In this document: positions 1 through 64,000 of the stretch, piece after piece
Layout of the letters: each line of letters starts with the position of its first letter
How positions within the stretch are numbered: the stretch's first letter is position 1
Assembly: GCF_001243045.1 (NCBI RefSeq)
Contig: NZ_LN849007.1
Location: 124,001-188,000, forward strand
DNA length: 64,000 nucleotides
Direction: 5' to 3'
Origin: Clostridium niameyense
GTDB taxonomy: Bacteria > Bacillota > Clostridia > Clostridiales > Clostridiaceae
Made by a program: the position numbers and the translations under genes
Notes under the pieces: generated by a model
Database searches by the model: none
What the model was told of the DNA's origin: nothing
What the model saw: only the letters and a program-made list of their open reading frames with translations

Positions 1-174
1 AGTGGAATGGGAATATTAAAGACAGTAACTCATGGAAGGATAAACTCTTATGACAAACTAGGTATTGTATTTGTACCTAGGGCAGTTCCAGAACAATCTA
101 CAGTTATAGGAGTAAACGATAAAAAATTTAAGGAGATATTAGATAAAATTAAAAATAAAGATAAGGATGAATAA
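1..174 (+). CDS. C-terminal end of an unidentified protein (partial)
   Basis: Frame 1 is open from the window edge to TAA at 172-174, giving about 57 residues that begin [20 protein letters not shown] and end in a lysine/aspartate-rich tail. The uvrB start lies almost on its stop codon, so the two are probably cotranscribed. The fragment is too short for a family assignment. Clostridial genomes often have a PDZ-containing membrane protein or S41 protease upstream of uvrB, but that is context only and nothing in the fragment proves it. Confidence 0.6.
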
Positions 175-175
175 T

Positions 176-2164
176 ATGGGTGAATTTAAAGTGGTTTCTA
201 AATTCAAGCCTACAGGAGATCAACCTAAGGCCATAGAAAGTATATCAGAGGGTATAAATAATAAGAATAAATTTCAGACTTTAATAGGTGTTACAGGTTC
301 TGGAAAGACATTTACTATGGCAAATATTATAGAAAAAGTACAAAAACCTACTCTAGTATTGGCACATAATAAAACTTTGGCGGCTCAATTATGTTCTGAG
401 TTTAGGGAGTTTTTCCCCAATAGTGCAGTAGAATATTTTGTGTCTTACTATGATTATTATCAACCAGAAGCATATGTTGCACAAACAGATACTTACATAG
501 AGAAGGACGCTTCTATAAATGATGAAATAGATAAACTAAGACACTCAGCTACTGCGGCTTTATTTGAGAGAAAAGATGTTATAATAGTTTCCTCAGTTTC
601 ATGTATATATGGATTAGGAAATCCAGAAGAATATAAGAAATTAACTATATCCCTTAGAGAGGGAATGGAAAAGGACAGAGATGAAATAATTAAAAAACTT
701 GTAGAAATACAATATGAAAGAAATGATGTAAACTTTGTTAGGGGAACTTTTAGAGTGAAGGGTGATGTGTTAGACATATTCCCAGCAGGGTCTAGTAATA
801 AGGCTATAAGAATAGAATTTTTCGGTGACGAAATAGAAAAAATAAAAGAATTTGATGTTTTAACAGGTGATATTATAGGAAAGTTAAAACATGTAGCTAT
901 ATTTCCCGCATCACACTTTGCTACATCAAAGGAAAGAATAGAAATAGCTATAAAAAAGATAGAAGAGGAACTAGAAGAAAGGGTAAAAGAGCTAGCGGAC
1001 AATGACAGAATTTTAGAAGCACAAAGATTAAAACAAAGAACAAATTTTGATATAGAGATGATGAGGGAAGTAGGGTATTGTACAGGTATAGAAAACTACT
1101 CTCGTATATTGGATGGAAGAGCCAAAGGTACACCACCACAAACTTTAATTGATTACTTTCCTGATGATTTTTTATTGTTTATAGATGAAAGTCATGTAAC
1201 ATTGCCACAGGTTAGAGCAATGCAGGCAGGTGATAAATCAAGAAAAGATTCATTGGTAAACTATGGATTTAGGCTTCCTTGTGCTTATGATAATAGACCT
1301 CTTACCTTTGGAGAATTTGAAGAAAAGCTAAATCAAGTAGTATTTGTAAGTGCTACTCCAGCTAAATATGAATTAGAACATTCAAATAATATAGCTGAAC
1401 AAGTAATAAGGCCTACGGGGCTTTTAGATCCTGAAATAATTGTAAAACCTATAAAGAGTCAAATAGATGATTTATATAGTAATATACAGAAAACTATAAG
1501 TAATGGATTTAGGATATTGGTAACTACATTAACTAAAAAAATGGCAGAAGACTTAACAGACTATTTAAAAGATATAGGAGTAAAAACTCGTTATTTACAT
1601 TCTGATATTGATACTATTGAAAGAATGAAAATAATTCACGATCTTAGAGCAAGAGAGTTTGATGTTTTAGTTGGAATAAACCTTTTAAGAGAAGGATTGG
1701 ATATACCTGAAGTAGCATTAGTAGCTATATTAGATGCAGACAAAGAAGGGTTTTTAAGGTCAGAAACATCATTAATTCAAACTGTAGGAAGAGCTGCAAG
1801 AAATTCCGAAAGTAAAGTTATTATGTATGCAGATACTATAACTAAATCCATGAAAAAAACTATAGATGAGACAAATAGAAGAAGAAATATTCAAATGGAA
1901 TATAATAAAGCTCATGGAATAATCCCTAAAACTATTATAAAAGAAATAAGAGATGTAATAAAAATAAGTGATATAGCAGAAGAGAAAACACAATATGATA
2001 GCTTAGAAGAAGCTTTAGAGGTTAATAATAATAATATAGATAAATTAATAGAACAATATGAAAAACAAATGAAGGAAGCATCAAAAGAATTACAGTTTGA
2101 GAAGGCAGCACAACTTAGAGACATGATATATAAATTAAAAAAAGATAAAGTAAGGGAAACTTAA
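176..2164 (+). CDS. uvrB: UvrB, excinuclease ABC subunit B
   Basis: This is the damage-verifying helicase-like subunit of nucleotide excision repair. It is loaded by UvrA and recruits UvrC. About 662 residues, the usual size. Visible are Walker A GVTGSGKT near residue 38, the beta-hairpin segment [11 protein letters not shown] near 91, helicase motif DESH, motif VSATPA, the motif VI region QTVGRAARN, and a C-terminal UVR motif ([17 protein letters not shown]) that contacts UvrC. An ATG at 167 is in frame, but AAGGATGA sits about 9 bases before the ATG at 176 and the protein then begins [10 protein letters not shown] as in homologues, so 176 is preferred. It is followed 11 bases later by uvrA. 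Confidence 0.97.
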
Positions 2165-2175
2165 GGGGTGCAATT

Positions 2176-4998
2176 ATGAAAGATAAAATTATAATAAAAG
2201 GCGCAAAAGTTCATAACTTAAAAGACGTAAGTTTAGAATTACCAAGAGATAAGTATATAGTTTTCACAGGACTTTCGGGTTCCGGTAAATCTTCTTTGGC
2301 TTTTGATACTTTATATGCAGAAGGTCAAAGAAGATATGTTGAATCCTTATCTGCTTATGCAAGACAATTTTTAGGACAAATGAATAAACCAGAAGTAGAA
2401 TATATAGAAGGATTATCTCCAGCTATATCCATAGATCAAAAAACTACTAGTAGAAATCCACGTTCTACAGTAGGAACAGTTACGGAAATTTATGACTATT
2501 TAAGATTATTATATTCTAAAGTAGGAATACCTCACTGTCCTAAATGTGGTAATAAAATAACTCAACAAACTGTAGATCAAATGGTAGATAGGATAATGTC
2601 TTTAGAAGAAAGAACAAAAATTCAAATATTAGCTCCTGTAATAAGAGGAAGAAAAGGAGAGCATATAAAAGTATTAGATAACATATTGAAAAATGGTTTT
2701 GTAAGAGCAAGAATAGATGGAGAAATCATAGATTTAGAGGAAGAAGATATAAAATTAGAAAAAAATAAAAACCATACTATAGAGGCAGTAGTAGACAGAA
2801 TTATAGTAAAAGAAGGTATAGAAGCCAGGTTAACAGATTCTATAGAAACTGCACTGAAATTATCAGAAGGAATAGTTATAATAAATATTATAGGGAAAGA
2901 AGATATACTATTTAGTGAAAAGTTTTCTTGTCCACATTGTGGCATAAGTATAGGAGAAATAGCACCAAGAATGTTCTCATTTAACTCTCCTTATGGAAAA
3001 TGTGCTGCTTGTGACGGGTTGGGAACTTTATTAGAAATTGATGAGGATTTAATAATACCAGATAAAAGCAAAAGCATAGTAGGAGGAGCTATAGTACCTT
3101 TAGGTAGTGGTAGTTTGAGGGAAGACTCTTGGACTTTTAGTATATTAAAAGCTCTATCAAAAAAATATAAATTTGAGTTGGATATACCTATAGAAAAATT
3201 AGATAAAGATATTGTAGATATTCTTTTATATGGAACAAAAGGTGAAAAGATAAAAGTTAAATATAAAAAAGAAGATAAAGACATGGAGTTTAATCATGCT
3301 TTTGAGGGAATAATAAATAATCTAAAAAGAAGGTATTTGGAAACTAATTCAGATTATATTAAGAAAGATATAGAAAATTATATGAGTGATAATCCATGTC
3401 CAAAATGTAAAGGAGCTCGTCTTCATAAAGAAGCTTTATCTATTACAATAGGTGAAAAAAATATATTTGAATTTTGTAATATGCCTATAAAAAAAGAAAT
3501 TAATTTTTTAGAATCATTATCTTTGTCAGAAAAAGATAAAATAATAAGCGATCAGATATTAAAAGAGATTAGAAGTAGATTGAAGTTCTTAATGGATGTA
3601 GGATTAGATTACCTTACTTTATCTAGAAATGCATCTACATTATCGGGAGGGGAATCTCAAAGAATAAGATTGGCAACTCAAATAGGTTCAAGTTTGGTAG
3701 GAGTATTGTACATACTAGATGAGCCTAGCATAGGACTTCACCAAAGAGATAATGATAAACTTATAAAAACTCTAAAAGATTTAAGAGATATAGGGAATAC
3801 TTTAGTTGTAGTAGAACATGATGAAGATACTATAAGAGAAGCAGATTATGTAGTAGATATAGGACCTGCAGCTGGAGAACATGGAGGAGAGATAGTAGCT
3901 CAGGGTACAGTAGAAGATATAATAAATAATGAAAAATCTATAACAGGACAATATCTAAGTGGAAAGAAAAAAATTGCTATTCCTTCAACAAGAAGAAAAA
4001 GTAATGGAAATTATATAACAATTAAAGGTGCTAAAGAAAATAATTTAAAAAATATAAATGTTAAGTTTCCAATAGGATTATTTACTTGTGTTACAGGAGT
4101 TTCTGGATCAGGTAAAAGTACTCTTGTAAATGAAATACTATATAAAGGAATTCATAAAAAGCTTAATAATGTTAAAGAAAATCCAGGAAAACACAAAAAT
4201 ATTGAAGGAATAGAGAATGTAGATAAAATAATAAATATAGATCAAAGTCCAATTGGTAGGACACCACGTTCTAATCCAGCCACATATACAGGAGTCTTTG
4301 ACTATATAAGAGAAGTTTTTGCAAACACTAAAGAGGCAAAAATGAAGGGATATAAGCCAGGAAGATTTAGTTTTAATGTTAAAGGTGGAAGATGCGAGGC
4401 TTGTAACGGTGATGGTATTATAAAAATTGAAATGCAGTTTTTATCAGATGTGTATGTGCCTTGTGAAGTTTGTGGAGGAAAAAGATATAATAGGGAAACT
4501 TTAGAGGTTAAATATAAGGGAAAAAATATTTCAGAAATTTTAAATATGACTGTAGAAGAAGCTGTTAAATTTTTTGAAAATATACCTCGTATAAAAAATA
4601 AGTTACAAACACTTATGGATGTAGGGTTAAGTTATGTAAGATTAGGGCAACCTTCTACTCAGTTATCAGGAGGAGAAGCGCAAAGAATAAAATTAGCTTA
4701 TGAGTTATCAAAAAGAAGTACAGGGAAAACTTTATATATATTGGATGAACCAACTACTGGTCTTCATGTAGATGATGTAAATAGATTAGTAAAAATACTA
4801 CAAAGATTAACTGATTTAGGGAATACTGTAGTAGTTATAGAGCATAACTTAGATGTTATAAAATGTGCAGATTTCTTAATTGATTTAGGACCAGAAGGAG
4901 GAGAAAAAGGAGGAAATATAATAGATACAGGTACACCGGAACACATTGCTAGCATTGACAATTCTTATACGGGACAATATTTAAAAAAGGTGTTATAA
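2176..4998 (+). CDS. uvrA: UvrA, excinuclease ABC subunit A
   Basis: This is the ABC-type ATPase that first recognises DNA lesions in nucleotide excision repair and delivers UvrB. 940 residues, full length. It has two ABC modules: Walker [10 protein letters not shown] near residue 33 and GVSGSGKST in the second half, signature motifs [11 protein letters not shown] and [11 protein letters not shown], and Walker B followed by [12 protein letters not shown] and [12 protein letters not shown]. Zinc-finger cysteine pairs occur at CPKCGNK, CPHCG, CAACDG, CPKCKG and CEACNG/CEVCGG. It lies directly after uvrB, so the two form an operon, and a hairpin terminator follows its stop. Confidence 0.98.
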
Positions 4999-5005
4999 TT
5001 TATTT

Positions 5006-5042
5006 AGGACTAGCATATAGAATATTGGTGCTAGTCTTTTAA
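5006..5042 (+). terminator. Rho-independent terminator after uvrBA
   Basis: The 8-base arms GACTAGCA (5008-5015) and TGCTAGTC (5029-5036) are perfectly complementary and are followed by TTTT. The hairpin starts just after the uvrA stop. Confidence 0.75.
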
Positions 5043-5095
5043 ATACAGAGTCTAGATTAAGTATATTGGATATGGAAGGTAAAGAAGGTGAAGAT

Positions 5096-5530
5096 ATGGA
5101 TTTGAGTAAGTTAAGTTTAATTTTTAAAATAGTAATAATAGGAATAGTATATATTATAATTTTCTTAGCTTTAAGGATAATGTATAAAGACATGAAAGGT
5201 GGAACTAAAAGAAGAACTTCCTCAAGAAAGACTTTTGGTTTAGAGGTAATAAATACTATTGAAAATTCTGACTTCAAAAAAGGTGGAGTCATACCTATAA
5301 GAGGAGAAATAACTATAGGAAGAAAACATAGCAATATGTTAGTATTAGATGATCCATATGTATCAGGAAGTCATGCCAGAATTTATGCCAAAAATAAAAA
5401 GTATATAATAGAGGATCTGCAAAGTACAAATGGAACTATTGTAAATGATACGAAAATTAAAGGTAAATACTACCTATCATCAGGAGATAAAATCAAAATA
5501 GGTGGTACAGCATTTAAGGTAATTGGATAA
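5096..5530 (+). CDS. Membrane-anchored FHA-domain protein
   Basis: About 144 residues. An N-terminal hydrophobic segment (LIFKIVIIGIVYIIIFLALR, roughly residues 7-26) precedes a charged linker and a C-terminal FHA domain with the hallmarks GEITIGRKHSN, GSHARI and LQSTNGTIVND. FHA domains bind phosphothreonine, so it is probably a membrane-tethered adaptor for a Ser/Thr kinase substrate. It lies immediately upstream of a SEDS protein and a PBP, an arrangement that in Gram-positive bacteria links FHA proteins to peptidoglycan synthesis; the link here is inference. Earlier in-frame TTG (5066) and ATG (5072) codons exist, but AAGGTG stands 5 bases before the ATG at 5096, so that start is chosen. 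Confidence 0.85.
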   Translation: MDLSKLSLIFKIVIIGIVYIIIFLALRIMYKDMKGGTKRRTSSRKTFGLEVINTIENSDFKKGGVIPIRGEITIGRKHSNMLVLDDPYVSGSHARIYAKNKKYIIEDLQSTNGTIVNDTKIKGKYYLSSGDKIKIGGTAFKVIG

Positions 5531-5571
5531 TAATTTTGGACTTATTCCTCTGTATAGGATGGTGAAATATA

Positions 5572-6777
5572 ATGAATACTGTAAAGGGAGAAAGAAAACT
5601 TTTAAGACATACTTATTTTTTATGTATAATATGTTTTCTAAATTTAGCTATATTAAAACAACCTTTTGATACAGGTGCTATGATAATTGCAGCAGTAACC
5701 TGTTTATTAATTGGATATTCTTATTTTATAATAAGAAAGTTTTTCTCTGATGGAGATAAATATATATTTATTTTTTCTAGCATATTATCTGTAATTGGGA
5801 TAGTAATGTTATATAGAATAGATACAAGTACGTCTATTAAGCAAATAATTTGGTTTGCTGTAGGGGTTACTACATTTATTTTAATGGTAGTGTTACTACC
5901 AGATTTAAAGAGATTTTGTAAACATAGATATATATATCTAATTATTACTATTATATTTATGGCCATGGGTACACTATTAGGTAAAGAAATATATGGTGCT
6001 AAAAACTGGGTAAAGATAGCAGGGGTTACTTTTCAGCCTTCGGAGTTTGGTAAATTATTTTTAGTAGCTTATCTAGCTGCAGCACTAAAAGACTATGATA
6101 ATAATTTCCTTAAATTAATAGAACCTGCAGCAGTAGTTATGTTGTGCTTAGGTTTTATGGTACTTCAAAAGGACTTAGGTTCTGCACTAATATTTTTTGG
6201 TATTTCAGTAACAATGCTATACATAGCTACTTCTAAGCTTAAATACGTTATAACTTGTTTAGTATTATTTGTAGCAGGTGGGGGAATATCTTATAAACTT
6301 TTTGATCATGTTAGAACAAGAATTTTGATATGGAAAAATCCTTGGCCTTATGCAAGTGGAAAAAGTTATCAGATAGTTCAATCTATGTTCTCTATAGCAT
6401 CAGGAGGTCTTACAGGTTCTGGATTAGGACTTGGTCATCCAGAGTATGTACCAGTAAAAACTACAGATTTTATTTTTGCGGTTATTTGTGAAGAACTAGG
6501 CATATTAATGGGATTTGCTATTATAATATTTTATTTTCTTTTGTTTTATAGGGGAATGAGAGCAGCTGTGTATGCTGAAGATAAATTTTCTCAGTTATTA
6601 GCTGTAGGATATAGTGCTATGATAGCTTCTCAAGTTTTAGTTATAGTAGGAGGAGTTATAAATATGATTCCGCTTACAGGTATAACCTTGCCTTTAATAA
6701 GTTATGGGGGAAGCTCTATGTTAAGTATATTCTTTTCTTTAGGGATACTTCAAAAGATATCAGAAGAGGGTAGGTAA
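5572..6777 (+). CDS. SEDS-family peptidoglycan glycosyltransferase (FtsW/RodA/SpoVE type)
   Basis: A polytopic membrane protein of 401 residues with about ten hydrophobic segments. SEDS proteins polymerise lipid II into glycan strands and work with a class B PBP. Diagnostic stretches are GAKNWVKIAGVTFQPSEFGK, VLQKDLGSALIFFG, the loop with GLGLGHPEYVPVKTTDFIFA and the C-terminal GITLPLISYGGSSM. The next gene, one base downstream, is a transpeptidase PBP, so this is probably a dedicated SEDS-PBP pair. Sequence alone does not settle whether it serves elongation, division or sporulation, so no symbol is given. Confidence 0.93.
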   Translation: MNTVKGERKLLRHTYFLCIICFLNLAILKQPFDTGAMIIAAVTCLLIGYSYFIIRKFFSDGDKYIFIFSSILSVIGIVMLYRIDTSTSIKQIIWFAVGVTTFILMVVLLPDLKRFCKHRYIYLIITIIFMAMGTLLGKEIYGAKNWVKIAGVTFQPSEFGKLFLVAYLAAALKDYDNNFLKLIEPAAVVMLCLGFMVLQKDLGSALIFFGISVTMLYIATSKLKYVITCLVLFVAGGGISYKLFDHVRTRILIWKNPWPYASGKSYQIVQSMFSIASGGLTGSGLGLGHPEYVPVKTTDFIFAVICEELGILMGFAIIIFYFLLFYRGMRAAVYAEDKFSQLLAVGYSAMIASQVLVIVGGVINMIPLTGITLPLISYGGSSMLSIFFSLGILQKISEEGR

Positions 6778-6778
6778 A

Positions 6779-8212
6779 ATGATGAAGAGAGATATTTCAA
6801 GTAATATAAAAAAGGTATTAACGGTATTTTTAGTTTGCTTTATGGGTCTTATATCTTACATAACTTATTTTGAAATGGCTATAGGTCCAAAGATAGTGGA
6901 TAGTCCCAATAACAGAAGGTTATGGGTGAAAAGAAATGAAGTACTAAGAGGTACCATTTATGATAGAAATATGAAACCCTTAACTAAAAGTGAAAGAGTA
7001 AGCAGCGAATTTCAAAAAATAGAATATACAGGTGGACCTATGTTCTCCCATGTGTTAGGATATATGAGTGTAAAATATGGATTAACTGGACTTGAAAGAA
7101 AATATGATTCAGAATTAATGTCTACAGATATACAAGACAATTTAATAAATTTTATAAAATCTAAAGGAAAGACTGAAGAAAAAGTAGGTCATGGGTTGAA
7201 AACTACACTAGATTATAATGTACAAAAAGTTGCATATGATGCTTTGGGGGATAATAAAGGCGCAGCAGTAGCTTTAAATCCTAAAACTGGTGAAGTAATA
7301 GCTATAGTATCTAAGCCATCATATGATCCTAATAAATTAGAAGAAATATGGAAAGATATTAATAAGGATAAAAATATACCATTACTTAACAGAGCTACAT
7401 CTGGATTATATCCACCAGGTTCAACTTTTAAAGTTGTTACAGCCATAAGTGCATTAGAAAATATTCAAGGTATTAATTATAGATCTTTTCAAGATAATGG
7501 TAGTATCCAAATTGGTAAAGATTATTCATTAAGTAACTATAATGGAGAATCCTTTGGAACTATAAGTTTTAGAAATGCATTTGTACATTCTAGTAATGTA
7601 GTTTTCGGAAGTTTAGGATTAGAATTAGGAAATAAAAAGTTGAAAGACACAGCAGAAAAGCTATATTTTAATAAAGAAACACCAACAGATGGTATATCTT
7701 TAGAAAAAAGTCAGTTTCCATCTTTAAGAGTTTATGATAAGGGAAGTATTGCACAAAGTGCTATAGGTCAAAGTTCAGTGTTATCTACTCCTATGGAAAT
7801 GGCATTAGTTGCATCTACTGTAGCTAATAATGGTGTTATGATGAGACCCCATTTGGTTAAAGAAGTATTAAATAGTAAAGGAAATTTAATAAAGACAATT
7901 CCTGAAGAATCCAATGGAGAAGTTATTAGTAAGAGTACTGCAAATATAGTAAAGGATCTTATGAGAGATGTTGTATCTGAAGGTACGGGCAGAAATGCAG
8001 CAGTTGATGGTGCACAGGTTTGCGGTAAAACAGGTACAGCAGATCATAATGGAACTAACAAAGGAGAAGCAGCTCATTCTTGGTTCATAGGATTTGCTCC
8101 TTATGATAATCCACAAGTTGCTGTGGCTGTCATTGTAGAAAATGGAGGACAAGGAGGAATAGCTGCAGCTAATATAGCTTCAAATATAATAAGTCAATCA
8201 TTAAAAAAATAG
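6779..8212 (+). CDS. Penicillin-binding protein, class B transpeptidase
   Basis: 477 residues. A short cytoplasmic tail and one transmembrane segment (VLTVFLVCFMGLISYITYF) anchor an extracytoplasmic transpeptidase that cross-links peptidoglycan. The catalytic motifs are in order: SxxK as STFK in YPPGSTFKVVTA (near residue 216), SxN as SSN in FVHSSNVVF, and KTG as CGKTGTAD. The N-terminal part is short for a class B PBP, and no PASTA domains follow the catalytic domain. It starts one base after the SEDS gene stop, which supports cotranscription and a working complex. Beta-lactams would be expected to acylate the STFK serine. Confidence 0.94.
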   Translation: MMKRDISSNIKKVLTVFLVCFMGLISYITYFEMAIGPKIVDSPNNRRLWVKRNEVLRGTIYDRNMKPLTKSERVSSEFQKIEYTGGPMFSHVLGYMSVKYGLTGLERKYDSELMSTDIQDNLINFIKSKGKTEEKVGHGLKTTLDYNVQKVAYDALGDNKGAAVALNPKTGEVIAIVSKPSYDPNKLEEIWKDINKDKNIPLLNRATSGLYPPGSTFKVVTAISALENIQGINYRSFQDNGSIQIGKDYSLSNYNGESFGTISFRNAFVHSSNVVFGSLGLELGNKKLKDTAEKLYFNKETPTDGISLEKSQFPSLRVYDKGSIAQSAIGQSSVLSTPMEMALVASTVANNGVMMRPHLVKEVLNSKGNLIKTIPEESNGEVISKSTANIVKDLMRDVVSEGTGRNAAVDGAQVCGKTGTADHNGTNKGEAAHSWFIGFAPYDNPQVAVAVIVENGGQGGIAAANIASNIISQSLKK

Positions 8213-8247
8213 TTTTAGAGAGGAATAGAGGTGAAATTCATATTTTT

Positions 8248-9144
8248 ATGAAAATTGCTGAGATAACTAGTGATAATAACGGACAAATGGTAGAGTTTAG
8301 TGCATTAGTTAACGATAAGAAAACTAATTATAAAAAGGATGGGAATCCATACATATTATTAATATTACAAGATAATACAGGAAGTATAGCTTTCCCAGTA
8401 TGGGATCATTATGACCATCTAAATAATTTTTTAAAAGTAAATTCTCCTATAATTGTTAATGGTATTGTAGCTACTTTTAATGGAAATATTCAGATAAGAA
8501 ATCCTGTTTTTAAAGCTTATTCAGATAAGGTGAATTATTCAGACTTTGTACCAGAATATAGTATACCTCAACATTTAATTGATTATTTTAATGAAACAGT
8601 AAATAATTTAGAGGAAAAGTATAGAAAGTTAGCTATAGCTGCTACAGGAGCTATGGGATATAATGAAGAAAGGTGGCAAGCTTTTATTACTGGTGTAGCT
8701 GCAGAAAAGTTTCATGGTAATAAAAGAGGAGGGTTATTTCTTCATACTATAGGAGTTATGAAAACTATGGAAGGAATAATAGAAAATTATATAACTAGCC
8801 CTTTTTACATGAGTGCTGAAAATTGTATAGTAAAAGATAGGTTAATGCTTAAAGCTATTGTTCATGACATTATGAAAATAAAGGAATATGAATATAATGG
8901 CATAATTAAAAGGAAACATATAAAATTAGATCATTTAGTTATGGGAGCTTCCTATATAGTAGAAATTAATAAAGAATTAGGAGATATTATATCAGAAGAA
9001 GAATTAGATGATATTTGTTATTCAATATTATGCCATCATGGAGAATTTGGTAATTTTCAGCCTAAAACTATAGAGGATATATTATTAAATTCAGCTGACA
9101 TAATAGATAGTCAAATAGTAAATGCTATAGAGAATAAGATATAA
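8248..9144 (+). CDS. YhaM-like 3'-5' exoribonuclease (OB fold plus HD domain)
   Basis: 298 residues. The N-terminal 100 residues resemble an OB nucleic-acid-binding fold (VEFSALVNDKKTNYKKDGNP, then NGIVATFNGNIQI). The C-terminal part is an HD metal-dependent phosphohydrolase domain with GGLFLHTIGVM, IVHDIMKIKEY and ILCHHGEFG supplying the histidine/aspartate ligands. This order matches Bacillus YhaM, a 3'-5' exonuclease acting on short RNA and DNA, which is slightly longer. The ATG at 8248 is 14 bases after a GAGGTG motif, so translation may be weak; no better in-frame start is seen. A terminator follows directly. Confidence 0.85.
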   Translation: MKIAEITSDNNGQMVEFSALVNDKKTNYKKDGNPYILLILQDNTGSIAFPVWDHYDHLNNFLKVNSPIIVNGIVATFNGNIQIRNPVFKAYSDKVNYSDFVPEYSIPQHLIDYFNETVNNLEEKYRKLAIAATGAMGYNEERWQAFITGVAAEKFHGNKRGGLFLHTIGVMKTMEGIIENYITSPFYMSAENCIVKDRLMLKAIVHDIMKIKEYEYNGIIKRKHIKLDHLVMGASYIVEINKELGDIISEEELDDICYSILCHHGEFGNFQPKTIEDILLNSADIIDSQIVNAIENKI

Positions 9145-9145
9145 T

Positions 9146-9178
9146 AAATCTTGTGTTTATCACAAGATTTATTTTTTT
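9146..9178 (+). terminator. Rho-independent terminator
   Basis: The arms AAATCTTGTG and CACAAGATTT (9146-9170) flank a TTTAT loop and are followed by ATTTTTTT. The hairpin begins one base after the stop of the YhaM-like gene and closes the preceding run. Confidence 0.88.
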
Positions 9179-9270
9179 ATGCATTTAGCCGAAATTTGCA
9201 ATTAATCCTCAAAAAATAGTGTTTTAATGATATAATATATACAATAATTAAAGCTTTAAAGGAGATAATT

Positions 9271-9879
9271 ATGAAAGGTAAAACACATGCGGCAGTTGGG
9301 GTTACGACATTCTTCCTTATATATGACAAAATACCTGGAAAATTTAGTTACATGGGTGTATTAATAGTATTCGTGGCTTCTTTACTGCCAGATATAGATC
9401 ATCCCAAAAGTATATTTAATAAATATATATTACTATTTAAAAATAAGACTTCTAAATTAGCTTTCTATAGTTGTGCTGGAATATTAGTATTATGGTATGA
9501 TTATCTTTATACAAGGGAGCCTGGTATAAAGGCACTAGGTATAATGCTTTTATTAGTAGCAATATCTTCTCATAGAAATGGATTAACCCATAGTTTAATG
9601 GGGATGATTCTATTTTCTTTTTTGGCAGGATACATAGGAAATATGTATAATATACATTATATAGTATATTACTGTATGATAGGGTATGGAAGTCATTTAC
9701 TTTGTGATATGGCAACCAATAGAGGTATACCTTTATTGTATCCTTTTAATAATAAAAAATTTAAATTACCATTGACCTATAAAACTAATTCTAAATTAGG
9801 TACATTAATAGAAACTATATTGACTACATGTGTTTTATTTTTTACAATATATAAATTACCTATAATTTTTCCAAAGTAG
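9271..9879 (+). CDS. Membrane-bound metal-dependent hydrolase, YdjM/DUF457 type
   Basis: 202 residues with four to five hydrophobic segments. Polar histidine/aspartate motifs typical of the family recur: GKTHAAVG at the N-terminus, LLPDIDHPKS, RNGLTHSLMG and YGSHLLCDMATNRGIPLLYP. These residues are taken to bind metal at the membrane face; the substrate of the family is not established. It stands alone after a terminator and 13 bases before uvrC, so it could be cotranscribed with uvrC. The start is preceded by AAAGGAGATAAT. Confidence 0.85.
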   Translation: MKGKTHAAVGVTTFFLIYDKIPGKFSYMGVLIVFVASLLPDIDHPKSIFNKYILLFKNKTSKLAFYSCAGILVLWYDYLYTREPGIKALGIMLLLVAISSHRNGLTHSLMGMILFSFLAGYIGNMYNIHYIVYYCMIGYGSHLLCDMATNRGIPLLYPFNNKKFKLPLTYKTNSKLGTLIETILTTCVLFFTIYKLPIIFPK

Positions 9880-9892
9880 TAGGGGTGATTAT

Positions 9893-11761
9893 GTGTTCGA
9901 TTTTCAATATCAGCTAAAGAATATTCCAGATAAACCTGGTGTTTACCTTATGAAAAATACTTTAGGAGAAATTATTTACATCGGAAAAGCTAAAGTTTTA
10001 AAAAATAGGGTAAGACAGTATTTTCAAAAATCAAAAAATCATTCAGAAAAGGTTAAAGCTATGGTAAGTCATATTTGTGAATTTGAATACATAGTTACAG
10101 ATTCAGAGATGGAGGCTTTAATTCTTGAATGTAATCTAATAAAAAAATATAGACCTAAATATAATATTTTGTTAAAGGATGATAAACATTATCCTTTTAT
10201 AAAAATTACTATAACAGAGGATTTTCCAAGAGTAATATCTACTAGAAAATTAATAAAAGATGGCAATAAATATTTTGGACCTTATGTGGATGGATATTCT
10301 GTTAGAGAAATAATAGAGACTATTAAGAAGATATTTCCTATAAGAAATTGTAGAAAAGTTATAAAGGAAGGAGAAAAAATAACTAGACCTTGTCTAAATT
10401 ATCATATAGGTTTATGTAAAGCTCCTTGTGTAGGATATATAAGTAAGAAAGAATATAGAGAAATTATAGATAATGTTATAAAGTTGCTTTCAGGTAAACA
10501 TTTAGATGTAGTAGATAAATTAAAAAAAGATATGAAAAAAGCAGCTGAAAACTTAGAGTTTGAAAAAGCCGCATCTATAAGAGATAAATTATATTTGATA
10601 GATAAGATATCTGAAAAGCAAAAAATTATATTAAATAATTTTCAAAATGAGGATTATATAGCATTATATAGTGACCATAAGGACACGTGCATACAAGTAT
10701 TTTTCTTAAGAAATGGCAAGATTATTGGAAGAGAACACTTTATTATAGAAAATACTTTTGACTTAGAAAAAGGAGAGATAATATCTAACTTTATAAAAGA
10801 ATTTTATGGTGGCACAGCTTTTATTCCTAAATCTATATATACATCTTATATTAATGAATGTGAATTGCTAGAACAATGGCTTACTATGAAAAAAGATAGT
10901 AAGGTTAATATTAAAATAGCCCAAAAAGGGGAAAAGAAAAAAATTATTGATTTAGTAGAGAAAAATGCAAAAACAACTTTAGAGAATTTTAAAATAAAAT
11001 ATTTACAAGATAAACAAATGTACAATAATCTTTTAAAGGATTTACAAAATATTTTGAATTTAAAAAATGAACCTAATAGAATAGAAGCTTTTGATATATC
11101 TAACATGCAAGGAATGGATTCTGTTGGTAGCATGGTAGTATTTGAAGATGGAAGAAGTAAACCTAGTGATTATAGAAGATTTAAAATAAATACAGTAGAG
11201 GGACCTAATGATTATGAAAGCATGAGGGAAATGCTTATAAGAAGATTCCAACATGGCTTAGATGAAGTTAAAGCTATACAAGATAGAAATCTTTCTTTAA
11301 GTGGTGGGAGATTTTGTGTATTTCCAGACCTAATATTAATGGATGGCGGAAAAGGGCAAATTAATATAGCTTTAGAGGTTTTAGATGAGTTTAATATACA
11401 TATACCAGTATGTGGTATGGTAAAAGATGATAATCATAGAACAAGGGGAATTATATACAATAATGAAGAAATTATATTAGACAAATATTCTAGTATAATG
11501 AAGTTTATAACTAGAATTCAAGATGAAGTACATAGGTTTGCTATAACCTATCATAGAACTTTAAGAAATAAAACTGCTATACATTCAATTTTAGATGACA
11601 TACCTAATATAGGTATAACTAGAAAAAAGCAACTTCTGAAGAACTTAGGAAGTATAGAAAATATAAAAAGCGCTACTTATGAAGAACTTCTAAAAGTTCC
11701 TTCTATAGATAAAAGAGCGGCTAGTAGCATAATAAATTTTTTTAATAAGAATACGAAATAA
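9893..11761 (+). CDS. uvrC: UvrC, excinuclease ABC subunit C
   Basis: 622 residues. UvrC makes both incisions around a lesion marked by UvrB. Domains in order: the GIY-YIG nuclease at the N-terminus (GVYLMKN, IIYIGKAKVLKNRVRQYF) for the 3' cut; a cysteine-containing segment (CRKVIKEGEKITRPCLNYH, then GLCKAPCVGY); a UVR motif AAENLEFEKAASIRDKLY that binds UvrB; an RNase H-like endonuclease with EAFDISNMQG and ILMDGGKGQ for the 5' cut; and C-terminal helix-hairpin-helix repeats (LDDIPNIGITRKKQLL, LLKVPSIDKRAASSI). The start is GTG at 9893 with AGGGGTGA upstream; the nearby ATG at 9891 is out of frame. Confidence 0.97.
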   Translation: MFDFQYQLKNIPDKPGVYLMKNTLGEIIYIGKAKVLKNRVRQYFQKSKNHSEKVKAMVSHICEFEYIVTDSEMEALILECNLIKKYRPKYNILLKDDKHYPFIKITITEDFPRVISTRKLIKDGNKYFGPYVDGYSVREIIETIKKIFPIRNCRKVIKEGEKITRPCLNYHIGLCKAPCVGYISKKEYREIIDNVIKLLSGKHLDVVDKLKKDMKKAAENLEFEKAASIRDKLYLIDKISEKQKIILNNFQNEDYIALYSDHKDTCIQVFFLRNGKIIGREHFIIENTFDLEKGEIISNFIKEFYGGTAFIPKSIYTSYINECELLEQWLTMKKDSKVNIKIAQKGEKKKIIDLVEKNAKTTLENFKIKYLQDKQMYNNLLKDLQNILNLKNEPNRIEAFDISNMQGMDSVGSMVVFEDGRSKPSDYRRFKINTVEGPNDYESMREMLIRRFQHGLDEVKAIQDRNLSLSGGRFCVFPDLILMDGGKGQINIALEVLDEFNIHIPVCGMVKDDNHRTRGIIYNNEEIILDKYSSIMKFITRIQDEVHRFAITYHRTLRNKTAIHSILDDIPNIGITRKKQLLKNLGSIENIKSATYEELLKVPSIDKRAASSIINFFNKNTK

Positions 11762-11832
11762 AAAATTATATTAATGAAATTTATGATATAGATTGGATAT
11801 ATTAATAGATAGTTATTAATGGAGGTTTTAAA

Positions 11833-12564
11833 ATGAAATACGTAGTAGATACCCACACACATACTATAGTAAGTGGTCATGCATATACAACTCTTTTAGA
11901 AAATGTTCAGGAAGCTTCTAATATTGGATTAAAGGTATTAGGAACCACAGAACATGGTCCAAGTATGCAAGGGGCACCAGATTTAATGTATTTTAGAAAT
12001 TTTAAAGTTATACCCAGAAAATTAAAAGGTGTTATTTTGCTGAATGGATGTGAGGCAAATATTATAGATTTTAATGGAATGATTGATATACCAGATTATA
12101 TACAGAAAAGATTAGATATTATTATTGCTAGTCTTCATGATATTTGTATAAAGCCTAGTAGTCGAGAAGAAAACACAAAAGCTCTCCTAAAAGCTATGGA
12201 AAATCCATATATAGATATATTAGGTCATATTGGTAATCCATCTTTTCCAATATACGAAGAAGAGGTAGTTAAAACAGCAAAGGAAAAGAACGTATTGATA
12301 GAAATAAATAATGGATCTTTTATTTCAAGAAAAGGCAGTGAAAAAACTTGCAGAAAAGTAGCCACTTTATGTAAAAAATATAATGTTAATGTTATATTAG
12401 GTACAGATTCCCACTTTTGTTCTCAAATAGGAAGATTCCCTAAAGCTGAAGAAATGTTGAAAGAGATAAGCTTTTCGGAAGAACTTATAATGAATACGAA
12501 CGAAGAAAAAATATTAAAGTATCTAAAGAAAAAAGGAAAGTTAAAAAATATAAACCTTGATTAA
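11833..12564 (+). CDS. PHP-domain phosphatase, YcdX type
   Basis: 243 residues forming a single PHP domain. Metal-binding motifs run in the expected order: DTHTHT at the N-terminus, TEHGPSM, the glutamate in [20 protein letters not shown] and a final GTDSHF. The size and spacing match YcdX-like stand-alone PHP proteins, which hydrolyse phosphate esters with a trinuclear metal centre; the physiological substrate is unknown. A GGAGG site lies before the ATG. The gene sits between uvrC and murB with no clear terminators, so cotranscription is possible. Confidence 0.88.
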
Positions 12565-12632
12565 CATTTAAGCATACATTATACTAAGAAGGGTGTTTAA
12601 ATTAGTAATCTAATATTCAAGGAGAATGTGTT

Positions 12633-13550
12633 ATGAACCAATATAAAAGTTTTAGTAAAGATTTTGAGAATATAGTTGGAATTAATAATATTTTTATAGA
12701 TGAACCTATGAAGAAGCATACTTCATTTAAAGTAGGTGGTCCAGCAGACTTTTTAATACTTCCTACAAATTTTCAGCAAGTTAAGGATTGTATAGTATTG
12801 TGTAAGAAAAATAACATACCTTATTATATTATTGGTAATGGTTCTAATTTATTAGTTAAGGATGCTGGAATAAGAGGAGCAGTAATAAAATTTTGTCGTT
12901 TAAAAAATATAAGATTAGAAGAAAACAAACTAATTGTTGATAGTGGAACAGCTCTAACTAGTGTTTGTAACTTTGCTTTAAGACATAATTTAGGAGGACT
13001 TGAATTCGCCTGTGGTATTCCTGGAAGTGTTGGTGGAGCCGTTACTATGAATGCAGGGGCTTACAACGGAGAGATATCTCAAGTTATTGAAAGCGCTAAA
13101 GTTATAGATAAAAATGGTGAAATAATAACTTTGACTAAAGAAGAATTAGAATTAGATTATAGAATGAGTGCTATTCAAAAATATGAATACATTGTATTAG
13201 AAGTAACTTTTAGATTACATAATGGTGAATATGATAAGATAAGAAATAGGATAGTAGATTTAAATAAAAGAAGAAGAGAAAAACAACCATTGGAATATCC
13301 TTCAGCGGGAAGTACATTTAAAAGACCAGAGGGATATTTTGCAGCAAAACTTATAGATGATACAGGCCTTAAAGGGGTTACTATAGGTGGAGCACAAGTA
13401 TCTGAGAAACACTCAGGTTTTATAGTAAATAAAGGAAATGCTACTGCAAAAGATATACTAAATCTTATAGAGTTTGTACAAGAAAAAGTAAAAGAAAGGT
13501 TTGGTATTGATCTTCATACAGAAGTTAGAATAATAGGTGAGGAAGAATAA
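12633..13550 (+). CDS. murB: MurB, UDP-N-acetylenolpyruvoylglucosamine reductase
   Basis: 305 residues, the shorter Gram-positive type. MurB is a cytoplasmic FAD enzyme that uses NADPH to make UDP-N-acetylmuramic acid for peptidoglycan. Motifs: [37 protein letters not shown] and [20 protein letters not shown] for FAD binding, then [11 protein letters not shown] with the catalytic serine, and a terminal [15 protein letters not shown] containing the conserved glutamate. It precedes the rapZ-yvcK-whiA group as in many Firmicutes. Confidence 0.97.
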
Positions 13551-13624
13551 ATTATTTTTCTTCACTTAATTTATAGGGGATAAAGTAGTCCTAATTTAAT
13601 TAAATTTATTATTTTGAATAAAAA

Positions 13625-13656
13625 GGGAGGTCATATTTAACATGGCTTCCCTAGTT
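13625..13656 (+). terminator. Probable hairpin terminator after murB
   Basis: GGGAGGTCAT and ATGGCTTCCC can form ten pairs (two of them G-U) around ATTTAAC. The tail TAGTTTATT is only moderately U-rich, so this may be a weak terminator or an attenuator ahead of rapZ. Confidence 0.45.
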
Positions 13657-13740
13657 TATTGTTGATGATCTATATGATATAATTGTATAAAAATAATGTT
13701 TATTAATTAGTAAAAAACCTAATTTAAATGGAGGGACAAA

Positions 13741-14625
13741 ATGAGGTTCGTTATAGTTACAGGACTATCTGGTGCAGGCAAAACTCAGGCTATAAGAAGT
13801 CTAGAAGATTTAGGATTTTTTTGTGTGGATAATCTTCCACCTACATTAATACCTAAGTTTGCAGAAGCATGTTATCAAACAGAGGGGAAGATTAAAAAAA
13901 TTGCTTTAGTTATTGATATTAGGGGAGGTAAGTTTTTTGATGACTTATTTCAAACATTAAATTACCTGAAGCTACAAGGTTATAAATATGAGATATTATT
14001 TTTAGATGCGTCGGATGAGGTTCTTATAAAAAGATTTAAGGAATCTAGGAGAAAGCATCCATTATCTCCAGACGGAAGAATATTAAATGGAATATCTATG
14101 GAAAGAAATAAATTAAGAGAAGTTAAGGATAGAGCAGATAATATTATAGATACATCTAATTTAGCTACTAGGGAACTTAGAGAAGTTATGAGCAAAATAT
14201 ATGCTGAAGAAGGACAAATTGAAACGCAACTTATAATAACTGTAGTTTCTTTTGGATTCAAGTATGGAATTCCATTAGATTCAGATTTACTTTTTGATGT
14301 TAGGTTTTTGCCTAATCCTTATTATATTTCAGAATTAAAAAAATACTCAGGGAAAGAACCACCAGTAAAAGACTATGTAATGAGTTTTGATGTTACTAAA
14401 AATTTTGTAAATAAATTGGAGGATATGTTAGAGTTCTTAATACCTAACTATATAAAGGAAGGTAAAAGACAACTTATTATTTCTATAGGATGTACTGGTG
14501 GAAGACATCGTTCTGTGGCCATTGCTAATGCTATATATGAAAGATTAAAAAATAAAGAACATAAAGTTAATATTGACCATAGAGATATTAATGAAGATAT
14601 AAATAAGGGTGGTAAAAAGCTATGA
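13741..14625 (+). CDS. rapZ: RapZ/YvcJ nucleotide-binding adaptor
   Basis: 294 residues. The N-terminal P-loop is GLSGAGKT (residues 8-15), followed by [14 protein letters not shown]. The C-terminal domain carries [18 protein letters not shown] and NIDHRDIN, the hallmarks of RapZ/YvcJ. In E. coli RapZ controls GlmS through small RNAs; the Bacillus homologue YvcJ hydrolyses GTP and affects competence, so the role in clostridia is not settled. Its last four bases overlap the yvcK start, so the rapZ-yvcK-whiA set is translationally coupled and surely one operon. Confidence 0.95.
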
Positions 14626-15953
14626 AGCTAATGGACTGGTTAAGGCCAGGAATAAAAGTTAAAAGGTGGATACTATTAGCAGTAATGGGAATACTGCTAA
14701 TAGTTTTTGGAATGTTAGAATTTGTTAGAAATAAGTTTTATAATGTTTATTATATAGCTTTTTATGTGTTTTTAATATTATCTGGAATATTTGTACTATA
14801 TGTATCTGTGACGCAAGGAATGAAGTCCATTATTGCACTTATAAATAAGGGATATTTAAATATGTCTTTAGACTCTAAAAAGTTAGAAAACTTAATATAT
14901 GAAAAAAGATTATTGGTCAAAGGTCCTAAAATAGTTGCAATTGGTGGAGGTACTGGATTGTCTACTATGTTAAGAGGACTTAAATACTATACATCAAATA
15001 TAACAGCTATAGTTACAGTAGCAGATGATGGTGGAGGTTCTGGTGATTTGAGAGAGGATCTTGGAATGTTACCCCCAGGAGATATACGAAATTGTATATT
15101 ATCATTATCTGATACAGAACCTTTAATGGAGGATTTACTTCAGTATAGATTTACAGATGGTAGACTTAAAAATCAAAGCTTTGGTAATTTATTTCTTGCT
15201 GCTATGGATGGAATATCTAATAATTTTGAAGAAGCTATTCAGAAAGTGAGTTCTGTATTAGCTGTTACGGGCAAGGTTGTACCAGTAACTTTAGAGAATA
15301 TAGTATTAAAGGCTAAATTAAAAAATGGAAAAATTGTTGAAGGAGAATCTAATATTCCAGAAGAAAGTCTAAAAAGTAATAGTAAAATAGAAAAAGTATT
15401 TATAGAACCTAGTAATGCAAAAGCTTTAGAAGAAGCTGTAGAGGCTATAAAAGAAGCAGATGCTATAATTTTAGGACCGGGTAGTTTGTACACTAGTGTT
15501 ATTCCTAATTTACTAATAAAGGATATAAATGAAACATTACAGAAAAGTAAAGCGCTAAAAATATATATATCTAATATAATGACACAACCAGGGGAAACGG
15601 ATAATTATAAAGTATCAGATCATATAAAAGCTATTTTCAGTCATTGTGGAGGTAAAGTTATTGATCATGTAATAGTAAATGTAAGTAAAATAGATGATAA
15701 TTTAAAAGAAAGATATACTGAAAAAAAATCTCATTTAGTTGCAATAGATGAAGAAAATATAAAGCAATTAGGAGTTAATATTATAGGTGGAGATTTTATG
15801 AAAGTAAAAGATGGGCTTATAAGGCATAATTCAGAAAAACTTGCATCTATACTTATAGAAACTATTATGGATAAGAAATTATTATACGATAGAAAAAAAA
15901 TAATAGAGTATTTCTACTTGTCTGAAAGGTTAAAGGAAAATAAGGATAAATAG
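14622..15953 (+). CDS. yvcK: YvcK/GlmR gluconeogenesis factor with membrane extension
   Basis: 443 residues. The CofD-like core begins near residue 104 with [17 protein letters not shown], followed by [26 protein letters not shown] and [16 protein letters not shown], which bind UDP-sugars. YvcK/GlmR is needed for growth on gluconeogenic carbon sources and steers carbon to UDP-GlcNAc and the wall. Ahead of the core, about 100 extra residues contain two hydrophobic segments ([19 protein letters not shown] and [19 protein letters not shown]). They are absent from the roughly 317-residue Bacillus protein, which suggests membrane tethering here. Confidence 0.94.
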
Positions 15954-15965
15954 AGGTAATGAAAT

Positions 15966-16913
15966 ATGTCTTTTTCACTAAAAGTTAAAAATGAAGCATG
16001 TAAATATATAAATATGAGCAAAACAGAGGCTGTAGCTGAATTAGCAGCTATTATGAAAGTAAGTGGTACACTGCTTTTTAGTAATAGGCAATTTAATTTT
16101 AAAATAACTACTGAAAATCCGGCAATAGCTAGATTAGTTTTTAAATTATTAAAAAAGTATTTTAGTATTCACACTGAAATAATGATTAAAAAAAATAATT
16201 CTTTAAAGAAAAATAATTTATACATTATTCTAATATCGGAAGAAGCAGGGGTTAAAGAACTGTTAAAAGAAGTAGGAATAATAAATGAAAGTATAAATGT
16301 ATTTGCATTAGATTATAAAATATCTAATAAAATTATAGACTCTGATAACTGCAAAAGGGCCTACATAAGAGGTGCATTTTTAGGAGGAGGAAGTATTAGT
16401 AATCCTGAAAAGACTTATCATTTAGAATTTGTAACTCATAATGAGGACTATGCTAAGGATTTGAGCTCTCTTATAAACCTATATAATTTAAATTCAAAAG
16501 TAATAAAGAGAAAGAATAGTTATATAGTTTATTTAAAAGAGGGGGAACAAATAGTTGATTTACTAAATATAATTGGGGCTCACTCTTCTTTATTAGAATT
16601 TGAAAATATAAGAATAATGAAAGAAATGAGAAATAATGTTAATAGATTAGTTAATTGTGAAACTGCTAATCTAAGCAAAACGGTTAATGCGGCAGTAAGG
16701 CAAGCGGAAAGTATTAAGCTTATCGAGAAAGAGATAGGTTTAGGAAGACTACCTAAAAATTTAAGAGATATAGCTGAACTTAGAATAAAATATCCAGATG
16801 AATCTTTAAGAGAATTAGGTAAAATGTTAAATCCACCAGTGGGAAAATCAGGAGTCAACCATAGACTTAGAAGAATTGAAAAAATAGCAGAAGAATTGAG
16901 AAAAGGAATTTAA
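15966..16913 (+). CDS. whiA: WhiA DNA-binding regulator
   Basis: 315 residues. The N-terminal half is a degenerate LAGLIDADG homing-endonuclease-like fold (RAYIRGAFLGGGSISNPEKTYHLEF). The C-terminal half is a helix-turn-helix region ending SLRELGKMLNPPVGKSGVNH. WhiA regulates cell-division and sporulation genes in actinobacteria and affects division and chromosome segregation in Bacillus. It is third in the rapZ-yvcK-whiA operon, 12 bases after yvcK. Confidence 0.95.
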   Translation: MSFSLKVKNEACKYINMSKTEAVAELAAIMKVSGTLLFSNRQFNFKITTENPAIARLVFKLLKKYFSIHTEIMIKKNNSLKKNNLYIILISEEAGVKELLKEVGIINESINVFALDYKISNKIIDSDNCKRAYIRGAFLGGGSISNPEKTYHLEFVTHNEDYAKDLSSLINLYNLNSKVIKRKNSYIVYLKEGEQIVDLLNIIGAHSSLLEFENIRIMKEMRNNVNRLVNCETANLSKTVNAAVRQAESIKLIEKEIGLGRLPKNLRDIAELRIKYPDESLRELGKMLNPPVGKSGVNHRLRRIEKIAEELRKGI

Positions 16914-16933
16914 AACATTTGAGGATGGTTTAT

Positions 16934-19900
16934 ATGGAGAATAACAATTTAAATGAAAATAAACCTAAATGGGTAAGTTTGCATCAACATACGGAATACT
17001 CACTTTTAGATTGCTCAGCTAAAATTCCTAACATTATATCTAGGGCTAAAGAACTAGGAATGGATAGTATAGCTATAACTGATCATGGTGTTATGTATGG
17101 ATGTGTGGACTTTTATAAAGAGGCTATAAAGCAAGGGGTAAAACCTATTATTGGTTGCGAAGTTTATGTAGCTCAAAAGTCTTTATATATAAAAAAACAA
17201 GATAGAGACAATGATACTTATCATTTAGTCTTATTAGTAAAAAATGAAGTTGGATATAATAATTTAATGAAGATAGTATCTAGAGCGTCAATAGAAGGTT
17301 TTTATTATAAACCAAGAACAGATCATGAATTTTTAAAACAACATAGCGAGGGTTTAGTAGCTCTTAGTGCTTGTTTAGGAGGAGAAATTCAATCTTATAT
17401 ATTAAAAGGTAATAAAGAAAAAGCTAAAAAAATTGCTTTAATGTATAAAGATATTTTTAAAGAGGATTTTTATTTAGAATTACAATATCATGGAATTCCT
17501 GAACAGTTAAAAGTTAATGATGAATTAGTTAAAATGTCTAAAGAGTTAGATATACCATTAGTGGCTACTAATGATGTTCATTACATAAAAAAAGAGGATT
17601 ATAAATCACATGATATATTACTTTGTATTCAAACAGGTAAAACTGTAGATGAAGAAAATAGGATGAAATATCCCTCAGACCAATTTTATTTAAAATCTCC
17701 AGAAGAAATGTATGAAATGTTTTCATATGTTCCTGAAGCTTTAGATAATACAGTTAAGATTTCTCAAAAATGTAATTTTAATTATAATTTTCATGAATCC
17801 AAATTGCCTAAGTTTCCCTTAGATGAAAATATAGATCAGTTTGCTTATTTAGAACAAATTTGTTTTGAAGGTTTATTTTCTAGATATGATATCTTTAGAC
17901 AATTTTTAAATAAACCATATGATTTGAATAAAATCATTAGCTTCGGAGAAAAAAATAAAGATGCTAAATTATTAATAGATAGACTTAACTATGAACTTTC
18001 TATAATAAAACAAATGGGTTATGTAGATTATTTTCTTATAGTATGGGATTTTATAAGATTTGCTAAGGAAAAAAATATAATGACAGGTCCAGGAAGAGGA
18101 TCTGCAGCTGGGTCTTTAGTTGCTTATACTTTAGGTATTACTAAAATAGATCCTATAAGATATAATCTAATATTTGAAAGATTTTTAAATCCTGAACGTA
18201 TATCTATGCCAGATATAGATAGTGATTTTTGTTATGAAAGACGTGGAGAAGTTATAGATTATGTAGTAGAAAAGTACGGAGAAAATAATGTATCCCAGAT
18301 AGTAACCTTTGGAACGATGGCAGCTAGAGCTTGTATAAGGGATGTAGGAAGAGCAATGAATTATGCTTATGCTGAGGTAGATAGAATAGCTAAAATGATA
18401 CCTACTATATTAAATACAAGTGTAACTATAGATAAGGCTTTAGAATTAAATCCAGAATTTAAAGCTGCCTATGATAATGAAGAAAGAGTAAAAGAATTAA
18501 TAGATATAGCAAGAGCGTTAGAGGGACTTCCAAGACATACATCTACTCATGCGGCAGGGGTGGTTATAGCTTCTAAACCTTTAGTAAATTATGTGCCACT
18601 TCAAAAAAATGAGGATAATATAGTAACTCAATTTACCATGGGAACATTAGAGGAATTAGGACTTTTGAAAATGGATTTTTTAGGTCTTAGAACCCTTACA
18701 GTAATGAGAGATGCGGTAAATTTAGTTAAAGAAAACAAGGGAATAGATATTGATTTAGATAAAATAGACTTTGATGACAAAGAAGTATATAAAATGATAG
18801 GAGAAGGAAAAACCGTGGGGGTTTTCCAATTAGAGTCTGCCGGAATGACTTCCTTTATGAAGGAGCTAAAACCTGATTGCTTAGAAGATGTAATAGCGGG
18901 TATAAGTTTATACAGACCAGGTCCAATGTCAGAAATTCCAACTTATATAGAAAATAAAAAGAATCCTGAGAATATTAAATATGAAACAGAAAAGCTTAAA
19001 TCAATATTATCTGTAACCTATGGTTGTATAATATATCAAGAGCAGGTAATGCAAATAGTTAGGGAATTAGCTGGGTATTCTATGGGACGTAGTGATTTAG
19101 TAAGACGTGCCATGTCTAAGAAAAAGCATGATGTTATGGAAAAGGAAAGAAAAAATTTTATATATGGTAACGAAAAAGAAAGTGTTAAAGGTTGTATAAA
19201 AAATGGAATAACTGAAGATGTGGCCAATAACCTTTTTGACTCCATGATGGATTTTGCATCCTATGCTTTTAACAAATCACATGCTGCAGCTTACGCAGTA
19301 GTAGCTTTTGAAACAGGATATTTAATGAAATATTATCCTACAGAATTTATTGCTGCAATGTTAAATAGTGTTAAGGGAGATAGTGATAAAGTAGCCTTTT
19401 ACACAAGATTTGGTGAAGGTTTAGGCATTGAGATAGTGCCACCTAGCATAAATGAAAGTTTTTCTAAATTTACTGTTAAGGATAATAGGATAATATTTGG
19501 ATTGTCTGCAGTAAAAAATGTAGGAAGTAAAGCAATAGAAAATATAACTAAAACTAGGGAGGAAAAGGGTAAATTTAAGGATTTACTTGATTTCTTCAAT
19601 AAAGTTGATATTTCAGTTATAAATAAAAGATTAGTTGAAAGCTTAATAAAAGCAGGAGTTTTTGATTGCTTTAATATATATAGGTCTAAAATGCTGGCAG
19701 TGTATGAAAAAATAATGGAAGGTATTCAAAGTCAAAAAAGAAAGAATATAGCTGGGCAAATTAATTTTTTTTCAGATGTTATGAAAGACAGCATTACTAA
19801 TATAGATATAAAATATCCAGATATAAAAGAGTTTGATAAAAAACATATGCTTTTTATGGAAAAGGAAATGACAGGAATTTATTTTACAGGACATCCTTTA

Positions 19901-20497
19901 GAGGAGTATGAACAAACCCTCAAAATGCAAACTTCTGTTAAAATATCAGATATCACAACTAGTGAATCTCTAGAAGGGGAAGTAGTACAAAATTTATCTA
20001 AGATAAAAGATGGAGATAGAGTTATAATAGGAGGAATAATTACTTCTGTAAATAAAAAGGTAACAAGAAATAATGATATGATGGCATTTATTACCATAGA
20101 GGATTTATATTCAAGTATAGAAGTAATTGTATTTCCTAAGACATTTATAAATTATAAGAGTTTAATAACAGAAGACGAGGTTGTTATACTTAAGGGTAGA
20201 GTAAGTATAAGAGAGGAAGAACAACCTAAAATATTATGTGAAGTTATAGAACCACTTATTAAAATAGATGCAAAAAAATTATATATTCTTGTAGAGGATG
20301 AGAAAGTTATGAAAAGTGGTATTTCGAATATAAAGGCTTTTCTTATTAACAATAGAGGAAACATTCCTGTATATTTTTGTACTAAACAGGGAAGAAAAAA
20401 ATATAGACTAGATAGAGAACTTTGGATTAATGAAGATAGTGATATTTTGTCTTATTTAAAACAAAATTTTGGAGAAGAAAATGTCAAAATAATTTAA
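16934..20497 (+). CDS. dnaE: DnaE, DNA polymerase III alpha subunit
   Basis: About 1187 residues. Domains in order: PHP (SLHQHTEYSLLDC, AITDHGVMYG), the C-family polymerase palm and fingers (GPGRGSAAGSLVAY; catalytic aspartates in MPDIDSDFCYERRGEV; HTSTHAAGVVI; LYRPGPMSEIPTY; FNKSHAAAYAVVAFETGYL), then a tandem HhH region and a C-terminal OB fold (VIIGGIITSVNKK). In low-GC Gram-positives this polymerase works beside PolC. A TTG at 16919 is in frame, but GAGGATGG sits just before the ATG at 16934, so that start is taken. It follows whiA by only 20 bases and may be cotranscribed. Confidence 0.97.
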   Translation: MENNNLNENKPKWVSLHQHTEYSLLDCSAKIPNIISRAKELGMDSIAITDHGVMYGCVDFYKEAIKQGVKPIIGCEVYVAQKSLYIKKQDRDNDTYHLVLLVKNEVGYNNLMKIVSRASIEGFYYKPRTDHEFLKQHSEGLVALSACLGGEIQSYILKGNKEKAKKIALMYKDIFKEDFYLELQYHGIPEQLKVNDELVKMSKELDIPLVATNDVHYIKKEDYKSHDILLCIQTGKTVDEENRMKYPSDQFYLKSPEEMYEMFSYVPEALDNTVKISQKCNFNYNFHESKLPKFPLDENIDQFAYLEQICFEGLFSRYDIFRQFLNKPYDLNKIISFGEKNKDAKLLIDRLNYELSIIKQMGYVDYFLIVWDFIRFAKEKNIMTGPGRGSAAGSLVAYTLGITKIDPIRYNLIFERFLNPERISMPDIDSDFCYERRGEVIDYVVEKYGENNVSQIVTFGTMAARACIRDVGRAMNYAYAEVDRIAKMIPTILNTSVTIDKALELNPEFKAAYDNEERVKELIDIARALEGLPRHTSTHAAGVVIASKPLVNYVPLQKNEDNIVTQFTMGTLEELGLLKMDFLGLRTLTVMRDAVNLVKENKGIDIDLDKIDFDDKEVYKMIGEGKTVGVFQLESAGMTSFMKELKPDCLEDVIAGISLYRPGPMSEIPTYIENKKNPENIKYETEKLKSILSVTYGCIIYQEQVMQIVRELAGYSMGRSDLVRRAMSKKKHDVMEKERKNFIYGNEKESVKGCIKNGITEDVANNLFDSMMDFASYAFNKSHAAAYAVVAFETGYLMKYYPTEFIAAMLNSVKGDSDKVAFYTRFGEGLGIEIVPPSINESFSKFTVKDNRIIFGLSAVKNVGSKAIENITKTREEKGKFKDLLDFFNKVDISVINKRLVESLIKAGVFDCFNIYRSKMLAVYEKIMEGIQSQKRKNIAGQINFFSDVMKDSITNIDIKYPDIKEFDKKHMLFMEKEMTGIYFTGHPLEEYEQTLKMQTSVKISDITTSESLEGEVVQNLSKIKDGDRVIIGGIITSVNKKVTRNNDMMAFITIEDLYSSIEVIVFPKTFINYKSLITEDEVVILKGRVSIREEEQPKILCEVIEPLIKIDAKKLYILVEDEKVMKSGISNIKAFLINNRGNIPVYFCTKQGRKKYRLDRELWINEDSDILSYLKQNFGEENVKII

Positions 20498-20540
20498 TTC
20501 TTTTATATAAGTAAAACTTTTAAATCTGTATATATAAATA

Positions 20541-20580
20541 AGTATTAGGAAAAAATAGATATTATCCTAATACTTTATTT
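20541..20580 (+). terminator. Terminator after dnaE
   Basis: The perfect ten-base arms AGTATTAGGA (20541-20550) and TCCTAATACT (20565-20574) are followed by TTATTT. It separates dnaE from the pfkA-pyk operon. Confidence 0.85.
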
Positions 20581-20665
20581 ATGTATAAACATGTATAAAA
20601 AATATATAACTTATGATATAATTAAAAATATAAAAGAGGTAAAAATATTATGTTTATAGTATAAC

Positions 20666-20689
20666 TGGGACTAAAATAGTCCCACCGGT
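20666..20689 (+). promoter_or_regulatory. Tight hairpin just ahead of the pfkA ribosome site
   Basis: TGGGACTA (20666-20673) and TAGTCCCA (20677-20684) are a perfect eight-pair stem around a three-base loop. The palindrome ACCGGT overlaps its 3' end (20684-20689). The GGAGGT ribosome site begins about ten bases later and the GTG start is at 20707. There is no U-tract, so it is not a terminator. It could be an operator in DNA, an mRNA stabiliser or a translational control element for the glycolytic operon; none of these is proven. Confidence 0.5.
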
Positions 20690-20706
20690 CATAGGAGGTA
20701 TTTAGC

Positions 20707-21666
20707 GTGAAAACAATAGCCGTATTAACAAGTGGAGGAGATGCTCCTGGAATGAATGCAGCCATAAGAGCTGTAGTAAGAACTGGCTTAGACAAGGGTT
20801 TAAGAGTAATGGGAATACAAAGAGGATATAATGGCCTTATAAACGGAGAAATTATCCAAATGGATAGAAACAGTGTTTCAGATATTATACAAAGAGGCGG
20901 AACTATATTAAGAACTGCTCGTTGCGAAGAATTTAAGACAGAACAAGGAAGAAAAAAAGCAGTTAGTATTTTAAAGGCTTTTGGTATTGATGGGTTAGTA
21001 GTTATTGGAGGAGATGGATCTTTCCATGGAGCTCAACTTTTATCTAAATTAGGTATAAATACTATTGGTTTACCTGGAACTATAGATAATGATTTAGCAT
21101 ACACAGATTTTACAATAGGATTTGATACTGCTATAAATACAGTATTAGATGCAATAAATAAATTAAGAGATACATCTACATCTCACGAGAGAGTAAGTGT
21201 AGTAGAGGTAATGGGAAGAAACTGTGGAGATATAGCTTTATATACAGGTGTTGCAGGTGGAGCAGAGAGCATAATAATACCTGAAAAAGACTATAATCCA
21301 GATGAATTATGCAAAACAATATTAGAAGGTAAATTAAGAGGAAAGATGCATAATCTAATATTATTAGCTGAAGGTGTTGGTGGAGCTAATGAGCTTGCTA
21401 AATATGTAGAAGAAGTTACAGGAATAGAAACAAGAGCTACAATATTAGGACATATACAAAGAGGTGGAAGTCCAACATGTATGGACAGAGTATTAGCTTC
21501 AAGAATGGCATATAATGCTGTGGAATTGTTAATGGAAGGAAAATCATCAAGAGTAGTTGGAATAAAAAATGGCCAAATTACAGATATGGATATAAATGAG
21601 GCATTATCCATTAAGGGAAAATTTGATAAAAAACTCTATGAAATAGCGTCTGTACTGTCCTATTAA
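20707..21666 (+). CDS. pfkA: ATP-dependent 6-phosphofructokinase
   Basis: 319 residues, the standard bacterial length. It phosphorylates fructose 6-phosphate to the 1,6-bisphosphate in glycolysis. Motifs: [17 protein letters not shown] at the N-terminus, [12 protein letters not shown], where glycine in GGDGS marks an ATP enzyme, and [19 protein letters not shown] with the catalytic aspartate; HIQRGGSPT follows. The start is GTG at 20707 with a strong ATAGGAGGT site. It forms an operon with pyk, 30 bases downstream. A second, PPi-type PFK lies at 39581-40804. Confidence 0.97.
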
Positions 21667-21696
21667 TAAAGTATTGTATTGAGGAGGAATTTTTAT

Positions 21697-23454
21697 ATGC
21701 AAAAAACTAAAATGATATTCACTATAGGACCTGCTAGTTCTAGTGAAGATATTGTATCAAAACTAATAGAAGCTGGTATGAATGTATCTAGACATAATTT
21801 TTCTCACGGTAGCCATGAAGAACATAGAGAAAGAATGATGATGATTAAAAAACTAAGAGAAAAATATAATAAGCCAATAGCTATTATGTTAGATACTAAA
21901 GGACCAGAAATTAGGACAGGAAATTTCTCAAAGGACAAGGTTGAGTTAAAAGAAGGATCAAAATTCACTGTATATTGCGGAGAAGATATATTAGGTGATG
22001 AAACTAAATGTTCTATAACTTATACTGACTTATATAAAGATGTTAAGGCTGGAGACAAAATACTTATAGATGATGGACTAGTTGAATTAGAGGTTAAAAA
22101 TGTAGAAGGAACTAATATAGAAACTGTAGTTAATAACTCAGGTTTTGTATCAAACCATAAAGGTGTAAATGTTCCTGGAGTTTCAATATCACTACCAGCA
22201 GTTACAGAAAAAGATATAGATGATTTAAAATTCGGATGTGAAATTGGAGTAGATTTAATTAGTGCATCTTTTATAAGAAAAGCATCTGATGTATTAGCAA
22301 TAAGAAAAATATTAGAAGAAAATAACGGAAAAGATATACAAATAATATCTAAGATAGAAAACCATGAAGGTGTAGAAAATATAGATGAAATCATTAAATT
22401 CTCAGATGGAATAATGGTTGCGAGAGGGGATATGGGAGTTGAAATTCCTATAGAAGAAGTTCCTATTATCCAAAAGAGAATAATTGAAAAATGTAATAAA
22501 GAAGGTAAACCTGTAATTACAGCTACTCAAATGCTTGATTCTATGATAAGAAATCCAAGACCTACAAGAGCAGAAGCATCAGACATAGCTAATGCTATAT
22601 TTGATGGTACAGATGCAATAATGTTAAGCGGAGAATCTGCTAATGGTAAGTATCCAGTAGAAGCTGCAAGAACTATGTCTAGAATTGCTCAATCAGTTGA
22701 AAGTAGATTAAATTATGAAGCAATATTAGCTAAAAAAAGACAAGGACATATATTAAATGTACCTAATGCTATAAGTCTTGCCACTTGTTCTACAGCAGCA
22801 GAATTAAATGCTACAGCTATAATTACAGCAACTCAAAGTGGTCATACTGCAAAAATGGTTTCAAAATATAGACCTCAATGTTCAATTATAGCAGTAACTC
22901 CAAACGAAAAGATAGCAAGAAATCTTGCTTTAAATTGGGGTGTTGTACCTGTATTAACAGAGAAATTTAATTCTACAGATGAACTTATAGAAAAATCAGT
23001 CAACATAGCTTTAGAATCTTCTTACATAAAGAAGGGAGATTTAGTTGTAATAGCAGCAGGAATACCAGTTTCATATTCAGGAACAACTAACATGCTTAAG
23101 GTTCATATAGTAGGAGATATATTATCTCAAGGAAGAGGTTCAGGAAACGGACCAACTTATGGTACAGTAAAAGTAGTAAATAACCCTAGAGAGGCAGAAG
23201 AAGTTGTAGAAAATGATGATATATTAGTAATAAAAAATTTAGATAAAGATTATTTATCTGTATTAGATAGAGTAGCTGGTATAGTAGCAGAAGAAGGTGG
23301 AGTAACTTCTCATTTGGCTGTAGAATGTATGGCTAGAGATATACCATTTATAGTTGGTGCTGGCGGAGCTACAGAAGTTTTAAAAACTGGAACATATGTA
23401 ACATTGGATACAACAAGAGGTACTATTTATAGTGGAAGAGCTAATGTAGTATAA
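21697..23454 (+). CDS. pyk: Pyruvate kinase with C-terminal PEP-utiliser domain
   Basis: About 585 residues. It converts phosphoenolpyruvate and ADP to pyruvate and ATP. The barrel domain shows TIGPASSS, MLDTKGPEIRTG, ISKIENHEGV, MVARGDMGVEIP and TATQMLDSMI. The C-terminal 100 residues are the extra PEP-utilising mobile domain found in Bacillus and clostridial enzymes (GIVAEEGGVTSHLAVECMAR), here with TSH in the usual histidine position. A TTG at 21679 is in frame, but GAGGAGG overlaps it and serves the ATG at 21697. A strong terminator follows at 23557. Confidence 0.97.
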   Translation: MQKTKMIFTIGPASSSEDIVSKLIEAGMNVSRHNFSHGSHEEHRERMMMIKKLREKYNKPIAIMLDTKGPEIRTGNFSKDKVELKEGSKFTVYCGEDILGDETKCSITYTDLYKDVKAGDKILIDDGLVELEVKNVEGTNIETVVNNSGFVSNHKGVNVPGVSISLPAVTEKDIDDLKFGCEIGVDLISASFIRKASDVLAIRKILEENNGKDIQIISKIENHEGVENIDEIIKFSDGIMVARGDMGVEIPIEEVPIIQKRIIEKCNKEGKPVITATQMLDSMIRNPRPTRAEASDIANAIFDGTDAIMLSGESANGKYPVEAARTMSRIAQSVESRLNYEAILAKKRQGHILNVPNAISLATCSTAAELNATAIITATQSGHTAKMVSKYRPQCSIIAVTPNEKIARNLALNWGVVPVLTEKFNSTDELIEKSVNIALESSYIKKGDLVVIAAGIPVSYSGTTNMLKVHIVGDILSQGRGSGNGPTYGTVKVVNNPREAEEVVENDDILVIKNLDKDYLSVLDRVAGIVAEEGGVTSHLAVECMARDIPFIVGAGGATEVLKTGTYVTLDTTRGTIYSGRANVV

Positions 23455-23556
23455 TTTAATAAAAAAAATATTGCAATTAGTATAGTAAATGATGTATAAT
23501 AAAAAAATATGTGTCTAGAATAGAAATAGAAAATAATAGGCAACTGATCTTTTTTG

Positions 23557-23579
23557 CACCCTTTAAAGGGTGTTTTTTT
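23557..23579 (+). terminator. Terminator of the pfkA-pyk operon
   Basis: CACCCTTTAAAGGGTG (23557-23572) is a perfect 16-base palindrome followed by seven T residues. It is about 100 bases after the pyk stop; the bases between hold no ORF. Confidence 0.85.
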
Positions 23580-23652
23580 ATTTATGAATATATTTTTTCT
23601 CTTGATAAAAACTAATATATAAATTTATTATATTAACTCAGGAGGAGAATAT

Positions 23653-24009
23653 ATGGGTAATTTAGTTTGTGATGCAAATAATTGTAGACATAATTTAGAT
23701 GGATGTTGTACAGCAGAAGCTATAGAAGTTGAAAGTAGAAATGCAGATAAGGATACTGAGTGTAAAACTTTTGCACAAAAAGATTTGATGGAATCCACAA
23801 GCAGATTTTTTAATGTAAATTTAAAAGAGGGATATAAAGATATGTTTAGTGGTCAATCTCCTGATATGAGTCCAGATATAAGATGTGAAGCTTATCAATG
23901 CAAATATAATTCTAATAGACTTTGTACGGCTGATAATGTTGAAATAATAGGAGATATGGCAGGGACTAGCTCCGATACAAAATGTGAAACTTTTCAATTA
24001 CAAAGGTAA
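23653..24009 (+). CDS. Small cysteine-rich protein with two DUF1540 repeats
   Basis: 118 residues containing two copies of the DUF1540 pattern: CDANNCRHNLDGCCTAEAIE at the N-terminus and CEAYQCKYNSNRLCTADNVE at the C-terminus, each followed by a CETF or CKTF segment. The spaced cysteines suggest metal binding, but no function is established for the family. A GGAGGAG site precedes the ATG. It is flanked by terminators on both sides, so it is monocistronic. Such proteins are common in spore-forming Firmicutes. Confidence 0.88.
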   Translation: MGNLVCDANNCRHNLDGCCTAEAIEVESRNADKDTECKTFAQKDLMESTSRFFNVNLKEGYKDMFSGQSPDMSPDIRCEAYQCKYNSNRLCTADNVEIIGDMAGTSSDTKCETFQLQR

Positions 24010-24043
24010 TATATAGTTTTATATTAGTATAAATTAAATGTTA

Positions 24044-24104
24044 TAAGGGAGGTTAAGATTTTAAATGTTTATATATCTCATTTAAATAAAACCACCCTTT
24101 TTGT
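24044..24104 (+). terminator. Long imperfect hairpin, probable terminator
   Basis: AAGGGAGGTT (24044-24053) pairs with AACCACCCTT with one A-A mismatch, and inside it TTTAAATG pairs with CATTTAAA. The 3' side runs into TTTGTTGGTTCTTTT. It lies after the DUF1540 gene and 90 bases before rlmD, so it ends the first or attenuates the second. Confidence 0.65.
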
Positions 24105-24194
24105 TGGTTCTTTTATAAATCAATTGTTGTTAATGTTTCTTTGTATTATAATGGGTAATATGTTTATAATAAATTCTTATAATGAGGAGATGCC

Positions 24195-25577
24195 ATGAAA
24201 AAAAATATACCAGTTGAAAAAAATAAAGAATATACTTTAGAAATTACATCAGTAGGTTTTGGTGGAGAAGGTATAGGAAAAATAGATGATTTTACTATAT
24301 TTGTGCCTTATGCTCTAAAGGGAGAAAGGGTTACTATAAAGATTGTAAAAGTAAATAAAAGATTTGCTTTTGGAAAAGTTATAAAAAGAATTGTTTCTTC
24401 TGAAGAAAGAGTAGAAGAAGTATGCCCTATATATAAAAAATGTGGTGGATGTCAAATACAACATTATTCCTATAATGCTCAACTTAAGTTAAAAAAACAA
24501 AGGGTTATAGATGTGTTAGAGAGAATAGGTAAAATAGATACATCTAAAATAGAGATAAATGATACTATAGGTATGATAAATCCCTATAGATATAGAAATA
24601 AAATACAAATGCCAGTAAGAGAAGAAAAAGGGAAGTTAAAAATAGGTTTTTATAAGGAAAGAAGCCATGAAGTAGTGGATGTAGATAAGTGCTTTATACA
24701 AGATAAGGTGGCAGATGAGGTAATTAACATAACAAAGAATTGGATGGAAAAGTATAATATTTCTGCATATAATGAAGAAAAAAATAAGGGACTAGTAAGA
24801 CATATAATGGTTAGAAAGGCCTTTAAGACTAATGAGATAATGGTAGTGTTAGTTACTAGTTGTCATGATTTGCCCCACAAAGATGAGTATATAAGGGACG
24901 TTTTAGATAAATTAACCAATGTAAAGTCTATAATTCAAAATATTAATTCAAGCAATACTAATGTGATATTAGGTAAGAAATGTATAACTTTATGGGGCAA
25001 AGATACCATAACAGATTATATAGATAAATTTAAATTTAATATTTCTCCACTATCATTTTTTCAAGTAAATCCAATTCAAACAGAAATTTTATATAAAAAA
25101 GCCTTAGAATTTGCAGAGTTAACTGGAGAGGAAACAGTTTTTGATGCTTATTGTGGTACAGGTACTATATCATTATTTCTGTCTCAAAAAGCTAAAAAAG
25201 TGTGTGGGGTTGAGATAATAGAGGAAGCTATAGAAGATGCTAAGAAAAATGCAATACAGAATAATATAAATAACACAGAGTTTTTTGTGGGAAAATCTGA
25301 AGAGATAATACCAGACTTAATAAAAGAAGGAATAATACCAGATATAGTAGTAGTAGATCCTCCAAGAAAGGGTTGTGAAAAAAATTTATTAGAAGCTATA
25401 GCAGCTGTAAATCCTAAAAGGATCGTATATGTATCTTGTGATCCAGCAACTTTAGCTAGAGATTTAGCTATATTAGAAGGCATGAATTATAGAGTAAGTG
25501 AAGTACAACCAGTTGATATGTTTCCACAAACGGCTCATGTGGAGACGGTAGTAAAGATGTCAAGAATAGATAAATAA
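24195..25577 (+). CDS. rlmD: 23S rRNA (uracil-C5)-methyltransferase, RlmD/RumA family
   Basis: 460 residues. An N-terminal TRAM domain ([20 protein letters not shown]) is followed by an iron-sulphur motif ([17 protein letters not shown]) and a SAM-dependent methyltransferase core. The core shows [25 protein letters not shown] for SAM binding, [10 protein letters not shown] and the catalytic cysteine in [13 protein letters not shown]. It methylates a uracil C5 in rRNA. Gram-positive genomes carry several such paralogues, so the exact position (the RlmCD question) cannot be read from the sequence. GAGGAGATGCC precedes the ATG. Confidence 0.92.
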
Positions 25578-25601
25578 AAGTGCTTAAAGCACTGATAAAT
25601 A

Positions 25602-25678
25602 AAGGGTTTCTGAGATTAGAAGTGAAACTATCAATCTTGTGGTGGTTGGCTTTTGATTCGGAAATCCTTATTTTTATT
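25602..25678 (+). ncRNA. Structured hairpin element downstream of rlmD
   Basis: AAGGGTTTCTGA (25602-25613) and TCGGAAATCCTT (25658-25669) pair over all 12 positions, allowing G-U pairs, and are followed by ATTTTTATT. The 44-base apical part can form a second hairpin (CAATC 25632-25636 with GGTTG 25644-25648). Just upstream, AGTGCTTAAAGCACT (25579-25593) is another palindrome. The simplest reading is a large terminator for rlmD, but the size of the apical region is unusual and could be a small structured RNA. It does not match a riboswitch class I can recognise. Confidence 0.4.
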
Positions 25679-25763
25679 ATAATAGCATTAATAATATTGA
25701 TTATTTATTCAATAATTAACAGTAACATAAAATCAAAAAAATTTTCAAACCTTATTTGAATAA

Positions 25764-26000
25764 ATGAAAAAAATATCTAAAGTAAGTATGACAAACAGAA
25801 ATGATGGTAAATCTGTTTCAACTAGTTATAAAATTAAAATCACTATGCTAAATAATGAAAATTATACTAAATCATTAGATTAAGGAATTAGAGACGGTAG
25901 TAGTTTTGGATATACTTTTTATATAAGAAATAGGACTATTTTAGAAATAGTTGATAGTGGGGATAGAATAAGAATAAAGCTAATTATTTACTTCAAATAA
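25764..26000 (+). pseudogene. Broken small ORF with an in-frame TAA
   Basis: Starting at ATG 25764, 39 codons run to TAA at 25881-25883, and the same frame then stays open for another 38 codons to TAA at 25998. The peptide begins MKKISKVSMTNRNDGKSVST and resumes as GIRDGSSFGYTFYIRNRT. The continuity suggests one former gene of about 78 codons interrupted by a nonsense change. I do not recognise the family. There is no convincing ribosome site. Confidence 0.35.
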
Positions 26001-26383
26001 ATTACTTAATCTAAAGTTATATTCAGTTGTGGAAAATCAATTTTTAAAATTAACCAAGTTAAGCAAGTAATATTAAAAACAATAACTCTATAAGGAATGA
26101 AATTTGAAAAAAAATACTAAAAATCAAAGGCTAATTATAGAAAAGAGGCTTGCATTAATTTACTTGGATATTATTTGAAAAATTTAATGTAGAGAATAAA
26201 CTTAGGTTGTTGTATAATTTAATTAAGGAAATAAATGTATTATTTAACATTTAATTCATAAAAGTTATTTAACAATCTAATATTAATTGATTAAGTTATA
26301 AATAAATTAATTTTTGTTGCTTAATCATTATTTAATTTTGGGAAAATGATAAAATATATTAATTATAATAGGGGGGATTTAAT
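26001..26383. other. A+T-rich stretch with no clear gene, upstream of the XdhC gene
   Basis: No intact gene is seen. A 24-codon ORF from TTG near 26103 begins KKNTKNQRLIIEKRLALIYL and may be debris of a longer gene, but its family is unclear. The last 60 bases hold the probable promoter region and the AGGGGGGAT ribosome site of the XdhC gene. Confidence 0.4.
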
Positions 26384-27232
26384 GTGATAGACGTATATGA
26401 AGAAATTTATAAAGTGAAAGAAAAAGGACAAGAAGTAGTAGTTGTAACAGTAATACAAAGAAAGGGCCATGGGCCTGCAAATGTAGGGAAAAAACTTTTG
26501 GTTTATCCAAATGGGGAAAAAAAAGGAACTGTTGGTGGAGGAGAATTAGAGCATCTAGCTATAGAAAAAGCTAAAGCAGTTATGAAAACAAAAAAGCATT
26601 GCATGCAAAGTTATGATTTTACAGGAAAAGTAAATGCTAAAGATGTTATAAACACAGATATGATTTGTGGAGGACTTGTTACATTGTATTTTGAATATAT
26701 ACCTGTAAGTGAGAGAGTATATATATTAGGAGCAGGTCATGTTGGAAAGTGTTTAGCAGATGTTTTAGCTAGGTTAGATTATAAAACTACAGTTATAGAT
26801 GATAGAGAGGAGATAGCAGAAGAGGTTAATAAAAACCATGAAGTTTTAGTTGGAGATTATGAAGAAGAAATAAAAAAGTTAGATATTAAAGAAGGAAGCT
26901 ATATTGTAATTACTGGCTATACCCATGAAGTAGATTATAAAATTTTAAAGTCAGTATATGAGAAAGAGTGTAAGCCTAAATACATTGGAATGTTAGCCTC
27001 AAAGGTTAAGGGGAATTTCATGATTGATAAATTAAAGAATGAATTAAATAAAGAATTAAATAAAGAATTAAATAAAGAATTAGATTTAAGTATTCTTCAT
27101 GCACCTATAGGATTAGATATTGGTGGTGATAAACCAGAAGAAATAGCAATATCTATACTAGCTGAAATACAAGCAATAAGATACGATAAAAAAGGAAATA
27201 AACATATGACACAAAAATGGACTGAAAAGTAA
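26384..27232 (+). CDS. XdhC/CoxI-family molybdenum cofactor chaperone
   Basis: 282 residues. The N-terminal XdhC_CoxI domain shows VVTVIQRKGHGPANVGKKLL and GTVGGGELEHLAI. The C-terminal domain is Rossmann-like with VYILGAGHVGKCLADVLARL and YIGMLASKVKGNF, ending GLDIGGDKPEEIAISILAEI. These proteins bind Mo cofactor and help insert and sulphurate it in xanthine-dehydrogenase-type enzymes. The matching operon lies downstream on the other strand, 28144-31780. The start is GTG at 26384; the ATG two bases earlier meets TGA at once. An in-frame 12-base repeat lies at 27040. The frame is intact although its likely client is broken. Confidence 0.88.
   Translation: MIDVYEEIYKVKEKGQEVVVVTVIQRKGHGPANVGKKLLVYPNGEKKGTVGGGELEHLAIEKAKAVMKTKKHCMQSYDFTGKVNAKDVINTDMICGGLVTLYFEYIPVSERVYILGAGHVGKCLADVLARLDYKTTVIDDREEIAEEVNKNHEVLVGDYEEEIKKLDIKEGSYIVITGYTHEVDYKILKSVYEKECKPKYIGMLASKVKGNFMIDKLKNELNKELNKELNKELDLSILHAPIGLDIGGDKPEEIAISILAEIQAIRYDKKGNKHMTQKWTEK
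27040..27087 (+). repeat. In-frame 12-base tandem repeat inside the XdhC gene
   Basis: GAATTAAATAAA occurs three times in perfect tandem (27040-27075), followed by a degraded fourth copy GAATTAGATTTA. It encodes repeated ELNK in a surface-like loop between the Rossmann core and the C-terminal strand. The 12-base unit keeps the reading frame whatever the copy number. Confidence 0.9.
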
Positions 27233-28143
27233 TTTAAGTGATCATCAAAATTATAAAATTTATCCAAACGATAAAATCAGTTATTTATATAATAATCAAG
27301 TCATTTAATATATTTAGACGAAAAAATATTATCAATGTAATAACAAAGGGAATATTTATCAGGAGGAGATGACTTAGATAACAGGAATAATTAAGTATAT
27401 GACGTTGGCAGGAATAATGTTTAAATTATAATAAAAGACTAAATAACTTAATTTTTGCAAAATAAAAAGTTGATTTGGCAAGATTGTGAAAAAATAAATA
27501 TGGCATATTTATTCTCTTTGTATTATAAAAAAAATTATCCTTAAAGAAGTCGATAAATCACTAGTGTTTAATATAATTACTACAATCATATAGTAAAGGA
27601 GTTCCAGAGATTATAATTGTATCTAATACTAAACTTCATGATAGAACTAAGATGAAAGAACTTATTACAGAAAACAACTGTATATATGTCTTTGATAAAG
27701 GCTATGTTGACTATAAAAAGTTTGATGAGTCTAGTAATAAAGGAACAATTTATTATACGATTAAAAGATAATGCTGCATATCTGAAGTAAGCAGCCTTGA
27801 AATAACTTATTCTGACGTTACTTTATTAGATAATTCTATAAATATTATTGAAGATATTGTTTGTTATCTTGGTACAGAAGATATTAATATGACAAAAAAG
27901 ATGTATAATTATAACTAAAAACTATAAAAATCCGCAAGCTATCACTATTCAGATAAGTCTGTCCTTTATCCCTGGAATATCATTTTACAATATATTAATT
28001 TAGGAAATTTATTATAAAAACTAAGTATCATATAATTGTTAATAGAAATACTTTCTAAAAATTAAACACTAGTGTAATATTTTATAGAATTAAATATATT
28101 TTATAATTTATCAAGCTTCATTTTAATAATAAAAAAGATTATG
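27233..28143. other. Gene-poor junction with transposon debris
   Basis: The stretch separates the XdhC gene from the convergent xdh operon. It holds the IS4-type remnant described separately. At 27361 an AGGAGGAG motif precedes ATG ACT TAG, which resembles the start of a lost gene followed by a stop. The rest is A+T-rich sequence with frequent stops in all frames. No intact ORF, tRNA or clear terminator was found. Confidence 0.5.
27601..27915 (+). mobile_element. Remnant of an IS4-family transposase
   Basis: The frame at 27601 reads NTKLHDRTKMKELITENNCI and then YVFDKGYVDYKKFDESSNKG, the aspartate-containing YVFDRGYVDYKKFD block typical of IS4-family DDE transposases, before TAA at 27769. 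From 27758 the +1 frame continues the homology as RLKDNAAYLK, and later (27827 on) as VTLLDNSINIIEDIVCYLGT. So the ORF has at least one frameshift and several stops, and both ends are missing. I could not define terminal inverted repeats or a target duplication. Confidence 0.75.
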
Positions 28144-28614
28144 TTATTCTTCTCCTCTTAATACATATTTTATGGCTTTACTTATTTCCTCATAACTTGT
28201 ACATCTACATACATTACTCGAAAGCCATTCCTTTATAATTTCATCACTAGCATTAGGATGAGCATTTATTAGTCCCTGACAATTCATAATGAATCCACAT
28301 GTACAAAATCCACATTGAAAACCTGTTTTTTCTACAAATGCTTTTTGAATCGGAGTATCTTTTAACCCTTCTACAGTTGTTATTTTTTTACCTACTGCTT
28401 CTACAGCTAACATTATACACGATTTAATAGGAAGACCATTTACAAGTACTGTACATGCTCCACAATCTCCATTTTCACAGGCTGCTTTTGCTCCAGTTAA
28501 TCCAAGTTTATTTCTAATAACATCTAATAAAGTATCTGCTGGTCTAACAATAACTCTTCTTTTTTCACCATTAATATCTAATTTTAAATTAACAAATTCC
28601 CCATACTTAACCAT
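28144..28614 (-). CDS. Xanthine dehydrogenase-type [2Fe-2S] subunit
   Basis: 156 residues, the normal size of the small iron-sulphur subunit of three-subunit molybdenum hydroxylases. The N-terminal plant-ferredoxin-like cluster is CENGDCGACTVLVNG with a later C in KSCIML. The C-terminal helical cluster has GFQCGFCTCGFIMN and SSNVCRCTSYEEI. It passes electrons from the molybdenum site to FAD. Its start codon overlaps the stop of the FAD subunit by one base. The large subunit upstream is interrupted, so this gene may be non-functional in practice although its own frame is clean. Confidence 0.92.
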   Translation of the reverse strand: MVKYGEFVNLKLDINGEKRRVIVRPADTLLDVIRNKLGLTGAKAACENGDCGACTVLVNGLPIKSCIMLAVEAVGKKITTVEGLKDTPIQKAFVEKTGFQCGFCTCGFIMNCQGLINAHPNASDEIIKEWLSSNVCRCTSYEEISKAIKYVLRGEE

Positions 28615-29450
28615 TAGATCACTCCTTCTAATTCATTCAGTATGTCCATAAGAGTATTAGTTACAACAAATTTTTTATATTCTGATGATCCTTCAATATC
28701 ACTAGTTATTTTATGCGGAATAGCTTTTACGGCATTTTTTATTCGTTTATCTTTAGAGAGTTCTTTATTACTCAAATTTTTATTAACTTCACTTGAGTAA
28801 AATGGGAAATTAGTTAAACCACTAAAAGCTACTCTAATTTCATCTCCTTTTTTTAGTGCAGCTATTGTTACTAATGGATAATTTACATTACCTATTTTTG
28901 TGATTTTTTTAGATGTATTAGGCAGATTTATATAAGTTTTATCTATTTCAAAATTAACAATAAACTCTTCCTTGTCTATGTTAATTTTATTTGTAAAATT
29001 TTTGTTAATGCTTTCTAATCGTATACCTCCTTTACTGGCTATAGTTATATTTGCATTACTTAGCATAAGAGGAAGGATAGCTTCTTTATAAACTATTTTT
29101 CCACATATATTTCCACCCAAAGTTACTTTATTTCTTACCGTTAAATCTGCAACACCCCTTGAAGTTTTACTAAGTAAAGGAAATATAGTATTATTTGCAA
29201 TATTGGTTAAAGTCAATGAAGCACCTATAATTATTTTGTCTTTTTCATTACTTATAATATTACATTGTGGAATGCCCTTTATATCTATAACCCCTTTAGT
29301 TTTAAGGCTATTCTTTCTTGCAAAGGTAATAATTTCAGTTCCACCATTATAATATATTGGTTCTTTTTTATCTTTATACAATTTTTGAAAAATCTCTATA
29401 GCTTCACTTATAGAATGTGCTTTATAATACTCAAAATTAAATGGGATCAT
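28614..29450 (-). CDS. Xanthine dehydrogenase-type FAD subunit
   Basis: About 278 residues. CO-dehydrogenase flavoprotein family: YYNGGTEIITFARK near the N-terminus, IGASLTLTNIAN, and VRNKVTLGGNICG, the FAD-binding loop. It accepts electrons from the [2Fe-2S] subunit and passes them to NAD or another acceptor. The ATG at 29450 overlaps the large-subunit stop as ATGA and has GGAGGTAAGAAA in front of it. A longer in-frame start at 29477 would lie within the large-subunit gene and is not preferred. Confidence 0.9.
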   Translation of the reverse strand: MIPFNFEYYKAHSISEAIEIFQKLYKDKKEPIYYNGGTEIITFARKNSLKTKGVIDIKGIPQCNIISNEKDKIIIGASLTLTNIANNTIFPLLSKTSRGVADLTVRNKVTLGGNICGKIVYKEAILPLMLSNANITIASKGGIRLESINKNFTNKINIDKEEFIVNFEIDKTYINLPNTSKKITKIGNVNYPLVTIAALKKGDEIRVAFSGLTNFPFYSSEVNKNLSNKELSKDKRIKNAVKAIPHKITSDIEGSSEYKKFVVTNTLMDILNELEGVI

Positions 29451-31780
29451 TTTCTTACCTCCATTTTTTCTTTCCAAAGATTTTCAGGTGTTAATGGTAA
29501 TTTATTTATTTTAACTTGAAGTATATTAGAAAAACAATTACCAAGAGCTGCAGGCATGCCCAGTATTCCATGTTCGCTAATTGATCTAGTTCCATAGGGC
29601 ATCTCATCATTAGGTATTTCAATAAATTCTGCAATATACTCTGGCTGCTCTCCATACCTAATTGTTTTATATAATCTTAAATCATGATTTAAAACAATAC
29701 CTTTATCATCAAATATATAATTTTCTCTAGTTGCCCAACTTATACCCATACACATTCCTCCTGTAATTTGCCCTCTATCAATTTTAGGATTAATTACCCT
29801 TCCAGCATCAATTACCGTAATAGCTTTTAGTACTCTATATTGGAAAGTTCTTGTATCAAGTTCTATCTTCACAGCTTGAGCTCCTACTGTCCAAGACATT
29901 CCTGGTGATCCTTTACCTGTGTTAGGATTTAAATAAGTAAGTCCTCTTGATATATAACTACCTCTACCTATAACTTGACCGCAAATTGCGTTTCCATTAG
30001 GATATGTGTATCCTAATGCAATATCTTTTATATTAACATAAACTTTTTTATTACCCTTTAAAAATACTTTGCCATTTTCCAAGTCTAAATCTTCTTCTAA
30101 ACACCTTAAAACTATAGAAGCAGTTTTTTTAAGCTGTGTTATTGCATCATCTACTGCATTTAAAACAGCTCTTCCAACTAATAGCATACTTCTACTAGCA
30201 GCTGTTTTCCAAGTGTTTGGACTACTTTGTGTATTAACTTCCATAATAATGTTTATTTTATTAATCTCCATTTTAAATTTTTGTGCTACTATTTGTGCTA
30301 TATTTGATTTTGTTCCTTGACCAATTTCTACAACTGGACAATTAATATTAATACTACCATCACTATTAAAAGTTAAAATGGCACCTCCTCCCGCATTAGT
30401 AGGAGTTGTTGAGCTTTTCCAAAAACAGCTTATACCTGTTTCTATTACTTTATTATTTTTTGTAATTACTTTATCATTTTCACTATTAGCTAATATAGTC
30501 TATAGTTTTTCAATGCATTTAGAAAGAGAACCTAGATTACTTCTTGTAAGTTTTTGCTGAGTTGGACTTGTATCTCCAGGTTGTATGGCATTTTTAAATC
30601 TCAATTCTAATGGATCCATATTAAGTTTATTAGCTAATATATCCATAGTCCTTTCTATGGCAAAAGTATATTCTCCATGACTAAACCCTCTAAAAGAAGT
30701 GGCATATGGATGATTTGTATACATACAGAAGGAGTCACAATAAACATTTTCAATATTGTATGGTCCAGTACAATCGCATGCAGCGGCCATGCTCATTCTT
30801 ACAGCTCTATCCGAATAGGCTCCACCATCAAAAAAATACGAAATTTCTGCTGCTTTTAAATGTCCATTCTCTGTACATCCTAGCTTAACCTTTGCCTCTA
30901 ATCCTATATGATCTGGTGAAGTTACCATATCCTCTTCTCTTGTATTAGTAATCTTAACTTTTCTTCCACCTACTGCTTTAGATGCTAAATATCCTATAAA
31001 TTCAAGCATAGTAGGTGTTTTACCTCCAAAGGCTCCCCCTACAAAAGGTGCTTTAACAGTTATTTTGCCTGAATCAATATTAAAAACATAAGCAAGATCT
31101 TTAGCAACAGTAAAGGGACCTTGAGTAGATGATTCAATAATAACTTTATTATCTCGAGTTATTTCAACAATACAGGAATGTGTTTCCATGGCCACATGAT
31201 CTGACTGAGGGATATAATAATTCTCTTCTACAATGACTTCACTTTCTTTCCATCCCTTATCCATAATTCCTTTTCTTATTTTAGTCAAATTTGCAATATT
31301 AGTATTATTTTCAGGATAGACTTGTGATATAATTTTATATTCACTAATATGTTCATGCACCAATGCATATTTAGGATTTTTAGCCTCTTTTATAGAATTA
31401 ACAACCTTTAAAGGTTCATATTCAACTTCAACTAAACTTTTTGCCCTTAAAGCTTCTTCATAAGTATTAGCAACAATAACAGCAACTACTTCTCCAAAAT
31501 ATCTTACCTTATCTATAGCTATAACTGGTCTATCTTCAATACTTCCACCAGTTAGATAAGGATAATCCTTTCCTATAAGAATAGCTCTAACTCCTTCACT
31601 ATTTAAAGCTCTCTTTGTATTAATTGACTTTATATTTGCATGGGCATACTTACTAGTAACTAATGCAACATATAATAAATCAGGTGATATACTATCATTA
31701 GTATATTTAGCATTTCCAGTTGTTTTTAAAATTGCATCTTTTCTAACAAAATCTTTGCCTAATAGATTGAATTTTTTCAT
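29447..31780 (-). pseudogene. Xanthine dehydrogenase-type molybdenum subunit interrupted by TAG
   Basis: From ATG at 31780 the frame encodes 426 residues (GKDFVRKDAILKTTGNAKYT, APFVGGAFGGKTPTMLEF, TSFRGFSHGE) to TAG at 30502-30500. The same frame then continues without shift or further stop to TGA at 29447, adding about 350 residues. These include GISCFWKSSTTPTNAGGGA, VVEIGQGTKSNIAQIVA, EVNTQSSPNTWKTAASR and the active-site region TRSISEHGILGMPAALGN. The total of about 777 codons is the normal length of this subunit. The interruption is therefore one nonsense codon, number 427. An internal ATG at 30271 could in principle start the second part, but it lacks a good ribosome site. Confidence 0.88.
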
Positions 31781-32199
31781 ATATCCTCCGATAGATTACT
31801 TTAATCATTAATATATATATTAAACTGCAATATATATATGAACAAATAACAAAAGTCCTTATTTTGATGTTTTTTTAATTTTTAATGTTTTTAGTTAACT
31901 AAACTTTATACACTATATAAAAAAGATTAAATGCTCAATATAATATTTTACTTAAAGTTTTGAATTTGGATAACATAAAATAAAAATAGTTATGTGGTAT
32001 TTATATGCACTTGTTAATATTTATCCATTTTCGATACGCACTATAATATGAATTCAGAGAAGATAGATAATAGTAAAACATATTTACGGATTGGAAAATT
32101 AAAAAATAAAAAAAGTACGGCAAGATAATTCATTTTTGTGTATAATTTATTTATGATAATATTGAAAGAATAAATAAATTATAAAGGTAGGAATGAATC
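31781..32199. other. Divergent intergenic region, xdh operon and small-protein gene
   Basis: Upstream of xdh the leader has a GGAGGAT ribosome site (read on the minus strand, 31785-31792). The remainder is A+T-rich with several TATAAT-like sequences but no pairing of -10 and -35 elements that I would defend. No ORF of note and no structured RNA was seen. An AAAGGTAGGA ribosome site precedes the small gene at 32200. Confidence 0.4.
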
Positions 32200-32352
32200 A
32201 TGAATAAAAGTATGGAAATGATGAGAAAACTTATTGAAGAAAAGAAGAAAAAAGGATCAAATACCAAAAATAATAATAGACCTAAAAAAAGTATGGGCTG
32301 CGCTCAAAAGGGAAGAAGAAGTAGTAATGGTGGGGGACTCTTTGATAAGTAA
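32200..32352 (+). CDS. Small basic protein of unknown function (50 residues)
   Basis: An AAAGGTAGGA ribosome site lies eight or so bases before ATG 32200, and the frame runs to TAA at 32350. The peptide starts MNKSMEMMRKLIEEKKKKGS, is rich in lysine and asparagine, and ends with a glycine-rich tail (NGGGLFDK) after a MGCAQKGRR motif. A hairpin follows its stop. The ribosome site, terminator and compact gene shape argue for a real gene; I have no firm family. A longer ORF in another frame at 32234 is taken to be a shadow. Confidence 0.6.
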   Translation: MNKSMEMMRKLIEEKKKKGSNTKNNNRPKKSMGCAQKGRRSSNGGGLFDK

Positions 32353-32361
32353 TAAAATACT

Positions 32362-32392
32362 GGTAGCAATATCTAATTGCTACCAATACTTA
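32362..32392 (+). terminator. Terminator after the 50-residue gene
   Basis: GGTAGCAAT (32362-32370) and ATTGCTACC (32376-32384) form a perfect nine-pair stem around ATCTA. The downstream run AATACTTATTT is weakly U-rich. On the other strand it could also help terminate the convergent secreted-protein gene. Confidence 0.7.
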
Positions 32393-32435
32393 TTTAAAAG
32401 TTTTAATAAATTTTATTTATAGGGATTTAAATTTT

Positions 32436-33401
32436 TTATTTATATAAAGTTATATCGAATATTTTATCTATAGGAGCATCAATTCCTTTATCACCAGCAG
32501 ATGGAGCTACTTTTACTATATTAATACCACCTTGATTCATTTGATTTTCTAATTTAATAGTACCCTCCTTAAATTGTTTAGGAGCCACTTTATAGTTATC
32601 AACTAATTGGTATCTTAAAATTACCTTATCCTTGTCAGAAGGACTATATGAAATTTTTGTAGTGCTTTCAAATGAAGATTTAACTTGCTTATTATCCTTG
32701 AAATTCTTTGATATATTGAAATTTAAGTCAGCATTTAATTTAGAAGCTATTTTAGCTGAAGCAAATTTGTAATCTATACCAGCTCCTGCACTTACCTCAC
32801 TTATAAGCTTTAATCCTAAAGCTTGTCCCATACCAAGTTCTTCATCTTGAGTAATACCTACAGTGTAAGTTTTATTTAATACATGACTAGAACCAGCAGG
32901 AAGATCTATAGTATCTATAAGCTTCCAATAAGTAGTCCTTTCAACGGAATTATTATTATAAAGGAAAGCTACCTTAAATAATGTATCTCCTCTATAGAAA
33001 TCCTTATCTAATATTTCTTTTTTAGCCATATCAGTTATTTTTTTATCATGAAAATTGGTTTTATTTATAACAAATCCATTATTTAATATAATTGAAAAAT
33101 CTCCGTCCTTTAAGGATAAGGAACTATCGTTCATAAATGCGTAGGCTCTTTTTAATGCTAACTCTGCATAGTTGATTTTACCTTGCTTAGATTTAAGAGC
33201 ATCAAGTTTTATATCTACATATAACCAAGGATCTACTAAAGATACGTCTTTATCAATAGTTATTTGAGATTTAATCTTACCATCAACTACCGCAACTTTT
33301 TCTGTTGGAAGTGTAATATCTTTGTCATAGGCTTTAATTGCTGATATAGGGGCAGCTAGTAATACTCCACTTAATAATAATACTAATGCTGTTTTTTTCA
33401 T
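32436..33401 (-). CDS. Secreted beta-rich protein, possible aerolysin/ETX-MTX2-like fold
   Basis: 321 residues. A typical signal peptide (MKKTALVLLLSGVLLAAPIS, then AIKA before YDKD) directs export. There are no transmembrane segments, lipobox or LPXTG. The C-terminal half is rich in serine, threonine and alternating hydrophobic residues (TVGITQDEELGMGQALGLKL, LNADLNFNISKNFKDN, SSFESTTKISYSPSD), a look shared with beta-pore-forming proteins of the aerolysin/ETX-MTX2 group. That similarity is an impression from pattern, not a proven homology; a spore- or wall-associated protein is just as possible. AAAGGATGATG precedes the start. It is monocistronic, convergent with the 50-residue gene and divergent from the rhodanese lipoprotein. 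Confidence 0.7.
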   Translation of the reverse strand: MKKTALVLLLSGVLLAAPISAIKAYDKDITLPTEKVAVVDGKIKSQITIDKDVSLVDPWLYVDIKLDALKSKQGKINYAELALKRAYAFMNDSSLSLKDGDFSIILNNGFVINKTNFHDKKITDMAKKEILDKDFYRGDTLFKVAFLYNNNSVERTTYWKLIDTIDLPAGSSHVLNKTYTVGITQDEELGMGQALGLKLISEVSAGAGIDYKFASAKIASKLNADLNFNISKNFKDNKQVKSSFESTTKISYSPSDKDKVILRYQLVDNYKVAPKQFKEGTIKLENQMNQGGINIVKVAPSAGDKGIDAPIDKIFDITLYK

Positions 33402-33710
33402 AATTTCATCATCCTTTACTATATTGTTTTAATTCGGTTTATAAATTATTAATAGAATGTTAATAATTTGTTTATGTTAAAAGTATAACAAAAATTTTAA
33501 CGTTTGTATATAATTAATTATTTCCAATATTCTTATAATTCCATAAATAAATAATATATTTTTTATTCTGCAGAGTTATTATAAAAAACTATAGATAATA
33601 TAATATATATAATAAATTCTAATAATCAAACATGAAAAAATTTTTTATGATATTATATTAATTAGTTTTGTAGAAAAATGTAAATTTTTAAAACGGAGGA
33701 GAGAAAATAA
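33402..33710. other. Divergent promoter region
   Basis: 309 very A+T-rich bases between two divergent genes for exported proteins. Apart from the two ribosome sites at the ends (AAAGGATGATG on the minus strand, GGAGGAGAG on the plus strand) I see no palindrome, structured leader or ORF. Confidence 0.4.
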
Positions 33711-35108
33711 GTGAAAAAAATGAAAAAAGTTTCTTGTTTATTATTAGTATTAATAATAGGTATATTTACTTTAAGCGCGTGTGCTAAAAAGGAAAGAAAA
33801 CAATCAGAAGATAAGAATGAGTTAATAAAATCTATATCTACAAATGAATTAAATAAGAAATTAAAAGATAAACAATGGGTTATAGTAGATACTAGAATTA
33901 ATGATGCTTTTAATGGATGGAAATTAGACGGAGTAACTAGAGGGGGACATATAGATGGGGCAGTTGACTTCTCAGCTAATTGGTTAAAGGTGGATGATAA
34001 GGATAAAGATAAAAAATTAGATGAAGTTCTTAAAACTAAAAAAATCGATAAGAATAAAAATGTAATATTATATGATTCTAATGGTAAAGATGCAAATCAA
34101 GTTGCAGAATATCTAAGCAAAAAAGGATATAAAAAATTATATACTTATGATGTAAAAGAGTGGGCTAAAAATAAAAGCCTTCCAATGAAAAAATATAAGA
34201 ATTTTGAAATGATAGTACCAGCAAAAGTAGTTAAGGATGTTATAGATGGAAAAACACCAGAAACTTTTGAAAAAGGAAAAAAGGTTAAAATAGTTGAGGT
34301 AAGTTGGGGAGAAGAAAAAACTTCCTATGCAAAGGGTCATGTACCAACAAGTTTTCATGTGAATACAGATATTATAGAACCACCAACTAAAAATCCGCCA
34401 GCATGGATGTTAGCAAGTGATGATAAACTTACTCAATTTGCTAAGAATTATGGATTTACAAAGGATGATGCTGTAATTTTAACAGGAGAAGAACCTATGG
34501 CAGCATATAGACTTGCAGTAATACTTCGTTATATGGGAGTAAAAGATGTAAGAGTATTAAATGGTGGATTAACTGCTTGGACTTCAGCAGGATATAAAGT
34601 TGAAACGGAAAGCCATAAAGCTACACCAGTTGATGATTTTGGTGGAAAAATACCAATGAATCCTAATTTAATTGATACTGTAGAAGAAGCAAAAGAAGGA
34701 TTAAAAAAACCTAATGAATTTACATTGGTAGATAATCGCACTTGGGAAGAACATATAGGAAAAATTACTGGATATAGTTATCATAAGAAGAAAGGTCGTA
34801 TACCTGGATCTGTATATGGATATGCAGGAATTGGGGATTCTTATGCTTTAGATTATTATCGTAACGTGGATAAAACTATGAGAAATGCTGATGAAATATT
34901 AAACTTGTGGAAAAATGCAGGTATAGATATCAACAAACATTTATCATTTATGTGTGGAAGCGGTTGGCGTGCATCAGAAGTATTAACTTATGCTAATGTT
35001 ATGGGATTTGATAATACATCTTTATATAGTGATGGATGGATTGGTTGGAGTAATAATCCTAAAAATCCTAAAAATCCTATAGAAACAGGAGGCCCTAAAG
35101 GAAAGTAG
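33711..35108 (+). CDS. Lipoprotein with three rhodanese-like domains
   Basis: 465 residues. The signal peptide ends with lipobox LSAC, so the protein is expected to be lipid-anchored outside the cell. Three rhodanese-like modules follow: VIVDTRINDAFNGW with GGHIDGAVDFSANW; VKIVEVSWGEEKTSYAKGHV with LNGGLTAWTSAGY; and TLVDNRTWEEHIG with SYSDGWIGW-type end SLYSDGWIGWSNN. Only the third has a cysteine in the active loop (SFMCGSGWRASE); the second has ILTGEEPMAAYR and the first ILYDSNGKDAN. One catalytic and two structural modules are therefore likely, as a sulphurtransferase of unknown acceptor. The GTG at 33711 is ten bases after GGAGGA; the ATG at 33720 is less well placed. Confidence 0.88.
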   Translation: MKKMKKVSCLLLVLIIGIFTLSACAKKERKQSEDKNELIKSISTNELNKKLKDKQWVIVDTRINDAFNGWKLDGVTRGGHIDGAVDFSANWLKVDDKDKDKKLDEVLKTKKIDKNKNVILYDSNGKDANQVAEYLSKKGYKKLYTYDVKEWAKNKSLPMKKYKNFEMIVPAKVVKDVIDGKTPETFEKGKKVKIVEVSWGEEKTSYAKGHVPTSFHVNTDIIEPPTKNPPAWMLASDDKLTQFAKNYGFTKDDAVILTGEEPMAAYRLAVILRYMGVKDVRVLNGGLTAWTSAGYKVETESHKATPVDDFGGKIPMNPNLIDTVEEAKEGLKKPNEFTLVDNRTWEEHIGKITGYSYHKKKGRIPGSVYGYAGIGDSYALDYYRNVDKTMRNADEILNLWKNAGIDINKHLSFMCGSGWRASEVLTYANVMGFDNTSLYSDGWIGWSNNPKNPKNPIETGGPKGK

Positions 35109-35113
35109 AAGTT

Positions 35114-35542
35114 ATGAAATTTAAAAAAATAAAAGCTATATTATATACCATGGCATTAATAATACAATTATTTCTTATTTTTACTGTTTTTAAACTTAAT
35201 AGTTTAGCGGAGATAAAGGGTGGATTAGCGCACCATATTTATTACAAAAGATATGAATATGAACAGGGGATATATTCTACTACGAATTTAAATCTTCATA
35301 GTAATATACTTTTAATAATAGCCATATTATTTATAGTATTTGTAATTCTAGCTATAAAAAGTAAAAAGAGTATTTTTTATAACATACAATTTAGTTTGGT
35401 TACAGTGTTTGCAATAGTTACTTATTATGTTATACATAGTAATACTTTTATAGATATGTTGGCATATTATTATTTTGTAATGGTGTTTGAGATTAATTTA
35501 ATTATTCAAATTTTGATTACAGTATCAATAAAATTATTATAA
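35114..35542 (+). CDS. Small polytopic membrane protein, unknown
   Basis: 142 residues with about four hydrophobic segments (ILYTMALIIQLFLIFTVF, ILLIIAILFIVFVILAI, QFSLVTVFAIVTYYVI, MVFEINLIIQILITVSI) and a polar loop after the first. No recognised motifs. It begins five bases after the stop of the rhodanese lipoprotein and is followed by a strong terminator, so the two form an operon and may work together. Confidence 0.7.
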   Translation: MKFKKIKAILYTMALIIQLFLIFTVFKLNSLAEIKGGLAHHIYYKRYEYEQGIYSTTNLNLHSNILLIIAILFIVFVILAIKSKKSIFYNIQFSLVTVFAIVTYYVIHSNTFIDMLAYYYFVMVFEINLIIQILITVSIKLL

Positions 35543-35585
35543 AAAATTGTGAATGACATAAATAAAGTCATTCACAATTTTTTAT
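35543..35585 (+). terminator. Strong terminator after the rhodanese operon
   Basis: AAATTGTGAATGAC and GTCATTCACAATTT form at least 14 pairs around ATAAATAAA, with the 3' arm running into TTTT. It lies at the stop of the membrane-protein gene. Confidence 0.9.
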
Positions 35586-35765
35586 GTTTTATTTAAATAT
35601 AAATTGTTTTTAATTTTACAAAGTTATACATTATAAAACAATGTTTATGATTTTATTAGGACTAAAACTCAATAATATATAGAATAAACAGATTTTATTC
35701 AATAAAAATTTAATAAACTATATAAATGTATAAAAATTTAGAATATTTTTATTTAGTGAAACATT

Positions 35766-35785
35766 TTGCCATATTATTATGGTAA
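35766..35785. promoter_or_regulatory. Putative operator, copy 1 (peptidase/PTS operon)
   Basis: TTGCCATATTATTATGGTAA has the form TTrCCATA-N4-TATGGTAA with near-perfect dyad symmetry. It is about 115 bases before the peptidase start. The same palindrome recurs at 40896, 40954 and 46642, all beside sugar-metabolism genes of this island. Confidence 0.65.
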
Positions 35786-35900
35786 TTTTTTTAAATAATG
35801 GGAACATTGAAAAGGTTTTATTTTACAAATATAATTAAAGGGTGAACTGAACAAAAATTTAATGGCCTCTTTAATCTTTAAGAGGAAGGAGAAGATAATT

Positions 35901-37295
35901 TTGCAAAATCATAATATTAAACGTCTAATAAAAGAAAAAGAAGAAGATATAAAAAATGATATAAGTGAATTAGTCAAGATACCTTCTATTAGAGATTTAA
36001 ATACAAAATCTTATAATGCACCTTTTGGCTTAGACATAAGAAATGCATTTGATAAATTTATTGAATTTGGTAATAGAGATAATTTCAAAGTGGAAGATTT
36101 TGATGGGTATGCAATTCATCTTGAATGTGGAGAAGGAAGTGAAATTATAGGAATACTTGGACATTTAGATGTAGTTCCTATATTTGATAAAGAAGAATGG
36201 GATACAGATCCTTTCCAATTGGTAGAAAGAAGTGGATATATTTATGGAAGGGGTGTAAACGATGACAAGGGCCCTTTAGTGGCAGCGTTATATGCTTTGA
36301 AAATTATTAAGGAGTTAGATATAAAATTTAAAAGAAGAGTTAGATTAATAATTGGTGGAGCAGAAGAGACTACATGGGAATGTATGGAGCATTACTTTTC
36401 AAAAAATCCCCAACCTAAATATGGATTCTCTCCCGATGGAGACTTTCCAATAGTAAATGGAGAAAAAGGCATATTTTATTATAGTTTTAAATCTTTTAAG
36501 AATACGGACTTATATGGAATACATAATCTTATAGATATAAAAACAAACAATAAACAAGGATTTGTTTGTGATTACTGTAAAGTAAGCTTTTTAACTAACA
36601 ATGCTTTAGAACTTAGAGAATATCTTAAAGAAGCGGATTATATTAGAGTAAAAGAAAGAGAAGTAACTGCTATATACAGTGGAAAAAATTCATTATCTAG
36701 GAATCCACATAAAGGTATAAATGCTTTATTTAAGTTTGGAAGAGATTTAAATAGAATAAAGAATTTAAATAATAAGGGTAAAAGTTTAGCAAAGTTGTTA
36801 GATGAATATTTTATTGATTCTATATATGGGGAAAAGGTAGGATTACAAAAAGAAGATTCAGAAATGGGAAGTACTACAATGTGTTTAATGGATATATATT
36901 ACAGTGACACTGATTTTGAAATTAAATTTGATTTTAGATATCCAAAGAATATAAAAAAAGAATTTATAAAAAGAAGATTTGAAGAAATAGCAACAATAAA
37001 TAATTTAAAATTAAGTACTGATAAAGAGTTAGATTTTATTTATGTTGATGAAAACAGTGAATTGATTAAAAGTTTAAAAAAAGCTTATGAAAACGTTATA
37101 GGGGAAGAGCCAAGTTTATTTTCAAAGGGAGCAGCTTCCTATGCAAGGGTTTTAAATGAGGGTGTAGCTTTTGGACCAACAATGCCAGGGGATACTCCTA
37201 ATTCTCATAAATCTAATGAAAATATTAAATTAGAAACACTATATAAAGCTATAGAAATATATTGTCAATCTATATACTTATTAGCATGTAAATAA
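35901..37295 (+). CDS. M20-family dipeptidase, PepV-like
   Basis: About 464 residues, the usual PepV length. Metal-ligand motifs: LGHLDVVP (His), YGRGVNDDKGP (Asp), GGAEETTWECMEHY (catalytic Glu pair), SPDGDFP, and a C-terminal GDTPNSHKSNENI (His). It is a cytoplasmic zinc peptidase for dipeptides. ATG at 35862 is in frame, but AGGAAGGAGAAG stands just before TTG 35901, giving the family length, so TTG is preferred. It lies 20 bases upstream of a PTS permease, an unusual pairing. It is divergent in sequence from the second PepV at 51192, so this is not a recent duplication. Confidence 0.88.
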   Translation: MQNHNIKRLIKEKEEDIKNDISELVKIPSIRDLNTKSYNAPFGLDIRNAFDKFIEFGNRDNFKVEDFDGYAIHLECGEGSEIIGILGHLDVVPIFDKEEWDTDPFQLVERSGYIYGRGVNDDKGPLVAALYALKIIKELDIKFKRRVRLIIGGAEETTWECMEHYFSKNPQPKYGFSPDGDFPIVNGEKGIFYYSFKSFKNTDLYGIHNLIDIKTNNKQGFVCDYCKVSFLTNNALELREYLKEADYIRVKEREVTAIYSGKNSLSRNPHKGINALFKFGRDLNRIKNLNNKGKSLAKLLDEYFIDSIYGEKVGLQKEDSEMGSTTMCLMDIYYSDTDFEIKFDFRYPKNIKKEFIKRRFEEIATINNLKLSTDKELDFIYVDENSELIKSLKKAYENVIGEEPSLFSKGAASYARVLNEGVAFGPTMPGDTPNSHKSNENIKLETLYKAIEIYCQSIYLLACK

Positions 37296-37315
37296 CTTAA
37301 GAGGAGGATTATATT

Positions 37316-38965
37316 ATGAAAGATAAGTTGCAAGTTATTGCAGGGGCAATGATGATACCAGTTATATTATTGGTTGTAGCAGGGGTGTTTATAGGACTAG
37401 GGGCAGCATTTGTAAATCCAGAAAATGTACAAGCACTTGGATTAGCCTCAGTTATATATAAGGGAGGCATCTTATATGCTTTCTTTAAAATAATAAATGA
37501 TTTGGGATTTATGGTAATGAGATTTTTGCCAATATTCTTCACAGTAGGAATAGCCTTTGGATTATCAAAGAAGGAAAAAGGTTGGGGAGCTTTAGGAGGA
37601 CTAGTTTTATTTATTGGTATGCATACAGTAATTAGTACTTTACTTGGTATTAGTGGATTAAATCCAGATACTACAACAGTAGATGCCTTTATAAAGGCAG
37701 GATTATCACAAGAAAAAGCAATGAATCAAAGTTCTTTATATACAACTTTCTTAGGAATATTTACGTTTGATTGTAGTATTTTTGGTGCGATAATATCAGG
37801 ATTTGTGGCAAGTATGGTTCACAATAAATATTGTGAAAAACAATTATGTAATGCATTATCATTCTTTGCAGGACCTAGATTTTCACAAATAATGATGTTT
37901 GTTGTAGCTATACCATTAGGAATAGCTATGTATTTAGTATGGCCATTTCTTGGAGCAGGATTATCTGCCGTAGGTATGTTTATAGGTAAGAGTGGATTGT
38001 TTGGAACATTTATTTTTGGAGCTTTAGATAAAACATTATTACCTTTTGGAATACACCATTTAATTGCATTTCCAATTGAATATACTAGTGTAGGTGGAGT
38101 TATGAAGATTGGTGGACATGTTTATGAAGGTGTTAATAACATAAAGATGGCTCAAATGGGAGATCCAAATAGCTTGGGGTATATAACTCGTAACTTTACA
38201 ACAGGACGTTTATTAATTCATTTTGCTATATTGCCTGCAGCAGCTTTAGCTATGTATAGAACAGCTAAACCTGAAAATAAAAAGAAAGCAGCAAGTATTT
38301 TGGTACCGGCAATAATAACAGCTATGTTAGTTGGAATTACTGAACCTATAGAATATACTTTCTTATTTGTAGCCCCTATGGTATATTTTTTAATATATGT
38401 ACCATTATCAGGATTAACATATGTTTTAACAGAGGCATTTAATGTTTCAATTATGGGGGAGGCTTTTAGAAATATGTTCCCTAATCTTTTACAACCGCAA
38501 AAAGTACATGCTTGGCCATTAGTATTTTTAATACCAATATTCTTTGTAGTAGTTTATTTTATATTCAAGTTTGTAATTGAAAAATTTGATTTAAAAACAC
38601 CAGGTCGTGGAGATATAAAAGAAGTTAAGTTATATTCAAAAAAGGAGTATAGAGATAAAGAAAACAAAAATCATTCAAATGATAAAAAAGCAGGTAATAA
38701 AGATAAAAATGACAGTGAATTAGGATTAATTTTAGGAATTGTAGATGCCTTGGGCGGAGTTGATAATATAGAAAATTTAACAAATTGTGCAACTAGATTA
38801 AGAGTAGAATTAAAAGATGTGGAAAAATCCGCTGTAGATGATATATGGGTTAATGAATTAGATGCCAGCGGAGTTGTTAGAAGGAAGAAATCTTTACAAA
38901 TTATATATGGTCCTAGAGTTATAACTTTAGTATCTAAGATAAAATCACACTTTAATATGGACTAA
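37316..38965 (+). CDS. PTS EIIBC permease, glucose/maltose family
   Basis: 549 residues. The N-terminal EIIC domain has about ten membrane segments and the family motifs FGLSKKEKGWGALGGLVLF, FGIHHLIAFP and GITEPIEYTFLFVAP. After a lysine/asparagine-rich linker (residues 440-465) the EIIB domain carries the phosphorylation site in NLTNCATRLRVELKD, Cys491. It takes up a sugar and phosphorylates it. The family includes glucose, GlcNAc, maltose and related permeases, and substrate cannot be read from sequence. No EIIA domain is fused; the separate EIIA gene at 39049 presumably serves it. GAGGAGGAT precedes the ATG. Confidence 0.93.
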   Translation: MKDKLQVIAGAMMIPVILLVVAGVFIGLGAAFVNPENVQALGLASVIYKGGILYAFFKIINDLGFMVMRFLPIFFTVGIAFGLSKKEKGWGALGGLVLFIGMHTVISTLLGISGLNPDTTTVDAFIKAGLSQEKAMNQSSLYTTFLGIFTFDCSIFGAIISGFVASMVHNKYCEKQLCNALSFFAGPRFSQIMMFVVAIPLGIAMYLVWPFLGAGLSAVGMFIGKSGLFGTFIFGALDKTLLPFGIHHLIAFPIEYTSVGGVMKIGGHVYEGVNNIKMAQMGDPNSLGYITRNFTTGRLLIHFAILPAAALAMYRTAKPENKKKAASILVPAIITAMLVGITEPIEYTFLFVAPMVYFLIYVPLSGLTYVLTEAFNVSIMGEAFRNMFPNLLQPQKVHAWPLVFLIPIFFVVVYFIFKFVIEKFDLKTPGRGDIKEVKLYSKKEYRDKENKNHSNDKKAGNKDKNDSELGLILGIVDALGGVDNIENLTNCATRLRVELKDVEKSAVDDIWVNELDASGVVRRKKSLQIIYGPRVITLVSKIKSHFNMD

Positions 38966-39001
38966 ATAATACTTTACTATAAGTTATTGAGAGAATAAAC
39001 T

Positions 39002-39034
39002 AAAAAATCATCAGCTTAGCTGATGATTTTTTTA
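39002..39034. terminator. Bidirectional terminator between PTS genes
   Basis: AAAAAATCATCAGCTTAGCT begins a symmetric hairpin completed by GATGATTTTTTT, with A-run and T-run on opposite sides. It can end both the EIIBC transcript and the convergent EIIA transcript. Confidence 0.9.
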
Positions 39035-39048
39035 TTTAAGTAATAAAA

Positions 39049-39528
39049 TTATTTTATTTTATAACTTATTACAGAAGTTTCTCCTGCTACTGTTTTTGTA
39101 TTTAATACAGGAGTTATTGATTTTAATTTTTCTACATTAGTGATTAATATAGGGGTAGATAAACAATATCCTTTAGATGTTATAAAGTCTCTGTCTATTT
39201 CAATAATTGGTGTTCCAGCTTTTACTTTTTTACCAGGTTCTATAAGTCTTTTAAAGCCCTTACCTTCTAATTCTACTGTATCAACACCTATATGTACTAA
39301 TATTTCAATACCATTGTCTAAAGTCAATGCATAAGCATGATTAGTATTAAATATAAATGTAAGTTCTCCGTCTGCAGGAGCTACAAAAGTATTACCGGTA
39401 GTGTCTATAGCAACACCATCTCCTGACATTTTTTGAGCAAATACCGGATCAGGCATTTGAGATAAATCAAATGTTACACCATCGGTAGGAGATAATAATT
39501 CTAAATTTTTCTTTAAAAAATTAAACAT
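39049..39528 (-). CDS. PTS EIIA, glucose type (Crr-like)
   Basis: 159 residues, the size of a free EIIA-Glc. Histidines 64 (NTNHAYAL) and 79 (ILVHIGVDTVEL) form the family active site, His79 being the phosphorylated one. GDGVAI and FVAPADGEL are also conserved. It takes phosphate from HPr and passes it to the EIIB domain of the permease at 37316. It is 52 bases downstream of the PPi-PFK gene on the same strand, so these two are probably one transcript. Confidence 0.94.
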   Translation of the reverse strand: MFNFLKKNLELLSPTDGVTFDLSQMPDPVFAQKMSGDGVAIDTTGNTFVAPADGELTFIFNTNHAYALTLDNGIEILVHIGVDTVELEGKGFKRLIEPGKKVKAGTPIIEIDRDFITSKGYCLSTPILITNVEKLKSITPVLNTKTVAGETSVISYKIK

Positions 39529-39580
39529 AATTTTATTTAAGCCTCTACAAAAGAAACTTAAAATTCACATCCTTTCCATA

Positions 39581-40804
39581 TTAAAATTTATTATAAATAT
39601 TAGAATAGTAAGGTATCCCATTTATATATTTTAAATCTATATTTCCTTTAGTCAAAGGTAAAATATAGTTAAAGGCATCTTCCGTTACATTGTTTCCCTC
39701 TGAATTAATCCATTTTTCAGGAAAATACTTAGTTTTATTTGCTATGTTAGACAAATCCTCATATCCAATGGAGCTTTTATAGTTGTCATTATTAATTCTA
39801 GAAATTGAGGACATAACTCCTGTACAGTTATTTTTAGATAGTTCAATACCATAGGCACCTACATTATAAGCTTCCTGCAGATCTGTTTTAGATACGCAAT
39901 GCATTGAGCATCTTTGAATAATTCCTAATTCTAAAATTTTAACTCTTGATGTAATTTTCGACTGTATGATTAAATCTTTTAATACCTTTGATGCTCCACC
40001 TAATTGTTTATGAGAAAATTTATCATGAGATAAACCTATTGTTTCTGATATAAAGTTTCCATAACTATCTTTGATACCTTCAGAAACAACAATAAAAACA
40101 TGTTTCTTTTTTTTATATAAATTTTCTACATCTTTTAAAAAGTTTTCTTTGCTAAATGCTATTTCAGGTAAATAAATAAAATCTACTACTGATTTATCAT
40201 TTAATTTAGCTAGAGTAGCAGAGGCAGCTAGCCATCCTGTATCTCTACCCATAGTTTCTAATATAAAAATACCATTATCTATATAAACAGAAGTATCTAA
40301 AAATGTTTCTAATGTTATAGTAGAAATGAGTTTTGCTGCAGAACCAAAACCTGGACAATGATCTGTACCTAAAAGATCATTATCAATGGTTTTAGGAATA
40401 CCTATAAACTTAATATTATCATGTGTTTTCTTTATATATTGAGAAAATTTTAGTATGGTATCCATAGAATCATTTCCACCTATGTAAAAAAAGGTATCAA
40501 TATTATATTTTTTCAATATTGATAATACTTTTTTATAATCACTATCATCTTGGTTAAAATCACATAATTTATATCTACAAGAGCCTAACCCAGAGGAGGG
40601 AGTAAGCTTTAAATTTAAAATTTTAGATTTAGAAATGCAGTCTGTATCTAATATATTTTCGTTTAAAATTCCTTCAATTCCATTAATGCTAAAGTAAACT
40701 TTATCAAAATATTTATCTTTCATATTTTTTTCATATATTCCAACTACAGATGAATTAATTACTGCTGTAGGACCTCCTGATTGAGCAATGATACAATTTC
40801 TCAT
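39581..40804 (-). CDS. Pyrophosphate-type 6-phosphofructokinase
   Basis: 407 residues. The N-terminus AQSGGPTAVINSSVVGIYE and the motifs YIGGNDSMDT and GIPKTIDNDLLGTDHCPGFG define the PPi-PFK branch: non-glycine after GGN in place of GGDGS, and lysine in PKTIDND, where ATP enzymes such as the one at 20707 have glycine. METMGRDTGW-like LETMGRDTGWLAASATLA follows. Such enzymes interconvert fructose 6-phosphate and the 1,6-bisphosphate reversibly, and several also act on sedoheptulose 7-phosphate. That side activity would fit the transketolase, transaldolase and epimerase genes nearby. Divergent from the epimerase gene across two putative operators. Confidence 0.9.
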   Translation of the reverse strand: MRNCIIAQSGGPTAVINSSVVGIYEKNMKDKYFDKVYFSINGIEGILNENILDTDCISKSKILNLKLTPSSGLGSCRYKLCDFNQDDSDYKKVLSILKKYNIDTFFYIGGNDSMDTILKFSQYIKKTHDNIKFIGIPKTIDNDLLGTDHCPGFGSAAKLISTITLETFLDTSVYIDNGIFILETMGRDTGWLAASATLAKLNDKSVVDFIYLPEIAFSKENFLKDVENLYKKKKHVFIVVSEGIKDSYGNFISETIGLSHDKFSHKQLGGASKVLKDLIIQSKITSRVKILELGIIQRCSMHCVSKTDLQEAYNVGAYGIELSKNNCTGVMSSISRINNDNYKSSIGYEDLSNIANKTKYFPEKWINSEGNNVTEDAFNYILPLTKGNIDLKYINGIPYYSNIYNKF

Positions 40805-40895
40805 TTAATCACTCCTTTATTTGTTGATAGTTGCTTTTAATTAAAATTATAAGTACAAAGCAACGGCAATTCAATAAATTAGAGAAGTACAATAA

Positions 40896-40915
40896 CTACC
40901 ATAAGAAAGTGGTAA
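40896..40915. promoter_or_regulatory. Putative operator, copy 2
   Basis: CTACCATA-AGAA-AGTGGTAA lies in the 292-base divergent region between the PPi-PFK gene (start 92 bases to the left) and the epimerase-like gene. It matches TTACCATA-N4-TATGGTAA at 13 of the 16 arm positions. Confidence 0.55.
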
Positions 40916-40953
40916 TTTATGAACTAACAATACTGTTATAAAATGTTCATTAA

Positions 40954-40973
40954 TTACCATAATATAAAGGTAA
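40954..40973. promoter_or_regulatory. Putative operator, copy 3
   Basis: TTACCATA-ATAT-AAAGGTAA, perfect left arm and two changes in the right arm. It is about 125 bases upstream of the epimerase-like gene. A lone half-site TTATGGTAG also occurs near 41060. Confidence 0.55.
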
Positions 40974-41096
40974 GTTTAAGATAGGGTTAAGCCATTGACT
41001 AGGGGGTTTTAGAGAGTGTAATATGAATTTATCGAGGTTAAATTCAGTTCATGAAATAATTATGGTAGTGTAAAAAGTTTTAAGGAGGAATAAAGT

Positions 41097-41813
41097 ATGA
41101 AACATATAAAAATAGCAGCAGGATTAGCACATGTTAATTATGGTAATATAGCAGCAGTAGTAAAGGAAGCAGTTGATGCCGGTGCAGATTATGTACATTC
41201 AGATGCTGCAGATATGTATGATTTAAGAAATATGCAACTTATGGGAGGGCATCAAATAATAGAAGGAATTAGACCTATAACAGATAAGCCTATAGAATGT
41301 CATATATATACGAGAGAATGTGATAGATTATTTATTGAAAAACTAGCTAAGGTTGGTTGTAATATGCTTATAATACCAGCAGAACAATTCTTAGGTGCCC
41401 CACTTGCTTATATTATAAATTATTGTAGGGAGTTTGGAATAAAAGTAGGTTTAACAATAGGATGTTACACACCTTTATGTTTTGTGGAAGAAGCAATATA
41501 TGATATTGATAGATTGCATCTTGTTGTTCATGGAGTAGATGAAACAGACGGACAAGAAAATTGGGGTTGGAGAAGAAGTGCTATCGATATGATAAAAAGA
41601 GCAAGGAAAATGATAGATGAAAAAAATCCAAAGTGTGAATTAGCAATTGATGGAGGAATACGTGCTAATAATTTAGAAAAATTAATAGAATGTAATCCAG
41701 ATGTAGTTGTTCTTTCATCAGCTATATTTAGAAACGAAAAGGGTATTGCTGGCGGAGTTAATGAATGCAGAGAAGCAATAGATAAAGCAGCTGAGAAGTT
41801 TAATTTAAAATAA
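41097..41813 (+). CDS. Ribulose-phosphate 3-epimerase-like enzyme
   Basis: 238 residues, a TIM barrel of the ribulose-phosphate-binding superfamily. Metal-ligand positions of Rpe appear retained: His34 and Asp36 in YVHSDAADM, His69 in IECHIYTRE, and the Asp of LAIDGGIRANN. Other signatures differ: the usual SILSADF near the N-terminus is GLAHVNYG, and the VNPGFGGQ loop is replaced by VHGVDETDGQENWGW. It may epimerise ribulose 5-phosphate or a related ketose phosphate such as allulose 6-phosphate. AAGGAGGAA precedes the ATG, and a strong terminator follows, so it is monocistronic. Confidence 0.8.
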   Translation: MKHIKIAAGLAHVNYGNIAAVVKEAVDAGADYVHSDAADMYDLRNMQLMGGHQIIEGIRPITDKPIECHIYTRECDRLFIEKLAKVGCNMLIIPAEQFLGAPLAYIINYCREFGIKVGLTIGCYTPLCFVEEAIYDIDRLHLVVHGVDETDGQENWGWRRSAIDMIKRARKMIDEKNPKCELAIDGGIRANNLEKLIECNPDVVVLSSAIFRNEKGIAGGVNECREAIDKAAEKFNLK

Positions 41814-41820
41814 TTGTTTT

Positions 41821-41856
41821 AAAAATCTCTCATTAATTAATGAGAGATTTTTATAT
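41821..41856 (+). terminator. Terminator after the epimerase-like gene
   Basis: AAAAATCTCTCATTAATTAA begins a perfect symmetric hairpin closed by TGAGAGATTTTT. It ends the monocistronic epimerase-like transcript. Confidence 0.9.
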
Positions 41857-41880
41857 TAAGGTTAGTTAAGGAGTATAAAT

Positions 41881-42471
41881 ATGAAAAATAATGAACTGAT
41901 TAAGGACTATATTTTAATTACTATATCAAGTATATTAATGGCTATTGCTGTAAATATGTTTTTTAAGGAGCATATGCTTGCACCTGGAGGAATAACTGGA
42001 TTAGCTATAATATCAAGTAAATTTTTTGGCTTTCCTGTAGAGTATATGACGTTAGGAATATCAGGACCATTATTAATAATGGGGATATTATTTTTAGGAA
42101 AAAGTTTTGGTATAAAAACTTTATATATAACCATAATGGGGCCTATTTTTTTAAAGTTAATACCTCAAGTTCATATCACAAATAATTTATTTATGGCAGC
42201 TCTTTTAGGAGGGGTATTAGTAGGACTAGCTATTGGTATAGCTATAGTAAGGGATTGCACAACAGGTGGAACAGATCTTGCGGCTATGCTTATAAATAAG
42301 ATTATAAAATTTATAAAGATGCCTATAATATTATTTATATTAGATGGTAGTATAGTTATAGGATCAGGAATTATCAGCAAAAATTATATGATATCAATTT
42401 ATTCATTAATTTCATTATTTATAATAATAAATACTATAAATCTTATAGTAAATAGATATAGAAAAAAATAG
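41881..42471 (+). CDS. YitT/DUF161-type membrane protein, short form
   Basis: 196 residues with five to six hydrophobic segments. Family motifs: NMFFKEHMLAPGGITGLAII near the N-terminus and CTTGGTDLAAMLINK in the middle. Typical YitT proteins add a C-terminal DUF2179 cytoplasmic domain of about 80 residues that is absent here; this protein stops after the membrane part (VNRYRKK). The function of the family is unknown. AAGGAGTATAAAT precedes the ATG. Confidence 0.85.
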   Translation: MKNNELIKDYILITISSILMAIAVNMFFKEHMLAPGGITGLAIISSKFFGFPVEYMTLGISGPLLIMGILFLGKSFGIKTLYITIMGPIFLKLIPQVHITNNLFMAALLGGVLVGLAIGIAIVRDCTTGGTDLAAMLINKIIKFIKMPIILFILDGSIVIGSGIISKNYMISIYSLISLFIIINTINLIVNRYRKK

Positions 42472-42495
42472 AAAATAAGTTGTTATTTACGAAAA

Positions 42496-42537
42496 AAGTA
42501 TTATGTATTATTAGTTTACTAATAATACATAATACTT
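42496..42537. terminator. Bidirectional terminator with a 19-pair perfect stem
   Basis: AAGTATTATGTATTATTAG (42496-42514) and CTAATAATACATAATACTT (42519-42537) are exact complements around TTTA. The convergent location between the YitT-like gene and the PRD regulator gene supports a bidirectional terminator. Confidence 0.85.
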
Positions 42538-42554
42538 CGTATAATATTTTAATT

Positions 42555-44108
42555 TTACAGTCCACATTTTAATGATAAACTATTTTTTTCTACATATAAA
42601 TTTTTTATTATTAAGTTTAATCTAAGAATATCTTGTTTTCGGAGAAGGGGGGGGACTATAATAACCTTTTTATCTAAATCTAATGGAACTGTAGATATAA
42701 TTAAATCAATATCTTTTAAATCCTCATCAGTGATAAAAGTAGAAGACTTCATATTTTTTAGTTCGATTAAATTAAACTCCTGTTTTAATTTAGTCGTAAG
42801 TAGATTGGAAGCACCAATACCACAATGACATATAACAAGCGTTCTAAGAGGCTGTTTTATTCTATCTATTGCGTTGGCTAAGTGAAGAGTAAGATAGCCT
42901 ATTTCATTTTCGTCAATGTCACAAGATAAAAACTTTGAGAATATATATGAAGAATTTTTAACAATATTATAGGTTTTGGGATATAAGCTTTTTATATCAT
43001 TCAACAATGGATTATTTAAATTTAATCCATATTTAATACGTGTTATAGTAGGCTGTAAATGTGAAATTAGAGAATTTTGCAGTTTATAATCATTTTTCAG
43101 ACAAATGTTTAAAGAGTTGCCCCAAAAATCTATTAATTCATTACATATGGGTAAAACTTCTACATTATTTGATTCTATTGAATTGTTAGTTTCCACATTA
43201 TTTTTTTTGGTAGAACCCTTTCTACAAGCAAAAATATGTACTAATAAATATCCTATTTCTTGGTCAGAGAATTTAATATTATAATAATCCTCTAATTTTC
43301 TACAAAGTTCTTCTGATATAATAAATTCTTTTAATGATTTTAGTTGTGATAAGAATGAATCTGATAATATTACATATTTATTAGAAGAAATTCTTTTTAT
43401 AGTTATTGAAATATGAATGAGTAAGGATAGTAAGGATTCATCGGATAGATTATATTGAATAAAGGAGTTTAGGGATAAAACTATCTTTTGTAACATTTTA
43501 AAATCTATGTCAATGAGTCTTTTTAAAGTTTTTAATGATTTTGTATCAATTTCAGAATCCTCACAGTCCATTAAATTTTTTAGCTGAGAGTAAGTTTTAT
43601 TTAAATGAATTAAAGAATAAATAGCTTTTCTATAATTTCTTTCCTTGCCTTGTATTTCAAGTCCGCGATTGGTTTTTCTTATGAGTTTAATTTTATATTT
43701 ATTAAGCCAATCTGATACAAATATTAGGTCTTTATGTATAGTTGCACGACTAACATAGAGAGCTTGTGAAAGCTCTCTAATTCTAATATTATATTCACAG
43801 GTGAATAATTGTTCTAAGATATAAATCCTTCTATCTTCAGGTGAGAAACACTCAACTACGTTTACTCTTTCTATTATATCATTTAAAACACTAAGCTTTA
43901 GTTTTTCATCACCTTGTATAGCAATCCCAACACCTGTTTTCTTATCGAGGGTTAGGTCAAATTCATTCATCCATTTTTCAATTATTGTAAGATCATTTCT
44001 TATAGTTTTATTACAAAAACTTAAGCTTTTAGAAATTGATTCTACAGTTATGTATTTATTTTCCCTTAAAAGAATTTCACATATTGACACTAACCTTTTA
44101 TTTATCAT
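42555..44108 (-). CDS. PRD-containing transcriptional regulator with EIIB-like domain
   Basis: 517 residues. Domains in order: two helix-turn-helix modules (ITVESISKSLSFCNKTIRND and IRELSQALYVSRATIHKD), PRD1 (about 185-290) with SLLIHISITIKR, PRD2 (about 310-420) with EIGYLTLHLANAIDR, and an EIIB(Gat)-like domain with the phosphoacceptor cysteine in VICHCGIGASNLLTTKL. The EIIA domain that ends many MtlR/LicR-type regulators is missing. Such proteins respond to PTS phosphorylation and usually activate sugar operons. It is the last gene of the tktN-tktC-tal transcript and is the natural candidate to bind the palindromes of this island. Confidence 0.9.
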   Translation of the reverse strand: MINKRLVSICEILLRENKYITVESISKSLSFCNKTIRNDLTIIEKWMNEFDLTLDKKTGVGIAIQGDEKLKLSVLNDIIERVNVVECFSPEDRRIYILEQLFTCEYNIRIRELSQALYVSRATIHKDLIFVSDWLNKYKIKLIRKTNRGLEIQGKERNYRKAIYSLIHLNKTYSQLKNLMDCEDSEIDTKSLKTLKRLIDIDFKMLQKIVLSLNSFIQYNLSDESLLSLLIHISITIKRISSNKYVILSDSFLSQLKSLKEFIISEELCRKLEDYYNIKFSDQEIGYLLVHIFACRKGSTKKNNVETNNSIESNNVEVLPICNELIDFWGNSLNICLKNDYKLQNSLISHLQPTITRIKYGLNLNNPLLNDIKSLYPKTYNIVKNSSYIFSKFLSCDIDENEIGYLTLHLANAIDRIKQPLRTLVICHCGIGASNLLTTKLKQEFNLIELKNMKSSTFITDEDLKDIDLIISTVPLDLDKKVIIVPPLLRKQDILRLNLIIKNLYVEKNSLSLKCGL

Positions 44109-44124
44109 AATTTCCTCCTAATTT

Positions 44125-44772
44125 TTATTTAATATTACATAAGTTTTGCCAGTCTTCTATAAACTTTTTCTCACCTTGTGCCGTCAACTCATGAAAAATA
44201 GCTTGTTTTAATGTGGAATGGTTTACAGCAGAATAGTGTGCACCAGCTAAAGCAGCTTCTTGCAAATGATATACATTTTTAATAGATGCAGCTACAACTT
44301 CAGTACTATAATTGTTTTCTTTAATTATAGTACATATATTGTTAAGAGTTTCTAATCCACTAACACCAATTGCATCATTTCTACCTATGAATGGGAATAT
44401 ATAATCAGCTCCGGCATTTATAGCTAGAGTTGCTTGGGTTATATTAAATATTAAAGTAACAGCTGTTTTAATTCCTTTTTTACTTAATATATTAACTAAC
44501 TTAAGGCCTAAAGAAGAAAAATTAATTTTTATTATAATATTAGGATTAATAGATAATATACCATCTACATTATTTAGCATTTCTTCTAAAGATGATCCCA
44601 TAGCTTCAGCAGATAAAAAATTAGGATTTAGTGAATTTACTTCTCTTAAAAAATCATAAAATTTAATTTGTTCTTTTAAATACATAGAAGGATTAGCTGT
44701 AACACCATAAATTCCTAAAGATAAGGCTTCCTTTATTTCATTTAAGTTAGCAGTATCTATTATATATTTCAT
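44125..44772 (-). CDS. Transaldolase, TalC/Fsa-like
   Basis: 215 residues, the short single-barrel type. MKYIIDTANLNEIKEALSLG, GVTANPSM, the Schiff-base lysine in IIIKINFS, TLIFNITQATLAINAGADY and ISPFIGR-like IFPFIGRNDAIG are all family features. It moves a dihydroxyacetone unit between sedoheptulose 7-phosphate and glyceraldehyde 3-phosphate, or acts as a fructose 6-phosphate aldolase; the two cannot be told apart here. A TTG at 44787 is in frame, but GGGGG lies just before ATG 44772. It lies between transketolase and the PRD regulator in one minus-strand operon. Confidence 0.9.
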   Translation of the reverse strand: MKYIIDTANLNEIKEALSLGIYGVTANPSMYLKEQIKFYDFLREVNSLNPNFLSAEAMGSSLEEMLNNVDGILSINPNIIIKINFSSLGLKLVNILSKKGIKTAVTLIFNITQATLAINAGADYIFPFIGRNDAIGVSGLETLNNICTIIKENNYSTEVVAASIKNVYHLQEAALAGAHYSAVNHSTLKQAIFHELTAQGEKKFIEDWQNLCNIK

Positions 44773-44787
44773 AATATTCGCCCCCAA

Positions 44788-45714
44788 TTATAAATTATAT
44801 TTAACTGTATTAACTATATGTTCAACAGATAAGCCGTATTTTTTTATAAGAGCATCTGGTTTACCACTTTCTCCAAATGTATCATTAATTCCTACCATAG
44901 CTAACTTAACAGGTTCATATTGACTAAGAACTTCACTTACAGCAGAACCTAATCCACCTATAACGTTATGTTCTTCACAAGTAACTATTAGTTTACTTTT
45001 TTTAGCTAAATTTATTATCAGTTCCTTATCTATAGGTTTAATGGTATGAATGTTTACTACATATGCATTTATTTCTTGTTTTCTAAGAACATGACTGGCT
45101 TTTAGAGCTTGTTGAACCATAAAGCCAGTAGCAATAATAGCAACATCATCTCCTTCTTCTAGTATGACACCTTTACCTAGTTCAAAGGAATAATTTTTTG
45201 AATTTATAGTTTCAACTGCAAGTCTTCCAAGTCTTACATAACAAGGACCGTCATATTTTGCAACGGCTTTAATGACAGCTTCAGTTTCTACACTATCACA
45301 AGGGGAGATAACAGTCATATTTGGAAGACTTCTCATAATAGCTAAATCTTCTATGGCTTGATGTGATGCACCATCTTCTCCTACAGTTATTCCAGCATGG
45401 GTGGCACATATTTTAACATTTAATCTTGGATAGCATATGGAGTTTCTTATTTGCTCAAAAGCTCTTCCGGCTGCAAATATTGCAAAAGTACTAGCAAATA
45501 CCGTATTTCCACAGGTAGATAGCCCTGCAGCTATAGACATCATATTTCCTTCTGCTATACCAATATTAATATGCTTGGCAGGATTAGCTTTCTTTGCTTC
45601 ACAAGTTTTAGTTGATTTAGAAAGATCGGCATCTAAAACTATTATATGATCATCTTCTTTTACCAATTGAGCTAGAGTATTTCCATAGGCTTCTCTTGTT
45701 GCTATTTTACTCAT
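44788..45714 (-). CDS. Transketolase, C-terminal subunit
   Basis: 308 residues covering the pyrimidine-binding and C-terminal domains of transketolase: GIAEGNMMSIAAGLSTCGNT with the catalytic glutamate, FASTFAIFAAGRAFEQIRNS, CATHAGITVGEDGASHQAIED, and a C-terminal VTCEEHNVIGGLGSAVSEVL. It needs the N-terminal partner encoded immediately upstream. Splitting of transketolase into two subunits is common in clostridia and archaea. Its ATG overlaps the partner's stop by one base (TAATG), so the two are translated in step. Confidence 0.94.
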   Translation of the reverse strand: MSKIATREAYGNTLAQLVKEDDHIIVLDADLSKSTKTCEAKKANPAKHINIGIAEGNMMSIAAGLSTCGNTVFASTFAIFAAGRAFEQIRNSICYPRLNVKICATHAGITVGEDGASHQAIEDLAIMRSLPNMTVISPCDSVETEAVIKAVAKYDGPCYVRLGRLAVETINSKNYSFELGKGVILEEGDDVAIIATGFMVQQALKASHVLRKQEINAYVVNIHTIKPIDKELIINLAKKSKLIVTCEEHNVIGGLGSAVSEVLSQYEPVKLAMVGINDTFGESGKPDALIKKYGLSVEHIVNTVKYNL

Positions 45715-46532
45715 TACTTAATACCTCCTAATTCTTTGAGAGCTAATTCACATTGTTCTTTGGATGGAGCATTACCATGCCATTCAGGTCGATTTTCCAT
45801 AAAAGATATACCTTTTCCTTTTATAGTTTTAGCAATTATAACAGTTGGCATTTCTTTGGTATTTTTAGCAATTTTATATGCATTTATAAGTTCTTCAAAG
45901 TTATGTCCATCTACTGTTATAACATTCCAACCAAAAGCTTCAAATTTTTTATCAATAGGAGTAGGATTCATAACATTAGTTATTTCCCCATCTATTTGTA
46001 AACCGTTAAAATCAATAATGGCAAGAAGATTATCTAATTTATAATGAGTAGCTGTCATAGCCGCTTCCCACACTTGTCCTTCTTCAAGTTCTCCGTCTCC
46101 TAAAAGAGTATATACTCTATATTTATCGTTATGTATTTTATAAGATAAAGCCATTCCAACTGCAGTGGAAATTCCTTGACCTAAGGAGCCAGTAGACATA
46201 TCAATGCTTGGTATATAATTCATATTAGGGTGTCCTTGAAGTTTAGAATTGATTTTTCTAAATGATCCCAATTCATTTTTATCTATAAACCCTTTTTCAG
46301 ATAGTACTGAGTATAGAAGCGGGGATGCATGTCCCTTTGACAGTACAAACTTATCTCTAGATTTATCATATATGTTTTCCTTATTAATATTCATTTCATT
46401 AAAGTATAGAGAAGTTAATATTTCTACAGCAGAAAGTGAACCACCTGGGTGACCTGAGGATGCCTCAGTAATAATTTTTATTATATTTTTTCTTATTTCT
46501 GTAGCTTTTTTATTTAAAAAATCTATATCCAA
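45714..46532 (-). CDS. Transketolase, N-terminal (thiamine-binding) subunit
   Basis: 272 residues. Thiamine diphosphate and metal motifs: SSGHPGGSLSAVEIL, FVLSKGHASPLLYSVL, DMSTGSLGQGISTAVGMALS and GDGELEEGQVWEAAMTATHY with IDFNGLQIDG. With the C-terminal subunit it transfers two-carbon units among pentose, heptose and hexose phosphates. It is the first gene of the operon tktN-tktC-tal-PRD regulator, with a putative operator about 110 bases upstream. GGAGG precedes the start (minus strand). Confidence 0.95.
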   Translation of the reverse strand: MDIDFLNKKATEIRKNIIKIITEASSGHPGGSLSAVEILTSLYFNEMNINKENIYDKSRDKFVLSKGHASPLLYSVLSEKGFIDKNELGSFRKINSKLQGHPNMNYIPSIDMSTGSLGQGISTAVGMALSYKIHNDKYRVYTLLGDGELEEGQVWEAAMTATHYKLDNLLAIIDFNGLQIDGEITNVMNPTPIDKKFEAFGWNVITVDGHNFEELINAYKIAKNTKEMPTVIIAKTIKGKGISFMENRPEWHGNAPSKEQCELALKELGGIK

Positions 46533-46641
46533 TAGAGAAACCTCCTTGTATTTTAAGTTTAAAAAAGTTTAAGCATAGTTATTTAAAATTTATTATACAC
46601 TAGAAATTAATTAAATTTACTAACTTAAAACTTTAATTAAA

Positions 46642-46661
46642 TTACCATATTGTTATGGTAT
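46642..46661. promoter_or_regulatory. Putative operator, copy 4
   Basis: TTACCATA-TTGT-TATGGTAT, one base from a perfect palindrome. It lies in the 299-base divergent region between the transketolase operon and the iron alcohol dehydrogenase gene, so it could serve both. The rest of this region is A+T-rich with no ORF. Confidence 0.65.
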
Positions 46662-46831
46662 AAAATGACTAATTATTTAAAAGTATTGTTTAATTTTTTC
46701 CATAAGCTTTAGTTAATTTTTGTTACTAATAATAGTATTGAACATAAAAATCTAAAAACCTATAATTTTAATTAATAAAATAAAGTTTAGGTATAGAATT
46801 ATAAATATTATTTAAATAGGAGGAATAATAT

Positions 46832-47983
46832 ATGTTTAATTATTATCAACCATCAAGAATTCATTTTGGAATAGGGAAATTAAAAGAATTAGGTGAGGTT
46901 GCTGCAAAGTATGGTAAAAAATGTTTACTTGTAACAACTCCTAACGAGACACCTTTAGACAAGCTATATACAAGAGTAAAAGAAATTTTAAGTAATGAAA
47001 ATATAGAAGTTATACATTTTGATAAGGTACTTTCTAATCCAACCATTGAAATTGTTAATGAAGGATTTAAAATAGCAAAAAGAGAAGATTTTGATTTTGT
47101 TTTAGCAGTTGGTGGAGGATCAAGTATAGATACAGGTAAAATTATTGCTTTAACTAATGGTTTAGAGAGTATAGATTGGGAAAGATTATTTTCAGATTAT
47201 ACAAGTCCTTTTATAAAGTATGATAGTTTAAGTGAAAAAGGTTTACCTTTGATAGCAGTTTCAACTACATCAGGAACAGGAAGTCAAGTAACTCAAGCTT
47301 CAGTAATATCTATAGGAAAGAATAAAAATACAATTTTTCATCCAGATAATTTTTCTAAAGAGTGCATTGTAGATCCAGAACTTATGAAAACACTTCCACC
47401 TAGAATAACTGCGTCTACTGGATTTGACGCTTTTACCCATGCCTTTGAAAGTTATATAAATAAAAATTCTTCAGTTATTACAGAAATTCAATCATTAAAA
47501 GCTATGGAGTTAGTAATAAATAATTTACAAGGTGCTTTTGATCAAGGAGAAAATATAAAATATAGGGAAAATTTAGCTATTGCTGATACTTTGGCAGGTA
47601 GTAGTTTAGCTAATGTAGGGGCAGCGGCACCACATCCACTATCTGAGATAATAGGAGGAATTATTAATATACCTCACGGGGAAGCTTTAGCTGTGATATT
47701 TCCCGCATTTGTAAAAAAATATTATATAAGTTATATTAATAAATTTGCAACGGTAGCTAGGTTATTTAATAATGATTTAAATAATGAAGAAGATGAGAAG
47801 GCAGCAGGGGAACTATATAATGAGTTAAATAAATTCTTAAGTAAATTAGGATTAAAAAAGAGATTAAGAGATTTTAATGTTTCAAAGGAACAATTACAAG
47901 AAGTTTTAGAATCACCAATATTAGGATTCTTACCTTTTGGAACTAAAGAAGAACTTCAAGAGATAATTAAACAATCATATTAA
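46832..47983 (+). CDS. Iron-containing alcohol dehydrogenase
   Basis: 383 residues. The nucleotide-binding motif is AVGGGSSIDTGKIIAL, followed by STTSGTGSQVTQASVIS. Metal ligands are supplied by ASTGFDAFTHAFESYI (Asp and His), GAAAPHPLSEIIGG and NIPHGEALAVIFP. The group III family includes butanol, propanediol and lactaldehyde dehydrogenases. The substrate here is open; it could reoxidise NADH during sugar fermentation. It is divergent from the transketolase operon with a shared palindrome between. AGGAGGAA precedes the ATG. Confidence 0.92.
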   Translation: MFNYYQPSRIHFGIGKLKELGEVAAKYGKKCLLVTTPNETPLDKLYTRVKEILSNENIEVIHFDKVLSNPTIEIVNEGFKIAKREDFDFVLAVGGGSSIDTGKIIALTNGLESIDWERLFSDYTSPFIKYDSLSEKGLPLIAVSTTSGTGSQVTQASVISIGKNKNTIFHPDNFSKECIVDPELMKTLPPRITASTGFDAFTHAFESYINKNSSVITEIQSLKAMELVINNLQGAFDQGENIKYRENLAIADTLAGSSLANVGAAAPHPLSEIIGGIINIPHGEALAVIFPAFVKKYYISYINKFATVARLFNNDLNNEEDEKAAGELYNELNKFLSKLGLKKRLRDFNVSKEQLQEVLESPILGFLPFGTKEELQEIIKQSY

Positions 47984-48112
47984 ATAATAAGGATTTATAT
48001 AGAATATAAATAAAATTTTATTTTTAATATATGGATTTAAAAGATGAAATAATTATAAGGATTATAACTTTTATAGAAAGTTTTATGCTCTTATGATAAA
48101 ATAATTATAAAA

Positions 48113-48193
48113 TATAATTTTCGTATAAACCTAATAATGGGGCTTTGAGGTTCTTACAAGAACTTACAATTTCTGAATGCGGAGAAAATTATA
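48113..48193 (+). promoter_or_regulatory. Diverged purine-riboswitch-like aptamer upstream of add
   Basis: The leader follows the order of a purine riboswitch: P1 arms TATAATTTTC (48113-48122) and GAAAATTATA (48184-48193); J1/2 TATAAACC; a P2/L2 segment CCTAATAATGGGGC then TTTGAGG; a J2/3-like GTTCTTACA; a P3-like AGAA...TTCT with loop CTTACAAT; and a J3/1-like CTGAATGC. Canonical elements have GTTTCTACC and GACTATG (guanine) or GATTATG (adenine), so J2/3 and J3/1 are altered, and the position that pairs with the ligand is not clearly C or U. The class is likely but the ligand is uncertain. Confidence 0.55.
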
Positions 48194-48228
48194 AAGATGT
48201 TAGTTTTCTTTATAATTAGGATTTTTTA
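48187..48228 (+). terminator. Leader terminator competing with the aptamer P1
   Basis: AATTATAAAGA (48187-48197) and TCTTTATAATT (48207-48217) form a perfect 11-pair stem, followed by AGGATTTTTTATT. Its left arm overlaps the 3' strand of the aptamer P1 (GAAAATTATA). Formation of P1 would therefore block the terminator, the logic of a ligand-induced ON switch. Confidence 0.8.
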
Positions 48229-48255
48229 TTTCAGTGCATTTATATGGAGGTAAAC

Positions 48256-49257
48256 ATGGATTTTAGAAAGTTACCTAAAGTAGAATTACATTGCCATTTA
48301 GATGGTAGTATTAGGCCTGAAACAGTTATAGATATAGCAAAAAAAGAAAATATACTTATATCTAGTTATAATATTGAAGGAGTAAAAGAATTATTAATAG
48401 CGCCTATGGAGTGCAAATCCCTTAGAGAATATCTTAAGAGATTTGATATACCAGTACAGGTTATGCAATCTAAATATAGTTTAAAAAGAATTACATACGA
48501 ACTATTAGAGGATGCATATAACGAGAATGTAAAATATATGGAGATAAGATTTGCGCCATTATTACATATTGAAAAGGGATTAACAGTAGAAGAAGTAATA
48601 GAAAGTGTTTTAGAGGGAATAAAGAAAGCGGAAGATGAATTTGATATAAAGGCAAATTTAATTCTTTCATTTTTAAGACATATGCCAAAGAACACTATGA
48701 TTGATGTGATAAAGAAAAGTAAAAACTTTATAGGCAGAGGGGTAGTAGCAGTAGATTTATGTGGTAATGAGGAAGCTGGCTTTTGCAAAAATTTTATAGA
48801 GCCCATTAAGATTGCAAAAGATTTAGGATATAGAGTGACTATTCATGCAGGAGAGGCAGGAGTAGGAGAAAATGTAGTTGATGCAATTGAAATGCTTGGA
48901 GCTGAAAGAATTGGTCATGGTATATTTATAAAGAATTGTGACAGTGCTTATAATATGGTAAAGGAGAAAGGTATTACCCTTGAAGTTTGCCCCACAAGTA
49001 ATATTCAAACAAAAGCGGTAGATAAGATTTATAATCATCCTATTTATGATTTTTATAAAGATGGAATAAGAACTACTATAAATACAGACAATAGAACAGT
49101 TTCCAATACTAATTTAACTAAGGAGTATGAAGTTATTAAATCAAATTTTAATATAACTTATGAAGATTATAAAAAGTTATATTTTGATGGCATTGATGCG
49201 TCCTTTGCAGATTTAAATACTAAAAATAAATTGAAAGAAATATGGAATTTAAAATAG
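48256..49257 (+). CDS. add: Adenosine deaminase
   Basis: 333 residues, standard for bacterial adenosine deaminase, which converts adenosine and deoxyadenosine to inosine and deoxyinosine. Zinc and catalytic motifs: KVELHCHLDGSIRPET (two His), VTIHAGEAG (His, Glu), ERIGHGIFI (His) and TINTDNRTVSNTNLTKEY, with Asp-Asn in place of the more common Asp-Asp (TDDP) pair. The change of the second Asp is worth noting, but the zinc-binding Asp remains. ATG at 48244 is in frame, but GGAGG lies within that extension and serves ATG 48256. Expression is likely set by the leader at 48113-48228. Confidence 0.93.
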   Translation: MDFRKLPKVELHCHLDGSIRPETVIDIAKKENILISSYNIEGVKELLIAPMECKSLREYLKRFDIPVQVMQSKYSLKRITYELLEDAYNENVKYMEIRFAPLLHIEKGLTVEEVIESVLEGIKKAEDEFDIKANLILSFLRHMPKNTMIDVIKKSKNFIGRGVVAVDLCGNEEAGFCKNFIEPIKIAKDLGYRVTIHAGEAGVGENVVDAIEMLGAERIGHGIFIKNCDSAYNMVKEKGITLEVCPTSNIQTKAVDKIYNHPIYDFYKDGIRTTINTDNRTVSNTNLTKEYEVIKSNFNITYEDYKKLYFDGIDASFADLNTKNKLKEIWNLK

Positions 49258-49277
49258 TTATTTATTTTGTTAACCTA

Positions 49278-49306
49278 TTGACAATGTTGGTAATATAATT
49301 TATCAT
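49278..49306 (+). promoter_or_regulatory. Promoter of the proS leader
   Basis: TTGACA (49278-49283) and TATCAT (49301-49306) are spaced by 17 bases, a good vegetative promoter. Transcription would start near 49313, just ahead of the T-box leader. Confidence 0.65.
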
Positions 49307-49334
49307 AATAATTAAAATTGGATAAATAAATATT

Positions 49335-49580
49335 ATTAATACAAAGAAGAGGAATAGTAAAAACCTAAACTTTTAACAGAAAGGGATAGTTGATGAGAAA
49401 TCCTAAAAGATAAGTTTTGAACCAGCCTTGGAGTACTGTACTGAAATATTAGTAGGATACAGCGGAGATATTTCCGTTAAAAAATTCAAGTTGAATATGT
49501 CTTTTAAGACATATTAACAAGGGTGGTACCGCCGATAACAACTTCGGTCCCTATTTAGGGATTCGAGGTTTTTTATTTTT
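49335..49580 (+). promoter_or_regulatory. T-box leader of proS, specifier CCA
   Basis: The T-box sequence AAGGGTGGTACCGCC starts at 49519. It is followed by a terminator whose arms run from AACTTCGGTCCCTA to TAGGGATTCGAGGTT and end in a T-run (about 49540-49577). In Stem I the segment GAA-CCA-GCCTTGGAG (from 49419) places CCA, a proline codon, in the specifier position at 49422-49424. Uncharged tRNA-Pro would pair there and with the TGGT bulge, favouring the antiterminator. The specifier agrees with the proline tRNA ligase gene downstream. Confidence 0.92.
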
Positions 49581-49615
49581 AGAAATAATAAATATTTTAA
49601 AAGGAGGACTTTTGT

Positions 49616-51052
49616 ATGGCAAAAGACAAGAAATTTGTTGAAGACATAACTCCAATGGATGAGGACTTTGCACAATGGTATACAGACATAGTAAAAAAAG
49701 CAGAGCTTGCAGATTATTCAAGTGTAAGAGGTTGTATGATTATACGTCCTTATGCTTATGCTATGTGGGAAATGATTCAAAAGGACTTAGATAAAAGATT
49801 TAAAGATACAGGACATCAAAATGTTTATATGCCAGTATTTATACCAGAGAGTTTATTAAATAAAGAAAAAGAACATATAGAGGGATTTGCACCAGAAGTT
49901 GCGTGGGTAACTCATGGTGGGGAAGAAAAACTTACAGAAAGATTATGTGTAAGACCTACATCAGAAACTTTATTTTGTGAACACTATGCTAAAATAGTTC
50001 AATCCTATAAAGATTTACCTAAACTTTATAATCAATGGTGTTCAGTAGTAAGATGGGAAAAGACTACAAGACCATTTTTAAGAACTACAGAATTTTTATG
50101 GCAAGAAGGTCATACTATTCATGCTACAGAACAAGATGCTAGACATGAAACAGAACAAATGTTAAATATATATGCAAAACATGTTGAAGAAGTGCTAGCT
50201 ATACCTGTAATTAAGGGGCAAAAAACAGAAAAGGAAAAATTTGCAGGAGCAAAAGCAACCTATACAATAGAAAGTTTAATGCATGATGGAAAGGCACTTC
50301 AAACAGGAACATCTCATTATTTAGGAGATCATTTTGCTAAAGCCTTTGGTATACAATATTCAGATAAAGAAGGAAAACTTCAAAATGTTCATCAAACTTC
50401 TTGGGGTGTAACAACAAGAATGTTGGGAGCAATAATAATGGTACACGGAGATGATAGTGGTTTAGTAGTTCCTCCAAGAATAGCACCAATTCAAGTAGTT
50501 ATAGTACCAGTGGCTCAACATAAAGAAGGAGTTTTAGATAAAGCTAATGAGTTAAAAGAGAGAATATCTAAAATTGCAAGAGTTAAACTTGATGATACTG
50601 ATAAGATGCCAGGTTGGAAATTTAATGAATACGAAATGAAGGGTGTTCCTATTCGTTTAGAAGTAGGACCAAAGGATATAGAGAAGAATCAAGTGGTATT
50701 AGTTAGAAGAGATAGTAGAGAAAAAATAATAGTACCTATGGATGAGTTAGAAGTACAAATTCCTAAATTACTAGATGAAATTCATAATTCAATGTATGAA
50801 AAAGCTAAGAAAAGAATGGAACAAAAGACTAATATAGCTAAAGATCTTGACGAATTTAAAGAAATAGTTGAAAGTAAAGGCGGATTTATAAAGGCTATGT
50901 GGTGCGGTGATAAGGAATGTGAAGAAAAGATTAAAGAAGTAACAGGAGCTACTTCAAGATGTATACCATTTGAACAAGAAGAAATTTCAGATACATGTGT
51001 ATGTTGTGGAAAGAAAGCTAAGAAAATGGTATTCTGGGGAAAAGCATATTAA
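49616..51052 (+). CDS. proS: Prolyl-tRNA synthetase, archaeal/eukaryote-type
   Basis: 478 residues, class II synthetase. Motifs: [18 protein letters not shown] (motif 1 region), [17 protein letters not shown] and [20 protein letters not shown] (motif 2), and GATKATYTIE-like [20 protein letters not shown] with [17 protein letters not shown] (motif 3). No INS editing insertion lies between motifs 2 and 3, and a C-terminal zinc-binding tail ([11 protein letters not shown], then [18 protein letters not shown]) is present. That makes it the shorter, archaeal/eukaryote-like form also found in clostridia. It is controlled by the T-box upstream and ends with a strong terminator. Confidence 0.96.
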
Positions 51053-51081
51053 AAAAACAGGTTATTAAACCTGTTTTTTTT
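51053..51081 (+). terminator. Terminator after proS
   Basis: AAAAAACAGGTT and AACCTGTTTTTTTT form a long symmetric hairpin with a four-base loop ATTA, beginning at the proS stop. Confidence 0.93.
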
Positions 51082-51191
51082 ATTAATTTTCAGAAAAAAC
51101 ATTAATAAGGTTGTAAAAGTATTAACCATAGGATTATAATGGTGATAGTGTGATATTTTAATCAATATATTATTCTTAAGGGGGTATTTTT

Positions 51192-52583
51192 TTGGAATTA
51201 AATAGTATAGTAGATGGATTCAAAGAGGAAATTATTAAATCTACTCAAGACTTAGTAAAAATAAGAAGTGTACAGGATGAGCCTAGGGAAGGAAAACCTT
51301 TTGGCGAAGGAGTAGCTAGTGCTTTAGATAAGGCTTTAGAGATATCTAAAGAATTAGGATTTAAAACAGTAAATTTGGATGGCTATGTAGGATATGCTGA
51401 ATACGGAAGTGGGGAAGAATACGTAGGAGTGCTTGGTCATCTAGATGTAGTTCCAGAAGGAGATGGATGGAAGTATCCACCTTATGAAGCTGAAATACAT
51501 GATAATAAAATGTATGGTAGAGGAACTATGGATGATAAGGGTCCTATAGTATCAGCTTTATATGGATTAAAGGCTATAAAGGAAGCAAAAATCCCATTGT
51601 CTAAAAAAGTTAGAATAATTTTTGGTACTAACGAAGAAACTGGTTCTACAGAAATACCACACTATATGGAAAGAGAAAAGGCACCAATAGCAGGATTTAC
51701 ACCAGATGGTGAATATCCAATAATATATGCTGAAAAAGGTATAACTATATTTAATGTAGTAAAAGATCTAAAGACAAAAAGTACAAAGGATATGAAGATA
51801 AAGTATATAAAGGGTGGACATAGAGCTAACATGGTTCCAGAACATTGTGAAGCTGGCATAGAATGTGTGGATACTGATATGATTATAAGATCAGCAGAAT
51901 TCTTTGCAAATAGAACAGGAATAAATTTAAAAGCAGAAGAAAAACAAGGTTTAGTTGTAGTTACATCAGAAGGTGTAGCAGCTCATGGAAGCGTACCACA
52001 TATGGGTAAAAATGCAATAATGCAAATGTTTAAATTCTTAGCGGAGCTTCCATTAGGTTATTGTGATGCATTACAGTTTATAAGATTTTTTAATAATAAT
52101 GTAGGCAGTGAAACTGATGGAGTATCTTTTGGAGTTAATTTAGAAGATCAACAATCTGGTAAATTAAGTTTTAACGTAGGAACAGTTTCTATGGATGAAG
52201 ATAGGATTTCTATGACATTAAACTTAAGATATCCTGTTACTTATACAAGTGAACAACTTATGGAAAAATTCAATAATAAATTAGAGGGTACAGATATAAG
52301 AATAGAGAATTTTGTTGACCAAAAACCTTTATATTTTGATAAAAATCACCCATTAATAAAATCCTTACAAAAGGTTTATAAAGAACAAACAGGTCAAGAG
52401 CCAGAATTATTAGCTATAGGTGGGGGAACTTATGCTAAAGAAATGCCTAATATAGTAGCATTTGGACCTATGTTTCCTGGTGGACCAGATTTAATTCATC
52501 AAGCTAATGAACATATAGAAATAGAAGAGTTAATATTAAATGCAAAAATTTATGCTAATGCTATATATGAATTAGCAAAATAA
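51192..52583 (+). CDS. pepV: Dipeptidase PepV (M20 family)
   Basis: 463 residues. Metal and catalytic motifs: LGHLDVVPEGDGW (His), MYGRGTMDDKGPIVSAL (Asp), FGTNEETGSTEIPHYM (Glu pair), FTPDGEYPIIYAEKG, HGSVPHMGKNAIMQMFKFL and GPMFPGGPDLIHQANEHI (final His). It hydrolyses dipeptides in the cytoplasm during peptide use. The start is TTG at 51192 with AAGGGGGT upstream; no in-frame ATG fits. It is better conserved in its motifs than the peptidase at 35901. Monocistronic, between terminators. Confidence 0.93.
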   Translation: MELNSIVDGFKEEIIKSTQDLVKIRSVQDEPREGKPFGEGVASALDKALEISKELGFKTVNLDGYVGYAEYGSGEEYVGVLGHLDVVPEGDGWKYPPYEAEIHDNKMYGRGTMDDKGPIVSALYGLKAIKEAKIPLSKKVRIIFGTNEETGSTEIPHYMEREKAPIAGFTPDGEYPIIYAEKGITIFNVVKDLKTKSTKDMKIKYIKGGHRANMVPEHCEAGIECVDTDMIIRSAEFFANRTGINLKAEEKQGLVVVTSEGVAAHGSVPHMGKNAIMQMFKFLAELPLGYCDALQFIRFFNNNVGSETDGVSFGVNLEDQQSGKLSFNVGTVSMDEDRISMTLNLRYPVTYTSEQLMEKFNNKLEGTDIRIENFVDQKPLYFDKNHPLIKSLQKVYKEQTGQEPELLAIGGGTYAKEMPNIVAFGPMFPGGPDLIHQANEHIEIEELILNAKIYANAIYELAK

Positions 52584-52650
52584 AATATTTAAAAATGCCT
52601 CTTTATATAATTTATGTTGTTATATGAAGGGGCATTTTTAAATATATTTA
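52584..52650 (+). terminator. Terminator after pepV
   Basis: AAATATTTAAAAATGCC and GGCATTTTTAAATATATTT form a long stem whose inner part continues with CTTTATATAA and TTATATGAAG-type pairing. It follows the pepV stop directly. Confidence 0.8.
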
Positions 52651-52736
52651 TTAAAATAATATTAATAAAAAGTTTAATAAAAATTACATAAATTTATATT
52701 AAAATATAAGGGTGTTTTAATTAATTTATAGATAAG

Positions 52737-52766
52737 TTTACATACTTATTTTAAAAAAATTATGAT
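52737..52766 (+). promoter_or_regulatory. Probable ftsH promoter
   Basis: TTTACA (52737-52742) and TATGAT (52761-52766) are 18 bases apart, about 55 bases before the ftsH start. No HrcA (CIRCE) or CtsR-like site was seen nearby. Confidence 0.5.
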
Positions 52767-52820
52767 AAAATATACTATGAGTTTATAAATATTTATTTAA
52801 TATAGTATGGAGGAAAAAAT

Positions 52821-54677
52821 ATGGCGAAAAATAGTAAGTTCGATAAAAATAAAATAAAATATTTTGTTTATTATGCTATAGCTGTTGCTATAATAGTTTT
52901 TATGTTGAATGATTATATAAAAAATATGAAAGCAGATCGTATAAAATATAGTGATTTCATGAAATACTTAAATCAAAATAAAATAGAAGAAGTAGAAATA
53001 ACTAGAGATAGACTACTTATATATCCAAAAGTAGAACCAGGACAAAAAAGAAAGTTAATGTATACAGAAACAGTATATGATCCAGATTTAGTGAAAAAGT
53101 TAAATGATTCTCATGTTAAATTTGGTAGAGTACCGCAAGAAAACTCAGTTATTAAAAGTTTTATAGTAAACTGGGTAATTCCTATACTAATATTTATGTT
53201 TTTGGGTAGAATTTTATTTGGAAAGCTAGATAAGAAAATGGGCAGTGGAGTTATGTCATTTGGTAAAAATACGGCTAAGATATATGCAGAAAGTGAAACC
53301 GGTGTTACTTTTGAAGATGTAGCAGGGCAAGATGAAGCAAAAGAATCTCTTGTAGAAATTGTAGATTTTCTACATAACCCTGAAAAATATACGAAAATAG
53401 GAGCAAAATTGCCTAAGGGTGCATTATTAGTAGGCCCTCCAGGAACAGGTAAAACCCTTTTAGCAAAGGCAGTGGCTGGAGAAGCAAAGGTACCATTTTT
53501 CTCTTTATCAGGTTCAAGTTTTGTTGAGATGTTTGTAGGTATGGGAGCTGCTAGAGTAAGAGATTTATTTGAGCAAGCACAGGAGAAAGCACCTTGTATA
53601 ATTTTTATAGATGAAATAGATGCTATAGGAAAGAGCAGAGATGGTAATTTAAGTAGCAATGATGAAAGGGAACAAACATTAAATCAATTATTAGCAGAAA
53701 TGGATGGCTTTGATTCTTCTAAAGGAGTTGTTATATTAGCAGCTACTAATAGACCAGAAATATTGGATAAGGCTCTTTTAAGACCAGGTAGATTTGACAG
53801 AAGGGTAATAGTAGATAGACCTGATTTAAAAGGAAGAGAAGAAATACTAAAAGTTCATTCTAAAGGAGTTAAAATATCAGAGGATGTAAATTTTTCTTCT
53901 ATAGCAAAGGGAACTCCAGGAGCTGTAGGATCAGATTTAGCTAACATAATAAATGAAGCGGCATTAAGAGCTGTTAAAAATGGAAGAGAAGAAGTTATTC
54001 AAGAGGATTTAGAAGATGCTGTAGAAGTTATTATTGCAGGTAAAGAAAAGAAAGATAGAATTTTATCACCACAGGAAAAAAGACAAGTAGCTTTTCATGA
54101 GGTTGGTCACGCATTAGTTGCAGCACTTTTAAAAAATACAGATCCAGTTCATAAAATTACTATAGTACCTAGAACTATGGGAGCTTTAGGATATACAATG
54201 CAGTTACCAACTGAAGAGAAATATTTAGTAAATAAAGAAGAAATGTTAGATAAAATAACAGTTATGTTGGGTGGACGTTCTGCAGAAGAGGTTAAATTTA
54301 ATTCTATATCTACAGGAGCGGCTAATGATATAGAAAGAGCTACTCAAACGGCTAGAAATATGGTTACAATTTATGGTATGACTGATCGATTTGATATGAT
54401 GGCATTAGAATCTGTACAAAATAGATATTTAGATGGAAGACCAGTTCAGAATTGTAGTGAAGAAACATCATCTATAATAGATGATGAAACCCTAAAAATA
54501 ATAAAGGAATGTCATGATAAGGCTAAGGGAATATTAAAAGATAATGAAGAACTTTTAAATAAAATAACAGAAAAACTTATAGAAAAAGAAACCCTTATGG
54601 GAGATGAATTTATGCAAATAGTTAAAAGTGAAAATAAAGAAGGTTATGAGGAAGAGAAATATGAAAAAGAATGCTAA
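52821..54677 (+). CDS. ftsH: FtsH, membrane-bound ATP-dependent zinc protease
   Basis: 618 residues. Two transmembrane segments near 12-30 and 114-132 flank a short external domain. The AAA module has Walker A GPPGTGKT (205-212), Walker B CIIFIDEIDAIG, and the second region of homology ATNRPEILDKALLRPGRFDR. The protease part has the zinc site HEVGH (about 425-429) and a later Asp in STGAANDIERAT. It degrades misfolded membrane and regulatory proteins as a hexamer. The tail lacks the glutamine-rich end of some homologues. It is followed by the helicase gene at 12 bases. Confidence 0.97.
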   Translation: MAKNSKFDKNKIKYFVYYAIAVAIIVFMLNDYIKNMKADRIKYSDFMKYLNQNKIEEVEITRDRLLIYPKVEPGQKRKLMYTETVYDPDLVKKLNDSHVKFGRVPQENSVIKSFIVNWVIPILIFMFLGRILFGKLDKKMGSGVMSFGKNTAKIYAESETGVTFEDVAGQDEAKESLVEIVDFLHNPEKYTKIGAKLPKGALLVGPPGTGKTLLAKAVAGEAKVPFFSLSGSSFVEMFVGMGAARVRDLFEQAQEKAPCIIFIDEIDAIGKSRDGNLSSNDEREQTLNQLLAEMDGFDSSKGVVILAATNRPEILDKALLRPGRFDRRVIVDRPDLKGREEILKVHSKGVKISEDVNFSSIAKGTPGAVGSDLANIINEAALRAVKNGREEVIQEDLEDAVEVIIAGKEKKDRILSPQEKRQVAFHEVGHALVAALLKNTDPVHKITIVPRTMGALGYTMQLPTEEKYLVNKEEMLDKITVMLGGRSAEEVKFNSISTGAANDIERATQTARNMVTIYGMTDRFDMMALESVQNRYLDGRPVQNCSEETSSIIDDETLKIIKECHDKAKGILKDNEELLNKITEKLIEKETLMGDEFMQIVKSENKEGYEEEKYEKEC

Positions 54678-54689
54678 AGGTGTGAGTAT

Positions 54690-56810
54690 ATGGAACAAAA
54701 TGAAAATTCTTTAGAGAAGCAAATTAAGATTGCTATGGAAAAAGAGTATTTAGAATTTGTAATAAATAAAATAAAAAAAGAGACTAGATATTATGTAGAA
54801 AAAAGAAAAAACATAGTAGAAGATATAGTTAAATATAGAAAAGAGAATATAGATGAATGTAAAGATGATGAAGATAAAATCGCAGAATACTTTGATCATG
54901 AAAGATATTTAAAGGAACAACTATATAAATTTATAGATAAAAAATTAAGAGAATTTACTATATTAGAGAATACACCTTACTTTGGTAAGGTGGTATTTTC
55001 TTATGAAGATGATGAAGATCAAATATATATAGGACGATTTGGATTTTCAGAAGAAGGAAATTATAAACCTATTATAATAGATTGGAGAGCTCCAATATGT
55101 CAAGCTTTCTATGCTGGAAAATTAGGCAATATTACATACACATCGCCAGATGGAGAGATAGATATAGATGTAAAATCTAAAACACAATATCTAATAAAAA
55201 AAGGTAAGCTTAAAGGTATGTTTGATTCTGAGTTGGATATAAAAGATGAAATACTTCAATCAGTGTTAAGTGAGAATTCAGAAAATAAATTAAAAGATAT
55301 AGTAATGACTATTCAGAAAGAACAGGATGATATAATAAGACAGCCTAAAAATAAGGTTATAGTGGTGAATGGTGTAGCGGGTAGTGGTAAAACCACAGTA
55401 GCTCTTCATAGAGTAGCATATTTACTATATAATTATAGAAAGTTAATTCAAGATAAATTATTAGTATTAGGTCCTAATAGTGTATTTATAGATTATATAT
55501 CAGAGATATTACCTAGTTTAGGAGAAAATGGGGTAATTCAAACTACTTTTTTAGAATTTATTTCTAAAATTGTAGATACCAATAGTGTGATGAGTTACGA
55601 AAAATACTATGAAAAAATATTAGTTGGAGATAAAGAATTTATAAAAGAACTTAGGTATAAACAATCACAAGAGTTTGTGGATAAGTTAAATGAATTTATA
55701 AATTATTTAGATCATAACTATTTTAAAGTTAAAAATGTGGAATTTATGGGAGAAATAGTAGTAACAAAAGAGGAAATAGAGGATATGTTTTATGATTATT
55801 TTAAATATATGCCTTTATTTAAAAGAAGTAAAAAGATAAAAAGAATAATATTCTCTAAATTAAAAGATGCAAGAGATAAAAATGTATATAAGGTTCAAAA
55901 AGAATTTGAATATAAGATAAAAAATTTATCAGAAGATGAAATTAGATTAGAGAGAAATAATTTAGAATTTATTAGAAAGAATGCAATAAGAGAAATAATT
56001 AAAAAATCTATGGAAACTAAAAAGCAATTAAAATATTTGGATGGAGAAAGTATTTTTGAGATTTATAAAAAAGGATTTTTTATAAAAGAAAATATAATAG
56101 TGGATGATTTATTTGCTATTTTATACTTAAAGATAAAATTAGAGGGTATAAGGATTAAAAAAGAAATAAAACATATAGTAATAGATGAAGCTCAAGATTA
56201 TTCTATGTTACAATTCATAATACTAAAAGAACTAACAGGGTGTAAGTCTTTTACCGTCGTAGGTGATGAAAATCAAAGAATTATTCCATACAGTGGTAGA
56301 CTACCTATGCTTTCCTTAGATGAAATCTTAGATAGAGATGAAATAGAATATTTTAACTTACAAAAGAGTTATAGATCTACAAAACAGATTATGGATTATG
56401 CTAATAAGTATCTAAATGAAAGTAAAATAGTACCTTTGGTAAGAAATGGACACAATGTAATAGAAGATTCTACAGAAAGTGGAAAAAGTATTTATAGTAA
56501 AGTTAATTATTATTTAGAGTACTTAAAAGAAAAAGGATATGAAAATATAGCTATTATTACTACTACATTAGATGAGGCTAAAAACATTGGAAATGATTTA
56601 AAAAGTATCAGATATATAAGTCTTATAGATAGAGAAAACATAATATATTCTGGCGGAGAAGTTATAATGCCATCTTATTTAGCAAAGGGATTAGAATTTG
56701 ATGCTACCATATTACTTATAAAGGATGAAGTGAAAAGTAACAATTTAAATTATATTATGGCCACAAGAGCGTTACATGAATTAATAGTTATTAACAATGA
56801 AGTAGTATAA
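54690..56810 (+). CDS. HelD-like UvrD/Rep-family helicase
   Basis: 706 residues. An N-terminal coiled-coil arm (RYYVEKRKNIVEDIVKYRKE) precedes a UvrD-type core: Walker A VVNGVAGSGKTTVALHRVA, Walker B HIVIDEAQDYSMLQF, VVGDENQRIIPYSG, LQKSYRSTKQIMDYANKYLN and a C-terminal LAKGLEFDATILL with MATRALHELIVI. HelD proteins remove RNA polymerase from stalled complexes in Gram-positive bacteria; the arms and size (Bacillus about 770) fit, but a DNA helicase role is not excluded. It begins 12 bases after ftsH, an unusual operon partner. Confidence 0.88.
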   Translation: MEQNENSLEKQIKIAMEKEYLEFVINKIKKETRYYVEKRKNIVEDIVKYRKENIDECKDDEDKIAEYFDHERYLKEQLYKFIDKKLREFTILENTPYFGKVVFSYEDDEDQIYIGRFGFSEEGNYKPIIIDWRAPICQAFYAGKLGNITYTSPDGEIDIDVKSKTQYLIKKGKLKGMFDSELDIKDEILQSVLSENSENKLKDIVMTIQKEQDDIIRQPKNKVIVVNGVAGSGKTTVALHRVAYLLYNYRKLIQDKLLVLGPNSVFIDYISEILPSLGENGVIQTTFLEFISKIVDTNSVMSYEKYYEKILVGDKEFIKELRYKQSQEFVDKLNEFINYLDHNYFKVKNVEFMGEIVVTKEEIEDMFYDYFKYMPLFKRSKKIKRIIFSKLKDARDKNVYKVQKEFEYKIKNLSEDEIRLERNNLEFIRKNAIREIIKKSMETKKQLKYLDGESIFEIYKKGFFIKENIIVDDLFAILYLKIKLEGIRIKKEIKHIVIDEAQDYSMLQFIILKELTGCKSFTVVGDENQRIIPYSGRLPMLSLDEILDRDEIEYFNLQKSYRSTKQIMDYANKYLNESKIVPLVRNGHNVIEDSTESGKSIYSKVNYYLEYLKEKGYENIAIITTTLDEAKNIGNDLKSIRYISLIDRENIIYSGGEVIMPSYLAKGLEFDATILLIKDEVKSNNLNYIMATRALHELIVINNEVV

Positions 56811-56860
56811 TTATAAACAATGTGGATAATTATTGTAAATATTTTAAATTAAAGTAAATT

Positions 56861-56895
56861 TTAAAAAAGCTCCTTATAAATAGGAGCTTTTTTAA
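56861..56895. terminator. Bidirectional terminator
   Basis: AAAAAAGCTCCT and AGGAGCTTTTTT form a perfect stem around TATAAAT. It separates the helicase gene from the convergent P-loop gene. Confidence 0.92.
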
Positions 56896-56898
56896 AAG

Positions 56899-57984
56899 CT
56901 ATTTTTTATAACTTAAAAATTCATCTATTAAAGTATTTGTTACAGAATTTATACATTCAAAATTCATGCTATTTATATAATACTGTTCTAATTTATCATG
57001 TAGATTCTTGAATTCTTTTATAGATTTTAATGCTTTTTCTAATATTTCTTTAAATAGTTTTTTATTTTCATCTATTTCAGTTCTATATTTATTAAGTACT
57101 GATAAATCAAGTATATTATCCATATAGAATTGTTGTCCTTCAAATGTCTTATTATTTACTTCATTAGAAGTAAGTATAGCAGAATTAAGCTCCGGAATCA
57201 TTAAATGTTCTATTCTAGATGGAATTAAAGTATCATGATAAAACTCTATATTATAACCTTGTTTATAAGCTTCCGTACCTATATTTTGTAATACATGAGA
57301 TTTGAATGTGCCAGGTCCTCCATTTAATACGTATATATTTTTACAACGTTTAGATAATGAATCTGCATAGGTAACAATACCTTGAGGACTAAAAGCTGTA
57401 GCAAAACGGTGTTTTAAGGATCCTGGATTTGTATAATTTTTATTAGGAATTATGTTGTTTTTTAATTCCTGTTCTAATTTATTTAATTTAGTAGAATTTA
57501 TGGATTTAGAATTATAATAAGACCAATTATCATGTATATACTTAGCAGATTTAAGATACCTATAAGCTTTTTTAAAGCTATCACTAATTTCATCATTAAC
57601 ACTTAGAATTTCATTTTTATAAGGTAATATACTATTCGCATCCCAGTAGTTACCTAAATTTAAAATTTCGTCTATAATTCCTGGATTTTTAGGATCCCTT
57701 ATATGAGGTGCAGTTCCATCTACTAAACATACACCAATATCTTTTATTACTATAGAATCTAAGGAATCAGTGTCTGAAGAACAATGGAAGTATTCTATTA
57801 AAAATCCTTCATTTTCAAAAAATTTACTTATTTTTTTCATCAAAGAGGATTTACCTGTACCAGGTCCACCCTTTAAACAAATTATTTTTTTAGCTTTATC
57901 GGTATCTATAATGTAGTCAAAAAAAGAGTAAAATCCCTCTGAAGTATTGGCTCCTGCAAAAGCATGGATAGACGAATTTATCAA
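56899..57984 (-). CDS. ATPase with two P-loops, unknown role
   Basis: 361 residues with an internal duplication: each half has a P-loop, GGPGTGKS at 39-46 and GGPGTFKS near 225-232, and each is followed by a segment on a bound partner (VIKDIGVCLVDGTAPH and MIPELNSAILTSNE). The second P-loop has phenylalanine in place of glycine before the lysine, so it may bind nucleotide without normal hydrolysis. Homologues are conserved in clostridia and other spore-formers without a known function. GGAGATGA-type ribosome site on the minus strand. Monocistronic. Confidence 0.75.
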   Translation of the reverse strand: MINSSIHAFAGANTSEGFYSFFDYIIDTDKAKKIICLKGGPGTGKSSLMKKISKFFENEGFLIEYFHCSSDTDSLDSIVIKDIGVCLVDGTAPHIRDPKNPGIIDEILNLGNYWDANSILPYKNEILSVNDEISDSFKKAYRYLKSAKYIHDNWSYYNSKSINSTKLNKLEQELKNNIIPNKNYTNPGSLKHRFATAFSPQGIVTYADSLSKRCKNIYVLNGGPGTFKSHVLQNIGTEAYKQGYNIEFYHDTLIPSRIEHLMIPELNSAILTSNEVNNKTFEGQQFYMDNILDLSVLNKYRTEIDENKKLFKEILEKALKSIKEFKNLHDKLEQYYINSMNFECINSVTNTLIDEFLSYKK

Positions 57985-58044
57985 AAAATCATCTCCTTAA
58001 CTTAAATCATTATATATAATATGCTAATAAGAATATTTTGGATA

Positions 58045-59226
58045 CTAACTACTGAAATCCCTATCTATAGTTATAACTGTATTATAGTTAGGATGTAATT
58101 TTTTTATGGAATTGTCGATATCTTTTTTCAAACCTTCTAGTGATTCTTTATCGGACTTAAAAGATGGATCTATTACTATATCAAATATTAGATTTTTATG
58201 TTCATTTTTCCCTACAACTCTAAAATCATGCATGGAGTTTATAACTGAAAAGTTTTTTAGTACATTTAAAAGTTCTTCTTTTACATAAGTTACCTCTTTA
58301 TCATCCACATTTATAGGATCCATATGAATAACTAAAATTATATTTAATTTTTCAGATAGTTCTTTTTCCGCTTTATCTATTATTTCATGAATTTTTATTA
58401 TAGATTCATTAGATGGAACTTCAGCATGAATAGATGCCATACATCTTCCAGGACCATAATTATGGACTATTAAATCATGAACTCCAAATATTAAATCATA
58501 TTTCATAATACCATCAATTATACTGTCAACTAACTCTTTATCTGGAGCTTCTCCGAGTAATGGATCTAAAGTTTCTTTTATTAAAGATATACCTGAATAT
58601 ATAATGAAAATAGAGACTAAAATACCGAAATACCCATCAAGGGGAAATGAAATACACTTACTTAATAATAATGATATAGCTACAGAAGATGAGGTTATTA
58701 CATCGCTTAGTGCATCTAAAGATGACGCTTTAAGTGCTCCAGAATCTATGGTATTTCCTATAAATTTATTAAATTTGCTTAGCCATATTTTTATTAGTAT
58801 AGATAATATTATTAAAATAAATGGTATTATTTCAAAATTAATCTTTGATGGATTAAGTATTCTATTAAAAGATGATTTAATAAATTCTATACCTACTAAA
58901 AGCACCATAAAAGATACTAAAAGACCGGAAATATATTCTATTCTACCATGCCCAAAAGGATGTTCTTTATCTGCAGGTTTAGAAGCTAATTTAAAACCAA
59001 GAAAAGTTATTATAGAAGAAGCTGCATCAGATAAATTATTAAATGCGTCTGCAGTTACAGCAATACTATTAGAAATTAATCCAACAATAAACTTTATTGC
59101 AAATAAAAATAGATTAGTTAACATACCTATTATGCTAGCTAGATAACCGTAGGAATCTCTAACTTCTTTATCAGTTACATTTTTATAATTTTTTATGAAA
59201 TTTCTTACTAGAAATTTAGATAACAT
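58045..59226 (-). CDS. Cation diffusion facilitator (CDF) metal efflux protein
   Basis: About 393 residues. Five to six transmembrane segments with the paired metal motifs TADAFNNLSDAASS (segment II) and SLDALSDVITSS (segment V), plus EHPFGHGRIEYISG. The cytoplasmic C-terminal domain has HDLIVHNYGPGRCMASIHAE, and an extra ferredoxin-like region extends it beyond the usual 300 residues. It probably exports Zn, Fe or Mn in exchange for protons. ATG at 59241 is in frame, but GGTAGGTG lies just before ATG 59226, so the latter is chosen. Divergent from the aminopeptidase gene. Confidence 0.9.
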   Translation of the reverse strand: MLSKFLVRNFIKNYKNVTDKEVRDSYGYLASIIGMLTNLFLFAIKFIVGLISNSIAVTADAFNNLSDAASSIITFLGFKLASKPADKEHPFGHGRIEYISGLLVSFMVLLVGIEFIKSSFNRILNPSKINFEIIPFILIILSILIKIWLSKFNKFIGNTIDSGALKASSLDALSDVITSSSVAISLLLSKCISFPLDGYFGILVSIFIIYSGISLIKETLDPLLGEAPDKELVDSIIDGIMKYDLIFGVHDLIVHNYGPGRCMASIHAEVPSNESIIKIHEIIDKAEKELSEKLNIILVIHMDPINVDDKEVTYVKEELLNVLKNFSVINSMHDFRVVGKNEHKNLIFDIVIDPSFKSDKESLEGLKKDIDNSIKKLHPNYNTVITIDRDFSS

Positions 59227-59378
59227 GACAACACCTACCATTTAAAATATTTAAATATAATTTGTATTATATCACATTTATTACTATTATCTTCTAAGAT
59301 AAATAATTATAATAATTATTTATAATAATTTTGATATAATTGATTATAGTAGAAAATTTATGAAGGTAGGTGTTTTAT

Positions 59379-60677
59379 ATGGATAAACTTATAGAAGCTC
59401 AAAAACTTATAGATTTTATATATAATAGCCCATCACCTTTTCACGTAGTGAGAAATGTAGAAGAAATATTAAAACAAAATGGTTATTTTAAACTAGAAGA
59501 AAATGAAAAGTGGTATTTGAAAAAAGGTGGAAAATATTATACTTGTAAAAATGGTTCAGCAATATTAGCTTTTTATATTGGTAAGAAGGATGTAGAAAAG
59601 GATGGTTTCAGAATTATAGCATCTCATACAGATTCTCCAACTTTTAAAATTAAACCTTCACCTGAAATTTTTGCAGAGGGTAATTATCTAAAATTAAATA
59701 CAGAAGTTTATGGTGGTCCTATATTGAATACTTGGATGGATAGACCATTATCCTTAGCTGGAAGAGTAGTTTTAAAAAATCAAAATCCTATGAAACCCAT
59801 AATAAGATTAGTTAATGTGAAAAAGCCTATATTAATTATTCCTAATTTAGCTATTCATATGAATAGAAATATAAATAAAGGAATTGAATTAAATAGGCAA
59901 AAAGATATGTTACCAATAATTGCTATGATATCTGATAGATTAGAAAAAGATAATTATTTATTAAAAATTATAGCTAAAGAATTAGATGTTGAAATAGACG
60001 AAATATTAGATTTTGAACTGTTCCTATATGAATTTGAAAAGGGATGCATAATGGGATGTAATAATGAATTTATATCTTCTCCCAAATTAGATGATTTATC
60101 AATGGTTTATGCATCTTTAAGAGCATTGATAAATTCTAGCAATGAAGAAACTAATAAAATTATGGTATGTTTTGATAATGAAGAAGTTGGAAGTTCTACA
60201 AAACAAGGAGCAGACTCACCATTATTATCTTCTATATTAGAAAGAATAACATTAGCTTTAAATAAAAATAGGGAAGACTATTATAGATCACTTGCAAATT
60301 CTTTTCTAATATCTTGTGATTCAGCCCATGCAGTACATCCTAATGTACCAGAAAAATTTGACCCCACAAATAAAGCTTATATAAATAAAGGTCCTGTTAT
60401 CAAAATAAGTGCTAGTCAAAGTTATACATCAGATGCATATACATCAGCTATTTATAAGCAAATATGTAATATGGCTAAAGTGCCTGTACAGGAATTTGTA
60501 AATAGATCTGATGAAAGAGGTGGAAGTACTATAGGACCTATATCTTCTACGCATATAAATATTTCTTCTGTAGACATAGGTACTGCATTACTTGCTATGC
60601 ATTCTATAAGAGAGCTTGGTGGAAGTTATGACCAAATATATGCCATAAAATCTTTTAAGCAATTTTTTGATATATAA
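59379..60677 (+). CDS. apeB: M18-family aminopeptidase
   Basis: 432 residues, usual for M18 zinc aminopeptidases. Motifs: IIASHTDSPTFKIKP (His), SSPKLDDLSMVYA (Asp), VCFDNEEVGSSTKQGADSPL (Glu pair), ISCDSAHAVHPNVPEKFDP and GGSTIGPISSTHINISSVDI (final His). It removes N-terminal residues, often acidic or neutral, in the cytoplasm. GTG at 59370 is in frame, but GGTAGG leads to ATG 59379. The symbol is by family resemblance; some clostridial annotations use pepA or apeA. Confidence 0.9.
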   Translation: MDKLIEAQKLIDFIYNSPSPFHVVRNVEEILKQNGYFKLEENEKWYLKKGGKYYTCKNGSAILAFYIGKKDVEKDGFRIIASHTDSPTFKIKPSPEIFAEGNYLKLNTEVYGGPILNTWMDRPLSLAGRVVLKNQNPMKPIIRLVNVKKPILIIPNLAIHMNRNINKGIELNRQKDMLPIIAMISDRLEKDNYLLKIIAKELDVEIDEILDFELFLYEFEKGCIMGCNNEFISSPKLDDLSMVYASLRALINSSNEETNKIMVCFDNEEVGSSTKQGADSPLLSSILERITLALNKNREDYYRSLANSFLISCDSAHAVHPNVPEKFDPTNKAYINKGPVIKISASQSYTSDAYTSAIYKQICNMAKVPVQEFVNRSDERGGSTIGPISSTHINISSVDIGTALLAMHSIRELGGSYDQIYAIKSFKQFFDI

Positions 60678-60691
60678 TCATTCAATTAAGA

Positions 60692-60720
60692 TTGATTTAT
60701 AATTAAATATATGGTACACT
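60692..60720 (+). promoter_or_regulatory. Promoter of the lysine riboswitch-lysA transcript
   Basis: TTGATT (60692-60697) and TACACT (60715-60720) are 17 bases apart, about 30 bases upstream of the riboswitch P1. Confidence 0.6.
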
Positions 60721-60752
60721 ATTTAAAATTTATAAAAGAATATTAGAGCTAT

Positions 60753-60923
60753 TACTTATGGAGAGGTGCTGTAATTAAGAGTATTTATTAGTAGTCGGCG
60801 GATGATGATAAATAAAGAAAGGAATTACGGCCGAAGGAAAATTTTTGGTGAGAAGTTTTCCTGGCTTTATATAAAATATATATAAGGCTGTCACTTTAAA
60901 AAAAGTGGAGCGCTGCATAGGTA
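60753..60923 (+). promoter_or_regulatory. Lysine riboswitch (L box) of lysA
   Basis: P1 pairs TACTTATG (60753-60760) with CATAGGTA (60916-60923). Conserved junction blocks appear in order: GAGAGGTGC, AGTAGTCGGCGGATGATGA, AAAGGAATTACGGCCGAAGG, TTGGTGAGAAG and GGCTGTCACTTT, then GTGGAGCG before the closing arm. The terminator at 60961 is the expression platform; GCTGC near 60913 can pair with GCAGC at 60965 as an antiterminator that P1 closure would disfavour. Lysine binding should therefore switch lysA off. Confidence 0.93.
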
Positions 60924-60960
60924 CACAAACGTTGCATAACTATATATTTTTCTTTTACAT

Positions 60961-61000
60961 AAGTGCAGCAAAGGTGTTCCTTTGCTGCACTTAATTTTTA
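60961..61000 (+). terminator. Expression-platform terminator of the lysine riboswitch
   Basis: AAGTGCAGCAAAGG and CCTTTGCTGCACTT are exact complements around TGTT, followed by AATTTTTAT. The next 227 bases before lysA hold only a short ORF of 14 codons (61101) without support. Confidence 0.92.
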
Positions 61001-61227
61001 TAAAGTTAAATTTAGCTCATGTATTCTAAAGTAGTTAATTTAAATTAAAAAGGGGGCTATAGTTAGATAAAGGGTAACTTGCTGGAACCATTATAAATTC
61101 TATGAATAAAATAAATAATGAAATAAAAGAACTATCAGTTTTTTAATACTAGTAGTTACTATATTGTACCTAAAAAAATTAACTTATAGAAGAATAATCA
61201 GATTGATCTGTGATAGGGGGATTTTTT

Positions 61228-62526
61228 ATGCAGCTATTTGGTAATATGAAAATTATAGATAATACATTGCACATAGGAAAGGTGAGTACTATAGAATTAG
61301 CAAAAAAATTTGGTACACCACTTTATATTATGGATGAAATGCTTATAAGAAAAAATTGTAGAGATTATATAAATAATTTTAAAGTTAAGGAATTAAAAAA
61401 TAAAATTACTTATGCAGGAAAGGCCTTTTTAACTAAAGCTATGTGTCAAATAATACAAGAAGAAGGATTAAACTTAGATGTAGTATCAGGGGGAGAACTA
61501 TATACTGCATATAAAAGTAAGTTTCCAATGAAACAAATTTATTTTCATGGTAATAATAAAACTAGAAATGAAATAGAGATGGGTATAAAGTTAGGGGTAG
61601 GACGATTTGTAGTAGACAATTTTTATGAATTAAACACTATAAACCAAATAGCTAAAAAATTTAATGTAAAGCAAAAAATTTTATTAAGGCTAACCCCAGG
61701 TATAGAAGCTCATACTCATGATTATATAAAGACCGGACAAATAGATTCTAAATTTGGATTTACTATAGTCAATGATATTTATATGATGGCTATAAAACAA
61801 GCTATAGAATTATCTAACGTTGAATTTGTTGGAATTCACTGCCACATAGGTTCTCAAATATTTCAAACTCAACCTTATGAAGAAGAGGTTAGTATAATGC
61901 TTAATATAATAAAAAAAATAAGGGATGAGCTAAATATAAAGGTTAAGGAATTAGATCTAGGCGGTGGATTTGGAATATACTATAAGGATGGAGATAATCC
62001 TAAAACAATAAAAGAGTTTTGTGAAAGTATACTAAAAAAATCACAAGAGATGTCAGAAAAACTACAGATAGATACACCTATATTAACAATAGAACCAGGT
62101 AGGTCTATAGTAGGTAATGCAGGAATAACGTTATATTCTGTAGGGGAGATTAAGGAAATACCATCGGTAAGAAAATATATTGCAGTGGATGGTGGTATGA
62201 CAGATAATATAAGACCAGCTTTATATAATTCTCAATATGAGTGTATTATATGTAATAAAGTAAATGATAGCCAAAAAGAGAAAGTTAGAATAGTAGGTAA
62301 ATGTTGCGAATCAGGGGATATACTCATTGATGATATAGAAATACCTAAAGTAAGTACAGATGACATATTAGCTGTTTTAAATACTGGGGCATATGGATAT
62401 TCCATGGCAAGTAATTATAATAAAATGCCAAGACCAGCAGTGGTTTTAGTTCAAAATAATAATTATAAATTAATATGTAGAAGAGAAACTTATGAAGAGT
62501 TAATTTCTAATGAAACTATGATTTAG
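61228..62526 (+). CDS. lysA: Diaminopimelate decarboxylase
   Basis: 432 residues. A pyridoxal-phosphate barrel enzyme that makes lysine from meso-diaminopimelate. Motifs: YAGKAFLTKAMCQII with the PLP lysine, HGNNKTRNEIEMGI, GFTIVNDIY, VGIHCHIGSQIFQTQPY, ELDLGGGFGIYY, TIEPGRSIVGNAGITLY, VGKCCESGDIL with the conserved cysteine, and NTGAYGYSMASNYNKMPRPA. GTG at 61210 is in frame, but ATAGGGGGGAT leads to ATG 61228. Controlled by the lysine riboswitch upstream and closed by a terminator. Confidence 0.97.
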   Translation: MQLFGNMKIIDNTLHIGKVSTIELAKKFGTPLYIMDEMLIRKNCRDYINNFKVKELKNKITYAGKAFLTKAMCQIIQEEGLNLDVVSGGELYTAYKSKFPMKQIYFHGNNKTRNEIEMGIKLGVGRFVVDNFYELNTINQIAKKFNVKQKILLRLTPGIEAHTHDYIKTGQIDSKFGFTIVNDIYMMAIKQAIELSNVEFVGIHCHIGSQIFQTQPYEEEVSIMLNIIKKIRDELNIKVKELDLGGGFGIYYKDGDNPKTIKEFCESILKKSQEMSEKLQIDTPILTIEPGRSIVGNAGITLYSVGEIKEIPSVRKYIAVDGGMTDNIRPALYNSQYECIICNKVNDSQKEKVRIVGKCCESGDILIDDIEIPKVSTDDILAVLNTGAYGYSMASNYNKMPRPAVVLVQNNNYKLICRRETYEELISNETMI

Positions 62527-62531
62527 TAAAG

Positions 62532-62580
62532 AACACTATTAAAATCATTTTAATTTAATGAATTTTAATAGTGTTTTTTA
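62532..62580 (+). terminator. Terminator after lysA
   Basis: AACACTATTAAAAT (62532-62545) and ATTTTAATAGTGTT (62562-62575) are exact complements, followed by a T-run. Confidence 0.92.
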
Positions 62581-62755
62581 ATTTAAGTTATAAAAGTTGA
62601 CTGGTATATTAAGTGTTTATAAGAATAAAAAATATATTATTAGTTTAAAATAAGTATTAATTTCTTAAGTAACTATAAATTTTAAAATAGTATTTTAAAG
62701 ATTAAATTGAGACAGTTATATTGTTTAGGGTGTTTCATAAAGAGAGGATGGTACT

Positions 62756-64000
62756 ATGATATATCTTATAGCATTATATATTATATCTACATTAGTCATG
62801 CTTTATTTAATGCATAAAATTTTAAATAAAGAAGAAGGTAATGAGGGATTAATGGAGGATATAAATAATAAAACTATAAATTTAGAAAAAGAAAAAATTG
62901 AAGAATATGCATCTACCATGGCGGAAAGTTACAGTGTAGTTAAAAATAAAAGATGTAAAAAATTAATACTAGAAGGTTTAGAAAGAAGTTACAGTAATAT
63001 AATTAAAAATTATAAATATGTATCTTCTTTAAGTGATGAGGTAACTATGAATGTACCGGCAGGAGAGTGGCTTTTAGATAATATATTTTTAATCGAAAAA
63101 GAATATAAAAATATAAAAGGAAGTATGCCACCTTCTTATTATATGAAATTACCTGTTATAAGCCATGGTATAAAAAAGTGCTATCCAAGGATCTATAATA
63201 TAGCACTAGAGATGGTATTAAATTCTGATGGTATAGTAGATGAAGATACAATAATAAGATTTATTAATTCGTATGAAAAGAATAGTGTATTAACCACTGG
63301 GGAAATATGGGCATTGCCAATAATGCTTAGAATAGCATTAATACAAAGAATCGCATTGATAACTGGGGAAATTGTATATATACAAAATGAAAAACAAAAA
63401 GCAGAAAAAATAATTGATGAAATAATATCTGCAGTAAATAAAAATAATATTGAAGATAAACTGAAGGATATAAATAAAAGAGACATAAAAATTACACCTT
63501 ATTTTTTAGAAAAAATTACAAGTTTATTAAAAGATAATGCTATAGAGGAAGAAAAGGTTTATAACTGGGTTAATGAAAATGTAGAAAAAAATGAAATAAA
63601 TTTAGATAGTTTGATTAATTTATCTCACAGAAAGCAAGCGAAACAGCAATTAGTTATAGGAAATTGTATAGTAGGTATAAGACAAATAGAGGCAATGAAT
63701 TGGAAAAAAATATTTGAAGATGTAAGTTTAGTTGAGAGCATTTTAAAAGAGGATCCAGCTAAAGTTTATAAAAATATGGATTTTAATTCTAAAGACTTTT
63801 ATAGACACACTATAGAGAATCTCTCAAGAAAGTTTAAACTATCAGAAACTTATATTGCCAAAAAAGCTATACAATGTGCAAAGGAAAACAAAGATAGAGA
63901 AGATTATAAAAAACATGTAGGTTATTACATATTAGAACATACTGGAATAGAGTGTTTAAAGAAAAGTATAGGTTATAGATTTAATATATTAGATAGTATA
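62756..64000 (+). CDS. Cyclic beta-1,2-glucan synthase-like protein, N-terminal part
   Basis: The frame from ATG 62756 (AGAGAGGATGG upstream) stays open for 415 codons to the window edge. After an N-terminal membrane anchor (MIYLIALYIISTLVMLYLMH) it reads NVPAGEWLLDNIFLIEKEYK, then PPSYYMKLPVISHGIKKCYP, RIYNIALEMVLNSDGIVDED and LTTGEIWALPIMLRIALIQR. This is the arrangement of the N-terminal region of NdvB-type cyclic beta-1,2-glucan synthases and related GT84/GH94 proteins, which usually exceed 2,500 residues. The catalytic parts lie beyond the window, so activity cannot be judged. A role in a surface or osmoregulated glucan is possible. Confidence 0.8.
   Translation, partial: MIYLIALYIISTLVMLYLMHKILNKEEGNEGLMEDINNKTINLEKEKIEEYASTMAESYSVVKNKRCKKLILEGLERSYSNIIKNYKYVSSLSDEVTMNVPAGEWLLDNIFLIEKEYKNIKGSMPPSYYMKLPVISHGIKKCYPRIYNIALEMVLNSDGIVDEDTIIRFINSYEKNSVLTTGEIWALPIMLRIALIQRIALITGEIVYIQNEKQKAEKIIDEIISAVNKNNIEDKLKDINKRDIKITPYFLEKITSLLKDNAIEEEKVYNWVNENVEKNEINLDSLINLSHRKQAKQQLVIGNCIVGIRQIEAMNWKKIFEDVSLVESILKEDPAKVYKNMDFNSKDFYRHTIENLSRKFKLSETYIAKKAIQCAKENKDREDYKKHVGYYILEHTGIECLKKSIGYRFNILDSI

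Follow-up and report, generated by a model that had tools for sequence, protein, structure and literature searches.

The window analysed here is a 64,000-nucleotide stretch of Clostridium niameyense DNA, which carries a sugar island composed of the following genes:

35862..37295, plus strand: M20 dipeptidase-like gene (family match; true start probably the TTG at 35901, judging from orthologues)
37316..38965, plus strand: PTS EIIBC, glucose/maltose family (family match)
39049..39528, minus strand: PTS EIIA, glucose family (family match)
39581..40804, minus strand: PPi-dependent phosphofructokinase (PRK14072, above cut-off)
41097..41813, plus strand: ribulose-phosphate 3-epimerase-family protein (family match)
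41881..42471, plus strand: YitT-family membrane protein (family match)
42555..44108, minus strand: regulator with two N-terminal HTH modules, PRD1, PRD2 and an EIIB-like C-terminus, no EIIA domain
44125..44787, minus strand: transaldolase/fructose-6-phosphate aldolase family (family match)
44788..45714, minus strand: transketolase C-terminal half (label of the earlier note, and sequence)
45714..46532, minus strand: transketolase N-terminal half (label of the earlier note, and sequence)
46832..47983, plus strand: iron-dependent alcohol dehydrogenase (family match)

The transketolase N-terminal half opens an operon that the regulator gene closes. With respect to the substrate of the island, a psicose/allulose lead yielded nothing useful in the papers listed for it. 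The intergenic regions contain copies of a palindrome with the core TTnCCA-N8-TGGnAA, which we treat as candidate operators, together with predicted promoters:

35766..35785, plus strand: operator 1 (TTGCCATATTATTATGGTAA), M20/EIIBC promoter; pattern and matrices, 21 bp upstream of TTGAAA
40896..40915, minus strand: operator 2, PFK-EIIA promoter; pattern and matrices
40954..40973, plus strand: operator 3, epimerase promoter; pattern and matrices
46642..46661, minus strand: operator 4, transketolase-transaldolase-regulator promoter; pattern and matrices
46697..46716, plus strand: operator 5, weak (TTTCCATAAGCTTTAGTTAA), alcohol dehydrogenase promoter; matrix including window sites, and spacing
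35807..35835, plus strand: predicted M20-EIIBC promoter, TTGAAA (35807-35812), 17 bp, TATAAT (35830-35835)
40846..40874, minus strand: predicted PFK-EIIA promoter, TTGAAT (40869-40874), 17 bp, TATAAT (40846-40851)
40995..41024, plus strand: predicted epimerase promoter, TTGACT (40995-41000), TAATAT (41019-41024)
46592..46620, minus strand: predicted transketolase-transaldolase-regulator operon promoter, GTAAAT (46615-46620), 17 bp, TATAAT (46592-46597)
46738..46766, plus strand: predicted alcohol dehydrogenase promoter, TTGAAC (46738-46743), 17 bp, TATAAT (46761-46766)

The earlier note had reported the first four palindromes, and we recovered each at the same position, with 1 (35766), 3 (40896), 2 (40954) and 1 (46642) mismatches to TTACCATA-N4-TATGGTAA. 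Allowing up to 3 mismatches, the palindrome occurs 6 times in the window compared to a mean of 1.44 in dinucleotide shuffles, 1 of 100 of which reached 6. The 2 extra matches, at 27577 and 55422, are both located beyond the island and have 3 mismatches apiece; an independent matrix gives each less than 13 bits. It was derived from 19 listed sites in other genomes, any repeated sequence being entered a single time, and the window contributed none. This matrix placed the four sites at ranks 1-4 of the 64 kb, at 24.8, 23.5, 21.5 and 20.7 bits; the fifth-ranked match (15.4 bits) falls within a coding region, and 60 Markov-shuffled windows gave a mean of 0 matches of at least 20 bits. Operator 5, which the earlier note had missed, scored 14.5 bits with a matrix that included window sites and below 13 bits with the independent matrix, and thus was not found by the latter. 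The alcohol dehydrogenase promoters of L002, L003, L004, L005, L006, L009, L011 and L134 have corresponding sites.

All 5 operators of the window lie 21 bp upstream of a -35 position of a predicted sigma-A promoter, so that a palindromic operator sits just upstream of each -35. At the epimerase promoter the spacing test scored an alternative -10 (TGTAAT, 41017-41022), and the promoter of the regulator operon is uncertain because its GTAAAT at the -35 position is very weak and thus too poor. Across 26 sites from six lineages (one genome per lineage), TTG was found at a gap of 21 in 20 sites, compared to 0-2 sites at any other gap between 14 and 29. Of 39 matches to the matrix that includes window sites, four (window 39642, L002 169, L003 3358 and L005 1143) had been dropped before their own spacing test because they were coding or not at an island promoter; in the list of 26 sites L004 12947 was omitted, L006 10636 was replaced by 10595, and L011 9621 by 9550. 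Without the three sites that were added knowing the promoter pattern or a homologue (L004 13043, L011 9550 and L006 10595), the count was 17 of 23. This constant gap to the -35 suggests an activator geometry.

The regulator itself is an MtlR/LicR-like protein by its domain content. HTH_11 and Mga HTH matches cover its N-terminus, followed by two PRD stretches (PF00874, E 4e-38) and an EIIB-like part whose PTS_IIB match (20.5 bits) falls below the curated 23.6. In the listed portion of an alignment of nine group-A regulators the PRD2 His is invariant and the PRD1 His residues vary; the Cys-His pair of the EIIB-like part is likewise invariant in the listed portion of the group-A sequences. At 517 aa, the protein stops after the EIIB-like part and lacks a C-terminal EIIA-like domain, for which reason we class it as MtlR-like rather than as MtlR. 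Relatives L104, L105 and L107 (652-661 aa) extend past this point, while others, such as L136 and L137, also stop there. We rejected a reading as a BglG/LicT RNA antiterminator: Pfam found HTH matches instead of a CAT domain, and Rfam found no RAT hairpin. Rfam found no RNA in the island; its sole match up to E 0.1 between 30000 and 50000 is a T-box at 49335-49555.

No relatives came from pattern scans that used just the regulator or just the window epimerase. They were instead obtained with an epimerase alignment that included a Photobacterium relative, for which the best 80 of 96 matches were retained; in viral contigs this alignment gave no match. Sampling showed further orthologues to be rare. 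The query's own genome was the sole match in the Kineothrix family (397 genomes), the Neobacillus family (193) and the Neobacillus order (397), and the class of C. cadaveris (391 genomes) gave C. cadaveris itself plus one 38% match in a 660-aa frame that looks like a longer paralogue. Matches were present in 12 of 206 Clostridiaceae genomes, at 44-50% for G001, G002 and G006 and at 37-42% for the other 9 and for two further G001 copies, while 4 of 71 genomes of the Clostridioides family, two of them new, carry the epimerase.

The earlier note had inferred a self-contained regulon and had made conservation upstream of orthologous genes one of its tests. The motif is in fact retained there in seven further island loci of Clostridium, Kineothrix, Clostridioides, Youngiibacter and Neobacillus, and all 8 group-A loci have sites at island promoters. 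Beyond the founder loci, 23 loci have a PRD homologue by tblastn (at least 80 bits), and 17 of them carry the operator; of 51 loci lacking such a homologue, 0 carry it. By itself, the bare palindrome was rejected as a genome-wide signal since it occurs at background level: with up to 2 mismatches its count was at or below that of a reversed-pattern control in 8 of 9 genomes (G009 alone exceeded it), and the relaxed core was likewise near background. In contrast, the palindrome placed 21 bp from a sigma-A-type promoter gave 14 matches in 7 genomes, where the reversed control gave 0; islands contain 7 of these matches, among them all 4 with 0-1 mismatch. This fixed-spacing pattern overlooks the island promoters of G001 and G002 because their -35 to -10 spacers differ. 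The regulon is thus supported by conservation and by co-occurrence with PRD homologues, while its being self-contained is unproven, since paralogous PRD regulators in other Clostridiaceae have like operators.

These paralogues bear on whether another PRD protein could act at the island. In L105-L108 and L112, paralogous PRD regulators are preceded by operators of this type at a spacing of 20-21 bp, and C. cadaveris has an out-of-island site before a second transaldolase-family gene, itself located behind an EIIC-GAT permease. G001, the sister of C. cadaveris, has a near-identical candidate match. We consider it on balance unlikely that the sites are common to other PRD activators of the genome, which would make the island part of a larger PRD network and the regulon not a closed one; against this reading, the palindrome with 0 mismatches occurs once each in G001, G002 and G005 of the nine genomes, and every time within the island. 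The regulon reading, with the additions described above, is in our judgment well supported by the sequence comparisons, and the five promoters marked by the palindrome are probable targets of a single PTS-sensing activator.

A shorter string shared by two of the intergenic regions had been proposed as a possible second element. Both copies (TGAACTGAA at 35843 and TTCAGTTCA at 41043) are present, but they look like parts of complementary mRNA leaders instead: GAACTGAA and TTCAGTTC lie near the predicted starts of the PTS and epimerase messages, respectively. RNA duplex prediction and comparison across six lineages delimit the candidate pairing regions as follows:

35842..35869, plus strand: start of the PTS-message leader, with helix 1 strand 35842-35851 (GTGAACTGAA) and helix 2 strand 35863-35869 (TGGCCTC)
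41034..41052, plus strand: start of the epimerase-message leader, with helix 2 strand 41034-41040 (GAGGTTA) and helix 1 strand 41043-41052 (TTCAGTTCAT)

The two leaders are complementary in 9 of 9 genomes with a close orthologue of the island, while their sequence varies between lineages. Duplexes of 40-nt leaders gave z values of -2.9 to -6.0, and 0-2 of 400 double shuffles were equally good. In six of these genomes, one per lineage, the mean z was -4.8, and the epimerase leader was the strongest partner of the PTS leader in all 6. A map of 35-nt windows in the same six placed the signal at leader x leader (-4.3), with the remaining 24 cells between -1.5 (operator x operator) and +0.8. The window leaders self-fold at -5.7 and -5.1 kcal/mol compared to -18.8 for the duplex. 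The two genes are encoded on opposite strands in L011, where their leaders could pair solely in trans. A tenth genome, G221, stands outside this test; it has the epimerase leader, and no M20/EIIBC gene was found in the stretches examined. Conserved complementarity between two messages of linked function, a feature of mRNA-mRNA riboregulation, is therefore present.

We considered whether TGAACTGAA/TTCAGTTCA might instead be a second protein-binding DNA element, placed in opposite orientations near two starts with no RNA pairing, while the operator is that of this regulator. The strings are located at predicted start sites, and helix 1 falls into two sequence classes in which both sides have changed (TGAACTGAA-type and its complement; TTGAATTAA/TTAATTCAA in L004 or ATTGAATTA/TAATTCAAT in L009), as DNA and RNA readings would alike predict. 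Within a class, cross-genome pairs score well, as a shared binding site would: over all cross-genome PTS x epimerase pairs the mean z was -1.6 (n=30), and two outscored the native pair of that PTS leader (window PTS x L003 epimerase, -6.2 vs -4.4; L006 PTS x window epimerase, -5.4 vs -4.2). By raw 60-nt energy, the window epimerase leader is a better partner than their own for the L002 and L003 PTS leaders, and the L005 PTS leader does slightly better with the epimerase leader of either sister genome, L006 or L134. To a large extent, helix 1 is therefore common to several lineages and not specific to each. L005 has a changed base on the PTS side alone; both sisters retain the same TAAGTTCA. 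Helix 2, however, is more divergent than helix 1 yet complementary throughout, with lineage-specific examples such as TGCTTTGTAAA, GTTTCTTA and CTTCTCTA, and the gap between the helix 1 and helix 2 parts is unequal in the two leaders, neither of which is expected of a single conserved protein. Since the complementarity is moreover confined to leader x leader and absent from the promoters, we consider a second DNA element improbable.

Chance complementarity in A+T-rich sequence appears less probable still. Weak duplexes are frequent among such leaders, and the exact-match length test was weak (p ≤0.05 in 5 of 9 genomes; p = 0.45 in L002), and shuffling only one of the two 60-nt leaders gave similarly weak z values (-1.7 to -1.9 for the window, L002 and L004). 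Several unrelated pairs were also low in one or few genomes: at 40 nt, ADH-TAL in the window (-3.8), EPI-TAL in L009 (-3.6), PTS-TAL in L006 (-2.8), and ADH-EIIA (-2.2) and EIIA with itself (-4.0) in L011; at 60 nt, TAL-ADH in the window, L002 and L003 (-2.1 to -3.1), and in L009 the EPI-TAL energy was lower than that of PTS-EPI. Against chance, all nine genomes from six lineages agree, and no such signal appeared in control windows or in more distant islands, where none of the pairs at 17 loci with more distant PRD homologues fell below z -2.2 (120-nt windows and 60 shuffles, a test that differs from the 40-nt nine-genome one). Least credible is that the palindrome serves repression, whether by the PRD protein or by another factor: sites of unknown sign would be alike in sequence, but all 5 lie beyond the polymerase-blocking zone in constant helical phase, most relatives agree with the 21-bp geometry, and MtlR, whose domains follow the same order with EIIA added, acts as an activator in Bacillus (PMC3217849).

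As a joint explanation, a five-promoter PRD-activator regulon combined with trans-pairing PTS and epimerase leaders is, in our view, likely to be correct. We infer that the palindrome is the operator of the MtlR/LicR-type activator encoded at 42555-44108, serving the M20-EIIBC, PFK-EIIA, epimerase-YitT, transketolase-transaldolase-regulator and alcohol dehydrogenase promoters. A cognate PTS sugar would alter phosphorylation of the PRDs and the EIIB-like domain, whereupon the regulator would recruit RNA polymerase at all five; with its own operon among the targets, it would be positively autoregulated. The first ~30 nt of the M20-EIIBC and epimerase messages may then pair in trans by their 5' ends, which would make importer synthesis depend on whether the transcript of the enzyme proposed to remove the incoming sugar phosphate is present. 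In which direction this would act is a guess: the likeliest effect is shielding of the 5' ends from 5'-to-3' decay, which we favour by analogy to hly-prsA2 in Listeria, and the alternative is joint cleavage by RNase III. That the importer and enzyme mRNAs answer to one PRD activator and form a reciprocal 5' heteroduplex that stabilises or destroys the importer message is a proposal to which we give slightly better than even chances. If true, sugar-phosphate uptake would be matched to removal without a dedicated small RNA, and this logic would have persisted across six Firmicute lineages despite drift in the paired sequences.

With respect to known systems, ManR and MtlR both carry a C-terminal EIIA-like domain, which the island regulator lacks. 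In PMC3217849 this domain is described for MtlR, a PRD activator of mannitol genes; the paper also reports, 7 bp from the -35, a conserved block of 42 bp whose palindrome lies inside 11-bp flanks, and the palindrome-to--35 distance calculated from these figures is ~18 bp. MtlR of Bacillus subtilis and Geobacillus shares the order HTH-PRD1-PRD2-EIIB, a palindrome just upstream of a sigma-A -35, and an operator at the activator gene. It differs in its boxes, which an excerpt of PMC10992428 gives as TTGTCA...TGCCAA compared to the TTnCCA core here, and the island has 21 bp to the -35 at five promoters of a different pathway. The operator layer offers a regulon of five promoters that is open to testing and has a fixed activator geometry, for a PTS regulator class that often lacks assigned targets.

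The complementary leaders are the more novel part. If real, they would have few precedents as two ordinary-mRNA 5' ends that pair and are kept complementary across genera, and they would sit at a point where the cell has to balance uptake of a potentially toxic sugar phosphate against its use. In Listeria hly-prsA2, two protein-coding messages of linked function likewise pair in trans, and 5' UTR pairing guards against RNase J1, as summarised in part of a review (PMC8079631); that case concerns a single species and involves a 3' UTR and a 5' UTR, while the predicted pairing here joins two 5' ends of one regulon with complementarity kept across genera. The island pairing would tune a PTS importer to the capacity for sugar phosphate use, with the leader of a pathway mRNA as the partner. 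In enteric bacteria the same end is served by SgrS-ptsG, in which, in contrast, a dedicated small RNA with Hfq represses translation.

Four palindromes had been reported by an earlier note in intergenic regions of the sugar-use gene cluster (the island), and all four are present where it placed them, with 1, 3, 2 and 1 mismatches, respectively, to TTACCATA-N4-TATGGTAA. When the 64 kb were scanned with an independent matrix, built without any site of the window, these operators took ranks 1-4 at 20.7-24.8 bits. The next-best match (15.4 bits) fell in a coding region, and shuffled sequence yielded none at or above 20 bits. The finding is real. Two extra matches to the palindrome with 3 mismatches occur in the window, both outside the island. 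The features concerned are as follows.

35766-35785, operator 1
40896-40915, operator 2
40954-40973, operator 3
42555-44108, (-) strand, the PRD/EIIB regulator
46642-46661, operator 4
46697-46716, operator 5, at the alcohol dehydrogenase promoter (14.5 bits with the iterated matrix described below)

Single-protein scans for relatives of the island were unproductive. A search with an alignment of the epimerase and a 63% identical Photobacterium relative did better; the best 80 of 96 loci were kept, all from named genomes. Placing the window's proteins on these loci revealed that the island recurs in Clostridium cadaveris (L003) and its sister (L002), Kineothrix (L004), Youngiibacter (L009), the soil bacterium Neobacillus rhizosphaerae (L011) and two Clostridioides difficile genomes (L005, L006), with regulators 42-51% identical to that of the window. 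These seven loci and the window make up group A. Regulator orthologues are scarce and scattered among genomes, which suggests a mobile catabolic island. A sister island in the C. cadaveris relative (L137, G001 C87) is 53% identical in M20, 58% in EIIBC, 38% in PRD and 30% in transaldolase; its best intergenic operator match reaches only 14.0 bits.

Iterating the operator matrix over the eight group A loci gave 39 matches, 37 of them intergenic, and a conserved core of TTnCCA-N8-TGGnAA; in every locus the PTS promoter and the epimerase promoter each have a site. The exact palindrome precedes M20-EIIBC in C. cadaveris, its sister and one C. difficile genome (L006), with variants at other promoters. 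Operator 5, which scores below 13 bits with the independent matrix, has equivalents in relatives, where they too lie at the alcohol dehydrogenase promoter. We measured operator-promoter spacing on either side of 35 of the 39 matches (70 cases), counting promoter-like pairs with a score of at least 9. Such pairs were found 23 times at 21 bp, 6 times at 22 bp, 3 times at 20 bp and at most twice at any other distance. With one genome per lineage, 20 of 26 sites have TTG at exactly 21 bp from the palindrome, or 17 of 23 without three sites added with knowledge of promoter or homology; each of the remaining gaps between 14 and 29 bp accounts for 0-2 of the 26.

Predicted promoters of the window, each with its operator at 21 bp
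M20-EIIBC, TTGAAA-17-TATAAT
PFK-EIIA, TTGAAT-17-TATAAT
Epimerase, TTGACT with TAATAT
Transketolase operon, including the regulator, GTAAAT-17-TATAAT
Alcohol dehydrogenase, TTGAAC-17-TATAAT

A repressor site is expected to overlap the promoter; at 21 bp from the predicted -35 elements, the operators instead occupy the position of an activator site. Both in the window and in the relatives compared, the -35 element of the transaldolase/regulator operon is poor. This makes its promoter less certain, and is as expected for an activator-dependent, autoregulated promoter. The operator, its spacing, its conservation and its co-occurrence with the regulator can be read in the genomes compared; the regulator would bind at these operators and activate transcription from them.

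We likewise asked, in genomes of relatives, how specific the operator is. The palindrome taken alone is not: in 8 of 9 genomes, matches with up to 2 mismatches were no more frequent than those of the reversed pattern, and the relaxed core stayed close to background. Three of the 9 genomes have a single exact palindrome each, always inside the island. Operator and promoter at fixed spacing gave 14 matches in seven genomes versus 0 for the control, using a pattern that misses the island promoters of genomes G001 and G002, whose spacers differ. Half of the 14, including all 4 with 0-1 mismatch, lie in islands. Outside group A, 17 of the 23 loci that have a PRD homologue carry an intergenic operator of at least 16 bits, versus 0 of the 51 that lack one (443 kb at 38.6% G+C versus 888 kb at 40.9% G+C). 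The regulon reading of the earlier note holds in outline, though the regulon may not be self-contained: cross-talk is possible, since similar sites precede PRD paralogues in other Clostridiaceae. One operator outside the island, with a promoter at 21 bp, lies on the C. cadaveris chromosome (1068632; L135 1633-1652) before a second transaldolase-family gene, itself after an EIIC-GAT permease; the sister of C. cadaveris has a near-identical match.

A shorter shared string had been put forward as a possible second element. It is present in both leaders, and reads as complementary leaders: TGAACTGAA starts at the predicted 5' end of the M20-EIIBC message, and TTCAGTTCA sits ~13-22 nt inside the predicted epimerase message. 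We computed duplexes of the two leaders, each taken as the 40 nt that follow the -10 element, with 400 double shuffles, in nine genomes (group A and L134, a further Clostridioides-family genome). All nine gave -14.6 to -24.2 kcal/mol and z of -2.9 to -6.0, with 0-2 of 400 shuffles per genome as good as the native duplex. The mean z was -4.8 over six lineages, compared to -1.0 to +0.7 for every other pair class found in more than one genome, among which individual outliers exist. Cross-genome PTS x epimerase pairs averaged -1.6, and in 2 of 30 the PTS leader scored better than with its native partner. When 35-nt windows spanning -70 to +70 around the -10 element were mapped, -4.3 was reached solely at leader x leader; the next lowest value, -1.5, was operator x operator. 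Two weaker earlier tests gave p <=0.05 in 5 of 9 genomes (exact-match length) and z of -1.7 to -6.8 (60-nt leaders, one side shuffled). No leader pair fell below z -2.2 in the 17 islands whose regulators are more distant; in L037, the sole one viewed closely, the predicted leaders are only ~30 nt.

Two sequence classes of the first complementary stretch, helix 1, can be told apart, and they differ on both sides. The TGAACTGAA type occurs in the window, C. cadaveris and its sister, Clostridioides and Neobacillus, and the TTGAATTA type in Kineothrix (TTGAATTAA with TTAATTCAA) and Youngiibacter (ATTGAATTA with TAATTCAAT). One C. difficile locus, L005, has TGAACTTA against TAAGTTCA; this change is one-sided, because its sisters keep the epimerase stretch unchanged, paired with TGAACTGA. 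In the second stretch, after helix 1, the sequence differs per lineage and complementarity is kept (Clostridioides, TGCTTTGTAAA with TTTACAAAGCA; C. cadaveris, GTTTCTTA with TAAGAAAC; Neobacillus, CTTCTCTA with TAGAGAAG), some pairs extending a few bases 5' of the predicted start. In Neobacillus the genes lie on opposite strands, so that pairing is only possible in trans. The complementarity is a property of the sequences; the transcription start sites are predicted, in the window near 35841 and 41031, and the leader RNAs would pair, with a putative effect on the messages. In the window, the listed M20 start (ATG 35862) falls within the complementarity, and orthologues suggest that M20 starts at TTG 35901. 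By eye, M20 has no obvious ordinary start codon in C. cadaveris or its sister.

The island encodes a glucose-family EIIBC and EIIA, a PPi-PFK, a transaldolase-family gene, an iron alcohol dehydrogenase and genes labeled transketolase in the first reading of the sequence. The nearest PDB relatives of the epimerase are ribulose-phosphate 3-epimerases (best E 4e-21) and D-allulose-6-phosphate 3-epimerase. In a Photobacterium relative, epimerase and dehydrogenase also occur together, beside what by eye look like a transaldolase, a transketolase and a ribose-5-phosphate isomerase-like protein; this grouping points to a product that enters the pentose phosphates. Upstream of the epimerase-dehydrogenase pair, a Bacillus (L010 8555-9940, PF01212) and, by sequence likeness, Maribacter (L033 7358-8833) have a tryptophanase-like beta-eliminating lyase. 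Together with the M20 dipeptidase, this lyase hints at an imported substrate that may be a sugar conjugated to an amino acid or peptide. Elsewhere in the window are a second M20 dipeptidase-like gene (51192-52583, 31% identical to the island copy) and a T-box leader (49335-49555, RF00230, 118.7 bits) directly upstream of an ORF (49616-51052) that by eye resembles prolyl-tRNA synthetase. Two ORFs of 274 and 426 aa at 29447-31780 (-) look by eye like one molybdopterin aldehyde oxidase/xanthine dehydrogenase-type protein in two pieces, and may be a broken gene.

The regulator comprises two N-terminal HTH modules, two PRDs and a C-terminal EIIB-like domain (PTS_IIB at 20.5 bits, slightly below the cut-off; Cys-His invariant). 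In group A, one PRD2 His is invariant and the PRD1 His residues vary. Its PDB relatives are PRD antiterminators of the LicT/GlcT/BglG type and AcpB; among studied systems, MtlR of Bacillus comes closest. PMC3217849 places a conserved block of 42 bp at 7 bp from the -35 element, with the palindrome within 11-bp flanks and hence ~18 bp from the -35, and PMC10992428 gives the MtlR boxes as TTGTCA...TGCCAA. The island system is a relative of the MtlR system but has another core, a spacing of 21 bp and a regulator that lacks an EIIA domain. Among the matches listed, by title and abstract opening and mostly from outside the subscription journals, we recognised no report of paired 5' leaders or of the island regulator. 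The nearest precedent for pairing at the RNA level comes from Listeria: according to a review (PMC8079631), hly-prsA2 mRNA-mRNA pairing there protects a 5' UTR from RNase J1. Taken together, the island is a new PTS regulon of an already known kind, and the second element, if pairing is confirmed, would make it a variant within that kind.
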